Positions 1 to 64,000 of a stretch of 64,000 nt of DNA are shown in pieces. The DNA is taken from the NCBI RefSeq assembly GCF_019320115.1, contig NC_089586.1, positions 3,992,804-4,056,803 of the forward strand, written 5' to 3'. The translations under genes and the position numbers were made by a program. This DNA is from Miscanthus floridulus (lineage: Eukaryota; Streptophyta; Magnoliopsida; Poales; Poaceae). Each line of letters opens with the position of its first letter. Position 1 is the first letter of the stretch. The notes beneath the pieces are model-generated. The model was given only the letters and a program-made list of their open reading frames with translations. It had not been told where the DNA came from and searched no databases.

Positions 1-1180
1 TGAATCTGAGTTGTTTGATAGAACCGTATACCTCTCCTTTTGTAGCCCCCGAGCATATATCCGGGTTGTTTTGTTTAGGAAGAACTCGGAAGCAGGGTTT
101 TGGCATATTCTCTGGTAGTCTGCTGTTGTCAGATGTAGCTGTATGGTGGTGGTTGAGTTTGAATGCCTTTTGTTCACTGGTTGTACTATATCGGTATATT
201 CTTCTGAATATGCCCGTCTTCGAGTATTGTTCCCTCTCGCCTGAGTCTTCCATTATTGAGTCCTGTCTTTTCACTGTGTCCTTTATTAGTCTTATTTTAT
301 TGGTACTCCTAGTCCATGTACACCACTCCTTTGATCTATAAATACCCTCCCGGAGTGCTTGCTTTCATCCATTGAACATTCTGTTGAAATCTTTGTGATC
401 ACTAACATGGTAGTTTGTGAAGTAGAGCAGCCCCCGGGCATGTTCCGTAGTTCTTGTGTGTCTTGTTGTAGTTGGAGGAGGTCTTATGATAGGGATTAGA
501 GGTAGGCAAATCCCGGGGCAGCAATGTACCATGATGTACGTGACGGTAGTCGGAGGAAGTCTTGTGATGTGGACTTTGTTCCTTTATCTGGTAGTTCTGG
601 GTTGATCTTCGTCGCCTGTCTTGAGACTGTCTGGTGTAGATCAACACCATATCCAGCATCACATCGGTCTTGGGTAGACAGAAGCCTGCCGGCCTTCTCT
701 GCTCCATGTTGTCCTGCCGTGCTGCTGATTTCCGCCTTGGATGCACTGCGTCCGTCCTTTGAAGAAAACAGTGTAGCCGATGGTGGTTTGTCCTTCCAAG
801 TAGCAATTTGGGACACATAGTTGTTCCAGAGCCCAGCCGTGTCCGTGTTCTTCTTTGCTACTTTGCTTTTCATGGTACCGAGTACGTTGGGTCTTGTAAG
901 ATTTGTAATCTTCTATTTTTGAAGTCGCTTGTAATGGAAAGAATCTTTGTCTTCTGAGTTGTTATTTACTTTTCTAGTGTAGTTCTGGTTGTTCATGATA
1001 TTCCCGAGTTCTTTTCGTAAGAACCGAGTTCTTATGTTCCTTGTGAAGTTGCCCTTCTTTTCTTCTTTGTTGACGGGTTGTTCTTGCAGTTATCTGATAG
1101 CTCCGCAGTAGTGTTGGATGGATAAGTCTAAAATCCGCCTGTTGAATTGTACCGTTGTGTGGATTTGTGCCCTCCATCAT
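1..1180. mobile_element. Tat-like gypsy non-coding region (fragment)
   Basis: No convincing gene is visible; the overlapping ORFs on both strands at about 402-873 share no family features. The stretch contains the polypurine-like motif AGCCCCCGAGC and, from about 380 to 600, a block similar in order and wording to 12950-13130 (GAAGTAGA then CCCCCGGG, then AGGTCTTGTGATAGG-type phrases). The second block lies beside a recognisable LTR, so I read both as the non-coding region of related Tat-type gypsy elements. The rest of this element would lie left of the window. Confidence 0.5.
336..344 (+). promoter_or_regulatory. Candidate TATA box (CTATAAATA)
   Basis: CTATAAATA is followed by CCCTCCCGGAG and a pyrimidine-rich stretch. 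The homologous segment at 12881 has TATAAAAACCCTCCTGGCG in the same place, so the motif is kept between two diverged copies. It may be an internal promoter of the element. No transcript evidence is available. Confidence 0.4.
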
Positions 1181-1263
1181 TTTAGCTGTGTCGGTAAATG
1201 GACCGTTGCATTCTCACACGGTGCTTTAACGGGCCTGGTGGCCATTTTTAACGCTGTAAACTC

Positions 1264-1272
1264 TATTTAAAG
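1264..1272 (+). promoter_or_regulatory. Candidate TATA box upstream of the gypsy-type ORF
   Basis: TATTTAAAG lies about 150 bases before the ATG at 1419 and is followed by a CT-rich leader, as expected for a plant promoter and 5' UTR. This is inferred from position and composition only. Confidence 0.35.
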
Positions 1273-1418
1273 ATCCTTCATCTTCTTTTTCTTTACTGCC
1301 TTTCTCTTGCCTTCAAACCCTAGCTCTCAGTCATCCGCCGTCGCCATTGCCGCCGCCATCTTTAGCGCCGCTGTCTAAGCTTTCTCTTCCCCTAGCCGCT
1401 TTTTTCCTCCGTTACTAT

Positions 1419-1898
1419 ATGGGTAAGAAGAAAACCACAAGCAAGTCCCAATCTTCCTTCGTGGATGAGGAGTCTTCACTCTCTGTGATTGAAAATTAGG
1501 AGTTTGTTGCCATGAGGGCCACCCAGAAGTCTTGGCCGACTCCGACAACCACCGAGGAGCAGCTCCGCGAGCTTATCAGCGACGTCTTGATCTAGAGCAA
1601 GGCCATTGCTGAATGGAGAGTTCCAGGCGAGCATCGGGTCCCTGCTCCAGGTCCTGGTGAGATCGTCCTTTTTGTCTCTTTCATTCGTGCTGGACTTTGC
1701 CTTCCCGCCTCTTCTTTTCTTCATCAATTTCTCAGCTATTTTGGGATTTGCTTGAACCATCTTGCTATCCAAATAGGAGTATTTTTTCTCCAAAAAAGTA
1801 CAAAAAAGTACATACCACGCAAAGATCTCACAAAGCGCTATACGGTTTCGCTTAAGAAAGCACTCGGACGACGCTTGTTTCTGCTCAACGAGACTTGA
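1419..1898 (+). pseudogene. Gypsy-type transposon ORF (PF04195-like), copy 1, broken
   Basis: One frame starts at the ATG at 1419 (MGKKKTTSKSQSS) and can be followed to a TGA at 1896-1898, interrupted by TAG at 1497-1499 and TAG at 1593-1595. The segment reading SWPTPTTTEEQLREL, then GEHRVPAPGPGEIVLF and LCLPASSFLHQF, resembles the N-terminal part of the plant 'putative gypsy type transposon' domain (PF04195), found in extra ORFs of Tat-lineage retroelements. After about 1797 the frame runs into sequence that elsewhere (12260-12380, inverted) precedes an LTR, so the C-terminal half of the domain is missing. The second TAG is CAG in the duplicate copy at 2335, so it arose after the duplication. 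The family call is from recognition and was not searched. Confidence 0.6.
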
Positions 1899-1947
1899 AG
1901 GAACAAGACGGGGCTTTCAGAACTCAACCATGAAGTGCTCGGGGGCT

Positions 1948-2314
1948 TGTCGGTACGGGACCCACAAGATACCCCACAAGAAAGGAAGAAGACCTAGTCC
2001 AATTAGGATTCTTCTCCTGTAATCTTAGTAGTAGTATTACTCTGTAATCCTACTAGAAACTATCATTGTAAACCGACCAGGATTCTGGCCTCCTGACTAT
2101 ATAAAGGAGGGCAGGGCACCTTGAGTCGGGAGTTCAAGAGAGCAATTGTACGACACAATGCTTTACAATCAATCCCACGCAAAGGCTAACACCGACTGGA
2201 CGTAGGGCTATTACTTGATCTGCGATCGAGGGCCTGAACCAGGATAAATCGACTGTCTCTTACGTTAACCATCGAGTTCTGCATACACTGAAACCCGAAC
2301 ATACTGCCCCGGGT
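1948..2314 (+). repeat. LTR fragment, plus orientation, truncated at its 3' end
   Basis: It starts TGTCGGTACGGGACCC directly after a polypurine tract (CTCGGGGGCT). It contains a TATATAAAGGAGGG promoter at about 2097-2110 and is cut at the duplication junction 2314/2315 before its terminal CA. Confidence 0.6.
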
Positions 2315-2334
2315 AAAATTAGGAGTTTGTTGCC

Positions 2335-2721
2335 ATGAGGGCCGCCCAGAAGTCTTGGCCGACTTCGACAACCACCGAGGAGCAGCTCCGCGAGCTTATC
2401 AGCGACGTCTTGATCCAGAGCAAGGCCATTGCTGAATGGAGAGTTCTAGGCGAGCATCGGGTCCCTGCTCCAGGTCCTGGTGAGATTGTCCTTTTTGTCT
2501 CTTTCATTCGTGCTGGACTTTGCCTTCCCGCCTCTGCTTTTCTTCATCAATTTGTCAGCTATTTTGGGATTTGCTTGAACCATCTTGCTATCCAAATAGG
2601 AGTATTTTTTCTCCAAAAAAGTACAAAAAAGTACACACCACGCAAAGATCTTACAAAGCGCTACACGGTTTCGCTCAAGAAAGCACTCGGACGACGCTTG
2701 TTTCTGCTCAACGAGACTTGA
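2335..2721 (+). pseudogene. Gypsy-type transposon ORF (PF04195-like), copy 2, truncated
   Basis: This is the duplicate of 1512-1898. Here the frame is open for 128 codons from MRAAQKSWP to the TGA at 2719-2721. It shows the same TTTEEQLREL and PAPGPGEIVLFVSF segments. It lacks the first part present in copy 1, because the LTR fragment at 1948-2314 is joined directly upstream, and it lacks the C-terminal half of the domain. The last 40 or so residues (from about LQKSTKKY) are translated pre-LTR sequence, not family sequence. It is very unlikely to be a functional protein. Confidence 0.55.
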
Positions 2722-2770
2722 AGGAACAAGACGGGGCTTTCAGAACTCAACCATGAAGTGCTTGGGGGCT

Positions 2771-3168
2771 TATCGGTACGGGACCCACAAGATACCCCGC
2801 AAGAAAGGAAGAAGACCTAGTCCAATTAGGATTCTTCTCCTATAATCTTAGTAGTAGTATTACTCTGTAATCCTACTAGAAACTATCATTGTAAACCGAC
2901 CAGGATTCTGGCCTCCTGACTATATAAAGGAGGGCAGGGCACCTTGAGTCGGGAGTTCAAGAGAGCAATTGTGCGACACAATGCTTTATAATCAATCCCA
3001 CGCAAAGGCTAACACCGACTGGACGTAGGGCTATTACTCGATCTGCGATCGAGGGCCTAAACCAGGATAAATCGACTGTCTCTTACGTTAACCATCGAGT
3101 TCTGCATACGCTGAAACCCGAACATACTGCCCCCGGTACCCCCAGCTGTCGATGTTCGACCACCGATA
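2771..3168 (+). repeat. LTR, plus orientation (398 bp)
   Basis: It begins TATCGGTACGGGACC after the polypurine tract CTTGGGGGCT and ends CGACCACCGATA. A start TGTCGG with end CACCGACA is usual in this LTR group, so both ends look mutated by one base. A TATATAAAGG promoter lies at about 2920-2930. The LTR forms the left arm of the inverted pair centred near 3160. Confidence 0.65.
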
Positions 3169-3176
3169 GCCTGCCA

Positions 3177-3550
3177 TGGGGGTACCCGGGGCAGTATGTT
3201 TGGGTTTCAGCGTATGCAGAACTCGATGGTTAACGTAAGAGACAGTCGATTTATCCTAGTTCAGGCCCTCGATCGCAGATCGAGTAATAGCCCTACGTCC
3301 CGTCGGTGTTAGCCTTTGCGTGGGATTGATTATAAAGCGTTGTGTCGTACAATTGCTCTCTTGAACTCCCGACTCAAGGTGCCCTACCCTCCTTTATATA
3401 GTCAGGAGGCCAGAATCCTGGTTGATTTACAATGAGAGTTTCTAGTAGGATTACAGAGTAATACTACTACTAAGATTACATGAGAAGAATCATAATTGGA
3501 CTAGGTCTTCTTCCTTTCTTGCGGGGTATCCTGTGGATCCCATACCGACA
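3177..3550 (-). repeat. LTR fragment, minus orientation (inverted partner)
   Basis: Read on the minus strand it starts at 3550 with TGTCGGTATGGGATCC and runs to about 3177, where it lacks the last 30 or so bases of the LTR. It is the reverse complement of 2771-3143 with scattered mismatches. The two arms are separated by about 33 bases. No internal element sequence of its own follows on the right. Confidence 0.7.
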
Positions 3551-4674
3551 ATCCCCGCCTCGCCGCCTGTCGCGAGGGGCCAGCTCACTGTCGTGCCAGT
3601 GCATCGCGCTAGCTCATCGGCGACCGCGATTCAAGCCCGCTCTAGTCCCCTGCAAGCGAAGGGTGGAGTGGAGAGCAGGGGTGGGGGCGGCGGTCCGGCG
3701 GAGGAGGCAGAGGGGAGAGGGGACGAGCGTCGCCCACGAAGCTTCGTGATGGCTCCGGTAAAGGCCTAGATTGAGGGTTGATTTCAATAAAGTTCGAGGG
3801 CTTTTTTGAACAAAAAAAACTAAGAGGTCTGGACTACGGGTTGATTTGATTAAAGTTCAAGGTTTGCTTTGCAAAAAGACCGGGCCTCGCATGATCTGGG
3901 CCGTCCGTGCAGCCGATCCGATGGCCGGAAAAAGCGAGCGATGTGGCCACGCTGCCTGGCCCTCTTTTGGTAGTAGGATTCATATGGTAAGATAGGCATC
4001 CCTTTGTCTTCCCAGAAAGAAGAAGAAATGGGTAGGATACATGATATGAACTGTGGACTGTGGTATGTGGAGAAGAGAAGCGAGAAAACTTGCAAAGTCA
4101 GCGGTTGACAATTGCGCAATGGGAAAAACGAAAGAAAACGGTCGCACCGCACATGACATGACACCGCCGGACCCACGCAATGACGCAAGGCGCGTCTTCA
4201 CCGTCCCAAAATATCTGTCGTTTTCACTTTCGAGAAATAATTTTAACAAAATATATATTAAAAATATTAATATTTATGATATATAATTAGTATCATTAGA
4301 AAGATTTTTGAATCTAGTTTTTTAATAAATTTATTTGAAGATATAAATGTTGCACGTATTTTTTTACAAATTGAGTTAAATTTACGGCACGGAAACAAAA
4401 GCGACAGATAATTTGACATGAAGGGAGTAACGAGCAAGCTTTTGATGCTCAGCTGAATGCAAATGCTCTGGCGCCGCACTGTTCATCGCTCGTCGATCGA
4501 GACTAGAGACACGAGAGTGGAGACTTTGCTGCCCTTCCCGAATTCTCGACGGATCGGAGGCGAACAAACAAATGATTCCCTCCGCGCCGCCGCCGATGCT
4601 TTTAGATAAGGAAATCTGACACGCTGACGCTGCGGGTCTGGCGGGCTGAACTGCTGGACTGAAAACTTTGGGTT
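3551..4674. other. Unassigned intergenic sequence
   Basis: 3551-3770 is GC-rich and open in two forward frames, with no domain. 3780-3880 has two similar TTGATTT...AAAGTTC..GG phrases. 4200-4400 is AT-rich. No gene, RNA or element boundary could be supported. Confidence 0.4.
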
Positions 4675-5026
4675 TCTAGATGGAGTGGCACTTGTCAACG
4701 CAGGCGTTGTTGCTTCGTATGGAAGGACGACCAAAGAGTCGCAGGTTGGAAAAGTCGAGAAAATGTCAAAAGGCTACAATGACAAGACATTGTTGGAGGG
4801 TCGCGAAATCCATCAACAAGTTTACTAGAGCATTTTCGTCTGTTTTTTTTTCCTGCATGCAAACGTCAGTCTGTTCTCAAATGAAACCTCACTACGCTAG
4901 AACTACGACTCTTTGGTCGTTGCGTACTTGTGGAGTACTTCCTTTAATTTGAGCTCTATACATACTTCCACGACGAAAGCAACGCCTGACTGGGTTGACC
5001 AGTGCCACTCCATTTCTCCATCTAGA
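4675..5026. mobile_element. Fold-back / MITE-like element with long inverted ends
   Basis: The left end, TCTAGATGGAGTGGCACTTG, reappears inverted at the right end as AGTGCCACTCCATTTCTCCA followed by TCTAGA. Inner arm segments also pair: GACCAAAGAGTCG at about 4730 against CGACTCTTTGGTC at about 4908. The left arm lacks about 50 bases present in the right arm. There is no coding capacity. The superfamily is uncertain; long terminal inverted repeats would fit a Mutator-derived MITE. Confidence 0.6.
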
Positions 5027-5270
5027 GGGTGTTTAGGCGGGTGAATTTTGGATTTTGGGTTACTATAGTATTTTCGTTTTTATTTGACAATTAGTGTTCA
5101 ATCATGATCTAATTAGGCTCAAAACGTTCGTCTCGCGATTTCCAACCAAACTGTGCAATTAGTTTTTTTTTCCGTATATACTTAATGTTCTATGCACGTA
5201 TCACAAGATTCGATGTGATGGGTACTGTAGCACTTTTTTGGAATTTAGCCCGGCAACTTAAACACGGGCC
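5026..5270. mobile_element. MITE (PIF/Harbinger-like), TSD TAG
   Basis: Termini pair as AGGGTGTTTAGG against TTAAACACGGGCC, and 3-base TAG repeats flank the element (5023-5025 and 5271-5273). Internal phrases such as TTTGACAATTAGTG, TCTCGCGATTT and CAATTAGTTTTT are shared with the MITE at 10573-10805. A 3-base duplication suits PIF/Harbinger-type MITEs. It is inserted exactly at the end of the fold-back element on its left. Confidence 0.65.
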
Positions 5271-5802
5271 TAGAAAGTTTTCACTCCAGCAGTCCAGGGC
5301 AGCGGTCCCGCGGCCGGCCAGTTGCGTATCCGATTCCCATACCATACCGAAAGCGTCGGCGACGAGGGAGGCATTTGTTTCTTGCCTTGGTCTCCAACTC
5401 CAATTCTCTCCGTCGGGATCGGCAGGAAAATCTACACTCTAGACCGATGAACAATGCGGTGACAGGCACGGATCGGAGCGAATCACCTGAGCTGAGCATA
5501 GGCATGCCGCAATGCACGACACATCGTGGTGGTGACGACGGCAGCATCTAAATCTTGGGCGTTTACGTAGCGACGAAGTTTTTTATTTCTCGAATACGTA
5601 AAAAGTTTGCGCATCTTCGTGTTAAGTCGGAGAAGTGTTTTACAATGCCGCTAGGGAGTGCAAGGTTTTATAGTTAACGTTCAAACCAAGGTATACCGCC
5701 AAACCAAGGTACCAACCAAGCGTATAAGAAGCAGGTACACCCCCGCACCTCTGGACCAAGAGCAAAAATCTAGGAGTAGACGAGTAGTATTGGTCACGAG
5801 CT
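5271..5802. other. Unassigned intergenic sequence
   Basis: No domain, repeat end or RNA gene recognised. A GTATAAGAA motif at about 5728-5736 lies roughly 70 bases before the small ORF at 5803 and could be its TATA box. Confidence 0.3.
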
Positions 5803-6054
5803 ATGGACCGGGCCCTTCCGCTCCTCCTCGCCGCCGCCAGCTGTGTCAACACCACCGTCGTCGGCACCGGAGAGCGCGCGCCTTGGCCCGTCGCTCTCGC
5901 CGCGTCGGCGCGCAGTGAAAGAAGTCGCGCGGCTCCGGCGGGCGGCGGCTGCATGCCGTCCCCGCGCCCCCAAAGCCCTGCGACGACTGCGCACATAAGG
6001 GCTTTCCTTTCACCAGCTGCTGCAGAACACAGACAACAAGCTGCTCGAGGTTGA
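5803..6054 (+). CDS. Hypothetical small secreted-type peptide (diverged paralogue)
   Basis: An 83-codon ORF begins MDRALPLLLAAASC, a short hydrophobic N-terminus that could act as a signal peptide, followed by CVNTTVVGTGERAPWPVALAA. That segment resembles the product encoded at 9990-10136 (CINVAVPGGAPWPAALAA) at both protein and base level. Downstream of ALAA the two differ, and this copy becomes Ala/Arg/Pro-rich, perhaps after a frameshift. A TATA-like GTATAAGAA lies about 70 bases upstream. I do not recognise the family. The similarity between the two loci is the only argument for coding, so this may be a decayed copy. Confidence 0.35.
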   Translation: MDRALPLLLAAASCVNTTVVGTGERAPWPVALAASARSERSRAAPAGGGCMPSPRPQSPATTAHIRAFLSPAAAEHRQQAARG

Positions 6055-6621
6055 AGACGATTCGTAAACCGTCGGATGAGGATCCGACGGTTGGAGTAGT
6101 AGACATATTTGCTTAGCGCCTGCCAATCGCTGTCCAGGGTATTTAAAACGGCTCTCGTCAACGTTGCTGCGTGCGTGGTACTTAAACAAAATAGGGAAGA
6201 GACATATAGATCAATGATAATTGTCGTTGTCAAGTCTTTAACGTTGTCAATAACTAATTTAATGGAGTGTCAAAGCCGTGGTTTTTGGTAGTAGGTGGTA
6301 GCACGGCCACATGGTGCGTGGCTACTGGGCATGCTAGCCAGAGATAGTTTAGTTTGTACCAAATCTGACGATTATTGACGGGAGAATTTGTCGTCCAAAT
6401 TCTTTTCTTCGCCATAAAGCAAAGCTTATTACAACCCATTCACAGATCACAGGTCACTGTGACACTGCCAACAAACCGCCCATATTTTCAACGCGCGCGT
6501 GGTAAAACTAAAATTGGAATTATAAGCCATGGGATATATGCGTTGCTGCTCAGGTTTTCTTTTTTCGACGAGTCTGTTCATGGGGTGATCGATAAAAGTC
6601 AATCAGTGAAGGTAACGTTAA
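6055..6621. other. Unassigned intergenic sequence
   Basis: No gene or element boundary recognised. TTCGACGAGTCTGTT at about 6562 recurs at about 6735, so part of the following repeat may extend into it. Confidence 0.3.
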
Positions 6622-6760
6622 TACTCCCTCCGGTGGTCATGAATACTTATGGTGTTTGATGAAGAAGGGTTTGGTCAAACTTTGATTATTGATACCTTTT
6701 CAAACTTTGGTCAAACTTTGATTATTGATACCTTTTCGACGAGTCTGTTTGATGCATGAA
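6622..6760. repeat. Partial Stowaway-type MITE with internal duplication
   Basis: CTCCCTCCGGTGG at 6624 after TA resembles the Stowaway terminal sequence CTCCCTCCGT. No matching inverted end was found. Inside, about 30 bases (TTTGGTCAAACTTTGATTAT and the following GATACCTTTT) occur twice, at about 6671-6700 and 6708-6737. Confidence 0.4.
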
Positions 6761-6909
6761 TACTATAGTATTTTATTATACTTGTATATATACTAGCGCA
6801 TATTAATTTTTTATTCGATTTAAGGTTGTTAGATGCATTTCTTTTGTATTATTATTATTCTCAAATTTTAGATAAATGCAAATATTATATTTTGTGTATT
6901 TTTTATATC

Positions 6910-7065
6910 TGGCTTGCGAACTTAACGAGCCAGCTCGAGCTTTTAACGAGTCGAGCCAAGCTAGCTTTCTGGCTCGTTAGGATAACGAGCCGAGCCGAGC
7001 TAGCTCGTTATCTTAACGAGCCAGAATGAGCCGAGCCAAAACGAACCGAGCCGGCTTGTTATCCA
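6910..7065. repeat. Interspersed GAGCCGAGC/GCTCG motif repeat
   Basis: Many copies of AACGAGCC, GAGCCGAGCC and their complements GCTCGTTA and GGCTCGTT are packed here, giving strong potential to fold. Similar arrays occur in other grass intergenic DNA (from memory). No ends or target duplications were found. Confidence 0.5.
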
Positions 7066-7245
7066 GGCTTAGCTATAACCAATGCAAGCGTGGCCGGTTG
7101 GGGGTTGCTTCCCCCCTATATATCAACTATCGCACAAACCTCAAATAATCAAAGTTGTGTAAGCACAACGTTGAGGAAGATGCATGGGTTGGGCCTAGTG
7201 TTGTGCATGATACATTGATGATGCCATATTCACATGTCAACAACT

Positions 7246-7362
7246 GCCCTTTTCGCTTGCTTTATAAGCCGTACTTTTTCAGCCAACGAATAATATTTTT
7301 CTCTCACACCAAATCAGCCAACGGTACTTTCAGTCATGGTTTATCAGCCAAACAAACAGGGC
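7246..7362. mobile_element. Short MITE (about 117 bp)
   Basis: The left end GCCCTTTTCGCTTGCTTTAT pairs with the inverted right end TTATCAGCCAAACAAACAGG followed by GC. The interior carries CAGCCAACGAATAATATTTTT and TTTCAGTCATGGTTTATCAG, familiar from a very common grass MITE of this size. No target duplication was resolved. Confidence 0.65.
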
Positions 7363-8016
7363 AAACAATGACAAACATCTGTAGGTTCTAAATGTTGGTC
7401 CAAAATAAAAGGAGAGTATAGCACTTTGCTCATATCCATGGGCCTAAATCTGAGACTAGTAGGCCAGAGGCCCAAGAATGATCAACCAAACGATCCTGTC
7501 CAAGCCTTGACCACCGAGTTTAATTGGGACAGAAATTCCTCGGTACCCTCCGCTCGGGAAGAAGAGTTCCTTTTAAAAAATAGTCAAGTACCAATTGTGA
7601 CGCATCATCGTGCAAAGCAGCCAGATTTCACAGAATCTACTGTTCAACAAGAGATGTGCGACATGGAGAAGAAGCCACAAGAGTACCGTGGTCAAATGAT
7701 TTAAGAATTACTTTAGACTGTTTCTATATAATGGTTAAGGTGATACAAATTTTGATACTATTTTCTAAAAGTTAGTTAAATTTAAAAAAATTACTAGTTT
7801 CTAATTTTTTATTTGCCGTCGTAGTGTATGATTTTCACCTAAACTTTACTTTACGACTCTCTCTCTCTCTCCATCTCAAGTTGTGGAGTGCAAATACCAA
7901 ATTTTAAAAGACCGGAAATAATATAACATGGTTGGCACGCAAATAAACAAATATCATGGACTTGAAAAGAAAAGAACAATAGGAATAACTTTGTGCAGGA
8001 CTCTAGAAAACGTATA
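7363..8016. other. Unassigned sequence with one open frame
   Basis: A 92-codon plus-strand frame (7426-7704) holds no recognised domain and may be a relic of a transposon ORF or chance. A CT microsatellite lies at about 7856-7872. Nothing else could be supported. Confidence 0.3.
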
Positions 8017-8276
8017 GGGCATCTTTGGATCTTATTCTCATGGAGAGAATATGGATTCTAGTTCTAGATAGTGAATGTAAAATTTGGATTCTAGATAAAA
8101 AAAAGAGTGTTTGGATCTCATTCGCATAGTGATTATTGCTTTTACATTGTGCAAATCTTCAAACAGTAAGTTTAGGATAGATAGTTCAAATTCTAAAATC
8201 TCATTCCACAATCCAAGTGTTTAGATTTTTTTTTTTTCATCGCATTCTCAATTTACTTAGGAGATCCAAACTTGAC
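8017..8276. mobile_element. MITE with GATC-containing inverted ends
   Basis: GGGCATCTTTGGATCTTATT at the left pairs with GAGATCCAAACTTGACC at the right. A second near-terminal copy, GTGTTTGGATCTCATTC at about 8108, lies inside. The element is AT-rich, about 260 bp and non-coding. The superfamily is not determined. Confidence 0.5.
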
Positions 8277-9989
8277 CATAGTATACATGCATGGCGGCAT
8301 CTCAGTCGCCTCTTAATCCTCTACATTATAGTTGCTACAAGAAAATATTTCGTAACAGTACTTGTATCCATGGTTAATGGAAGTCATGCAAGCAAGACAA
8401 GTGAGGCCCCTAAAAGATGCATATAATTTGTGGCTTGTAGCCTTGTAGTCATAACTTGTACAAGGACTTGCAATTCTCGTTTGACTTTTCAATGTAAAAT
8501 AAAGAGGATCGGACCTTTTCAGGAGATAACTGGCGCGTACATTTTCTTAAACCACTTGCCCACCCCAACAAAAAAACCCCACTTGTAATCAAAAGCAATT
8601 GACATCTCGATCATCCACTTGTAATCAAAAGCAATGGATATCTCGATCATCGACTCGTAGTTAGAAAGAGCTTGGCCTAGTTGGTAACATGCGACATGCC
8701 TTTGAATTTTAGGACAGCTCATCACTACTTTTAAGCAGACACAACATGCACTTTTTCTTTGTATGTACCGAATTCGAAGTACTATATTCAAGGACATCTC
8801 TATGTATCCAACGTACGAAACCTGTTCTATCCTGGTTCCCATTCCCATTTTGCTAATCTACAATAAAGATCAAACACTTGGAATAATGGAGATACAAATT
8901 AATTAAGGGTACAATCGCAACTTTATTATTCCACATATTGTACAACAGGACGTGAAAACCAAATACAAACTTCTTGGTGAACAAACACTAATACAAGCAA
9001 ACACTTAGTTTGAGAACACCAATACAAACATTCAATTCAAAATATAACTACAAGTAGCGTGGATAAACAGTGGAGTTCATGACTAGTTCTCTACTCTTGA
9101 TGCGCCATTCGAGTCAGGGCGAGAACATCAGACTTGTTGACCTGTCCTTTTCTTGGTTCAAACTTTGAACCTTGCAAGCGGGCTAGTGCATGAATCTACT
9201 ACTTATAGGTTTAACTATATATATGGGTTGCTGCAGATTGTCCGTCCACAAAATTTAAACTTATATATGGGTTCACGTACAAGTCGGCCGGCTGTCCCTC
9301 CACCAACTCTGAGTACTGGTATAGTATATATCATCACTGATGAATTTGCTGATTATACTATCATTGACGCGTTGCCCTTAATTACGTACCATAGCTAGTT
9401 TTGACGAATGGATTGGATCGAACCGAACCATGCGGGATCAGGAAGCGGGGGAGGAGCAGATGGAATCTTCTCCCGGCGAGGCAATTAATTGTGGTTTCAT
9501 ATGCATGCGGCTGCTGCCATGGCCGCTTTCCTGCAACGGATCAACAGAATGATTAGGGAACTTGCAATTATCCAGGCTAGTAGAGCCTAACTCAAATCAA
9601 AAGTAATCAAATCCGATCCTAAAAAGAAGTACGGGCAAAGAAAGCTGTTTGGAGTACGTATTCCAAAGGGGAGAAGAGAACACGGAAGCTGGGAATCAAT
9701 CGATCGAGGTAGCCCCGCGTATGGCGTATCCATGCTGACTGCAGGTCTCCGTCCGGCCCGAAGCCTCCGATATGGATTTCACGTTCATGGCAGGCGGCGG
9801 CGTCGACGATGGCATGGCCCTCGTAATAACCAAGTGGCGGCTGGAGAAGCGACCGGCGTGGACGGTGACCGGCGCGAGCGGAAGAAACTTAGGCGAGCTG
9901 GGGGCGGGGGGAGTCAAAGGAGAACACTGACGGTGATGGATCGCGGGGACGACGTGGGCAGCCGGCAGGAGACGCGTTGGTGTTGCGGA
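8277..9989. other. Unassigned intergenic sequence with a 36-bp direct repeat
   Basis: At 8581-8616 and 8617-8652 a 36-base unit starting ACTTGTAATCAAAAGCAAT is tandemly repeated with two mismatches. At 9772-9933 a 53-codon plus-strand frame (MDFTFMAGGGVDDG) overlaps the region beyond the small peptide ORF; I see no support for it. No other features recognised. Confidence 0.35.
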
Positions 9990-10136
9990 TCACTCGGGGC
10001 GGCGGCGCGGGAGGAGCACTCCCACACCCAGCGCGACGGCGGCGAGCGCGGCGGGCCATGGCGCTCCTCCGGGCACGGCGACGTTGATGCAGCAGGCGGC
10101 CGCGAGGAGCACGAGGAGGAACAGCCGATGGTGCAT
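9990..10136 (-). CDS. Small secreted or membrane peptide candidate (48 aa)
   Basis: The ORF encodes MHHRLFLLVLLAAACCINVA, then VPGGAPWPAALAAVALGVGV, then LLPRRRPE. The first 20 or so residues form a good hydrophobic signal or anchor, and ALAAVALGVGVLL is a second hydrophobic stretch before an Arg-rich end. I chose the Met at 10136 because the upstream in-frame extension is basic and not family-like, while the bases just upstream (GAGAGAGCGAGCAAGCGTC) look like a grass 5' UTR. A diverged relative lies on the opposite strand at 5803-6054. I do not recognise the family; small grass peptides with an APWP motif remain a possibility. It is the most gene-like host ORF in the window. Confidence 0.45.
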   Translation of the reverse strand: MHHRLFLLVLLAAACCINVAVPGGAPWPAALAAVALGVGVLLPRRRPE

Positions 10137-10572
10137 GACGCTTGCTCGCTCTCTCGATTGGAGATGGAGGCCGGCCCGCCCTGCTTGACTGCTTTCGAAT
10201 CGAAGCTTCGCGGAAGGAGATAGCAGCCTTGCCGTCGTTGGCATTTACAGAAAGATTTGGCTGGCCAACTTTTCCACCGGCCGTCCAAGCGGTCGGGTCG
10301 GTGCTGTGAACTGTGCAAAAGGATCGCGATCACACACCTGCCTGCGGATCGAATGGAATATTCTATTGCTGCCATCCGTGATCCCGAGACCGAGAGAGAG
10401 CGACGATGACGACATCCCTCCGCTCTTCCTGCTACGTGTACCAACGGGTCGTTCATGTGTGAACGAGCATGCATCAAACCGAGCACGCACTCGGATCAAC
10501 ACTGACCCACCGAGTTCAGAAACCGAAATCAAAGCCACAGTGAACGTGATACGGTTTGGACTTGGGAGCTTG
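10137..10572. other. Possible 5' region of the small peptide gene
   Basis: GC-moderate unique-looking DNA. On the minus strand it leads into the GA-rich leader before the ATG at 10136. Overlapping ORFs on both strands have no domains. No TATA box is clear. Confidence 0.25.
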
Positions 10573-10805
10573 GGCCTCGTTTGGACGGGGGTTAGGAATC
10601 AGTATTTAGCACTATAGCACTTTCGTTTGTATTTGACAATTATTGTCCAATCATGACTTAACTAGGCTTAAAAGATTCGTCTCGTAATTTACAATCAAAC
10701 TATGTAATTAGTTATTTTTTTATCTACATTTAATACTCCATGTATGTGTCTAAAGATTTGATGTGATAGAGAGAGAGTGAAAAAACTTGCAATCTAAACA
10801 TGGCC
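10573..10805. mobile_element. MITE (PIF/Harbinger-like), flanking TTG repeats
   Basis: GGCCTCGTTTGG at the left pairs with CTAAACATGGCC at the right. TTG lies on both sides (10570-10572, 10806-10808). It shares interior phrases (TTTGACAATTATTGTCCAAT, TCTCGTAATTT, AATTAGTTATTT) with the MITE at 5026-5270, so both belong to one family. It has no coding capacity. Confidence 0.7.
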
Positions 10806-11807
10806 TTGAGCTATGCCTGGGTTATTATTCGGCAAAACGGCCGGTGCAATATCTGGATCAATTCATCGGATAAGCTCTCTGATTCATCAGATTTCAGTTC
10901 ACAAAGGTCGTGATGCTGAACCTTCATGTCGTCATGACATCCTAGGGATAGGGAGTACCCCTTGAATAATATCCCCCTCCTGCCTCCTTCCGCATTTGAT
11001 CTGAACCGTGTTGTAATGTAAGTACTGCTACTAGCCAATTAATTAAGCACTTATATAAGCTTGATTGACAGGTGACAACATACAGAGCCGTCAGTGACAA
11101 AACAAAATATGCACTACGGTTCTTGAGATTGGTGAACGGGACGACCGTGCGGCGCGGATTTGGCTACGACGTCGCCAGTCCCAGCCCTTCTCTCCACGGA
11201 ACCCGACACTATGGCGCCATGCGAGAAAAGTCGTCGTGTCTACCTGCCATGTGCCCTTGACACGGCAGAACGTACCAACACAGCTGGTGTTCAAACGCTC
11301 CAGACTCCAGCAGTGGCCCCGGTGAACACTCCGGATTTGGCCGCACGCAACCGGTGAAGACGACCGACAATGCACATCATCCACCACCACAGAAAGATAT
11401 GTTTGTTCTGTTGTTCGTGTCTGGATAATACTTCCAATTACTATTTGTTTGGTGTGGCATGGTCAAAAACATATGTTAATTGATCATCAAACTATAAGCT
11501 GAATCCTCATAACATACTAATGTCTACTTTTTTTAAAGGAGACAAATTCGTGGACATTTTCTTTTGCTGGACACACATATCTAACGTCTACAAAACATGG
11601 TTTCTTAGCTACAAAAAAATTGGATATAGAGGGTTTCGATTTATATATACAAAAAAAAAACACTAGTCTCTTCCATCGTCTACGTGATAGAATTCAACAC
11701 AGGAACCGAAAAAATCCAAGTACACGGCAAAGGGAAGCTGGTTAGGTTTCTTATTGTTGAATCTATCTATCTATGTGTAAGTTCTCGATTCGACATGCCT
11801 ATTGTAC
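10806..11807. other. Unassigned intergenic sequence
   Basis: Nothing recognised on either strand. The short ORFs around 11072-11390 overlap antisense and have no domain. A short (ATCT)n stretch lies near 11760-11775. Confidence 0.3.
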
Positions 11808-12259
11808 TGTTAGTGTTTGATGACCGGTTACTCGTCACGGGTGTACCCGGGACGATGTTTGAAGGGTTTCGGCGTACGCAGAACTCGACAGTAAACGCAA
11901 AAAGACGAACGGTTTTATACTGGTTCGGGCCATCTTGTCGAGTAATAGTCTTTACATCCGGTCGGTGTAAGCCTTTTGCGTTGGATTGATTGATATGATT
12001 GTGTGTACCAGGGGGTGCACCGTGCCTCTCTTTATATGGGGAGAGAGGGCAGGGGTACTTATCTAGTCTTAGTCGGTTACAATAGAAGAGTCCTAATCCT
12101 TATTACAGAATCTAGCTTTCATCGTAAGCCAACTAGGTCGATCTGGAATAGCTGGATGTCCACGCCACCTTATCTTGCGTCCTTCAACAGATCGTGGGCC
12201 AGCCCAGGGTCCATCTGGGTAACACCCCTATGGGGAACCCCTAGGACCCTAGTCCGTCA
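11808..12259 (-). repeat. LTR of a Tat-like gypsy element (minus orientation)
   Basis: On the minus strand the LTR starts TGACGGACTAGGGTCC at 12259 and ends CATCAAACACTAACA at 11808. A minus-strand TATA box (CCATATAAAGAGAGG) lies at about 12030-12044. Directly right of 12259 is the polypurine tract (minus CGCTTGGGGGCT), so this is the 3' LTR of a minus-strand element. No second LTR is present, so the element is truncated. Base 11808 follows TGTAC, which could be half of a target duplication. Confidence 0.6.
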
Positions 12260-13689
12260 AGCCCCCAAGCGTGTCATGGTTGAACATGAAAGCCTTCTCG
12301 TTCCTCCTGGTCTGGCCGAGTAGAAACAAGCGTAGTCCGAGTGCTTTCTTGAGTGAAGCCATGAGGTGCTCTATAAAACTTCCGGGTGACGTGCACTTTC
12401 TAGAAAAGTGCACTCACTGAGTGTAGCCCCCAAGCCTCTTGCTGTTTGAAAAAATAAAAAGTTAGAGGGTCAAAAGAAAAAACATCCGTGGAGGATATGT
12501 ACACGGCAGCCCCCAAGCCTGTGTCCGAGTACTTGTACTCGAGATAAGGATCTGAAAAGAATATACTCAAAGATGAGAGTGTAAGCAATTATTGTTGTCC
12601 TGTCTCCTTGTACAAAAGCAGGTAAGACTTGTCAAAGTCACATGCAAAGCATAGCACAGCTGGACCGAAGATGCTCAGGATATTCACAAGAATATGCTAT
12701 CAAAAGGTACCGGAAAGTGTATTGTTGCTTCACATGTGCTAAGATAAGGTTGACTGTACACTGAAAAGGTGTAGTGGGATACACTGTACCCTTGTAGTGT
12801 AGCACGTGAACCTATGAAAAAGTCAGTAGCTTGTCCACACAGTTCCCATGAACTTAGTCCACATGCACCACCAAAGTGCCTATAAAAACCCTCCTGGCGA
12901 GCACTTGAACCTCAGTTGTAGAAGGAGCAAAGTAACTCTGAGTTTGTAGTTTGCAAATATGATGGTGAGCGAAGTAGACCACCCCCGGGAGTACTCGGCT
13001 GTGATAGCCGAAGGCTGTAGTGACTAGAAGAGGTCTTGTGATAGGGTTTAGAAGTAAACTAAACCCGTAGTTGTGCGCAGTAGAGTAGCCTGGAGCTGCA
13101 ACTAGAAGAAGTCTTGTGACGGTGGTAGAGTGGCACCTCTAGCAGTCAAATGTCAATTCTTCGAGCATGCCTATCAACGTCTGTCCATGAAGGGTCGAAC
13201 TCAGACCCGAATGTGTACAGATGGAGGAAGCTACGTGGCAAGATGTGCGAGTAGCTCATCCTGCATACTAGCTAGCAGGCTTCCTCTAGCAGTAGCTATG
13301 CTCCCAAGGGTAGTTGGGCAACAAATGTTTGTAGTCTGACATCTACCCAAGGTTCTAGGCTAGGACACGTTGCACTTCTGTTATCTACTCGGGCAGGGTA
13401 CTCTTCCATTCATGGTTGTAAACTTGCCGAGTAGAATCAGTCCTACAGAGAAGCACTTAGAGTATGAGTGCTCTGTTATAACCGAGTAGGGTTGAAACTA
13501 TGTGTTTTGCAAAAAATCTTGTATCCATTGCTTGTATCCCCTGATATGTTGTTGAATGAAAAATCTTCATCCGAGTACTGTGTCGCTGAATATATACTGC
13601 CGAGCAAATATCCTAGTATTGTATGGACCATCCGAGTACTTTATGATGTGGCCGTGCAGACAATGGTCGTATCATAGCAGGTACCCGGA
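12260..13689 (-). mobile_element. Non-coding 3' region of the truncated Tat-like element
   Basis: 12260-12380, inverted, matches the pre-LTR region at 1838-1948 (AAGAAAGCACTCGGAC, CGCTTGTTTCT, then TTCAACCATGA). Further right the block around 12950-13130 matches 380-600. AGCCCCCAAGC motifs occur at about 12258, 12425 and 12510. No ORF with recognisable domains was found. The region stops abruptly at the MULE fragment. Confidence 0.5.
12881..12888 (+). promoter_or_regulatory. Candidate antisense TATA box of the Tat-like element
   Basis: TATAAAAACCCTCCTGGCG is on the plus strand while the adjacent LTR reads minus. It is the homologue of the motif at 336-344. Tat-lineage elements can carry an extra ORF antisense to gag-pol between pol and the 3' LTR, and a promoter here would fit that. 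This is inference. Confidence 0.35.
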
Positions 13690-14130
13690 AGGTGTGAATT
13701 CAACAGATAAGTCTAAACACAGAGTGACATGATGAAAATCATGAAAAGGCGTGCAACCCGGTACCAGTACCCGAAACGCTCTCGATATTATAGTTGTGAT
13801 GCCTAGCTGCTGCCACCAAATGGGAACATAGAAAGTGGTACTGCCTTGGTTTACCACAAGTGCATGTGAAATTTTGGAGGATAACCACATGCATCCTTGA
13901 CTCTCGGACCTCGCCGTTGAACATTGTACCACCCCTATGCTCGACCGGATAAGTCCCTATGGCGTGGTCAAAGCATGTAACCTCATGTGTGCCAGCCCTT
14001 TCATTTGCCTTCTCTAGGTGTGCCTTTAGTTTCGGAGGCCATATCTCTCCATCACTCCGCAACTTCAATGCATGGGCGTGTCTATCATTGAACCAGGCAA
14101 CAAGCTTGTAGAAGGTGAATTGAACAATCC
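13690..14130 (-). pseudogene. Mutator-like (MULE) transposase fragment with SWIM zinc finger
   Basis: On the minus strand a frame reads VQFTFYKLVAWFNDRHAHAL, continues with KLRSDGEIWPPK and HEVTCFDHAIGTYPVEHRG, and reaches FTCTCGKPRQYHFLCSHLVA. The CxC...CxH pattern in the last segment is the SWIM zinc finger that ends many plant MULE and FAR1-type transposases, and the preceding helical part is also typical. Only the C-terminal part is present: the DDE domain is missing, and the right edge is replaced by copia LTR sequence at about 14131. After ARHHNYNIES the frame continues without family-like sequence to a stop near 13739. No terminal inverted repeats were seen. Confidence 0.75.
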
Positions 14131-14377
14131 TAAGTTATCAAGCACCTTACAAAGATCCTAATTAAGCAACTAAGGTGCTGGGATAGCTAGAGCCCACCTA
14201 AACAATTCTATAGCAAGGTCACCCAAACCTATGCACTAGTACTTTGCACAACTAAGGGAGCTCCTACACAACTAGTAAGCAAAAGCACAAAGCTCCTAAG
14301 CTCACTAGCAATGCTCAATAACAAGGCAACTAATGCCAAATTACAGAGCGCAAATTACTTACACAAACTAAGCAATG
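14131..14377 (-). repeat. Copia (SIRE/Maximus-like) LTR, outer piece, truncated
   Basis: CTAATTAAGCAACTAAGGTG and following text continue across the 4.0-kb insertion into 18413 (TGACTAACAAGATTGC). The LTR terminal bases are missing where it meets the MULE fragment. Together with 18413-20343 it is the 3' LTR of a minus-strand copia element. Confidence 0.55.
14373..14377. repeat. Target site duplication CAATG (left)
   Basis: CAATG precedes the LTR start at 14378 and is repeated at 18408-18412 after the right LTR. The flanking copia LTR reads continuously when the insert and one CAATG are removed. Confidence 0.9.
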
Positions 14378-14691
14378 TGTCGACGAAATATGGTCGGCAG
14401 TCCACCGAGGGGGGTGCCCGTGGTGGTAGATTATCGGTAGGATGCGTGTGATCTGGAACCAGATGGTGACACAAGGCGCAGAGACAGCGATTTAGACAGG
14501 TTCGGGACCCCTGCCTCTCCTTATATACTCCGAAGAGACAAGGTTACAAGTAAAGTATCCAATTTGGTACTATTACAATATCTAGTACAACTTATAATCT
14601 TGATGTGCACGCCTTGATCTTACGGGCCGGGCCACCTCGGATGGTGCAGCCCATGTACCATCTTGTGCTACCCGAGGGTATATCCCCCACA
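14378..14691 (-). repeat. LARD 3' LTR with internal deletion
   Basis: Matches the right LTR closely but lacks 85 bases between GACAGGTTCGGG and ACCCCTGCCTCTCC. The missing block lies just downstream of the TATA box in transcription direction, so it should contain the start of transcription and the R region. Confidence 0.8.
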
Positions 14692-14705
14692 GCTAGTCCC
14701 CGAGC
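14692..14705 (-). other. Polypurine tract of the LARD element
   Basis: Minus strand GCTCGGGGACTAGC directly precedes the 3' LTR start TGTGGGGGATATACC. This is the expected position of the plus-strand primer. Confidence 0.6.
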
Positions 14706-15224
14706 GCCATGTATTCTGATGCGACACGCCGTTTTAACCTTCTCCGAATAGTGTGGCTTGAGTCCTTGACGTCTCCGACCACCATTGTCGCCGAAGAAGT
14801 AGGTTATCCGAAGAATGTATGGTGCTCTTAAGAAGAAAGAAAAAGATTTCTGTCCCGGGAAGTGTGCCCACTTGTATTTCTGAAAAGAAATGTAAGTGCG
14901 TCTTGAAGCGTAGCGTCCTTGATCATCAGAGGCGTAGAGGTTGAAAAACAAACACATTCACCGTAAGGTGAAGTGTGCCCACTTAGTCCCCGAGCCTGGT
15001 AGTAGGTGACGTAGGCACGTGGTGCCAGGGTCTAAAAAGAATTCCCAGTTAAGTTGAGAATCCAATCGTCGTACCGGCGATACGAGATGCACCGGCAGGT
15101 GCATCGTACCGATGTAGTCCCCGAGCTTGCTGGAAGGCGAGGTATGAGCCTTGTAGCAAGGTCTAAGTGAGAAAAAAATATCCCAACTGTATGCGAGTTG
15201 CCAGTCACATGTAGTCGAGACGCA

Positions 15225-15600
15225 GAGTCCCCGAGCCGTGGTCGGAGAGTGGTCGAGGCAGTCCTTGTAGCACAGGTCGAGGAGCGAGCGACGAAGTCCC
15301 CGAGCCATGGTCGGAGAGCAGTCGAGGAGTGAGCGACGAAGTCCTCGAGTCATGGTCGGAGAGTGATCGAGGTAGTCCTCGAGCACTGGTCGAGGCGCGA
15401 GCGACGAAGTCCCCGAGCCGTGGTCGGAGAGTGATCGAGGCAGTCCCCGAGCGTAGGTCGAGAAGCGAGCGACGAAGTCCCCGAGTCATGGTCGGAGAGT
15501 GATCGAGGCAGTCCCCGAGCATGGCTTGAGGAGCGAGCGACAAAGTCCCCGAGCCGTGGTCGGAGAGTGATCGACGAAGTCCCTGAGCATAGCTCGAAAT
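15225..15600. repeat. Tandem array of AGTCCCCGAGC-containing units
   Basis: Units of about 70 bases alternate GAGCGAGCGACGAAGTCCCC-type and GAGTGATCGAGGCAGTCCCC-type halves (starts near 15283, 15331, 15390, 15463, 15533). Looser single copies occur at 14985, 15116 and 15225. Every half carries AGTCCCCGAGC or a one-base variant. The minus-strand ORFs of 119-142 codons across the array simply translate the repeat. Confidence 0.75.
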
Positions 15601-16224
15601 TCCTGTCGTTATGGCGGCGGTCGCGGTTGTCACGGCGATGTTCGAGGCGAGATGCAGTCCGAAACCTCCTTTGTTTGGCGTACATGTATGCGCGGAGTTG
15701 ACCCTTGCATGCTCGTGGAGACGATGCGTACGTGCATGTGCGCATGCAAGTGCCTTAGCAATCTGGAGTTGGCTTTCATGTAGATGCCCTTCGTACCTTA
15801 ATTACTTTAATTAGCTTCGCATGACTTTTGGCAATCGGTCTTGCCTGTCATGGCTCTGTAGATTACACGGACTCCTTTTCTGCTTGCTTGTCATCCTGGT
15901 GTTTGGGCACGGTTCAAGCGTATAGCATGTCGTGTATGTATGCACACGTATACGCTAGTTGTCCCTTGATTAAATAACTTGCAAGGTCTGTACACGCTTC
16001 TAGTTTGCTCGTAATCAGAGGAAAGTCTTGATCGATGAAACCTTGACTTGGAAATTCCAGTGTCAATGCCGTGTTGGAGATGGAGGCGGCGTTGTAGTCC
16101 GACTTGTGCTCTAATTTTGATACTTGGGCTTTAGATCGGATCTGGTCGTCTCGTGGAGACAGGGCGCCGTCTTGGGAATCCGACGTGGCGATCTACATGA
16201 CAGACTGTTGCTTTTGCTATTGTT

Positions 16225-16410
16225 GTAGAATCCCGAGCACGGAGTGGTCTGGCGAGAAGTCCTAGAGCACGGAGTGGTCTGGCGAGTCCCCGAGCACGGG
16301 CGTGGTCCGACGAGTCCTCGAGCACGGGCGTGGTCTAGCCAGAGTCCCCGAGCACGAGCGTGGTCTGGCCAGAGTCCTCGAGCACCGTAGTGGTCTTGGC
16401 GAACCCTGAA
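16225..16410. repeat. Second tandem array (GAGCACGGGCGTGGTC units)
   Basis: Units of 30-40 bases built on GAGTCCCCGAGCACG and GGGCGTGGTCTGGC repeat about five times with variants. This is the same core motif as the first array, in a different unit. Non-coding. Confidence 0.65.
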
Positions 16411-17119
16411 GCATGAGCTCGTTGACCGAACTGTGTTCCTAAAAAATAAACACAGAGAGCGGTAGTACATGATGATGTACGAAATATATTGACCTCTCTA
16501 TAGGAGGTGAAGTAAACACTTGGTGTTCGGTTGGCGATGAATTATACTTGGTGTAATATTCGAAAAATAACATTAGCTGTTTTTAGCCCTTTTGTTATGT
16601 AGAGGCGTAGCGCGATGTATTAACCTGTCCTAAAGAATGCGCCAGCCCTGGGCTGACCAACATCTCGTAGCGCGAGGTACGGAACGCTGCCGCGCGTAGA
16701 GTGCCAGTGTTACCAGGGAGCGACTGTCGACTACCCGTAGCGCAGAGGGTGGACTCTCATGCATGCGTGGGGTGGAGCCGGAGACAGCGCCGGCTCTGGG
16801 ATTGTCAAGCAGGAAGGAAAACATATCGGCGGACCGCTGTAAAAACTTATACATGTTTTGGATTATATGTATGGAGAAAATTCGACGTGGAGCGCACCCT
16901 TAGGGTGGTCGGCGGAGGTTTTCGATGATCGAAGAAATTTTCAATTAAAAATAATACTTAGCTTTATTGACGGGCGGAGGGTGTAGTCGACGTGTTGCGA
17001 TGTTTGAGAGATGGCTTGACGTGTCGTTGGCGATGAAGTTGTCCGGTCCTCGAGCTTTTCGACCTGTCGTCATGACTGTGGTCGCGATTGTCGTAGCGCC
17101 ATTCTTCGCGGCGATCATC

Positions 17120-17280
17120 ATTACGACATAGTCTTGTGGTCGAGGTGGTCGAGGTGGTCGGAGCTCGGCAGAGCTGCTCGAGACATGGTCGACGTGGTCC
17201 GTAGTCGACGTGGTCAGGGCTCAGCGAAGCCGCTCGGGACATGGTCGACGTGGCCGGAGCTCGGTTAGCAGCTCGCTTGA
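17120..17280. repeat. Third repeat cluster (GGTCGACGTGGTC)
   Basis: GGTCGAGGTGGTCG, GACATGGTCGACGTGGTC and GACATGGTCGACGTGGCC recur, each with an adjacent GAGCTCGGC/GCTCAGCGAAG phrase. Unit length is irregular. Non-coding. Confidence 0.5.
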
Positions 17281-17990
17281 TGGCTGGAACGAAGTTGATG
17301 TCGTGTTGAAAGCGCAGATGAGCATAGCAGCAGCCGATCTGATGCAGCTCGGCGAGTAAATGAGCCGTAGGGAAAAATCATCTGGTAGGTGGCTTGTTTC
17401 TAGAGCGTGGATCTGTTCCGTACACGTGTATGATGTATATGTATATGCTAGTTGCATATGGTCTTTGTTGTCATCTCCGAGTTGGGCTCCAGAACTCTTG
17501 CTATAGTTAATGCAAGTCGATCTTTTTGGTTTGCATAACCCAGAGACGGATTGTCTCACGTTACGTGCTGAATTTGACGAGTCCGTTGCTGATCGGACTT
17601 CGGATGGATTGCGGCGACTTGGTTGACTTGCTCCAGGGAAAACCTCAACTAGCATGTTGCTAGCTTGCTGCAATCTACAGCGATAGCGCTCGTTGCTAGG
17701 CTTGCTGGAGTCAGAATCCTATATGGATGTCACGTTTGGGGCCGGGCACTCCGCATCCAGCGCCGAACGGAGTAGGACCGATCTAGATGAGGTATTGGCC
17801 AACTTCATGATGAAAGGCATCTAGATCGATGTAGTCGGCGAGTTGATGTTGACTTGATGTTGTCGACGAGCTGACCATGTAGAACGGCGGGGATCAGCAT
17901 GGGAAAGCTGAGCTGCCGTGGAAGGATGATGATCTTGAGTTACGCCATCTGGTTCATCAGGGATCAGCGCGCACGCCCCCTAAAGGGGAC

Positions 17991-18007
17991 CCCTACCTAG
18001 CGTGCCA
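17991..18007 (-). other. Putative primer binding site of the LARD element
   Basis: Minus strand TGGCACGCTAGGTAGGGG lies one base from the 5' LTR end, as expected for a PBS. I cannot name the tRNA with confidence. Confidence 0.4.
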
Positions 18008-18008
18008 C

Positions 18009-18407
18009 TGTCAACGAAATATGGTCGGCAGTCCACCGAGGGGGGTGCCCGTGGTGGTAGATTATCGGTAGGATGCGTGTGATCTGGAACCAGATGGTGA
18101 CACAAGGCGCAGAGACAGCGATTTAGACAGGTTCGGGCCGTCTAGTCGACGTAATACCCTACGTCCTGTGTCTTTGGTGTATTGTATTGAGATGTATACT
18201 GTATGATCTGTCCCTGAGGGGGACCCCTGCCTCTCCTTATATACTCCGAAGAGACAAGGTTACAAGTAAAGTATCCAATTTGGTACTATTACAATATCTA
18301 GTACAACTTGTAATCTTGATGTGCACGCCTTGATCTTACGGGCCGGGCCACCTCGGATGGTGCGGCCCATGTACCATCTTATGCTACCCGGGGGTATATC
18401 CCCCACA
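18009..18407 (-). repeat. LARD 5' LTR (399 bp)
   Basis: Starts on the minus strand TGTGGGGGATATACCC and ends CATATTTCGTTGACA. The TATA box lies at about 18234-18246 (minus GGAGTATATAAGG). It is the full-length copy of the pair and is followed by CAATG at 18408-18412. Confidence 0.85.
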
Positions 18408-18412
18408 CAATG

Positions 18413-20343
18413 TGACTAACAAGATTGCTAAAACCAAATTAGCCACGCAAGGGAGCTACTTCTATGCTACACAAGCAAGAAGGTACCTAACAAACTACTA
18501 AAGCTAAAATAGTCATAAGAGCAACTATATAAGCACAATGTATGAAATGTAAATACAAGCTTATGTTGCACAGAATGCAAGCCACCAAGATGATGAAGAC
18601 AATGTTGACACGGTGATTTTATCCTGAGGTTCACGTGCTTGCCAACATGCTAGTCCCCGTTCTGTCGATCGCTCACTTAGTGGTTCGGTGATTAATTGGC
18701 ATCACCCGCCAAGCCCGCATGTCGGGCACCGCAAGAACCTACCCCGAAAGTGAGAGTAGCTCAATGACACACTTTACTAGAGTTGTTCTTGGTGATCCCC
18801 GCAGGGTGAGCCCAATCCCCCTCACAAATCCTCCTCCGGAGCACCGCACAATCTTCTTGCGTGCTTCAATGGAGTCACAAACTACCAAGCCATCTAGGAG
18901 GTGGAAACCACCAAGAGTAACAAGCACCACCGGCTTGCAACTCGATCACCTAGTGCCACTCGATGCAACCTCACGATGCAACACACTAGAATCAAACTCA
19001 CTCGCAATCGGATCACACTCTTGCAAGCACAAGTGAGTTAGAGGGCTCCTAAGGACTCCCCAAGCATGGACACTTACTCCCAAGGGTGCTCAACCAGCCA
19101 AATGCCTGAGCTCCACCTCTATTTATAGCCCCCAAGCCAAATAGAGCCGTTGGAGCAAAGCTGCACTTTTTGCGAGGGCACCAGACATAGTGGTGGTGGC
19201 ACCGCCTTAGGGGTGGTGGTGCCCCCCACCAGTCGAATCCAATAGCTAGTTTGACTAGTCGTGGTCACCAGACAAGCAGCGGTGGCACCATCCCTAGGGT
19301 GGTGGTGCCCACCCTGGTTTTCCCTGCTCTATGGATTTTTATGGCGGTGATCGGGCGATGCACCGCCCTCAGGGCGACGGTGCACACCAGACACACCAGT
19401 GCCCGCTCTCTCCTCTACTGCTCTTGGCCATGTCTAGGTGGGCACCACCCTAGGGGTGGCGGTGCCACCAGACAGGGTGGTGGTGCCCCCTCTAGAACAC
19501 CTCCCTCTTGGCCACCACTGCCGATCACCGCTACAGGGGTGGCAGTGCACCATCACAAGGGTGATGGTGCCCTCGGGGTAGCAGCACAAGCCCGGCTATG
19601 CCTCTTTTTCTTCACCTTTTTCACCACCTTTGCAAATGTGCTAACACCACCAAGTGATCACCAACTTGTGCATGTGTGTTAGCTTTTCACAAACATTTTA
19701 CCAAAGGATTAGCACTTTTCTAGCCACGCCAGTCGATCCTAACATGTATGTAAAGTTAGATCGTTCAAGTGGCACTAGATGACCGATATGCAAACAAGTT
19801 TGCTACTCTTAATAGTACGACCATCTATCCTAAACCTGGTCATCAACTTCTCTACACGCCTTATGACTGGCGAAATAAAATGCCCTAGGTTATACCTTTG
19901 CCTTGCGCATTCCATTCCAACTCCTCCGATGTTGATGCAACACATGCACCAACATGATCGACAATGATATGATCCACTCCATATCATCACGTGACCATAT
20001 TGGTTCATCGATCTATACTTCACTTGCTCTTCACCATTTCCTCGGTCCATCGGTGCCAAGTCATCACTCAACTTGCCCTTCACTCTTGCAACCGGTCCAT
20101 CGAGCCAAGTCTTGTCTTGATCATCTCTACCTTATTCACATGACTCAATGTCATGTCTTATATGCAATGAGCTCCTTCATCACATGTGTGAGCTTTGCAA
20201 CATCTCCGAGCCATTTTCACCTCCATGGCATATGTTGCTCACACACATGTACCTATTGACTAATTACCTGTGTATCTCACATTAAACATAATTAGTCCAC
20301 CTAGGTTGTCACTCAATTACCAAAACCAAACAAGGACCTTTCA
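18413..20343 (-). repeat. Copia (SIRE/Maximus-like) 3' LTR, main piece
   Basis: On the minus strand it begins TGAAAGGTCCTTGTTTGGTT at 20343 and is adjoined by a copia-type polypurine tract. It shares its beginning and several internal phrases (TTTTGGT.AATT, CCAAGAGTAACAA, CCATCTAGG.GG) with the solo LTRs at 27399-29289 and 51647-53806. Between about 19185 and 19580 it carries GGTGGTGCC/GGTGGTGGTGCC repeats where the related LTRs carry GACCGGACGC repeats. ORFs here are repeat translations. Confidence 0.7.
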
Positions 20344-20358
20344 ATCTCCCTCTTTTTG
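20344..20358 (-). other. Polypurine tract of the copia element
   Basis: Minus strand CCAAAAAGAGGGAGATT immediately precedes the LTR start TGAAAGGTCC, the normal place and composition for a copia PPT. Confidence 0.75.
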
Positions 20359-23300
20359 GTAATTGATGACAACTTTACAAAGATATGGAAATTAACCTCA
20401 TTTCAAGCTAGCACTTTACACAAGTGTAAATTGCTAACTTGAATTGGATTTTATGCTACTAATCCAACATTTAAGCTCCATGTCAAGATTTGTATAAGCA
20501 ATTTAAAACCCAACTTGGTAGTGATAACTCCCTCTACATGTGTGCTCAAATGGTTTGGTTTCAATTTTGCACACATGCATAAATATGAAATTTGTGGGAG
20601 TGTTACCACTACTAAGTGATGCTAAGGTGTATAGAATAACCTTTGAAGCATGATACCAATTGGAGTTGCACTTTTAACATCATCCTTAGCATCATGAGTA
20701 GCTAGATAACAAAAACACTAGAAACCCTGTGAGATCAACATTATAGGCAAGGTTCTATAACCACGTGTAGAAACACAAGTCTAGCTACCATCCTATGCAT
20801 GCTAGTTATCATTTCATCATTCAAGTTCTATAACTAGCATACAACACACAAGCAAGCATATAAAATTTAAAAACTTATGCAATGCAAGCAAGCACATGAA
20901 TATGCACATCTCAAAATGCAATTAATCAAAGTTCATGAGCTTGCTCCCTGTACTTGTGTGCTTCTCTTGTCCAAGAATTTTGATCCTTCTCAATTCCTCA
21001 ATGTTGATCCCTCTTTGTCCATGTCCATGTCCAACTTCTACTTCTTTCCCATGTCATTGATATCTTTGTCCACTTCTCCCCCAAAGCTTTCATATCTTTG
21101 TACAATCTCTCCCCCTTTGTCATCAATTTCCATAAAAGGTATGCTTCTCATTGATGTAAAGGCTTGTATTAGGGTAGATGGTTGAGGCTTCAATCTTGTA
21201 TTTTTTATGGACATCACTTGTATAGCTCTTTAGACACCATGTGTAGGATCTTGTGACCTTGATACCAATTGTAGTGGGGCTCCTCCTCCTATGTCCAAGC
21301 ATGGGTCATTCACTAATCTTGAGCTCTTGTGGATGAGGAAAGCATTCTTCACTTGATGATCACTTAAAGTTGAGGATCACTTGTGGAACCACCATCTTGT
21401 ATCAATGATACCATGTGTAGAAATATGATACCACGTGTATGATTGTTTTGTCAATAAAACCACTTCTTGAAAATTTACTATCTTCATGAGTACCACTTGT
21501 AGGATATCACTTATGAGTTGATCTAGACACCACTTGTGAATTCTTCTTAAAAAATAATTTGAGTCTAGATACCACTTGAAATAAATAAACTAGATATACA
21601 TTTGCATTGTTGTTTTGTGCTTGTACTCTTGTCATCATCATGAGTTTCTATTATGACTTGAACTAAATTGATTTGCCTAAGTTTCCAAGTCTGATTTGAA
21701 CCAATGACAAGCTTCTTCACACCACTTACAAGGGTTATCTTGCCAATGTTGTACTTGTTACTTGTTAGCAAACTAAAATAAATCAAGTACTTGGGTTCAC
21801 TAGCTCATGAACAAACTCATATGCTTACCACTAGATCAACTAATCATTCGAGCAATAGTGGTAGGCTATGAATTTTAAAATTTCATTTGTTATGCATGAT
21901 CCTAATTAGCATGTACTATATGCACTAACCACATACTAGTAATGAATGAAATGATCATGCATATTACAATGATACCTTTACTATGTTGGAGAAGAGGATA
22001 GTCACATAGATTCTAATTCATTTCTCCAATAGCAATGTGAAGTCCAATTTATAAGCTTGGTGAAGACCAATTATCATGGATAGAGTCCATTCTTCAGCCA
22101 TACGAATTGAGAACCACTAACATGTTCAAGTGCACTATCATAATGTGGTTGGCTTGCTTCTTCTTTTGATCAATGCTTGCATGAGAGAACTATGAGTGAG
22201 AATACCACTTAAATTGCCATGGCTAGCTCTCTTTTGGGTGTTGCTTGCTTTTCTTGATCAATTCTATTGATTGCTTCAACTAAGCATCTCAAATATCCCT
22301 CGGATCACCACTTCTATGTTAGCCTTCCAAGTACCATACTTGATTTACCTACACATAGGCGGCAAGCCCCTACAATAGGGAGAAGTGACCTCTCTCTAAA
22401 GAACCATTCTTGACACTCACTTGAAATGAATTTGTTGATTGATTCAAGTGATGGACTTAATTTGATGAGTAACCATGAATCTTTATTTAAGTCCTTTTCT
22501 TTCTACCAAATGATCTCCAATTGTCACTAGAACTTAAACTTCATCTTCATCTTGAGTTTGATCTTGATCTTCTAATTTGAGTACTAAATGTGTGTCAAGT
22601 ACACTCCACAATCAAATGACCTTGTACTCTTTTCTTATCATGCTTCTAGATCATCTCAAAACTAAACTTAGATACCTTAAACACTTATAAACATGTTTCC
22701 AACTTGAGGACCTTTCGATCAAAGTGACTCCAAATTAATCCAATAATTGTCACTTTTCTGGTAGATTCTGTACCCTTCAAAGAAATATTCATATCTCCTA
22801 ATGTACATATCCAAATACCACAAAATTTGGTAGAGATATTCTTAACTAAGTCATCTAGCAGCTGTAAAAATTTGGGCTTCATAAAACTTCTAGATTGCTA
22901 CCAGATTTCAATTTCTCCACCACTGCTACATGCTAAAAACTGCTGCACTATAGCTAACAAGATCTACTCCAAAATCGAAGCATCTCTTATCCAATTCTTA
23001 TGGAATTCATATAGAAACTTATGCCATAAGTCTAGAGATTGAATACCAAATTTCAAGTGAATCCAAATAGATTTGATCACTCAAACTCAGACTTGATCTC
23101 AGCTAGCTCAGATTTTCAATAATTGGCAGATTTCAACACTTGAGCTAATTTTCATCAAATTGAACCAAACTTGAAATAGACTTGTTTGAATACTTTCACA
23201 AGACATATTCCATTCAATTCACTTACTAAATGTTATCTTATGAACTTATACATTCAAACCAACTCAAATTTGATTACTAATCATTAAATCAATTCAAACA

Positions 23301-23600
23301 CCTCATCGCAAGCAACATATGCATATATATCCAATTCAATCAACTTATATGCACCCAAATGAATTAGATCAACAAAGATATACCTTTATAGCTCATGACC
23401 ATCCAATAGCAAGCTTCAACTCATATATTTGCAAACCATCAAATAATTCCAATAAATCACCACAACTTAAATTATAGCACTTGTATGTTGTAGCATATTT
23501 GGACTTCACTCAATTATCATGGCATTGGATTTGGATGTGCACTAGGCTTCATAACTTGACTCAACATATGACGATTAATATGAAATCAATTGAATCAAGC
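20359..23600 (-). mobile_element. Copia internal region without pol
   Basis: About 3.2 kb of AT-rich DNA with no protease, integrase, RT or RNase H motif in any frame I could read. Phrases such as ACCACTTGTAGG, GATACCATGTGTAG and CACCACTTGTGAA recur irregularly between 21180 and 21600. Either pol was deleted or this is a gag-only non-autonomous derivative with a long filler. Confidence 0.5.
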
Positions 23601-23860
23601 CTCCAATGCTGATGGTACCTACAAATAATCATCCACTTTTTGATGGTAGGCATAGCCTTAGTATGAATAGCGGGATATTTTGCAATTGCAACCAATGAGG
23701 TACCATTGCCATTCTTTCTAAGCACAAGATCATCATCAATTGAAATGGGCTTAGATTATTACCTAGGGGGCATGGATGAGCCATGTGTCCCCTTTTCCGG
23801 CATGAGTAGTAAACTCTCTTTGATTGAGCCTTTTTTTCCTTGCTCATGTGTTGCTTCTCA
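23600..23860 (-). pseudogene. Copia gag remnant with damaged second zinc knuckle
   Basis: A minus frame ending at 23629 reads VYYSCRKRGHMAHPCPLG. This matches a CCHC knuckle (C-x2-C-x4-H-x4-C) except that the first Cys is Tyr. The 3' end of gag is expected here. A KEKKAQSKR basic stretch precedes it. Beyond it no pol frame follows. Confidence 0.5.
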
Positions 23861-23982
23861 TTGCCTTGCCTCTCATAAGTTGCTTGAGCCTTCTTCTCAA
23901 GCTTGATAGGACACTTTGAGGCAAAGTGTCTTATATCTTCACACTTGAAGCACTTGATGTGAGCATATACCTTCTTCTCACC

Positions 23983-24354
23983 TTAAGTCTTGCTTATCAT
24001 CTTGGCATCTTGATTTTGTATTGGATGCCTTGCTCTTCCACCCCTTCTTGTTTTCTTCTTCTTCTTCATCAAGTCACCACCATCTTCATGGTTGATCTTG
24101 ATATGGACTTGGGGCTTCTTCTTTTCATCTTGTGGCCTCATCTTTGGCTTCTTGGTTGGGCAAGATTTGGCAATGTGACCCATCTCATGGCATTTGAAAC
24201 ACACGACATGAGGTAGCTTCTTTACTTTCTTGCCCTTGCTCTTGTTGAAGCCAATGTCACTCTTGTCACCATAGCTTCTTTTATTGTTCAATATATGCTC
24301 AAAGGTGACTTTAGATTTATAGCACCTCTCTAACTTGTTGCTCAAATTCTTCAC
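23983..24354 (-). pseudogene. Copia gag, C-terminal part with CCHC knuckle
   Basis: This frame reads VVCFKCHEMGHIAKSCPTKK, an intact CX2CX4HX4C zinc knuckle used for RNA packaging, preceded by a Lys-rich segment and followed by KKPKMRPQDEKKK. It follows the larger gag frame (24351-25433) with a shift of one register at about 24351, so a small indel has split the gene. The arrangement is typical of SIRE/Maximus gag, which is long and has an extended coiled-coil centre. Confidence 0.7.
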
Positions 24355-25433
24355 TTCATTTTGAGCTCATTATTCTCCTTTAAAAGGTTAGTCTCACAAG
24401 ACATAGAAGTAGAACAAGCATCTATATGTGAGGAACATGTCATATCTAATAAATCATCACAAGACGTGGATATATGCTTCTTGCCTATATCACAAGGGTT
24501 AGCAACAGCATGTAATTGATCATTTAACCCAAGTGATGAGCTCTCACTAGTTTTAATCTTTTCATTAGAAAGCTCTTTAGTGAGAAAAGCATGGTCTTGT
24601 ACCAAGTTATTATGAGCAACACTAAGTTCCTCATTAGCCAATTTTAGCTCCACATGTGAACAAGTAGTAACATAAAGTAGATGCTTTTGTTGTTCACATG
24701 TTTTCTTTGGAAAAGAGTTTTCATTTTTCAATTTCTCGGTTTTAGCCATCTCTTTTTCTAAAGCTTTGATCATACAACCATATCTATCTACAAGCTCCTC
24801 ATATAAATCAAGATTAATCACATTTGCATTGGATACCTTTGTGTCACCTTGTGACATAAAGCAATGTGGTGATGGAGAGCTTGTAGAAGCAATATCATCC
24901 GAGCATGATCCATCATCATTACCATCAAGTATGCATGGAGTATCCTCTTCATTGGCATCACTTGAGGCATCATCATCATCAATCTTGTCAAGTGAACTTG
25001 TAGTGGATCGATCATCATCATCACTTGACCATGAGGTGGAGCAATCTTCAACAATCACCAAAATGTGGTCATGCTCAACATCCTCATGTGCATCTTCCTT
25101 AGGCTTATCCTCCTTCTTGAACTTGTCATCATTCCATGTGGAGGAGTCACTGAAGGTGTGCTTGATTGATTCCCACAATTCATGAGAGGTTCCTTTATGG
25201 ATCACCTTGTAAAACAACTCAAAGCTCAAAGCATCCATTAGAAATAAATAAGCATCGGAATCAAGTTCAAAGAGAACCTTTTGAGCTTTGGTTAGATTTG
25301 TATGGTCCAAGACATGGTTGAGACCACTTGTGACAACCCACCAAAACTTAGGTCTCTTTGCATGAAAATGGTCAAACGTATGATGTTTCCACCGTGCAAA
25401 TTGTGTGCCATAAAAAATGTGTGTCACGCTCAT
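24351..25433 (-). pseudogene. Copia (SIRE/Maximus-like) gag, N-terminal and central part
   Basis: A 360-codon frame starts MSVTHIFYGTQFARWKHHTF and contains a capsid-like helical segment (DHTNLTKAQKVLFELDSDAY, then ELFYKVIHKGTSHELWESIK) matching the copia gag (UBN2-type) pattern. An acidic, Ser/Asp-rich stretch at about residues 125-190 and a charged coiled-coil-like region at about 215-290 follow. The PBS lies 56 bases upstream of the ATG. The gene is broken at its 3' end by a register shift into 23983-24354, and pol is absent. Long SIRE-type gags run to several hundred residues, so length fits. Confidence 0.75.
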
Positions 25434-25489
25434 CTATCCCACTAGACGTCATCCTCTCAGGTTGGTGAAGACCACAAATGAGAGACCAA

Positions 25490-25501
25490 GCTCTGATACC
25501 A
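25490..25501 (-). other. Primer binding site (initiator Met tRNA)
   Basis: Minus strand TGGTATCAGAGC is the standard plant copia PBS, complementary to the 3' end of tRNA-iMet. It sits two bases from the 5' LTR end (CCCTACA). Confidence 0.9.
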
Positions 25502-25503
25502 CA

Positions 25504-25640
25504 TGTAGGGTCAAGATTGCGGACTAGAGGGGGGTGAATAGTCATTTCTAAAAATTAATCGTGTCGGTTGTTGGTGGTCTTTACCGATCAAATCCGACCG
25601 CTAATTAAGCGACAAAAAGAGGAGAAATTAGCAAACTTAA
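25504..25640 (-). repeat. Copia 5' LTR, truncated
   Basis: Only the 3' end of the LTR remains (plus TGTAGGGTCAAGATTGCGGA, then CTAGAGGGGGGTGAATAG, the usual end of this LTR family). Beyond about 25640 the sequence changes to another element. The right edge is approximate. Confidence 0.55.
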
Positions 25641-27084
25641 TTACATATGCATTTACTATTAACCAAATTCCACATGTATTTGGAGAACATTATTTTGCAG
25701 GTCACAAATACAAATACATGGAATAATTCATCAAAAGACGCTTTCAGACGTTGATTCGCGCAAAGAAGCAAGGGAGATGTCACCATGCCAACTCCAAATG
25801 GGCAAAACCCACTGGGGCAGTGACCCTTGACCAGCCCAAGGCCTGCCATGCAAAGGCGGTGGCTAGAGGCGGCAGTCAAGGGCCGGCCACTCCTAGCAGC
25901 CGACCGCTCCCCCCTGGACACTGCCCTGCCTCTCCTTGTTGTGGCGATGGCATGCCGCCATGCTATGGCAGTGGGAGTCGGGGATGCACCAAGAATAGGC
26001 TCTGAGCACCGCCTCTCTTCTATATAAGTAGAGGGGTACCCCCCCTCTCATAACACACACCACATTGAGCAACACCTCACTCTCTACTATCTTTAGTTTT
26101 ACCTTTTAGTTGTATTAGAGCAAGGCAAAGCCACCTTGGAGGGCTTGGCTCCTTGGAAGAAGAGAGTCTTGGTATGAATATCAATATAGGTTCTTCCAAA
26201 GTCATGTCTTCACTTTATTATAGTCATACTTATGAACTAGAGTATAGTTATTATATTATGATCTTGATATATGAACTAGTGTAGAGTTTATGTGTCATGA
26301 GAGTAGCATACTTAACTTTATGCTTAAACAATCATATAACTTATATAATTGGGATTAGAGCTAAGTTGAGGTGGTGATTCATCATGCCGTCAGGTGTGCC
26401 CAAGTTCTTTACCTATCGATCCGTAGGGTTGGGGACTCAAGGGGATTTGGGTAGTTTCTGTATACGCAAGTGTGGTGCTTGGGTATGGAGAGACAGGTGA
26501 ATGCATTGTCCTTCTCTCTAGTTGAGGGGTAGGCGGCAGGTGGTGACAGTCATGTCCATCCTTCGTAATCCCCCATGTTCGTTTAGGGTGTAGGAGTCTA
26601 AATTGTCACATGAGGTTGCTGGCAGACCAGTACTCAGTAGCCTCCCGACCTGCTTCACACTTAACCCTAAAACTAATTATGTAATTTGTTTGATTATCAA
26701 CTAATCTTTGTATAACTATACTAGACCAATGTCTGCTCGACTTAGGATTATTCTTTTATCCTTTCTTTTCTATTTTATCCTTTGAGGAATGCCAAGTGTG
26801 TGACCACTATCTTGAAATTATCATTCTTACCCCTGCTATAAGCATTGGTGTACTTGCAAGTATTATTATTTAAGTTCAAATCCATACTAGACTCTTAATC
26901 AAATGTCTTGCTTTGGGAAAATATAAATAATGATACCCTGAATACTTTCAGGTGAAATGCTACAATGATAGCTCCGTGCGCTTGTGGATAAATATCTAAA
27001 ATTGTTAAGGAACTATCAAGGCTATTTCTTAGTAGCATGGCTACACATTAGCTATGTTGCTAAGAAGTACCAACAAGGTATTTC
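25641..27084 (+). repeat. Athila/Tat-type LTR (plus orientation), left end uncertain
   Basis: A TATA box (TATATAAGTAGAGG) lies at 26021 and a CT/CA-rich leader follows. The 3' end carries CAGGTGAAATGCTACAATG, CCGTGCGCTTGTGGAT and ends at a PBS. These phrases are typical of the long LTRs of grass Athila/Tat elements, where the LTR ends just before TGGCGCCGTTGCCGG. No internal coding region follows; the next sequence is a Tekay-type LTR. Confidence 0.5.
26021..26027 (+). promoter_or_regulatory. LTR TATA box
   Basis: TATATAAGTAGAGG lies in an LTR context, with CCCCTCTCATAACACAC downstream as a likely leader. Confidence 0.5.
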
Positions 27085-27103
27085 TGACGCCATTGCTGAG
27101 GAT
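27085..27103 (+). other. Primer binding site, Asp-tRNA type (decayed)
   Basis: TGACGCCATTGCTGAGGAT differs by transitions from the TGGCGCCGTTGCCGGGGA PBS of Athila/Tat elements. A second partial copy of the LTR end (TACCAATAAGCATTTCTAG) follows at about 27147. Confidence 0.55.
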
Positions 27104-27164
27104 GGATTCAAACCTCGTACTTAGTAGTGATGTTAAGAAATACCAATAAGCATTTCTAGGTGTT

Positions 27165-27398
27165 AAGCTTGCATAATTTGACTTGCATTGCATGAGCATG
27201 AACATCAAGCATTCATATTTAAGCTTTTACATTGGAAACATATGAATGAAACATATGAAACATGCCTTGTTATTTCATGTTTTCCTTGTGTATGCTTATG
27301 ATCATGAGTGAATAGGTGTAAGTAGTTGATGTGAGTCACTAAAACATCTTAGCTACACTTAGGATGACTAATGAAACATTGTTCATGAAAATCACCTT
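27165..27398 (+). repeat. Old Tekay/Del-type LTR, first piece
   Basis: TGAATGAAACATATGAAACATG and neighbouring text match the reverse complement of the young Tekay LTR near 38150-38240. The LTR continues at 29295 on the other side of the solo copia LTR. The start is approximate. Confidence 0.45.
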
Positions 27399-29289
27399 TG
27401 AAATGTCCTAATGGCTAGAGGGGGGGTGAATAGCCTAATAAAAATTTCTACAACAACACTTAACCAAATGGTTAGACAATTATGAGGCAAAGCGAGTGTT
27501 GCGCTAGCCTACTCAAAATGCAAGCCACTTACCACAATTCTAGTTTAGATAGTGTCAATTCACACAAGATCAATGACACTACCCTATGTTAGTGTGCTCT
27601 CAAAGGCTAACTAAAGAGCCACACCAACCAAGCATGCAAGCTCTCACAACTAGCTACACTAAAGAGCTTGTCAACTAGTTTGCGGTAGAGTAAAGAGAGT
27701 GATCAAGAGGGTTATACTGCCGTGTAGATGAATGAACCAATCAATCACGAAGATGAATAACAATGATGACCAATCACCTCGGAATCAATGATGAACACAA
27801 TGATTTTTACCGAGGTTCACTTGCTTGCCGGCAAGCTAGTCCTCGTTGTGGCGATTCACTCACTTGGAGGTTCACGCGCTAATTGGCTTCACACGCCAAA
27901 CCCTCAATAGGGTGCCGCACAACCAACACAAGATGAGGATCACACAAGCCACGAGCAATCCACTAAAGTACCTTTTGGCTCTCCGCCGGGGATAAGGTCA
28001 AGAACCCCTCACAATCACCACGATCGGAGCCGGAGACAATCACCACCTCCACTCGATGATCCTCGCTGCTCCAAGCCATCTAGGTGGCGGCAACCACCAA
28101 GAGTAACAAACGAAATCCGCAGCAAAACACGATCACTAAGTGCCTCTAGATGCAATCACTCAAGCAATGCACTTGGATCACTCCCAATCTCACTATGATG
28201 ATGAATCAATGATGTAGATGAGTGGGAGGGCTTTGGCTTAGCTCACAAGGTTGCTATGTCAATGAAAATGGCCAAAGATTTCAGCCACAGCCGGCCATGG
28301 GGCTATAAATAGAGCCCCAATCAAATAGAGCCGTTATACCCCTTCACTGGGCAAAACACGCTCTGACCGGACGCTCCGGTCATACTGACCGGACGCTGGC
28401 CCTCAGCGTCCGGTCGCCCGATGGACGCCACATGTCATCGCCTTCAAATGCTGTTCATCAGATTCCAATGGCTATGAAGCTGACCGGATGCTCTGGTCAA
28501 AACTGACCGGACGCTGAAGCCCCAGCGTCCGGTCGTTTCCAGTAAGCTCCCCGAGGCATGTTTTTCCGACCGGACGCGTCTGGTCCACCTTGACCGGACG
28601 CAGACCAGCGTCCGGTGCTCAACCCTACCCACTGTGCCGTCTGACAGCTCGACCGGACGCAGCCCTTCAGCGTCCGGTCGCTGAGTGACCTAGCGTCCGA
28701 TCAGTAGACCGACGCTAGCATCAATTCGATCAACTCCATTTCAACTCTAACTTCTTCACCCTTGCTCCAATGTGCCAACCACCAAGAATTTTGCATCCGG
28801 CGCAATAGAAAATAGACATTTCATTTTTCCAAAAGCGCCGAATCCATCTCAACCCTACAAACACCTTGTGCACATGTGTTAGCATATTTTCACAAATATT
28901 TTCAAGGGTGTTAGCACTCCACTAGATCCTAAATGCATATGCAATGAGTTAGAGCATCTAGTGGCACTTTGATAACTGCATTCCGATACGAGTTTCACCC
29001 CTCTTAATAGTACGGCTATCAAACCTAAATGTGATCACACTCTCTAAGTGTCTTGATCACTTAAAACAAAATAGCTCCTATGGTTTATACCTTTGCCTTG
29101 AGCTTTTTGTTTTTCTCTTTCTTCATTTCAAGTTTAAGCCCTTGATCATCGCCATGCCATCACCATTGTCATGCTATGATCTTCATTAGCTTCTCTACTT
29201 GAAGTGTGCTACCTATGTCATGATCACTTGATAAACTAGGTTAGCACTTAGGGTTTCATCAATTCACCAAAACCAAACTAGAGCTTTCA
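27399..29289 (-). repeat. Solo LTR of a SIRE/Maximus-like copia element, TSD ACCTT
   Basis: The plus strand reads TGAAATGTCCTAATGG at 27399 and ends CTAGAGCTTTCA at 29289, giving TG...CA ends on both strands. ACCTT flanks it at 27394-27398 and 29290-29294. There is no PBS, PPT or internal region beside it, so it is a solo LTR of 1,891 bp left by recombination between two LTRs. It reads minus, by comparison with the copia LTR at 18413-20343. Confidence 0.9.
28365..28710. repeat. GACCGGACGC / GCGTCCGGTC array inside the solo LTR
   Basis: CTGACCGGACGC and CAGCGTCCGGTC alternate about ten times in opposite orientation, separated by 10-60 bases. The result is a set of short inverted repeats in the LTR. 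The same array, more decayed, occupies 52630-53310 in the second solo LTR. Confidence 0.8.
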
Positions 29290-29294
29290 ACCTT

Positions 29295-32200
29295 GTCTAA
29301 TTAAGCCTCTAAGTAATGCTACGCATGTTGACATGGAAAGCTTTATGTGTAACCAATACATGAAATGATTGTGTGACCTTGAGGATAGCTTAAACATGTT
29401 TAGCATATCATCATGAACAACTTTGGTATTCATGGCTAGGGTTAAATGGGTCACTAAGTCATAGTTCAAGCATAAGTCATCATTTGAATGTAATGGGTTT
29501 GACCAAGTTTGAACCATATGCTATAGACTTTGCATGGATGTGGTCACTAAAGCAAAGTTGTAGTATTTGATAAGGAGAACAACTTTTATTTTTGGGTCAT
29601 TGACTGGTTTAGCTCCTAACATGCTTGAATTAGGCTCACAAGAATCACCAAATCCTTGTTTTCAGCACTAAGCAATTTTTTTCTAAGTTTTAAACCCTGA
29701 CAGTGCTGACGAGCTTACTTTGGGATGAAATAACTCGATCTCGGTTGAGAGTTTGCACATGATCCTTTAAGAACAATTGAAGCTGGTACTTAGAGCTACA
29801 AGTTTGATTTAGATCGTTGGCGCTAATTCCTCTTGGTTTAGGAGATCAAGTGCTGCCAATTTGTGCTGTTAGGCTTACATCGGGACGCTGATGTCTGAAC
29901 CTGCCCATACTTCGGTGGCCGACCGGCTTCAGAAGCTGGGCGCCGCGTGGACGCGAGGATGGCCGCACGTCGCTGGTGTCCTACCCAGCATGGCTGTGTC
30001 GGGCCCGAGCACGCCCTATCACCCCTAGTGCTCGCCCGTGTCGCCCACACTCCCATTTCGCCTTGCACTGCTTCCTCTTTCACCTTTCACCGCAGCGCAG
30101 CCTCACCACCGAGCACGGCATCACCTCCGCCATCGCCATTGCAACACCAAGCTCGCCCGCGTTGCTCCTTCGCCACCGTAGAAGCTTCACCGCCCTCCTA
30201 CTATCTCACCGCACCCGCCTGTGCTCGCTAGCCGCGCTGGTAAGGCCTCAGCACCGCGCACAACCTCATCGGAGCTCTGCCGCCGAGCCCGTCGTCGTGG
30301 CCACACCATTTCTGTCCACCATTCTTGGTGTTTTCTTGTGCGCTAGGTTCTCCATGGTCGGTAGATGCTCGTACAAGCATTAGATTGGGCCGCCGTGGTC
30401 ACCACCGGTGTAGCGCCATCGACCCGCACCTTCGCGCCGTCATGGCTGCCGCTGTAGTCCTTCACTTGGATAATTCGTCCACCTAGATGCCTTGGTGTGT
30501 GCGTAGGGTCGAGGAGATCATAGTAGAGTAGGTGCCATCATCGGCGAGATCACCGGCGACGAGCCGAGGCCAGACCATGTCGAAGCAGCTCCGCTGCCCT
30601 GTTTTGGTTTCACTGACATGTGGGGTCACTGACCAGCGGGTCCCGCCTATCAGCGACAGAAGTGAAGTAGGCTTGTTCATTTGTTCCTGTTTTTTGTATG
30701 CAACTTTGAAAATTTATAAGTTGAGCTATAGAGATCCAAAATTTGTGAACCAAATTTTGTAGTGTTCCTTAGGAAGTGTAGCATTTATGAAAAATATAAT
30801 ATTAGCACTTGTAGTAGAATTTCTGGAAGAATTAAATTAAAACTTGAAATGTGTTTTTAAGTGAATGCAAACTTGTTTAATTTATATCTAGAGTTCCTGT
30901 GATCCAAAAATTATGAAATTTATATGGTGAGCTTTTCTTGATAAGTATAAGCTCTGGTAAAAATTTGAGGGTCAGTGCACGAATAGATTTTTAGTTATTG
31001 ATTTTCCTTTTATAATTAGGTGACCCTTGTGTAAATTGTTATAAATTATTTATGAATCCAATGCTTATGAAATTTACTGGAGGTTGTCCTAGTACCTTAT
31101 AGATGCTAAGAAAAATATGAAATCTGTTGCTTGACACTTTTCACTAGGGTTTCCTATTTATGTTATTTTAAGCCTTTATGCCTTGTTATTTTTGCAAAGA
31201 ATGTTATACTTGGTAAAATGGCATAGAACTTTTACAGTAGTCTATTGGTAGCACTAGTAAGCCACTGTAATTTTCTGAGAAGTTATGATGCACATTTGGT
31301 ATATGTTTATTATTTAACCTAAGTATATTAGTAAATTAATAAAGGCATTTAAATAAATAGTTTGGGCATGGCCATTATGTTTTCTTGAGGGTATTTGATG
31401 TCCTTGTACTGTTGGTATAATTGGTGAAGTCAAATTTGAAATGTTTATATGCAATAGAAATATCATTGCTTTATAATTCGGGTGAGAAGAGTTTTCGGAC
31501 AGATTCTGTAGTTTAGTATGTTGCGTAGTCAAAATGATGTTTGTTGTAAAAATTGTTAATAACAAAGTTGTAGGTAACTTCTTAATCTGTCTTGTGTTAA
31601 AATTTCAGGGCAATAGGCCAAAGGGTTTAGGAATTATAGCTATTTAAAGTTAGTATTCCGAAATGTTCGCTCTCTGGAATTTCTGGACAGCACTGGATTG
31701 ATCGCCTGTTTTGGTTAAGATAGACTATGAATTAGCTTTTGGTGATTAAATAAGAGTTGTAGACAATTTCATAAGCTTTCCAGAATGTTCACAATCATAT
31801 GATTTTCATATATATAACTCCAGTTATGAGTAAAGCAAGTAGCTACTGTTTTGTGAAGTAGTAAATGAATTGTAGATGTGATTGATTAAGTAATCAAGGA
31901 GAGATATGCACCTACTCGGTAAAATATGATGTATTTGTTATTACTTTAACAACATGCTGTTAAGAATACTTACAAAAATGCATTCATCATGTATCATCAT
32001 ATTATACTTGTCAACATATATGCATTCGCAATATCTTATGCCATATTCCTGCATCTAGGATCGACAGAGGAGATAACGTTGCTGGAATTCAACGAAGGAG
32101 AGGAAGGGGACCAGCAGGAGATTCCTCAAGCCATAGCTCCCAAAGAAGAGGAGCAGACCCCTAAAGAGCTTCCAGAGTGCCTGGACCACCGCCCCACTTC

Positions 32201-33690
32201 CTTTCTGAAAGGCAAGCCCCGGAGCATTCTAAGTCTCCCAGTGTTTTACAAAATTTTACTGTAGTCCTTTATGATTGATGCATTAGGTTATAAGAGTTGG
32301 TTGGAACCCTTTGATGCATAGAACTACCTTGTCCAGAAGTACCCCTTTAATCCTATGTAGGTCCAAGATCGAATGTATGCTTAGCCATGCTTAGACCGGT
32401 AGAAGTCGGGTGATTTCCTGTCACCTGCGAGATATAGGTGGATACCGAAGCACAGTTGGCTATATTTGCTGTTGTGGAAAAGAACCATGGGGTAATGTAA
32501 ATTGAGGCCGGGCAGAGTCTATGTGTAGGTTGACTCATGTGATTTCGCCTGTGCCGATCAAGGACCATACCGTTGTTGGAACTTCTGACAAGATTGAACG
32601 CATGCCTATCACTTAGCTGGCTAGATAACTCATTCTGACCACGAAGCCGAGTAGCTCAACTTAGGCCGGGCCCCATTCTATTGTGCGCTCTCTATGGGGA
32701 GCTAGACTGAGCCCAAGGGCAGGCTAGGCCTGAACGTCCTGGCATTTGGTGTCCCTGATTGTGCGGCGCTGTATGAACCCGCGAAATGTGTACTTGAGTT
32801 GTGCCAAAGGTGACCTAAGGCGACTAATGATCTGGTCTATCTAGGTTTGTGTTAGGAATAAATTCCCAGCTGGTTGAAATCGATTCGAATCACCGTCTCT
32901 CCCGAATAGTGAGAAACTTGGCTAGCTCCAATATCATAGTAATTGTATTATGGAAGTTGATGGTTCGAATAAACATGGAATCACTATACCTGCTATGGTT
33001 ACTATTGTATGCTCTTAAATTGATATACCACATGTTTGGCACAGGATAGTTGCTAATTTAGAGATGGGTAGTTATAATTAACTTGATAACATAATTATAA
33101 TTGTATAATTGAGTTAATCGCTTTTATGCAAAATGTTGTCAAGCTATCTCCACTTATAAAGCCTTGCATAATCCTTGAAGTTAATTTATTTCTAGTTTAT
33201 GACGGGTAAGTCGAGCTGAGTACCTTCTCATACTCAGGGTTTTATTCCCATTGTTGTAGATGACATGGTTTATCATGGGTATTGCAAGAGTTGCTTCTAT
33301 CCCGCTGTGGATGAGGAGTAAGCCTTAGGAAGGCTTCTTTACTAATCCCTCTATATGCTTTTGTGGACTGTGATCGTATGTTGGCACTGTATTAAACTAT
33401 GTTGGCAAATACTACTTTTGAACTTAAATTGCTTCCGCTATTATCTATCAAACTTGGTTTGTAATAACTCTATTTTGTACTCTGATGATGGAGATGTATC
33501 TGTGAACTTTATTTAATATGTGACATGTATGTTGAATCATTTATGATCTTGGTTGTTTGTGGATCATTTATCGAGACCTGTCGTGGTACTCGACAGACTA
33601 CCGGGTTTATATGGGCTCAAGTATAACAGTGCGACTGCTTGCGGGCTACCATTGTACTTGTGCTTTTATAAATTAGTTGGTTCTATGACA
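29295..33690 (+). repeat. Old Tekay/Del-type LTR, main piece
   Basis: This is a diverged, plus-orientation relative of the young Tekay LTRs. AAAGCAAAGTTGTAG followed by AACAACTTTTATTTTTGG matches the reverse of 37840-37900, ATCGATTCGAATC at about 32879 matches 35046, and GACTACCGGGTTTATATGGG near 33595 matches 34325. It ends GGTTCTATGACA at 33690, against GGTTCTGTTACA in the young copy. A GC-rich stretch at 29930-30450 corresponds to 36790-37750. No PBS or coding region follows, so it is a solo or truncated LTR. Confidence 0.7.
32059..32264 (+). CDS. Conserved short ORF in the old Tekay LTR
   Basis: Behind a candidate 3' splice site (TTCCTGCATCTAG|G) an open frame reads GSTEEITLLEFNEGEEGDQQ, continues Glu-rich, reaches KELPECLDHRPTSFLKGKPR and ends LPVFYKILL. 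The young LTRs encode EELPECPDHRPSSF..GKPQSI in the same phase behind CATCATACAG|G. Between the two, most codon differences in the core are synonymous, suggesting that the element once translated this segment. It has no known domain that I recognise. The frame here has no stop. It is probably the last exon of a spliced ORF or part of a leader protein. Confidence 0.4.
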
Positions 33691-34243
33691 GATACTATTG
33701 AGGATTTTGAAGATTTATAATTAGTAATTAATCAATTAATCGGCCTATATAAATGAAAAGATGATACTTTGGAGGAGTATTTTGACATTGTCAGTCTAGC
33801 AGCAGTGTGCTTCGTCATTATTCAAAAGGAGAATTAGTTATTATTCGGAGGTGGATTTGGCAATGTTACGGAGAGACATGTTAATAAATTCTGATTAAAA
33901 TTACAACATTGATACTAAAAGCCGATGAGATATGTCTATCGGCTACATGTTATTCAGGTAGATTTGATGCCAAGTTAATTATGGAGAAGATTGACATGAG
34001 AAAGGAGGCACGTGGGATCAAGACAGAGCTCACTTCAGATAGGATATGCATTGGTAATGGATACCTTCTTTGTTCTCAACATGGCTTCCAGAATTACGAA
34101 CTGATTAAGCTGATAGCCTGATAACGCATCGACGACTTCAAGCAGTTGTTTTCCTAAGGGACAGAAGTGACCAAGAAAAAAGGAGAAGTTGTTTAGGGAA
34201 GCATATACATGTCTAGTAAAATTCAAAACCAAGAAGAAGTCAG
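33691..34243. other. Unclassified old repeat DNA
   Basis: Holds CCGATGAG and TATCGGCTAC phrases that recur right of the Tekay insertion (49500 onward: AGCCGATGGGG, ATCGGCT), so both sides are probably one older element. No gene recognised. Confidence 0.35.
34239..34243. repeat. Target site duplication GTCAG (left)
   Basis: GTCAG directly precedes the LTR at 34244 and is repeated at 48999-49003 after the right LTR. Confidence 0.9.
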
Positions 34244-37200
34244 TGTAACAGAACCGACCAATTATATGAAATTAAGTAAGAAAATCATCCGCCAGAGCAG
34301 ACGATTTAGCAAACTTAAGCCCGTATAACCCGGTAGTCCGTGAAATCATGAAGGATTTCAAACCAACTTCCATTCCAGCCAAGATCGTAATAAGTTTAGC
34401 GGTCACCATCACATATTACATAAAAGTTCACAATCACCAGTACATCAGAGTTTCAACATAGTTATTACAAAACCTGTTTGAATAAAAGTAGCGGAAGTCA
34501 TTTGTTCAAACCACACACACTCACACGGAGTTTAAATATAGTGCCAGCGAATGATCATCTCCAACAAAAGCATCAGATGAGACGTAAGGAATGACCATGC
34601 CCATGGTCCTAAGCATCACCCATCGCAGGATAAAGGCAGTTGATACAGTAGCCGTAATACATCTGCCCATCTACAACAAGTGGGAATAAAACCCTGAGTA
34701 CGAGAAGGTACTCAGCTAGACTTACCCTACATAACCAAAAATAAATGACACCAAGGATTATGAAGGGCTTTATAGTAGGGTAGCCGACTCATTTGCAAAA
34801 AGAAGCATTTTTAGTATTTCAAGAACCTTTCAAAAAGCATTATTGCCAAGTTAATTATTATTAACCTGCCGACTAGATTTGCACCTATACTAGAGTAAAC
34901 ATGTGATTAAGCAGATAATGATAACCAATGATCATTAAACAACTTCCATACTGTCATATTCATTATAACTGTCTAAGTGTTCCATAACATTTACTACGAT
35001 GAAGTAACTCAAGTCAAGTGCTCACTATCCAGGAGCGATGGCGATTCGAATCGATTCCTAACCAGCTAGTGATTTATTCCTTACACAAACCTCACTCACC
35101 CGCTAAAGTGAGATATTGATTACCGAGTCAACTTTCTAGGAATCTCGAGTTTGCCAGGAACCACATGTACCTGGGGGCCGACCGACTGCACTTTGGTCTT
35201 ATCATCCTGCCCCCGTGTCCTACCATACCTGCTCCGGCACAGTGCGTTGCGGGCAATCTACTCGGCCTGAAAAATCTCCCAGCTTCGCGGTCGGAAGGTA
35301 CTTTATCCGGCCAGCTAAATGTAAGGCATGCGTTCAACATGACTCGAGGCCCAACAACGGTCGGTCCTTAATCGACACAGACAGAAAGCACTACAGTCCA
35401 AAACTCTGTAAGTCTCCGTCCGGTCTCAACTTCATTTAACACTTAGTTATACCATGACTTCATAGTCATCCAAATAGATCCAGGTAACCACCTATAGCTC
35501 GCAGGTGATAGGAAATCACCTAACTTCTACCGGTCTAAGCCAGCTAAGCATTGACTCGACTGCGGATACCAGGGTAACAAGGATATAGTATAACAAAGGT
35601 AAACAAGGTATAATGCAGCAACGGTTGCAAACAACTCCTGAACGTAATGCATCAATTAAAGTAAAGCATTTAATTAATAATTGCAAACCGGGAGAAAAAT
35701 GCTCTGGGGCTTGCCTCTCTCGAAGGAGCTCGGACGGTGATCGGGGCACTCCGGAAGTTCCTCAACGTCCTCCTCGTCGGCTTCCGGCACTTCCTACGGC
35801 TGCACCTTGAACTGCTCCTCGGGCTCCTTGGGTATAACGACTGGGTTCTCGGTTTGCGATCCTGTATGATGCAATGCGCGTAAGTGCTTATGCAAACAGT
35901 GCATCGAAGGAGATGAATGCAATGGATATGTTTAAATGCAAGGTAGTCAACATCATCCAAGAAAATATACTACAAGCACATGTCATCTACTGCATTCTCT
36001 TCTACTACTAATATGTTTAAGGTGACACACCTTATCAAATGCTTCAAAGATACACCAAAGCTATTATTATTAACTAATCTTGTATTAAAGATGATTATTT
36101 TATTTCCTTTTAAATTAGGGCTACAACAGCAATCTATATTTCTGGTGCTTATAAAAATCTGAGAAAATTACAGTAGCATGGTACTACTCTAATTAGACTA
36201 CCATCAGATTTTCATGATATTTGAATGAGTGGATTAGCCTACACAAAAATCACAAGCTATGGCATGATTTTATACATAAAAATACTTTGAACTGTGAAAA
36301 GTGTCAAACAACAGAAGTAATATTTTTCCTAGGTTCTTCATAGCATATAATGACTGTACAAAAATTGTCACATGCATGTTTTATACAAATTTGCTCTCTA
36401 GCTAAAATAACAAAAATCAGCCATTAAAGGTACTTGAACTACATCTAAAAATTTTCCCCCAGCACATGTATGAAACATATATTTCCTAGGAAGTACATGA
36501 CATAAGAAGATTAACAAACTTGGAATCATATTGTTCTGAAGACTATAGATTTTTCTACATATTTTTTAAGTTATCAGCAATATTCATAATTAAATAAAAT
36601 TCTACAGCAAAGTATCTCAAAAATGTCATGCAATAATTTTCCCAAGTAGATCTGATGATAAGGAACCTAGCAAAATTTGTTCCAACAGATTTGGAGCTAA
36701 TAGGAGTACACAAACATTTTCCAAAGCATTTAAATAGAATTCTGAAAAATCATTTTTGAAATCCCTTTTAAAAGTCAGACGACGAAATACTGGGTGCACC
36801 CGGTGCTGTGCACCCGGATCCGATCTAGGGCGCTGACGAGTGGGCCCCCACGGTCAACGGCCCCCACCTATCGGTCAGACCAAGACAGGGGCGGCGCTGA
36901 CCGGCCAGCTCTCGCCGATGGCGAGCCAGCCGGTGATGTGATCACCACCAGTAGCTCACCCGCGATGAGGCGAACACGGTGCACCAAGAGAAGGCATAGG
37001 AGGAGCTCGGGATAGGGCTCGACGACGCGCATGGCGTAGCGGCGGCGCTGCTCCCGACGGCCGGCCATCTCCGGCCGGGAAGGGGCGCGAAAGGTGGTAC
37101 GGGAGCTTCACCGAGCTCGTGCAGTGGTCGTGCATGTGAAACGGTAGCTAGAAGAAGGACAGAGGGTGAGGTCCATGGAGCAGAGCACTCCAGTGAGCTC

Positions 37201-38289
37201 GGCCACAACTCCAGCGAGAGATTCCTAGGGAGAGGGAGCTTCTCACGGCTTACCGAGGTGAGCACGAGGTGCGCGATGATGAGTCGGAGATGCGGGCGAG
37301 ATGGAGGGTTCAATGGCGAGCTAGGATGGCTAGGCGAGCCAAATCCGGCGAGGGAGCTGGTGGCGGCCGGTGGCGGGTGCATACGCGGGTGCTGTCTGAG
37401 CGAGAGGCGAAGGGAGGAGCAGGAAATGCGATGCCGGGCGAGCTCTGCGGGAGCTTAAGCAGTGGCCAGCAGTGCCAGAGCTGCCGCGGTGCGTGGACAC
37501 AGTGTTAGGCCACCATCGACAGGTGGCGCCACTTGGCGAGCAAGCCCTGACGCGGTCGGGGGCGTGGTGCGGCGACGGGCGCTACGCGCGGCGCTGGGCT
37601 GGGCCGAGCGAGGCGAGGCGCGCGAGCGGCGGGCGCTGCTGGGCCGACTCGCGAGGTGGGCTGGCGCATTGGGTGGGCGAGGCGCGCGGCTGGCGAGGAC
37701 GCAGGCCAGGCCGGCTTCGGCAGGCGGGCCAGAAGCGAGGCGGCGGCCCGCGAAGGAGGAAAATCCTTTTTCCAAATATATTTTCAAGGAATTTTTAAAT
37801 GCCCTCTTTTAAATATTATTTTGAGCAAGAAAATGACCTCTTTTGAAAATGTACCAAAAATAAAAGTTGTTTAGAATTTAATTCTCTACAACTTTGCTTT
37901 TATGACCACAGCCAAATTCTTTCTAGATTTTAAATTGTAAGATCAAAGTCCACGTTTAGCTCAAAACCCTAATTTTGGGAATTATTTTTTGAAGCCAAAT
38001 TTTGAATTAATTTGAATACAAACATTGCTCCAAAAATTGAACTAAACATTGCTAGATGATTTACAATAGTAGCCAAACATGTTTTACTAACCTAGCAAGA
38101 AAAATTCAGGGCAAAACAATTCTTAACTAGGTGTATGCAGCATTCAGGTTTCACGCATGTTTCAGATGTTTCAAAGTAATGTTTCAATTGTTATTCACAT
38201 GATTAGGCATGTATGATTTGGATGCTTGATGATGCATGATATGTGTGATTTGCAGTGCCTAAATGCAGGCATAACACCGGGGTGTTACA
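34244..38289 (-). repeat. Tekay 3' LTR (4,046 bp)
   Basis: On the minus strand it begins TGTAACACCCCGGTGTTATG at 38289 and ends GGTCGGTTCTGTTACA at 34244. It is co-linear with the right LTR over its full length with only scattered substitutions, mostly transitions in the parts I compared. 36790-37750 is GC-rich and open on both strands, which explains several long ORFs there that I do not accept as genes. Confidence 0.92.
35674..35862 (-). pseudogene. Conserved LTR short ORF, copy in the 3' LTR
   Basis: Behind CATCATACAG|GATCGC the minus frame reads GSQTENPVVIPKEPEEQFKV, hits TAG at 35794-35796, continues EVPEADEEDVEELPECPDHR and ends LPVCNY at TAA 35674-35676. The sister LTR has CAG at that site, so the stop arose after insertion. 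Confidence 0.45.
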
Positions 38290-38647
38290 GCCCTCCCCCC
38301 TTATAAAAATCTCGTCCCGAGATTTGGGTTATGAACCATTTGTTATAAAATTCTTCATAAGCTTTTTGCAGATACTCTCCTGTTTCCCAAGTTACATCTC
38401 CCTCATCATGATGATGCCACTGTATCTTATAGGTTTTCACCACACTATTCTGAGTAGCACGTTCCTTCATGTCTAACACTCGGACTGGTTGTTCACGATA
38501 CACCAAATCCGATTTGAGTTGGATACCTCGAGGTTTTATTCTTTCCTCTAGAACACGCAAACATTTCTTGAGATGTGATACATGGAAAACTGGGAAAACG
38601 GTGCTCATTGTGTCAGGTAACTCTAACTTGTAGGCTACCAGACCTCT
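38285..38647 (-). pseudogene. Tekay integrase C-terminus with chromodomain
   Basis: This last part of the gag-pol frame reads VFHVSHLKKCLRV (end of the integrase C-terminal barrel), then a chromodomain-like segment of about 50 residues (PVRVLDMKERATQNS, YKIQWHHHDEGDVTWETGEY, LQKAYEEF). Chromodomains of this type steer chromovirus integration to modified chromatin. Of the aromatic cage, the Trp of IQW and the Trp of TWE are visible, but the first position is Val, as in the group II chromodomains reported for Tekay-type elements. The frame passes through the polypurine tract and stops at TAA 38285-38287, made by the first bases of the LTR. The preceding TGA at 38648-38650 separates it from the rest of pol. 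Confidence 0.85.
38290..38302 (-). other. Tekay polypurine tract
   Basis: Minus strand AAGGGGGGAGGGC lies directly before the 3' LTR. It is also coding, translated as the last residues (KGGGL) of the integrase frame. Confidence 0.9.
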
Positions 38648-38650
38648 TCA

Positions 38651-39775
38651 TTCTAAGATCTTGTACGGTCCTACGAATCTCACAGCAAGCTTCCTTTGGA
38701 CTCCGAACCTTTTCTTCTTCATTGGCGTGAGTTTCAGATAAACATAGTCACCAACTTCAAACACAAGGGGTCTCCTTCTTCTATCTGCATAGCTTTTCTG
38801 ACGTGATTGGGCAGCTTTCATATTCTGCTAAATAATATGAACTTTCTTCTCGGCTTCTTCTACAAAGTCAATGCCATAATACCTTCTATCTCTAGGCTCG
38901 ACCCAATTCAATGGTGTTCTACATTTTCTGCCATATAAAGCTTCGAATGGGGCCATCTTGATGCTTTCTTAATAACTATTATTATAAGAAAACTCAGCTA
39001 ACGGTAACCATGACTCCCATGATCCCTTAGAAGACAATACACAGGCTCTTAACATATCTTCCAAAACAGCATTCACTCGTTCAGTCTGACCATCTATCTG
39101 AGGATGATAAGCGGTACTACGAATCAAACTAGTTCCTAAGCCTTTGTGTAAGTGTTCCCAAAAGTGAGCCATGAACTGTGAGCCTCGATCAGATACTATG
39201 GTCTTTGGTATACCATGCAATCTCACAATTTCTGCGATATACTTCTCGGCATATTGAGGTGGTCGATAATCTGTTTTGACCGACAAGAAATGAGCGGTCT
39301 TGGTAAGACGGTCCACAATTACCCAAATCGAATCATGTCCTTTTTGAGTAGTGGGCAAACCCATGATAAAATCCATACTGATATCGTCCCACTTCCAACT
39401 AGGGACTAATAAGGGTTGCAACATACCAGCAGGTTTCATGTGAATGGCTTTCACTCGACAACATGTGTCACATCTGACAACATATGCTGTAATTTCTTTC
39501 TTCATTTTGGTCCACCAATAGCGAGATCTTAATTCTTGATACATCTTACTACTTCCGGGATGGATAGATAGCTTAGAAAGGTGAGCTTCATCCATGAGTT
39601 TATTCCTAAGCTCTCGATCCTTGGGAACCACAAGACGGTTGTCAAACCACAACACGCCCTATTCATCCACTTTAAAGTGTTGAGATGACTTCTCTTTTAT
39701 TTTCTCTTTGATGTGGAATATCCCCTTATTGGTTTTCTGGCCTTCTATTATATTACTTTCCAAAGAGCAACTAAT
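38651..39775 (-). pseudogene. Tekay integrase (zinc-binding and catalytic domains)
   Basis: The frame shows the HHCC zinc-binding motif (EAHLSKLSIHPG then VVRCDTCCRVK). The catalytic DDE residues are Asp in MDFIMGLP, Asp in VSDRGSQFMAHFW and Glu in GQTERVNAVLED. The GPY-like barrel region with FEVGDYVYLKL and GPYKILE comes next. Integrase inserts the cDNA into host chromatin. In-frame stops: TAG 39659-39661 just before the zinc domain, TAA 38969-38971 after AEFSYNNSY, and TAG 38828-38830. There is no frameshift relative to RT upstream or the chromodomain downstream. Confidence 0.9.
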
Positions 39776-41440
39776 CTAAATACTATGTAACACAGCAGGA
39801 TGCATTAGATCGAACCCATCTTCAAGTAATGGCTGCACATTCAAGAAATGTGACTTTCTGCTCAAAGCATCTGCCACTACATTGGCTTTACCAGGATGAT
39901 ATTGCACATTCAAGTTGTAATCCTTTATCAATTCCAACCATCTGCGCTGTCTCATGTTTAGCTCCGGTTGGGTAAAGATATACTTAAGACTCTTATGATC
40001 TGTGAAAATATTGCACACATTACCAAGTAGATAATGTCTCCAAATTTTGAGGGCGTGCACAACTGCAGCAAGTTCAAGGTCATGTGTTGGATAGTTGACC
40101 TCGTGCTTTCTCAATTGTCGTGATGCATAAGCAATGACTCTCCTTTCTTGCATAAGAACACAGCCCAATCTAGTCTTCGATGCGTCGCAAAACACATCAA
40201 ATGGTTTCTCGATATCTGGTTGTGCTAGAATAGGAGCAGTGGTCAACAGTTTCCGCAACGTGTGGAAAGCTACTTCACACTCCTCTGTCCACACAAACTT
40301 GTGATCCTTCTGTAGGAGGCTTGTCATCGGTTTGGCGATCTTTGAAAAGTCTGGTATAAAGCGACGGTAATAACCGGCTAGTCCTAAGAAACTTCTAATC
40401 TCAGGAACTGTGGTCGGTGTTTTCCAATTCATAACTTCTTGCACCTTACTTGGGTCGACTAAAACTCCATTCTCTGACAGAATGTGACCAAGGAAAGGAA
40501 CTTCCTTCAACCAGAATTCGCATTTGCTAAACTTAGCATACAATTGATGATCTCTAAGTCTGGTCAAGACAGTTCTCAGATACTCTTTGTGATCTTTCTT
40601 GTTCTCGGAGTACACCAGAATGTCATCGATGAACACTACCACAAACTTATCCAACTCTGGCATGAAAACTATATTCATCAAAAACATAAAGTATGCAGAA
40701 GTATTTGTCAAGCCAAAGGACATGACAAGATACTCATACAACCCGTATCTGGTGGAAAATACAGTTTTCGGTATATCCTGTGGCCTAATCTTGATCTGAT
40801 GATAACCGGATCTCAAATCTATTTTTGAGAACACCTTGGCCTTGGATAATTGGTCAAACAGAACATCAATATGTGGCAAGGGATACTTATTCTTGATGGT
40901 CACAGCGTTGAGTGGCCTATAATCTACGCACATTCTCAACGTGCCCACTTTCTTCTTTTTCACAAACAAAGCGGGACATCCCCATTCAGACTTGCTTGGT
41001 CGTATAAACCCCTTTTTTGACAAATCTTCTAATTGCTTCTTCAGCTCAGCTAACTCATCTGGAGGCATCCGATAGGGTCTTCTTGAAATCGGAGCCGTTC
41101 TAGGGACTAGCTCAATTCCAAACTCAATCTCCCTATCTGGTGGAAGACTAGGTAGCTCATCTGGGAATACATCCGGGAATTCACACACTACCAGAATCTG
41201 ATGAATAGGAATGACTACCGTAGCACATATAACACTTATCAGGTCTGTTCTCTGAGGCAATGGTACTCGGAAAGTACCCTCACCTAGGGGATCCTTAAGG
41301 GTAAGTACTCGACTTCCAGTATCTATGACTACTCCCCAATCCTTTATCCAATTCATCCCTATAATGACATCCAAGACTAACCCAGGCATAACTATCAAGT
41401 TCACTTGGAACTTCCTATTACCTAATTCAAGGGTTGCCCC
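39776..41440 (-). pseudogene. Tekay reverse transcriptase and RNase H
   Basis: A 542-codon open stretch holds the reverse transcriptase with [34 protein letters not shown] and the catalytic [12 protein letters not shown] (IDD form of YxDD). RNase H follows with [38 protein letters not shown] and [10 protein letters not shown]. Together these copy element RNA into cDNA. The stretch is ended by TAG 39776-39778 and is cut off from protease by TGA 41441-41443. Catalytic residues look intact, so this part decayed least. Confidence 0.93.
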
Positions 41441-41443
41441 TCA

Positions 41444-41690
41444 AACCATCTGGTTGGTCAAAACATCAGCCCCTACTGAACTTATACGGTACCCATAACC
41501 CAATTCTGTGCATAGTTGTCCATGTTTCTATGCAAATGCTTGACTCATAAAAGAATGCGATGATCCAGAATCAAATAGAACAACTACAGGGTTTTCGTTG
41601 ATAGGAAACTTACCAGCAGTGATGGGCTCTCCCTCTGGAATTTCATCCACTGTTGTACTATGTACTCTAGCATTATAAGTCTGCTGCTTC
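41444..41690 (-). pseudogene. Tekay aspartic protease
   Basis: VVVLFDSGSSHSFMSQAFA contains the DSG active site of retroviral-type proteases, which cut the polyprotein. TAG at 41528-41530 interrupts the domain soon after the active site, and the frame then reads on (ISSVGADVLTNQMV) to TGA 41441-41443 before joining the RT part. Same register as gag and pol. Confidence 0.85.
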
Positions 41691-42814
41691 TTCTTGGGCG
41701 GGTACAGACAAAACCTCGAGAAATGGCCGGGTTGATCACAGTTATAGCAGGGTCCTCTTATTGTCCCGACAGACCCCATAGCTCCCTTGGAACTGCCTTG
41801 TACCGCAGTTGCGGCTGCTTTGTTGGGCTATACTGCCATCTTGTATGACTTTTGAGGTCCACGGAAATTCTGACTTCTTTGCTGAGGTGGCCGGAACCTA
41901 GCACCAGGTGTCGATGGGCGATATGGGGGACGACCTCCCATAGGGGCTCTAGCTTGAGACGGCCCACCTTCAAAGGCTCTCTTGTGTGTCTTGGCTATGG
42001 TGCTGGCATTGTTATTCTTCTCCTGCTTCAGACAGTCGCTCATGAAGTCATTGAATCTGACGCGGTTGTTGGTACCAACATGCTTCATCATTTTTGGATT
42101 GAGACCCCTCTTAAAACTAGCTATTCTTTTAGCATCTGTGTCAACCATGTCGGGAGCATAGCGACACAAGTTGTTGAAGGCATGCAGGTATTGCGTCACG
42201 GTCTTGGTGCCCTGGTTCAATGCCAGAAACTCTCCCAACTTCATTTCGGTCAGCCTTGGTGGAATATAGGCTCCACGGAAGGCCTCAGCAAACTCTCTCC
42301 AAGAAATCTGAGCATTTGGAGGGAAGGTGGTGCGATGGTGCTTCCACCACATTCCCACTGGTCCCTGCAATTGAAGTGCAGCATACTCCGTCTTTAGAAC
42401 CTCAGTCATTCTCAACACACGGAATTTATCTTCCATCGTGTTGATCCATTCCTCTGCATCGAGTGGCTCTGTTGCTTCCTTGAATACTGGCGGCCTGGTG
42501 TCCATGAAATCTTTGAAGCTGCTATATTGGTTCACTCCCATGCCACCACCTTGATTGTTACCACGTTGAACGTTGTTGGCGATGGTTCAAAGAAGATCCT
42601 CCATGTTCTTCTGGGATTGTTCCACGTTGCGCTGACTCTTGAGCAGCTGTGCGAGGAACATCTCGGGGGTAAACGGGGGAGGAGGTGGCAAATGTGGTTC
42701 ATGGGGAGGTTCATTGTTGTTGCCGTGGTTTCCACCACCACCACCAGCCCCCACACCGTTAGCACCGGGCTCAGCGGCCTCATACGTGGTTCGGCGAGTG
42801 TTTGTCATCTGCAT
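41691..42814 (-). pseudogene. Tekay gag (capsid and CCHC nucleocapsid)
   Basis: The frame opens MQMTNTRRTTYEAAEPGANG at 42814 and continues through a Gly/Asn-Pro-rich N-terminus. It then shows the gag capsid region with WINTMEDKFRVLRMTEVLKT, LQGPVGMWWKHH and SWREFAEAFRGAYIPPR, which is the classic 'retrotransposon gag' pattern, and the knuckle CYNCDQPGHFSRFC (CX2CX4HX4C). Gag builds the virus-like particle and packages RNA. Stops: TGA 42587-42589 and TAG 41828-41830. The start is chosen as the first Met of the frame. The reading frame is the same one used by all of pol. Confidence 0.9.
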
Positions 42815-43173
42815 ATTTCAGCCACAAGTAACGATTGAGTGAAGCTGTAATAATTGCGAGTGAAGGAAAAATTATGACGTACTGAATTTACTGGAGAGAA
42901 TAAATTCATGCAATAAAACAGAGGCACAACAATCGCATCCCAATTAAAACAACGGCACTTAATCGAATTACTTCAACGGCAAATATTGCGTCCATACAAT
43001 TAAATTGCCAGCATACCTACACTGGACTTTTTATGCGTTCAGATATCGCATTCGAAAATCAGTTCCAACCACATGCCAAGTCTCATACGTTCGAAGCAAC
43101 ATACAATAGGTTACATGCCAACAAAAGAAAGGTTATCGCGGCAGGACCTAGATACTAGCGCAAGGCAACTAGC
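42815..43173 (-). other. Spacer between the extra ORF and gag
   Basis: About 360 bases between the end of the upstream ORF and the gag ATG. No domain in any frame. Whether gag is reached by reinitiation, splicing or a separate transcript cannot be told. Confidence 0.4.
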
Positions 43174-44163
43174 CTACTCCTCGGGGCTATCGTCGGGATC
43201 GGAGATGTCACCATCGCCCACAGGTGAAACTACAGGCTCGTCCTTGTTGTCGTTGTCGACGTCCATGCCAACTGCGTCTGGTGGAGCATATGGGCCAACC
43301 CCATTGTAGAGCACGTGAAACTCCTCGTGCAGGTAGCCATTGTATTCCTCTAGCTCATCGACCCTCTGCAGCAGAAGGTTTCTTGCGTTCTAGGCTTCAT
43401 TCCTTTCCTGAACCAACTGTCCAATCATGCGGTCTGCATTGTTGTTGGCTTGAGTCAACGTATGCACCCGCTGCATAGCTCTATCACCTCTCTCAACCGC
43501 CTGATCTCGCTGTAGGTTCATATTAGCCAACTGCTCCTGCAAGCTAGCTATAACACGTGCCTGTCTCTTCTTCTGCTTTTTCCCTTTTAGCTTATCCTCA
43601 CTACGCAAGCCAGTCAAAGTCCAATAGGTACTCTCGAGACCCTCATATGCTCTGATGGCGGCGAACATAGCACTCATTGCCTGGTTGTCGCTAGCCTGTC
43701 CTTCAGCTGGACCTCTGACCAATGCACTTCCCTGAGGCTGAACCCAAATGGCATCACGAGGATCATCCCTAGGAAAAGTACCAGCTAGAGCTGCTGCAAG
43801 CTCATTGGGAAATCTGCTCATAATGTCCCTGATGACACAGAAGGCTGCTCCCTCTGCACCCTCAGCTAGAGTGCGACCCTCAAACTCCAAATGCCAACCA
43901 TCCCAATCTGGAGCATCACCGAGAGCAGGAACCGTGATCTCCACCACTGCAAGTCCATCCTCTGCTAACTGGCTCTCATTCCAAGAGTACACTGGCTCTT
44001 GACCCTTTGGGTACCCCACATCATGGAGCACTCTCCAAAGCAAAGTTGGCATGCCAAACTTGCTCAAGAAGGTGTCCATGGTGCGGTGCTCCCTCAGGGC
44101 CAATGGACATCGGGGTGCTCTTCCTCCGGTGGACTTACGGGTGGTCTGCTTCGTGCGGGCCAT
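43174..44163 (-). pseudogene. Tekay additional ORF with histone H3-tail-like N-terminus
   Basis: From the ATG at 44163 (context CAGATGG) the frame reads M-ARTKQTTRKSTGGRAPR. Against the histone H3 tail, 15 of these 17 residues are identical; the differences are A7 to T and K14 to R. R2, K4, R8, K9, S10, T11 and R17 are kept. What follows is not a histone fold: residues 25-190 are unfamiliar (MDTFLSKFGMP, PVYSWNESQLAEDGLAVVEI, PDWDGWHLEFEG). Then come a basic patch KLKGKKQKKRQ (about 191-201), a coiled-coil-like region (about 200-285) and an acidic tail ending DGDISDPDDSPEE. The frame is 329 codons plus TAG at 43174, with one internal TAG (43390-43392) in an otherwise coding-like stretch. It lies between the PBS and gag on the same strand. 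Longer in-frame starts (44241) exist, but only the Met at 44163 would expose the H3-like end after Met removal. Function unknown. Confidence 0.75.
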
Positions 44164-44939
44164 CTGTAGCAAAAGTTCTTTTATTACCTCGGGGAAACAT
44201 ATTTTAGGTGATACAACTTTTATCAATATGAGATAATCCATTTATAAGGGGAGGAATGCTTGAGATGAATGAAATGCACAAGTAACATGATGTATGTACA
44301 TGCCGTACGTTCTCACAAACTTAGGAAATAAATAATTTCTAACGACTAATTCGATGGCATACAACGATCTCTCAAATACGTAGCTAATACGTTCTACACA
44401 ATAGCGTTGTTATGTACCTGCAGAAGATCCATTTCAGCCCAATTCCCAATGAATGCATAAAAAGCAGTAACTTTTATCTACACGCTCTATACGAATCCCC
44501 AGATACGTGTACAACGGTAGTAACTACCCGAACTATCGTCCTATTGACGGCATCGCCTCCACAGACGGAAGACCCATACATGAGATACCTTTGTAAAACA
44601 TGCATAGAACATGTAATTACTCCAGCATCATATAAGCATTCACCCTAGATCGGCGGTGTATCCAATCATGCTCTCACAACTCACACTTACCGATGCGTAG
44701 AGGTAAATGATCCATTCATTACCACTCAAACAAGTGGCACTCATACAATAGCACGCCGTATGAGCGACGAAAGAGAAATATGATGCAAGAACCCCAAGTC
44801 AGTACTTAATTAAGCCACCTAGAGTCCTTAACTGGGCATAGAGGATATGACCACTGGCACACTTTATGGTTTGGAAATCACGTTTTTCAAATGCCTTTTT
44901 ATTTTAAATACACTTGTGAATAGTAACATGCTAAACCAT
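44164..44939 (-). other. Tekay 5' leader
   Basis: Between PBS and the extra ORF. No domain found. The minus strand just before the ATG reads TTTTGCTACAG, which resembles a plant 3' splice site, so the ORF may be reached by splicing from the leader. Confidence 0.4.
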
Positions 44940-44951
44940 GCTCTGATACCA
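44940..44951 (-). other. Tekay primer binding site (initiator Met tRNA)
   Basis: Minus strand TGGTATCAGAGC lies two bases from the 5' LTR end, complementary to the 3' end of tRNA-iMet. Confidence 0.92.
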
Positions 44952-44953
44952 GC

Positions 44954-47900
44954 AGTAACAGAACCGACCAATTATACGAAATTAAGTAAGAAAATCATCC
45001 GCTAGAGCAGACGATTTAGCAAACTTAAGCCCGTATAACCCGGTAGTCCGTGAAATCACGAAGGATTTCAAACCAACTTCCATTCTAGCCAAGATCATAA
45101 TAAGTTTAGCGGTCACCATCACATATTACATAAAAGTTCACAATCACCGGTACATCAGAGTTTCAATATAGTTATTACAAAACCAGTTCGAATAAAAGTA
45201 GCGGAAGTCATTTGTTCAAACGACACACACTCATGCGGAGTTTAAATATAGTGCCAGCGAATGATCATCTCCAACAAAAGCATCAGATGAGACGTAAGGA
45301 ATGACCATGCCCATGGTCCTAAGCATCACCCATCGCAAGATAAAGGCAGTTGATACAGTAGCCATAATACATCTGCCCATCTGCAACAAGTGGGAATAAA
45401 ACCCTGAGTACGAGAAGGTACTTAGCTAGACTTACCCGACATAACCAAAAATAAATGACACCAAGGATTATGAAGGGCTTTATAGTAGGGTAGCTGACTC
45501 ATTTGCAAAAAGAAGCATTTTTAGTATTTCAAGAACCTTTTAAAAAGCATTATTGCCAAGTTAATTATTATTAACCTGCCGACTAGATTTGCACCTATAC
45601 TAGAGTAAACATGTGATTAAGCAGATAATGATAACCAATGATCATTAAACAACTTCCATACTGTCATATTCATTATAACTGTCCAAGTGTTCCATAACAT
45701 TTACTACGATGAAGTAACTCAAGTCAAGTGCTCACTATCCAGGAGCGATGGCGATTCGAATCGATTCCTATCCAGCTGGTGATTTATTCCTTACACAAAC
45801 CTCACTCACCCGCTAAAGTGAGATATTGATCACCGAGTCAACTTTCTAGAATCTTGAGTTTGCCAGGAACCACATGTACCTAGGGGCTGACCGACTGCAC
45901 TTTGGTCTTATCATCCCGCCCCCGTGTCCTACCACACCTGCTCCGGCACAGTGCATTGCGGGCAATCTACTCGGCCCGAAAAAACTCCTAGCTTCGTGGT
46001 CGGAAGGTACTTTATCCGGCCAGCTAAATGTAAGGCATGCGTTCAACATGACTCGAGGCCCAACAATGGTCGGTCCTTAATCGACACAGACGGAAAGCAC
46101 TACAGTCCAAAACTCTACAAGTCTCCGTCCGGTCTCAACTTCATTTAACACTTAGTTATACCATGACTTCATAGTCATCCAAACAGATCCAGGTAACCAC
46201 CTATAGCTCGCAGGTGATAGGAAATCACCTGACTTCTACCGGTCTAAGCCAGCTAAGCATTGACTCGATTGCGGATACCAGGGTAACAAGGATATAGTAT
46301 AACAAAGGTAAACAAGGTATAATGCAGCAACGGTTGCAAACAACTCCTGAACGTAATGCATTAATTAAAGTAAAGCATTTAATTAATAATTGCAAACCGG
46401 GAGAAAAATGCTCTGGGGCTTGCCTCTCTCGAAGGAGCTCGGACGGTGATCAGGGCACTCCGGAAGTTCCTCAACGTCCTCCTCGTCGGCTTCCGGCACT
46501 TCCTGCGGCTACACCTTGAACTGCTCCTCGGGCTCCTCGGGTATAACGACTGGGTTCTCGGTTTGCGATCCTATATGATGCAATGCGCGTAAGTGCTTAT
46601 GCAAACGGTGCATCGAAGGAGATGAATGCAATGGATATGTTTAAATGCAAGGTAGTCAACATCATCCAAGAAAATATACTACAAGCACATGTCATCTACT
46701 GCATTCTCTTCTACTACTAATATGTTTAAGGCGACACACCTTATCAAATGCTTCAAAGATACACCAAAGCTATTATTATTAACTAATCTTGTATTAAAGA
46801 TGATTATTTTATTTCCTTTTAAATTAGGGCTACAACAGCAATCTATATTTCTGGTGCTTATAAAAATCTGAGAAAATTACAGTAGCATGGTACTACTCTA
46901 ATTAGACTACCATCAGATTTTCATGATATTTGAATGAGTGGATTAGCCTACACAAAAATCACAAGCTATGGCATGATTTTGTACATAAAAATACTTTGAA
47001 CTGTGAAAAGTGTCAAACAACAGAAGTAATATTTTTCCTAGGTTCTTCATAGCATATAATGACTGTACAAAAATTGTCACATGCATATTTTATACAAATT
47101 TGCTCTCTAGCTAAAATAACAAAAATCAGCCATTAAAGGTACTTGAACTACACCTAAAAATTTTCCCCCAGCACATGCATGAAACATATTTTTCCTAGGA
47201 AGTATATGACATAAGAAGATTAACAAACTTGGAATCATATTTTTCTGAAGACTATAGATTTTTCTACATATTTTTCAAGTTATCAGCAATATTCATGATT
47301 AAATAAAATTCTACAGCAAAGTATCTCAAAAATGTCATGCAATAATTTTCCCAAGTAGATCTGATGATAAGAAACCTAGCAAAATTTGTTTCAACAGATT
47401 TGGAGCTAATAGGAGTATACAAACATTTTCCAAAGCATTTAAATAGAATTCTGAAAAATCATTTTTGAAATCCCTTTTAAAAGTCAGACGACGAAATACT
47501 GGGTGCACCCGGTGCTGTGCACCCGGATCTGATCCAGGGCACTGACGAGTGGGCCCCCATGGTCAACGGCCCCCACCTGTCGGTCAGACCGAGACAGGGG
47601 CGGTGCTGACCGGCCAGCTCTCGCCGACGGCGAGCCAGCCGGCGGTGTGATCACCACCAGTAGCTCACCCACGACGAGGCGAACACGGTGCACCAAGAGA
47701 AGGCACAGGAGGAGCTCGGGATAGGGCTCGACGACGTGCATGGCGGAGCGGCGGCGCTGCTCCCGATGGCCGGCCATCTCCGACCGGGAAGGGGCGCGAA
47801 AGGTGGTACGGGAGCTTGACCGAGCTCGTGCGGTGGTCGTGCGCGCGAAACAGTAGCTAGAAGAAGGACGGAGGGCGAGGTCCATGGAGCGGAGCGCTCC

Positions 47901-48998
47901 GGTGAGCTCGGCCACAACTCTGGCGAGAGATTCCTAGGGAGAGGGAGCTTCTCATGGCTTACCGAGGCGAGCACGAGGTGCGTGATGATGAGTCGAAGAT
48001 GCGGGCGAGATGGAGGGTTCAACGGCAAGCTAGGATGGCTAAGCGAGCCAAATCCAGCGAGGGAGCTGGTGGCGGCCGATGGCGGGTGCGTACACGGGTG
48101 CTGTCCGAGCGAGAGGCGAAGGGAGGAGCAGGAAATGCGATGCCGAGCGAGCTCTGCGGGAGCTTAAGCAGTTGCCAGCAGTGCCAGAGCTACCGCGGCA
48201 TGTGGACGCGGTGTCAGGCCACCATCGACGGGTGGTGCCACGCGGCGGGCAAGCCCTGACACGGTCGGGGGCATGGCGCGGCGACGGGCGCTGCGCACGG
48301 CGCTGGGCTGGGCCGAGCGAGGCGAGGCGCGCGAGCGGCGGGCGCTGCTAGGCCGACTCGCGAGGTGGGCTGGTGCGTTGGGCGGGTGAGGCACGCGGCT
48401 GGTGGGGACGCGGGCCAGGCCGGCTTCGGCAGGCGGGCCAGAAGCGAGGCGGCGGCCCGCGAAGGAGGAAAATCCTTTTTCCAAATATATTTTCAAGGAA
48501 TTTTTAAATGCCCTCTTTTAAATATTATTTTGAGCAAGAAAATGACCTCTTTTGAAAATGTACCAAAAATAAAAGTTGTTTAGAATTTAATTCTCTACAA
48601 CTTTGCTTTTATGACCACAACCAAATTCTTTCTAGATTTTAAATTGTAAGATCAAAGTCCACGTTTAGCTCAAAACCCTAATTTTGGGAATTAATTTTTG
48701 AAGCCAAATTTTGAATTAATTTGAATACAAACATTGCTCCAAAAATTAAACTAAACATTGCTAGATGATTTACAATAGTAGCCAAATATGTTTTACTAAC
48801 CTAGCAAGAAAAATTTAGGGCAAAACAATTCTTAAACAGGTGTATGCAGCATTCAGGTTTCATGCATGTTTCAGATGTTTCAAAGCAATGTTTCAATTGT
48901 TATTCACATGATTAGGCATGTATGATTTGGATGCTTGATGATGCATGATATATGTGATTTGCAGTGCCTAAATGCAGGCATAACACCGGGGTGTTACA
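44954..48998 (-). repeat. Tekay 5' LTR (4,045 bp)
   Basis: Starts on the minus strand TGTAACACCCCGG at 48998. Its last base is changed (GTTACT instead of GTTACA at 44954). Co-linear with the left LTR. It is followed on the right by GTCAG (48999-49003), completing the target duplication. Confidence 0.92.
46383..46571 (-). pseudogene. Conserved LTR short ORF, copy in the 5' LTR
   Basis: Same frame as the copy at 35674-35862 at a constant offset of 10,709. It carries CAG where the sister has TAG (46503-46505) but its own TAG at 46509-46511, where the sister has CAG. Each LTR therefore acquired a different nonsense change, and the ancestral frame was open. Confidence 0.45.
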
Positions 48999-49003
48999 GT
49001 CAG

Positions 49004-51646
49004 GTCGATTAGCAGCAGCGAATCCCGGCAAACAACAATTAGCATGGCTAGCCAATGACGGCGATAGATGTCTTAACTGCAGCTTATAGGGACAAACCGG
49101 CCGATGGATGCAACCAGAGCACCCAGTAAGGTGAATCGATCGGCTTTACCACCATCCATTTGAAAGTCACGTATGTAATCCATGGTGAGAAGGAAAGAAA
49201 AGAAATCGAGTAATGATTATTTATCGGATCGGACTTGGTGTTGGACTCGTTCATGCAGTGCGGCTTGAGTACAAACAAAGCATATATTGGTTCTTTATTA
49301 GTTCAAGCCAACATAGAGTAGATGCGAGTGAACAAGCTTGGAAGCCAATGTGGACTGCGAAGCATATCAGCCATCAGGAGACAGAGTCTAATTAAATACG
49401 TCCACATACCCGATGCCGGTTAAGAGAAAATAGCAGAAGGTCGCTACTGATTTGCTTATATATTTGAATTAAGAGCGAATTAGTACGTGACAAGGATACT
49501 CATTAGCTTATGAGTGTGAAGATCAAGGCATCAAGCCGATGGGGCCCTTTATATAGTGATCAGGCATCAAGCTGATGGGTTTGTTGAAACCAAAGTAAGT
49601 CTCCTTCCATCGACTATTATGATCGGCTATTGTGAAGCATCAGCACAGTTACAACCAGTGAAAACCCCATCTGCTACAAGTTGCTATAGATAAATACTTT
49701 CCCTGTGGTGTCTATATACTTACATAGAAGGCAAAATCTGCTACACCATACTCCTACCCAAGGCGAGATCAGTTTAATTCAAAGGAAGGACTACACATAC
49801 ATGTAAGGCGGCGTTGGAAAATAGGATAACTCCCAACATATTAGTTCATGACACCATCTCCAATGCCAGTTTGAGGAAGGCTAAGGAAGTTAGGAGCAGT
49901 TGACCTATGTGCGCAGATATCAGAAGAAGAGTATTAGAGTTGTGATCCTAATTTGGGGGAAACAAAAGCCGATGATAAAGCTTATTGCATTGGCTAGAGA
50001 TATTGATTCGTTTATCTCGATATGTCAGATACAAGGCAGGATGAAAATGAATGAGTCACATACAAGGCGAAAGCGGCCACTATGGATGACTTCTTCTCCA
50101 GCATCATGGCTAAGCCTAACATCACTAATGATACAATCAGCTTGTCATGGAACCAACACCGAGAAGATCCTTGAGATGAATATGCTCAGCGTCTTGAGCT
50201 CTTGCATGAACTACGCATCTAGGGGCCTGCCACTGCACATGCACCTACACGCCATCGAGCTCATCTTCATGTTCTATGGCATGCTCAACATCAGTTTTTG
50301 TCACCATGACGTTCTTCAGGGCTACCCGTGAGCTGCCCAATGGCATGTTCACCTAGGTGCTCTAGATCCACAACAAGGAGATCGACAAAGGCCAAGCTCA
50401 CGCCCAAGGACCGAATATAATAAAGGCCATTGCATATTCGTCAGCAGTAGAGATGGCTACAGGAGTGCAATGTAAGCGCATCGACAATGCATGCGTATGG
50501 TCCAACGCTAGAATCACCATCAGCAACCAGCATCACCCATTGTGTTGTTGGCATCGTCACCATCATTATTGTCTTGCTAGTTGCAATCATCCTCAATTGC
50601 GTTGGCAGCGGCTACAGATATTGACAAAGCTCGGATGGCATGGCCATCGAAATATTGATCTTCTCGGTGGATTCGTAATTCGGTGGTTGACACAGAGAAG
50701 ACCAGAGACAGATCGAGTAGAAAGCCAATAAAGACCAATCACTTCTCTTGGGATAGAATCGACTGTTACTTCATAACCTTACCGTTCAAGCAGATGGAGT
50801 CTGTAGCTGATCGACAAGAGCATAAAGCCAGTAAGATATCGATTTCTAGTACAGCAGTGGAACTTTAAAATAATTAGGTGAAATCAATTAAAGATCGACA
50901 TAGCTGATGACCATCTCTAGAGCTAATGGGATTGTCAAAGTCATTTTCTTCCATGGGTTATTATCATCGGTTGTTCGACCAAGCATAATTTTCAAGATAA
51001 AGAAAAACTCATCATGAGAGGTTATGTCAGAGATACAAAAGGAAGTTAGCAACCTAACAGCCGATAGGAGACCATTGGCTGGGAGTTATTATATGTAGGA
51101 AATTAGCTAACAATAAGGTAATCGTAGCCGACGATGAAGAAAATTATTATATTAAGAAGATAAAAAGAAGTCACCATCAGTTAGTGATTATCTGATTGAG
51201 GGCATTAACACGTACATGGAAGGAACTATTACATACCTATACATAAGTCATCAGAAGATGGAAAAGGAAATAAACAAGTTTAAAGAGTTTCCATGGTTCG
51301 ATGATGTGTTCAGCTGATGTTCGTATGCAGCACTGCAACAGGGAATAGCTGAGGGATTTAGGAGTTCGGTTAATAATCATGGAAGCATATATAACAAGGA
51401 CTACTCAAAGGCCGATCTGATGAGCACGCAGGTGATGCATCAAGGGAAGTTGAAGGATGTTCTTGTTCTAGGATCTACAAAATAAGATCAGCATACATAT
51501 AGCAAAGGAATCATCGGGATTTAATGACAAAGGAAGACGACCGTACTCTTCTGAATCTACTTGCATCAGCTATTGGTTAGCCGATGTTGCTTGTCTACAT
51601 GTCAACATGGTTTGATGACACCGGTGATGATGGTGCTGGTGGTGAC
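49004..51646. other. Old unclassified repeat DNA right of Tekay
   Basis: Contains many GCCGATGG/ATCGGCT-type phrases also seen at 33900. Around 50050-50620 several broken frames look coding-like, including a hydrophobic run VVGIVTIIIVLLVAIIL in one frame near 50540-50590 that could be a membrane segment. No family was recognised and no frame stays open, so I treat it as a decayed element or captured gene piece. Confidence 0.35.
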
Positions 51647-53806
51647 TTAAAGGTCCTAATATGGCTACAAGGGGTTGAATAGCCTATTTAAAAATCTATA
51701 AATCAACTAGAGCAATTTGATTAGTATGACAAATAGCGAAACACAAACTTGCTTTAGGTCTACAAGGGTTGCAAGCCACCTATTCAGCAATTCTAGTTAC
51801 TATGATCACTAGACACACAATTTGCTAAGTCACTACTCACTAAGAGCTCTCACACTTGCTACATTAAAGAGCTCCACTAGATGAACTTAAGCCACAAAGC
51901 AAGCTCTCAATTCTAGCTACACTAAAGAGCTTGCTACAACTAGTTTGCAGAAATATAAATGAGTAAGTAATGTGATTATACCACCACATAGAGGAGTGAA
52001 CCAATCACAAGATGAATACTAATTCAATTACCAGAAGAATACCAAAGGGCAAGAGACAACCAATGTTTTTCTCCTGAGGTTCACGTGCTTGTCGGCATGC
52101 TAGTCCCCATTGTGTCGACCAACACTTGGTGGTTCGGTGGCTAAGAGGTGTTGCAATAACCTCGTCCACATAATTGGACACCACAAGAACCTACCCACAA
52201 GTGAGGTAACTCAATGACACGAGCAATCCACTAGAGTCACCTTTCAGCGCTCCGCCGGGGGAGGCACAAGACCCATCACAATCACCGCGATCGGAGCTGG
52301 AGACAATCACCAACCTACGCTCGATGATCCTCGCTGCTCCAAGCCATCTAGGTGGCGGCAACCACCAAGAGTAACAAAAGAATCCCGTAGTGAAACCCGA
52401 ACAACAAGTGCCTCTAGATGCAATCACTTAAGCAATGCACTTGGATTATCTTCCAATCTCACAAAGATGTTGAATCAATGATGGAGATGTGTGGGAGGGC
52501 TTTGGCTAAGCTCACAATGTTGCTATGTCAATGCAAATAGCCAAGAGAGTGAGCTAGAGCCGGCCAAATGATATTTATGGACACCCCCAAATAATAGAGC
52601 TGTTGGCTCAATTATTGGGCTGACTACGAGACAACCGGACGCACCGGTCATGTATACCGGATGCGTCCTATGTGGTGATCAGACGTGTCTGGTCGCTGCA
52701 TCATCGCCACATGTCCTATTCAAATTGTTTTGCCATTCACGCCCAATGGCAATCTCTACGCACAGTAATATTGGTGACCGAACATGCTGTTAGAGAACGA
52801 CTGGACGCAAGAGACTCAACGTCTGATCAAGTCCAAAGAGCTCCTAGAGCCACTCTGGGCCGACTGGACGTGTTTGGTCACACCTGACCAGACGCTCCTA
52901 GCGTCCGATCAATTATAGCGCTGAAACCCGAGTCTACTGGTTCACACCGAACGTGTCCGGTGTGGCGACCAGACGCGTTCGGTCGCTGCGTCTGGTTGAG
53001 TCCAACGAGCTCCTAGAGCCGCTGAACTACGATTGGACATGTCCGGTGTGGCCGAACGGATGCACCCCTATGTTCAATCCTCTCTGGACCAACACCCGCA
53101 CCCCACATCACCTCGACCGAATGCTAAACAGTGATTGCTCAACGTCTGGTTACTGCTATGACCTAGAGTCCAGTCACTTCATCAACTCTGCCATGCCTGG
53201 CCAGAATACCAAACATGTTCAATATGGATATCGGAAGCGTCTGGTCACGTTGAGAAGATACCGGACGCGTCCGGTCCGCACATTGAATGCATCCGGTCAC
53301 CCCGTGACTAGCGCATTCAACTCCTTTTCAACTCTATCTTCTTTACCCTTGCTCAAATGTGCCAACCACTAAGTGTATCACCCTGTGCACATGTGTTAGC
53401 ATATTTTCACAAATGTTTTTAAGGGTGTTATCACTCCACTAGATCCTAAATACATATGCAATGAGTTAAAGCATCTAGTGGCACTTTGATAACTGCATTT
53501 TGATATGAGTTTCTCCCCTCTTAATAGTATGGCTATCAGTCCTAAATGTGATCACACTCACTAAGTGTCTCAATCACCAAAACAAAAAACTCCTATCAAG
53601 TTTCACCTTTGCCTAGAGCTTTTTGTTTTCCTTTCATCTTTTCCAAGTCTAAGCATTTAATCACCACCATGCTATCACCATCATCATGTTATGATCTTTA
53701 TGTGCTTCATCACTTGGAGTAGTGCTACCTATCTCATAATTACTTTGATAAACTAGGTTAGCACTTAGGGTTTCATTAATTCACCAAAACCAAACAAGAG
53801 CTTTCA
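51647..53806 (-). repeat. Second solo LTR of the SIRE/Maximus-like family, TSD GTGAC
   Basis: Begins TTAAAGGTCCTAATATGG (family start TGAAATGTCC, first G mutated) and ends CAAGAGCTTTCA at 53806. GTGAC flanks it at 51642-51646 and 53807-53811. Co-linear with 27399-29289, including CACGTGCTTG.CGGCA, GCTCCGCCGGGG and CCAAGAGTAACAAA landmarks. The 2,160-bp length is longer mainly in the CCGGACGC repeat zone (52630-53310), which is more decayed. No internal region remains. Confidence 0.85.
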
Positions 53807-53811
53807 GTGAC

Positions 53812-54664
53812 GTTCCTACTAGAGTACCTACCCAAAATCTATCATGTGGCACGGCTACTTTAGCGGATGTAGGGCCAATCAGGCTACATCTTTAGAACCA
53901 TTTGGTGGCCGATGAGTGCGCGCATAGCAGCACAATGACCTGCGCAACACAACTATACTATGATGTTTTCCCATTCCCTGACATCATTGGCGGTGACAAA
54001 TTCGACGATGCTGATGATGTACCTGAGCTGCGCGGAGCAAATGCTGCTCCTAATCTCCTAGAGCTTTATGGCATTTAACATGTTCGGCGACCTAGAAAGC
54101 ACGATGGGGAGTGAGTGGAGATCATGTTTGACATCATCACAAGTAGGCTGGTCCTCATCACCATGCTCATCGGTAACATCAAGGTATTTGTGATTAGGCC
54201 GTGTTCAAGAACATGCAGTTGGAACTCAACCTGTTTGGCCTCATCATCTACAACGCCAACATGAAGCAACTGGTAAACATGTCGGGGTACGAATACTTCT
54301 CCTACCAGAAGATGTGATAGTAGATATATAAAGATTAGCAGGGACCAATCCAGCAGCATGAGATTGCCATAGCATCTGGCCTCAAGGCCGATTACATCTA
54401 TTTCTAACAATGAATTAGGCCCTAAGGCTGATTGCATTTATTGAGCTTGCAATGTTTGAAGAAAAGTTGTGCTCATTGTCTCATGAAGGACAATTGAAGG
54501 CTTATGTGATGTCTACTTGCATTTATAGAGAGAATACAAATAGCGGTAGGAAAATGAATAAATGTTAAGCATATTTTTCTAGCGAAGTATCTGAACTAAT
54601 GACTTCCCTTGAAGAAAACAACCTGCTAGTTCAAGATCCTGCCTTTCAAACCGAAGAATCGTTT
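53812..54664. other. Old unclassified repeat DNA
   Basis: Continuation of the sequence left of the solo LTR (GGCCGATTACAT and AAGGCTGATTGC phrases). Coding-like but broken frames at 54000-54310; not recognised. Confidence 0.3.
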
Positions 54665-55917
54665 TGTCGGTGCAGAAAGTGAGCAACAAGTAAATATTTG
54701 TAGTTTTGCTGTACGTTGTGATTGGAGGTGGCCTAGCACTCAATGACATAGGGTTTATATTGGTTCAGGCAATGTGCCCTACGTCCAGTTTGAGTCGGTC
54801 GGTGACTTTATTCTAGAGCCCAGGTGCTCAAAGTTTGCGGTGGGGTTACAAATAAGAAGGAGAAAGATGGGGTGTACAAGAGGTCCGATCGGCTCTGGTC
54901 AGAAGGGCCGAGAGCGACAGGGGCTCCGCTATGAGCTAAGTGTTCAAGTGAGTGCTTGAGGTCTGAACCTAGTGGTTCTGTGGTTGTGAGCTAGTGAACT
55001 TGATTGATCTGGATTCACCTTTGATCAACCTAGATCAACTGAGACTTTTGGGAGAGAGTGCATCCCCTTTTATAGATGAAGGGGATGGCCTCACAAGTGA
55101 GAGGGAGAGAGTACGAATGCTTCTAAGTCTTGTTGCCCATGTCGGTGGGCACAATATGATGGCAGGCCCCCACAACACAGTTGGATGTCGGATGCACGTG
55201 GGAGGCTACATCGTTTTGTTCAAGTATGGCAGATGTTGGTACCTGCTATACTATTGATGCCCAGAGGCATATGAGGAGTTTCACCATGTTCACTCGGTAT
55301 AGTAAATGTCGGCGCCCATAACACTATCGATGCCTAGAGGCATGTGGGGGCCTTACCGTATGGGAGTTAATAGCGCTCACAATACTATAGAGAAAAATAT
55401 CAGCGCTTACAACACTATTTGTGTCAGGGAGGTTGCAGAATACTATTTCTATAGGTGTATAGGGTATAGTCCCTGATATTGTGGTTTGATTTGTGTGCCT
55501 TGTTTTGCTTTCTCCGTCCATTCCCTGGTCTTTTCTGAGCGGGCGTCCCTGGTCGATCGGTTCTAGTCGGCTCTGGTTGAGCCAGTCGAAGAAGAGCAGT
55601 GATAGGGTCTTTGCATACCTCGGTCGGAGATGTGGGGTTGGAGTTAGAGGTAGTGTTTTGCCAGGCCTTCCGGTTGGAGAGATCGTCTAGAGGTGAGCTG
55701 GAGATCGAAACGGGCGCTCCGGTCAGAGAGGTGGGCTAGAGTCAGAAGGCGGGTGCCGTTCCTCCTTGGCTAGACTTTTTGGTCGGTGATTAGATTGCCC
55801 TTCTAGCCTGTCATTCAGATATTTAGGCCAGCCCATGAGTTGCACATTTTGTCTATTTGGGCCGAGCTTTTGTTAGGAAGCCGGTCCATAAGGGACCTTA
55901 GGTTTATGAACCCGATA
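54665..55917 (-). repeat. Tat-clade gypsy 3' LTR
   Basis: On the minus strand it begins TATCGGGTTCATAAACC at 55917 (usual TGTCGG start, one base changed) and ends CACTTTCTGCACCGACA at 54665. The minus-strand TATA box is at 55067-55074. The polypurine tract adjoins at the right. The left edge is chosen from the CACCGACA end typical of the group. The partner LTR lies beyond the window, so the target duplication cannot be checked. Confidence 0.65.
55067..55074 (-). promoter_or_regulatory. Tat LTR TATA box
   Basis: Minus strand CTATAAAAGGGGATGC is a strong TATA context inside the LTR. Confidence 0.6.
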
Positions 55918-55930
55918 GGAGCCCCCGAGC
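55918..55930 (-). other. Tat polypurine tract
   Basis: Minus strand GCTCGGGGGCTCC directly precedes the LTR start. Confidence 0.65.
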
Positions 55931-56527
55931 CCCCGAGCGATTCAGGTAGAGTCATCTAGGGGATTTTTGCCTCGACAGCGGGTGCACGCAAGCGCACCCA
56001 TGGGTGTAGCCCTGAGCCCCCGGGTGGTTTGGGCAGAACCATCTGAGGGGTTTTCATGTTGCTGGCGGGGGAGGTTTTTCTTTTGTCAGCGGGTGCATGC
56101 GAGCGCACCCGCGGGTGCAGCCCCCAAGCCCTAGGGGCGATTCGGGTAGAATTGTTTGGGGGTGTTTGTCAGCGAGCATGTGTGCATGTTTTTTAGTTGA
56201 GATGGAGTTGTCAACCAAGGCGTCGTTGCATAGCCGAGGTGGTTTATTTTTTAGGGATTGGGAGAGACGGAGCTCGTGGATCCTGGCGTCGATGCGCACT
56301 GTGGGATCAGGCGAGGCAGTTAGTCAAGGGATCAGACGAGATAGAGCTCGCTAGTCCTAGCATCGGTGTGTGCCATGGGATCGAACAAGTCGGAGTCGTG
56401 GATCCTAGCCTCGGTGTAGTCTATGCAGCTAAGGTAGGTAGGTAGTTAGTTTAGGGATCGATTGTGATGGAGCTCACTGATCCTGGTGTCGGTGCATGTC
56501 GTGGGATTGGGTGAGTCAGAGTCATGG

Positions 56528-56815
56528 ATCCTAATGGGGTGAGTTCGGGGTCATAGACCTAGGTGTTTTTTTGGTGTGCAGTCGAAGCGTAGCTGGATGG
56601 GGTGAGTTCAGGGTCATAGACCTAGGTAGCTTTGGAGTGCAGTCGAAGCATAGTTGGATGGGGCGAGTTTGGGGTCGTAGACCTAGGTAGTTTTGGAGTG
56701 GAGTCGAAGCGTAGCTGGATGGGGAGAGTTTAGGGTCGCAGACCCAAGTAGTTTTGGAGCGTAGTCAAAGCATAGCTAGATGGGGCGAGTTTGGGGTCGC
56801 AAACCTAGACGTTTT
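56528..56815. repeat. About 60-bp tandem array, five units
   Basis: Units built on GATGGGGCGAGTTTGGGGTC and GTAGACCTAGGTAGTTTTGG and AGTCGAAGCGTAGCTG start near 56530, 56593, 56653, 56714 and 56774. Variants are point changes with little length change. Confidence 0.8.
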
Positions 56816-57977
56816 GTGTTTTGAGCCATCGAGCCCTGTTGGGCTTTAGTAGGGGTCGATTTGAGTTGTGTGTGTTACCTCGTCCTCAGTTCCTCACAAC
56901 TAGAGGGGCTAAGTTTTGTCGCTTGTCCTAATTGCTCGGGCTCGAGTGACGTGCTCGGTGAGTTCACTAACGGGTATGATCGAGTGGAATCAGGGTCCAT
57001 CATTCATGACAGGGTCGACATAGCCCTCTTATGACATTCCACTGCTCCTTTACCTACAACTCGGCAGATGTCTGGGTCATTCTAGAGACCACCCCGGGTG
57101 GCCTAATGGCCTCCCCTCGATGGAGGTTCTGTGGGCTTAGCAGAGGCTTAGGATCGAACAAGAAGGTTGAGATGACCCTATCTACTAGACTGGGTGAGGG
57201 CCACATGGGGCTCATCTATGTTTTTCTCCCCTGGCTCTGTTTGACATGGGGCAGCCTCGAGCCCTTTGCAGGTTAGACTTCGAACCTCGGTCGGTCATTG
57301 CTCATGTCGAATGAGGCAACTGTCACTTTGTGACGTAACACAGAGCATTGTGATGCATTTTGCTGCATGTGCGATGCTTAGTTCAGGAGCCCCCAGGCGG
57401 TTTAGGGCCCGAATCATCCGAGGGGCATGGGCATATGGAATGAATGCACGTATAAATGTATGAAATGATTTATAAAGAAATAGCGGGGGGTCAGTAGTGT
57501 TACCTTGATGACTCGAGTGATGGGGTTTGGAGAGCTTCAGTAAAAAATGTCCAACCGAGACCCGTGCTCCTCGTTCGTGATGGAGTTGGCATGGCCTACA
57601 TGGGGCGTCCCTTCGCTCCCTACTAGTCTCTCGGTGTGTTTTTCTAAGCCGTTCGATCGACTTAGGAAGCCCAATGGTCTCTCCCAACGGAGATCCTATT
57701 TTGGTTTTTTCCAAGACCTGCCTGGGGATGTAGAGAGTTGCTTGCATGTGGTGACACTTCGGTTTTCATGCCTAGTCATGCGATAGTGGTGGGCCATACC
57801 CAGGCCACGTTTTGTCTTACCAGGCAGCGTTTCATCTGACCAGGTGTCGTTCCATCGGTCAGCGTGCATCCCATCGGTCAGGGTGTGTCCTATCATTTTC
57901 TGTCTGCATTGAATGGGGGAAGGGAGAGAGTTTTTCGCTCTGATCTTTTGCCCCTCTTCGGCTATCGAGTTTCTTCC

Positions 57978-57986
57978 TTAAATAGG
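57978..57986 (+). promoter_or_regulatory. Candidate antisense TATA box in the Tat element
   Basis: TTAAATAGGGGGAGGGAG on the plus strand lies about 160 bases before the ATG at 58138, with a CT-rich leader between. This parallels the layout at 1264-1419. Confidence 0.35.
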
Positions 57987-58137
57987 GGGAGGGAGAGCGC
58001 TCTCCGTCGTAGTCCTTTGCCTATTCTCTAACTATTGTCTCTCTTCCTTCTTCCTCCTCACCGAGAGTGCATGTATGCCATGGTGGTTCCAAAGTGAGAG
58101 AGGGGATGAGTGAGGGGGAGGACTTATAGATCCTTTC

Positions 58138-58527
58138 ATGAATCTAAAGCGTGATGTCGGGCTAGAGGCTACCTGGGGCAGTGCAGGCCATCTCTACCTA
58201 AGAAGGGGCGGCTTCCACCAAAGGGGATGGCATGTTGGATTCGTCTATGAGGCATTCTTCAGGATGGAGCCATGTGTGGACTTTCTCCGATGGATCTTCA
58301 TTGGACGAGCCTTGTTGGAGGGGAAGTTGCTCATGATCATGTCGGTGGAGGGTTCTATGCCTGTAGCTGCTCAGGTTGGCCAGTTCATAAAGTTTGATGA
58401 GATCTCTTCCAGCCATGGCGGCTGTACCTCGGTAGCGGCGTCCCTACCTAGGAGATGCCTCAACTATATGAGAAGGTCAGGAGCTCCATGCTCTTCTTCT
58501 GAGCATCTATGGGTGCGACATCCTTGA
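58138..58527 (+). pseudogene. Antisense additional ORF of the Tat element (PF04195-like remnant)
   Basis: The frame runs antisense to the element's own gag-pol. The segment GFVYEAFFRMEPCVDFLRWIF resembles the FVHLCEAFLGI.PH..L..YFF core of the gypsy-type (PF04195) domain; the rest is not clearly alignable. Tat elements are known to carry such an ORF between pol and the 3' LTR. The start at 58138 is the first Met of the frame. Degraded; a chance match to the short core is possible. Confidence 0.4.
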
Positions 58528-58632
58528 GGTACCCATTACGTTCGCTGAAGTCGAGGGGACGGAACCGGGTGGGTCCCTTGAGGTACCCGTTGCGCTCGCT
58601 AAAGTCGAGGGAACAGAACCAGGCGGGGCCCC
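58524..58632. repeat. Direct repeat, two units of about 50 bp
   Basis: CTTGAGGTACCCATTACGTT and CTTGAGGTACCCGTTGCGCT each lead into GCT.AAGTCGAGGG and a GAACC.GG.GGG phrase. Non-coding. Confidence 0.7.
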
Positions 58633-59235
58633 TATAGCGGTTGCTACATCTGGTGGCGTGTGCCATGGTAGTATTTGGAGTAGTAGTAGAAAATGTAATA
58701 GTTGAGTTTGTGGGTGAGTCCCCGTGTGAACAGTTTTTTGTATCAATGAATACATCAGTGCTGCTTTTGTGATAGAATCACTATCTGTGCCTTATTTTTA
58801 TCCTAGCATAGCTATTGTTTTTGTCCTTTCCTTTTCACACATGCCCATTAGTTCCGTAGGCTATAGTTTTTTAAGAGCCTAGTCATGGCCCATGGGGCTT
58901 GACTGCTCGTAACCGTAGGTCATGGCGGGGTGCGTTCGATTAGGAGTAAGAACAAAGTTATGTAGGACAATCAAAGGAAAAGGAATGCGCTTCCTTTTGG
59001 GGTCGAAGTTGTTTACCATGTGACAGTAAAAAAGAGAGTAAAAAGGAGAGGTAGTATTTAGTATTGTACCCTCATGGAGCCCCTGAGCACCCTAGGCTAA
59101 AAGTGTTCGGGCTGGGGTGCTTTATAGGGGCAAGTTTGACTAAAAAAGCGGTAAGACCAAATTTTAGGGGGGAAAACGACGTAGCTGTTCAATGTTTTAA
59201 GTGTTGGTGAGAACGTTGCCATTGTTGCCCTCTAG
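58633..59235. other. Tat non-coding spacer before integrase
   Basis: No domain found. CTCATGGAGCCCCTGAGCACC near 59070 is another polypurine-like phrase. Confidence 0.4.
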
Positions 59236-59541
59236 TCAGTAGGTGCCCGGTCGGATTACTTCGGTCACCGTATAGGGCCCTTCCCATGGTGGAGAGAGTT
59301 TGTGTTTTTCCTTCATTGATTGGGTCCTCCGGAGTACGAGATCGCCGACTTTGAGTATCCTCCCCCTGATCTTCCTTTCATGGTACCTGTGCAGGGTTTG
59401 TTGGTAGTGAGCAGAATGGATGATGGTTGTCTCGCGGGCCTCTTCAAGCAAGTCGACTGCGTCTTGCTGAGCCTCCGTGGCTTGGTCGTGGTCGAAAGCC
59501 TTCACTCTTAGGGCACCATGGTCGAGGTCAGAGGGAAGCAC
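59236..59541 (-). pseudogene. Tat integrase C-terminal region
   Basis: The frame reads AVLPSDLDHGALRVKAFDHD, then HRYHERKIRGRILKVGDLVL and PPWEGPYTVTEVIRPGTY, the usual integrase tail of Tat elements. The frame differs from the catalytic core at 59730, so at least one frameshift lies between about 59545 and 59730. Confidence 0.85.
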
Positions 59542-59544
59542 TGC

Positions 59545-60260
59545 CTCAGCTTCATAGGCCAGAAAGAAGGGTGTGAACCCTATGGATCAGTTTGGGTCAT
59601 TCTCAGGCTCTAGAGGATTGTTGGGACCTCTACAATCCATCGCCCGACGTATTTGTTGAGTCGATCGAAGATGCATGATTTAAGTCCTTGGAGGACCATG
59701 CCATTGGCATGCTCGACCTAACCGTTAGTTCATGGATGTCCGATTGAGGCCCAGTCGATCCTGATGTCGTATCCACCACTGAAGTCTAGGAACTTCTTTT
59801 TGGTGAAGTTAGTCCCATGGTCGATGATGTTACAGTTAGGAACGCCAAACCGATAGATGATGTCGAGGAAGAATTTGACTGACTCTTCTAAATAGATGTT
59901 GGTGATGTGCTTAGCCTCTATCCACTTGGTGAACTTGTCGACTACTACGAGTAGGTGAGTGAAGCCACCTAGGCCCTTTTTGAGGGGTCCCACCATGTCG
60001 AGGCCCTAGACCGTGAATGGACAGGTGATGGGGATGGTTTGGAGCTCCTGTGCCGACAAATGGGTTTGCCGAGCGTAGAACTGGTATCCTTTACACCTAC
60101 GGACGACCTCCTCAGCATCTCGTAGCACGGTGGGATAGTAAAAACCATGGTGAAAGGCTTTTTCGACCAGCGATCTTGAGGCCACATGATGTCTGAAAAA
60201 TCTTGGCATGGACCTCGAGGAGGAGCTGCTTCCCCTAGTTGGTTGGGATGCACTTCATGT
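59545..60260 (-). pseudogene. Tat integrase zinc-binding and catalytic core, broken
   Basis: One frame holds the end of the zinc domain (CKGYQFYARQTHLSAQ), TAG, then DMVGPL and LLVVVDKFTKWIEAKHI with the first catalytic Asp, and FGVPNCNIIDHGTNFTKKKF with the second Asp region. A stop follows after DWASIGHP, and the Glu region reads HANGMVLQGLK. The frame is shifted relative to RNase H upstream (break near 60210-60280) and to the C-terminal part downstream. Confidence 0.8.
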
Positions 60261-60669
60261 GTACCCCTGATGGACTCCATTTGTAGAGCTCATCACCGAA
60301 TGCGTTGAAGGTCTTAGCGCATCGAGCGATCCATCGGGCTTTAGTCCTTTCGGGCAGGAGAACCTCCTCGAGGAGGTAGGCAAGTAGCGGTGCTCGCTAG
60401 TCGGTTTGATTGAGTGCCAATACGGTGACGTTTGTGGGTGATGTCATCATGGAGGTACTGGGATCGGAGCCCCCGAGCACCGGCTTGGCGTTGGGGTCAG
60501 AGCCCCTGGGTGATGAATTGGCATCGAGGTCGAAGCCCTCGAGCGCCGACTGGGCATCGGGGTGTGTCTAGATCGGACCTTCTAGGATGCAGGCGGACAG
60601 CTCATGGACGTCATTGATGAAGACCCCACTTGGGGATGGATCCCGCCTGGCGGCCAATTTTGCAAGAAA

Positions 60670-61092
60670 ATCGGTGGCATCATTGTCCCTTCGAGGGACA
60701 TGATGTAGCTCGATCCCCTAGAATTTGTCCTCGAGCTTGTGCACCTCTTGGCAGTATGCTGCCATGAGGGGGCTTTTGTAGGAGGACTCCTTCATGACTT
60801 GATCAATGACTAGCTCTGAGTCACCATGAATGTAGAGTCGAGTAGCACCGAGCTCGATGGCAATGCGTAGTCCATTAATGAGGGCCTCATACTCCACGGC
60901 ATTGTTTGAAGCTGAAAAGTGGAGGCGGATGGTGTAGTGGAGCTTACTCACATCCAGGGAGATCAAAACCACTCTAGCCCCTGAGTTGGGCGCCATTACG
61001 GACCCGTCGAAGTACATTGTCCAGTACTCATGGGTGACATCTATGGTCGGTAGCTGTACCTCTGTCCATTCGTCGACAAAGTCTGCGAGAGC
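60670..61092 (-). pseudogene. Tat RNase H (plant archaeal-type RNH)
   Basis: WTMYFDGSVMAPNSGARVVL, then NNAVEYEALINGLRIAIELG and LYIHGDSELVIDQVM show the D...E...D catalytic set of the RNase H found in Tat elements. A TAG follows KLEDKF and another precedes ALADFVDEW. Confidence 0.85.
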
Positions 61093-62466
61093 CTAAGATT
61101 TAATGGTGGTATAGGGGATGTACCTCATGTCATGGCCCATGAGTTTGAGTGCCCACTTAGAGATCCATCCCATGACGTCACAGTTGCGGATGATGTCCCC
61201 AAGTGGGTATGAAGTGATGACCGTGACTTCGTGGTCGATAAAGTAGTGTAGGAGCTTCTGGGTCGCCATCAGCACGGTGTATAGGAGTTTCTGCACCTAG
61301 GGGTATTGGACCTTGGGGTCGGTGAGTACTTCCCCGACAACATATACGGGCCGCTGGACCTTAAGTTGGTGTCTCGGCTCCTCCCTTTCGACAACCAGCG
61401 CGGTGCTTACCACATGGTTGCTGGCCACGATGTAGAGGAGAAGGGGTTCTCCCTGTTCGGGAGCAACGAGGATAGGGGCTGACGTCAGGGATGCTTTAAG
61501 GCTCTCTAGGGCATGTTGGGCTTCCTCAGTCTAGACGAAAGTGTCCGTCTTTTTGAGGAGCTTGTAGAGTGGCATCCCCCGTTCGCTAAGCTAGGAGATG
61601 AATTGACTTAGGGGAGCCAGACAGCTCGTGAGCCTTTGCACGCCCTTGACATTGCGTATGGGACCCATGTTGGAGATGGTCATGATTTTTTAGGGGTTGG
61701 CCTCGATGCCGTGCTCGGACATAATTTATCCTAGCAGCTTCCTCTTTGGAACCTCGAAAACACATTTTTTGGGATTCAGCCTGATGTTGAATCTTCGGAG
61801 GTTCATGAATATTGCGGCCAAGTTTGTGATCAGGTCACAGGCTTGAGTTGTTTTGACCACTATGTCGTCAATATAGACGGCGATCGTTGGTCTTGGCTGC
61901 TCGGTTTGGTCAGGCTGATCGAGTGGGTCGATTTGGTCGACGAAGCATTGCTACATGCACCTTTGGTAGGTGGCACCAATATTCTTCAAGCCGAATGGCA
62001 TGGTTACATAGCAATACAAACCATATAGGGTGATGAATGAGGTTGCGAGCTAATCAGACTCTTTCATCGTGATCTGGTGATAGCCTGAGTAGGCATCCAG
62101 AAAGTAGAGGATCTCACAGCCTGAGGTGGAGTCGACTATCTAGTCTATGCGCGGCAAAGAAAAGTGATCCTTTGGACATGCTTTATTGAGGCTAGTATAA
62201 TCAACGCACATTCTCTACTTCTCGGTCTTGTTTTTAACAAGAATAGGATTGGCAAGCCAGTCGGAGTGGAATATCTCTCTGATGAATTCGGCTGCCAGGA
62301 GTTTGGCGATCTCTTCGCCTATGGCCCTACGCTGCTTGGTGGGCTTCAAGCCCGAGATGAGGTGCAGTGCATGCTCGGCGACCTCCCGTGGTATGCCTAG
62401 CATGTCAAAAGGCTGCCATGCAAAGACATCACGGTTGTCGCTTAGGAAGTCGACGAGCTTACGTTC
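61093..62466 (-). pseudogene. Tat reverse transcriptase with first RNase H, many stops
   Basis: Read in one register (the same as gag and protease): RRAIGEEIAKLLAAEFIREI, RMCVDYTSLNKACPKDHFSL, LYFLDAYSGYHQI and the catalytic VYIDDIVVKTTQ. The RNase H-like connection follows. More than ten in-frame stops interrupt it, most of them TAG. No net frameshift is evident from gag at 63510 to 61093. Confidence 0.85.
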
Positions 62467-63036
62467 CTATTTGGCCGAGAGCTGGGTCCCAATCCAAACC
62501 ATCTTTGTTGGGTCGGTGGGGTCGATTCCCACCGCCTTGGTTTCCTCGAGCGATCGGAAGGATATTAAGGAGGTTGGTTTGTTACATTCTGGGACTACCA
62601 GGATCAGTGATTCCCCAAGCCATGGGAGCTCGGATGAGTTGACGACCGCAGTGGTGAGCTTGTAGTGCTCGCGGTCGCACGTGAAGGCGTGCGAGAAGGC
62701 GCTGCTCATGGTGATGACATCGTTTGGTCCCGACATCTTCAACTTGAGGTAGGTGTAGTTGGGGATTGCCATGAATTTTGCATAGCATGGCTGCCCTAAG
62801 ATGGTGTGGTAGGACCCTAGAAAGTCCACCACTTCAAAGGTGAGGACCTCTGAGCAGAAGTTAGCTCGGCTGCTGAACGTGATGGGCAGGTCGATCTGCT
62901 CGAGAGGGTATGCCTGCGCTCCTAGGATCACTCCGTGGAAGGAAGAGCCCGCTAGGCGGAGCTCCGATCGAGGGATGCGTATGGCATCGAGGGTGTTGAT
63001 GTAGAGGATGTTGAACCCGCTACCTCCATCCATCAT
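62467..63036 (-). pseudogene. Tat aspartic protease region
   Basis: MMDGGSGFNILYINTLDAI carries the DGGS form of the aspartic protease active site common in Tat-type elements. LGSYHTILGQPCYAKF follows, the second conserved protease segment. The open stretch is 189 codons and ends at TAG just after TQLSAK. Confidence 0.85.
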
Positions 63037-63086
63037 CGCCTCGGTGAGGCGCTACTTGCAGACGATGGGATCAATGACGAGCGGGT

Positions 63087-64000
63087 AGCATCTTGGTCTC
63101 ACGACGTGGGAGGGATGGTCCCTCTAATCGAAGGTGATTGAAGATTCTAACCAACTGAGGAAGGAGGGGACACCCATCTCGGTGGCACATGCCTCCCTAT
63201 AGCGTACCTTGTGCTGGCGCTTGGACCAGATGATGTCGGATCTACCAAAGATCATGATGCATTCATCAACATCAAGGAAACCATCTCCATCCTTGCCCAC
63301 TGTGCCTCCTTTCTTGGCTGCCGCCTCTTTGTTGTCCCCTTCTTTTGGCCCGACGGCCTGTCGTAGGAAATGTTTGAGGAGCTCGTAGTCCTTGTAGAGG
63401 TGTTTAATGGGGTAGGCATGGTTGATGCATGGGCTATCCATGAGTTTGTTGAAGTGGTCAGGCAGGCCCTGTTGGGGCTGCTTGCCCGTGAGGTCAGTTG
63501 CGGCGACCAACGTGGTGTTGTTCGGTCGACGCTAGTCCTTTTTGTTCTTTTTGCCCCTCTATGTGGAGGGGCCCTCATCTTGGTCTGTGCGCTTGGCCTT
63601 GCCTTTGTCCCAGCCCCCGTTGAAGACCGCTCCGACCGCTTCCTCACTGAAGGTGTGGTTAGTGGTGACGTCGAGTAGGTCATGGGTGGTACGTGGCTTT
63701 CGGCATCCAAGCCTGTGGATCAAGGACTCGTAGGTCATCCTAGAGAGGAATGCGTTGATGACGTCTGCATCGACGACATCAGGGAGGGAGTTGCATCGTT
63801 GGGAGAACCTATAGATGTAGTCCCATAGGGACTCATTAGGCTCCTGCTGGCAACTCTTGAGGTCCTAGGAGTTCCCAGGGTAGACATACGTCCCCTAGAA
63901 ATTCCTGACGAAGACCCTCTTGAGGTCTGCCTAGTCGCAGATGCTATTATGTGGGAGGAATTCAAGCCATGCCCAAATATGTTCCCCCACGCAGATGGGG
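63087..64000 (-). pseudogene. Tat gag, 5' part outside the window
   Basis: Reads NFQGTYVYPGNS-type text with interrupting stops near 63860-63950, then CNSLPDVVDADVINAFLSRM, and LGCRKPRTTHDLLDVTTNHT. A later segment reads LMDSPCINHAYPIKHLYKDY and ECIMIFGRSDI. These are hallmark phrases of grass Tat gag C-terminal regions. Several in-frame stops. The N-terminus and 5' LTR lie beyond 64000. Confidence 0.75.

What the first reader, a model, noticed from the sequence alone, without database searches (positions are those of the whole stretch)
43174..44163. Retrotransposon ORF that begins with a histone H3 tail
Seen: directly after its Met the ORF reads ARTKQTTRKSTGGRAPR, identical to the H3 tail at 15 of 17 positions and keeping R2, K4, R8, K9 and S10. 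The rest has no histone fold; it has a basic patch, a coiled coil and an acidic end. The codons also resemble a plant H3 start (ATGGCCCGCACGAAGCAGAC), which suggests capture of an H3 5' end rather than convergence. Inference: an element-encoded H3-tail decoy could occupy writers, erasers or readers of K4 or K9, or be methylated itself, and so affect silencing or targeting. I do not know of this being described for Tekay elements, but I cannot search.
Basis: partly seen in the sequence, partly recalled or inferred. Interest (0 to 1): 0.92.

Follow-up and report, generated by a model that had tools for sequence, protein, structure and literature searches.

The report
Retrotransposon protein with histone-H3-like N-terminus
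A high-copy grass jumping gene encodes an extra protein that starts with a close copy of the histone H3 tail joined to a fold resembling RNA-silencing proteins; evolution has kept that tail, above all the lysine used to mark silent DNA, so the element may be mimicking a histone to interfere with its own silencing.

Summary
The H3-like start is real and is not chance. It is on the minus strand (44163 to 43390), in the extra ORF (ORF0) upstream of gag in a complete chromovirus-type LTR element (34244-48998, TSD GTCAG).

In the host genome all 48 close copies read (window included) keep K4 and K9. A query lacking the tail brought 30 old copies of other families; 29 still carry the tail, K9 in 29 of 29. 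Between families A and B the tail's commonest codons differ synonymously at 8 of 17 sites, nonsynonymously at none (w about 0.06). Among 47 tail-bearing proteins K9 is invariant, K4 is K or R in 46, and K14 and K18 are nearly always replaced. 45 of 48 copies have no in-frame ATG before the tail. A predicted dsRBD-like fold and a coiled coil follow.

ORF0 of grass Tekay/Retrosat2 elements is published; from memory, a 2011 paper noted H3 similarity in grass chromovirus ORFs. Not found in the papers searched: that the tail is N-terminal, selected, K9-centred and joined to a dsRBD-like fold. Best mechanism: a histone mimic competing in the H3K9 silencing pathway (inferred, untested).

The parts
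34244..38289 (-). 3' LTR of the element (4.05 kb)
   Evidence: 96.5% identical to 44955-48999 over 4046 columns; ends and 5-bp flank GTCAG read
44954..48998 (-). 5' LTR of the element (its TG end is changed at 44954)
34239..34243 (.). target-site duplication GTCAG, left copy
48999..49003 (.). target-site duplication GTCAG, right copy
44940..44951 (-). primer binding site TGGTATCAGAGC (initiator Met tRNA type, recalled)
   Evidence: sequence
38291..38300 (-). polypurine tract GGGGGGAGGG next to the 3' LTR
   Evidence: sequence
43390..44163 (-). ORF0 of this copy: 257 aa plus premature TAG at 43390-43392
   Evidence: homologs
44098..44163 (-). H3-tail-like start, Met plus 21 residues (MARTKQTTRKSTGGRAPRCPLA)
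   Evidence: conservation and selection
43810..44073 (-). dsRBD-like domain, residues 31-118 (model topology a-b-b-b-a)
43555..43593 (-). basic patch KLKGKKQKKRQAR, residues 191-203
   Evidence: sequence
43396..43683 (-). long helix / coiled coil, residues 161-256
43174..43389 (-). C-terminal 71 codons of ORF0 left beyond the TAG, with the acidic end
44164..44173 (-). 3'-splice-site-like motif TTTGCTACAG directly before the ORF0 ATG, kept between families while most positions further upstream are not
   Evidence: splicing itself not tested
41828..42817 (-). gag region in two open pieces (42587-42817 and 41828-42586) with a stop between; Retrotrans_gag in the second
41528..41827 (-). zinc knuckle and start of aspartic protease
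39776..41440 (-). reverse transcriptase and RNase H
38969..39658 (-). integrase zinc-binding domain and core (core match below its curated cut-off)
38285..38647 (-). integrase C-terminus with chromodomain-like stretch (Pfam Chromo E 4.9e-04, below the curated cut-off)

Best explanation
ORF0 of this grass chromovirus-type LTR element encodes a protein whose N-terminus is a selected mimic of the histone H3 tail centred on K9, joined to a dsRBD-like fold, a basic patch, a coiled coil and an acidic end. Shown: the sequence architecture, the wide conservation of the tail, purifying selection on its codons between families, its position at the first in-frame ATG in most copies, and a model with dsRBD topology. 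Inferred: the protein is made and enters the nucleus, the coiled coil gives it several tails, and the tail serves as a substrate or ligand of the host's H3K9 pathway (SUVH writers; K4me0-K9me2 readers such as AGDP1 and SHH1; CMT3), competing with chromatin and weakening silencing of the element. The dsRBD-like fold may act on the RNA arm (DCL/DRB proteins).
Against: No binding, modification, expression or localisation data. T3, T6 and S10 are as conserved as the AGDP1 contacts although AGDP1 makes no specific contact with them. One subfamily lacks the tail (P0110, P0121, P0140, P0155), so it is dispensable at least there. In one clade K4 is R. Within close copies the tail pN/pS is 0.40, higher than 0.05-0.14 in most of ORF0, though few sites are involved and the copies were picked by protein score. 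Between families B and C the tail ratio is 0.27. 3 of 48 and 5 of 27 copies have an in-frame upstream ATG. The dsRBD-like domain has no KKxAK-type cluster before its last helix, so dsRNA binding is doubtful. No Foldseek match reaches E 0.001, and a sequence profile of the domain found no dsRBD in the PDB.
Confidence: 0.45

Rival explanations
1. The tail is a nuclear-import and nucleic-acid-binding arm: the H3 tail is a natural basic import signal (recalled) and would carry ORF0, with any bound RNA, into the nucleus; no mimicry of marks is involved.
For: The tail is basic. Poaceae Tekay 5'aORF proteins were predicted nuclear (PMC11728184, passages and section 9).
Against: Lys and Arg are not interchangeable: K9 is K in 47 of 47 while site 14 is R in 40 and K4 is R in 13 of 47. 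A1, T3, T6, A7 and S10 evolve as slowly as or more slowly than the basic sites other than K9. A second basic patch already exists in this ORF.
Confidence: 0.22
2. Targeting: the mimic tail tethers the element's nucleoprotein or integrase to chromatin readers, or to its own integrase chromodomain, steering integration rather than relieving silencing.
For: The integrase ends in a chromodomain-like stretch; type II chromodomains lack part of the methyl-lysine cage and their partner is not identified (PMC6317226 passage).
Against: No evidence of an ORF0-integrase contact; the chromodomain match is below its Pfam cut-off and was not typed as I or II by a tool.
Confidence: 0.15
3. Constraint on the DNA (splice acceptor and start context) rather than on the peptide.
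For: The 10 bases before the ATG are 85-100% kept between families A and B, against 0-41% at 10 of the next 14 positions (ungapped).
Against: Inside the tail synonymous sites change freely (8 synonymous, 0 nonsynonymous), so the peptide is what is kept.
Confidence: 0.03
4. Passive relic of a captured H3 5' end without function.
For: One subfamily lives without it.
Against: dN/dS about 0.06 at dS 0.89 between families A and B; K9 without any inferred change on the tree.
Confidence: 0.03

Closest known systems
ORF0 / 5'aORF of grass Tekay-type elements (Retrosat2, RIRE3, RIRE8, maize and sorghum homologs)
   Same: Extra ORF in sense upstream of gag; LTRs over 3 kb; reported only from grasses; divergent protein; long C-terminal helix and weak DRBM-like structure reported for maize and sorghum proteins (PMC3485330 sections 10 and 14; PMC11728184 section 9)
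   Different: The word histone does not occur in either paper's main text; PMC3485330 assigned mostly hydrolase-type functions; here a selected H3-like N-terminus and a better supported dsRBD-like model. I did not compare this ORF0 with the Retrosat2, RIRE3 or RIRE8 sequences themselves
Grass chromovirus extra ORFs with partial H3 similarity, Steinbauerova et al. 2011 Genetica 139:1543
   Same: From the recalled abstract: 5' extra ORFs of Poaceae chromoviruses, part of them partly similar to histone H3, probably from a host gene
   Different: Not held, so not read; as recalled, no functional or selection analysis of the tail
NS1 histone-mimic tail of H3N2 influenza virus (Marazzi 2012, seen through passages of the review PMC10222983)
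   Same: A parasite protein with an H3-like tail that acts on a nuclear host factor (PAF1)
   Different: In an RNA virus, and its mimic is short and C-terminal (recalled); here about 21 residues at the very N-terminus, in an LTR retrotransposon, K9-centred and old in the family
dsRBD proteins of the plant silencing machinery (DRB4, DRB7.2, DCL4)
   Same: Model topology a-b-b-b-a; among the best structural matches
   Different: Six ORF0 proteins scanned have no Pfam dsrm hit; no KKxAK-type cluster before the last helix

Membership tests
Histone H3 | N-terminal tail ARTKQTARKSTGG | tested here: met
   15 of 17 in this copy; H3 peptide found at E 5.7e-05
Histone H3 | Histone fold | tested here: not met
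   H3 matches stop by residue 27; model shows a dsRBD-like fold and a long helix. It is tail-like, not a histone
LTR retrotransposon, Ty3/gypsy | LTR pair, TSD, PBS, gag, PR-RT-RH-INT order | tested here: met
Chromovirus | Chromodomain at integrase C-terminus | tested here: inconclusive
   Pfam Chromo E 4.9e-04, 20.4 bits against cut-off 25.1
Tekay / Retrosat2 lineage | RT-INT phylogeny | not tested
   No reference RT set was used; the label rests on LTR length, ORF0 and the literature
Tekay / Retrosat2 lineage | ORF0 upstream of gag and LTRs over 3 kb | tested here: met
   ORF0 at 43390-44163 upstream of gag; LTRs 4.05 kb
dsRBD | a-b-b-b-a fold | tested here: met
dsRBD | Sequence family (Pfam dsrm) | tested here: not met
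   No dsrm hit for six ORF0 proteins at E up to 1 (window) or 5 (five proteins)
dsRBD | dsRNA binding | not testable with these tools
   No KKxAK-type cluster in the aligned sequences, so binding is uncertain
Histone mimic | H3-like peptide kept by selection | tested here: met
Histone mimic | Binds or is modified by histone-tail factors | not testable with these tools
   Needs experiments

The most novel reading that the evidence does not exclude
A family of grass LTR retrotransposons carries a dedicated H3K9 mimic: the N-terminal tail is methylated at K9 by the host's own SUVH enzymes and then soaks up K4me0-K9me2 readers (AGDP1, SHH1, CMT3), while the attached dsRBD-like domain engages the DCL/DRB side of RNA silencing, so one protein disarms both arms of transposon silencing and helped the element reach thousands of copies.
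Probability: 0.25. Interest if true: 0.93.

Novelty: new variant of a known kind. Interest (0 to 1): 0.74.

Why it matters
Histone mimicry is known from viruses; a transposon-encoded, long-conserved H3 tail aimed at the very mark that silences transposons would be a direct case of a mobile element attacking heterochromatin. It would also give a function to ORF0, an abundant grass retrotransposon ORF of unknown role, and it makes a clear prediction (K9 dependence) that can be tested with a peptide and a transgene.

Tried and rejected
Rejected: (1) an upstream Met always buries the tail: 45 of 48 close copies and 22 of 27 others have no in-frame ATG before it. (2) chance or relic: codon data. 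(3) K4 as the main mimicked residue: K4 is R in one clade, K9 never changes. (4) histone fold: absent.

Led nowhere: viral contigs and genome contigs gave no confirmed relatives; the sequence profile of the domain found no dsRBD in the PDB; a GTAAGT in the leader (about -524) is kept in 44 of 48 copies, but the whole leader is about 97% conserved, so this says nothing. The phase-wise diversity of the upstream 78 bases is spoilt by indels and is not used. Answered paper searches listed no paper describing an H3 tail in these ORFs; only held papers were searched. Passages of PMC7264820, PMC11963269, PMC9289625, PMC11728184, PMC3485330, PMC6317226 and PMC12786077 do not link such an ORF to H3; PMC3701649 only cites the 2011 paper.

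Not obtained: the host's own H3 genes as donor test, an RT tree, an ORF0-independent sample of family A, and genome copies of the tail-less subfamily. The H3 and tail-less searches were sent and not answered; the other two were not run.

Full report
What was checked. It lies on the minus strand: from 44163 it reads MARTKQTTRKSTGGRAPRCPLALREHR..., 15 of 17 residues identical to H3 after the Met. By sequence the only convincing match to a known protein is the H3 tail: phmmer gives an H3 peptide at E 5.7e-05 and a full-length H3 at 1.7e-04, aligned no further than residue 27 in the 60 rows shown; Pfam gives nothing above its cut-off.

The element. Two LTRs of 4.05 kb (34244-38289 and 44954-48998, 96.5% identical over 4046 columns), flanked by GTCAG on both sides, with TGGTATCAGAGC next to the right LTR and a purine tract next to the left one, show a complete element read on the minus strand. 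Order: 5' LTR, 790-base leader, ORF0, gag, protease, RT-RNase H, integrase, chromodomain-like end. Gag and pol are interrupted by stops in this copy. With a rate of 1.3e-8 per site and year (recalled) the LTR difference suggests an insertion roughly 1.4 million years ago. The genome has 2.68 Gb in 2420 contigs; its name is not given, and 'grass' is inferred from the element type. LTR length and ORF0 match the Tekay/Retrosat2 type (PMC3485330); I built no RT tree and did not align ORF0 with the published ORF0 sequences.

Relatives. One search of the protein collection gave 66 homologs, a profile search 362 of which the best 120 were listed, a search with residues 1-60 gave 20. Names such as 'hypothetical protein' and short contigs suggest gene-caller fragments of plant DNA in metagenomes; many start at an internal Met, so a missing tail there means nothing. 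Of the 164 proteins in hand, 47 carry the tail; with the window's own that makes 48. The analyses below use 47 sequences (46 proteins plus the window): 44 were picked by a pattern that required K at position 9, P0134, P0144 and P0147 were added by eye from the printed lists, and P0164 was missed. A later check without that requirement found P0164 (tail with K9) and no further protein with 7 or more of 21 tail residues. Six proteins have 15 or more residues before the core without a tail: two start inside the linker (P0072, P0088) and four belong to one subfamily with a short unrelated start (P0110, P0121, P0140, P0155). All three protein searches used queries containing the tail, which favours tail-bearing hits.

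Conservation in proteins. Over the 47: A1 46, R2 43, T3 45, K4 33 (R 13, W 1), Q5 20 (L 25), T6 44, A7 44, R8 42, K9 47, S10 45, T11 41, G13 46, site 14 R 40 (K 2), P16 46, R17 35, site 18 K 0 (H 32, R 9), L20 47. In pairs whose residues 22-89 are under 45% identical, the tail is 74% identical, the linker 21%, residues 31-60 70%, later residues 21% (94 of 1081 pairs). On a tree built without the tail, parsimony changes per site average 4.3 in the tail, 7.8 in the linker, 2.9 in residues 31-60 and 7.3 later; K9 has none, K4 five. Site rates put K9 3rd lowest of 100, A1 4th, S10 6th, K4 41st, site 14 58th, site 18 89th. Several deep nodes of that tree are poorly supported.

Copies in the host genome. 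The ORF0 piece has 9023 first-look candidates, 148 scored, all at least 94% identical in protein. I read 48 of these 148, the window's own included (8 given by the search, 40 picked by hand down the list): K4 48 of 48, K9 48 of 48, R14 48 of 48, A7 43 (T 5, as in the window), R8 46 (H 2), one stop at Q5. ORF0 pN/pS is 0.09 over codons 1-256 (0.05 in 118-256, 0.14 in 31-117, 0.97 in 22-30, 0.40 in the tail). The copies were ranked by protein score, so these values are biased low, and the tail value rests on few sites.

A sample not chosen by the tail. Searching the genome with P0129, which begins after the tail, scored 128 of 13563 candidates at 53-63% identity and returned 30 loci. All 30 have stops inside. 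29 of 30 keep the tail at 14 or more of 22 positions (L067 has most of it deleted); ATG in 27 of 29, K9 29 of 29, K4 29 of 29, site 14 R 26 and K 3. Against the 48 family-A copies, 22 family-B copies (L060, frame-shifted at its start, left out) give dN/dS 0.06 for codons 1-17 at dS 0.89; the 6 family-C copies give 0.13; B against C 0.27. The commonest codons of A and B differ synonymously at 8 of 17 sites and nonsynonymously at none. Decay after insertion inflates these ratios. So the peptide was under purifying selection while the families diverged. R14 is AGA in all three groups while other codons differ, which points to descent from one capture rather than repeated recent capture (inference).

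Start of translation. The 10 bases before the ATG are 85-100% kept between families A and B, against 0-41% at 10 of the next 14 positions (ungapped comparison); for A against C the kept stretch is 9 bases. CAG precedes the ATG in 45 of 48 A copies and 24 of 29 others. 45 of 48 A copies and 22 of 27 others have no in-frame ATG between the preceding stop and the tail; in the window copy there is one at 44241. A 3' splice site just before the start codon is the natural reading but is not tested. The last 750 bases before the ATG hold 18-26 ATGs in any frame, so a spliced or otherwise processed mRNA seems needed.

Mechanism. K9 is never R, while K4 can be and K14 and K18 nearly always are replaced. 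A general basic tail would not show this. It fits a peptide that must be usable at K9 and need not be acetylated at K14 or K18. AGDP1, a plant K4me0-K9me2 reader, contacts A1, R2, K4, A7, R8 and K9me2 and makes no specific contact with T3, Q5, T6 and S10 (passages of PMC6208443); the family's free Q5 and basic site 4 fit, but T3, T6 and S10 are also conserved, so the match is partial. I favour a mimic that acts in the H3K9 pathway as substrate or competitor (0.45), with nuclear import (0.22) and targeting of integration (0.15) as rivals.

What is known. ORF0 of Retrosat2, RIRE3 and RIRE8 and its absence outside grasses are published (PMC3485330, sections 10 and 14 read), as are nuclear predictions and the weak DRBM likeness (PMC11728184, section 9 and passages). 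I recall the abstract of Steinbauerova et al. 2011 as saying that part of the grass chromovirus extra ORFs were partly similar to histone H3; the paper is not held. The bare similarity is thus probably not new. The selection, the K9-centred pattern, the N-terminal position and the fusion to a dsRBD-like fold were not found in the held papers searched (calls listed under Tried and rejected).

Limits. One genome; metagenome proteins of unknown plants; no RNA or protein data; the donor H3 gene was not identified.

Noticed in passing
27636-29289 and 51899-53806: Pairs of direct repeats (78-88% identical, about 24.3-24.5 kb apart) suggest an older LTR element into which the ORF0 element (34244-48998) inserted.
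   Followed up: no
1492-3138: Direct duplication of 824 bases at 97.5% identity, with an inverted partial copy at 3183-3556.
   Followed up: no
44131-44139 (minus strand, codons of R8, K9, S10): The tail codons CGT AAG TCC of family A contain GTAAGT, a strong 5' splice-site-like sequence inside the tail; families B and C mostly have CGC AAG instead, so it is not general.
   Followed up: partly
42806-42813 (minus strand): A gag ATG (ATGACAAACACT) is directly preceded by TGCAG, like the ORF0 ATG; alternative acceptors for ORF0 and gag mRNAs are possible.
   Followed up: no
P0063 against P0121: P0063 joins an H3-like tail to the domain of the otherwise tail-less subfamily, with nearly the same upstream leader as tail-less P0121: the tail may be exchanged between families by recombination.
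   Followed up: partly
44241 (minus strand): This copy has an in-frame ATG 26 codons before the tail; at that exact place it is the only one of 48, and 2 other copies have an in-frame ATG elsewhere upstream.
   Followed up: yes
24351-25433 (minus) and 62467-63036 (minus): Open frames of 360 and 189 aa without a Pfam match at E 0.1; they look like pieces of other retroelements.
   Followed up: partly
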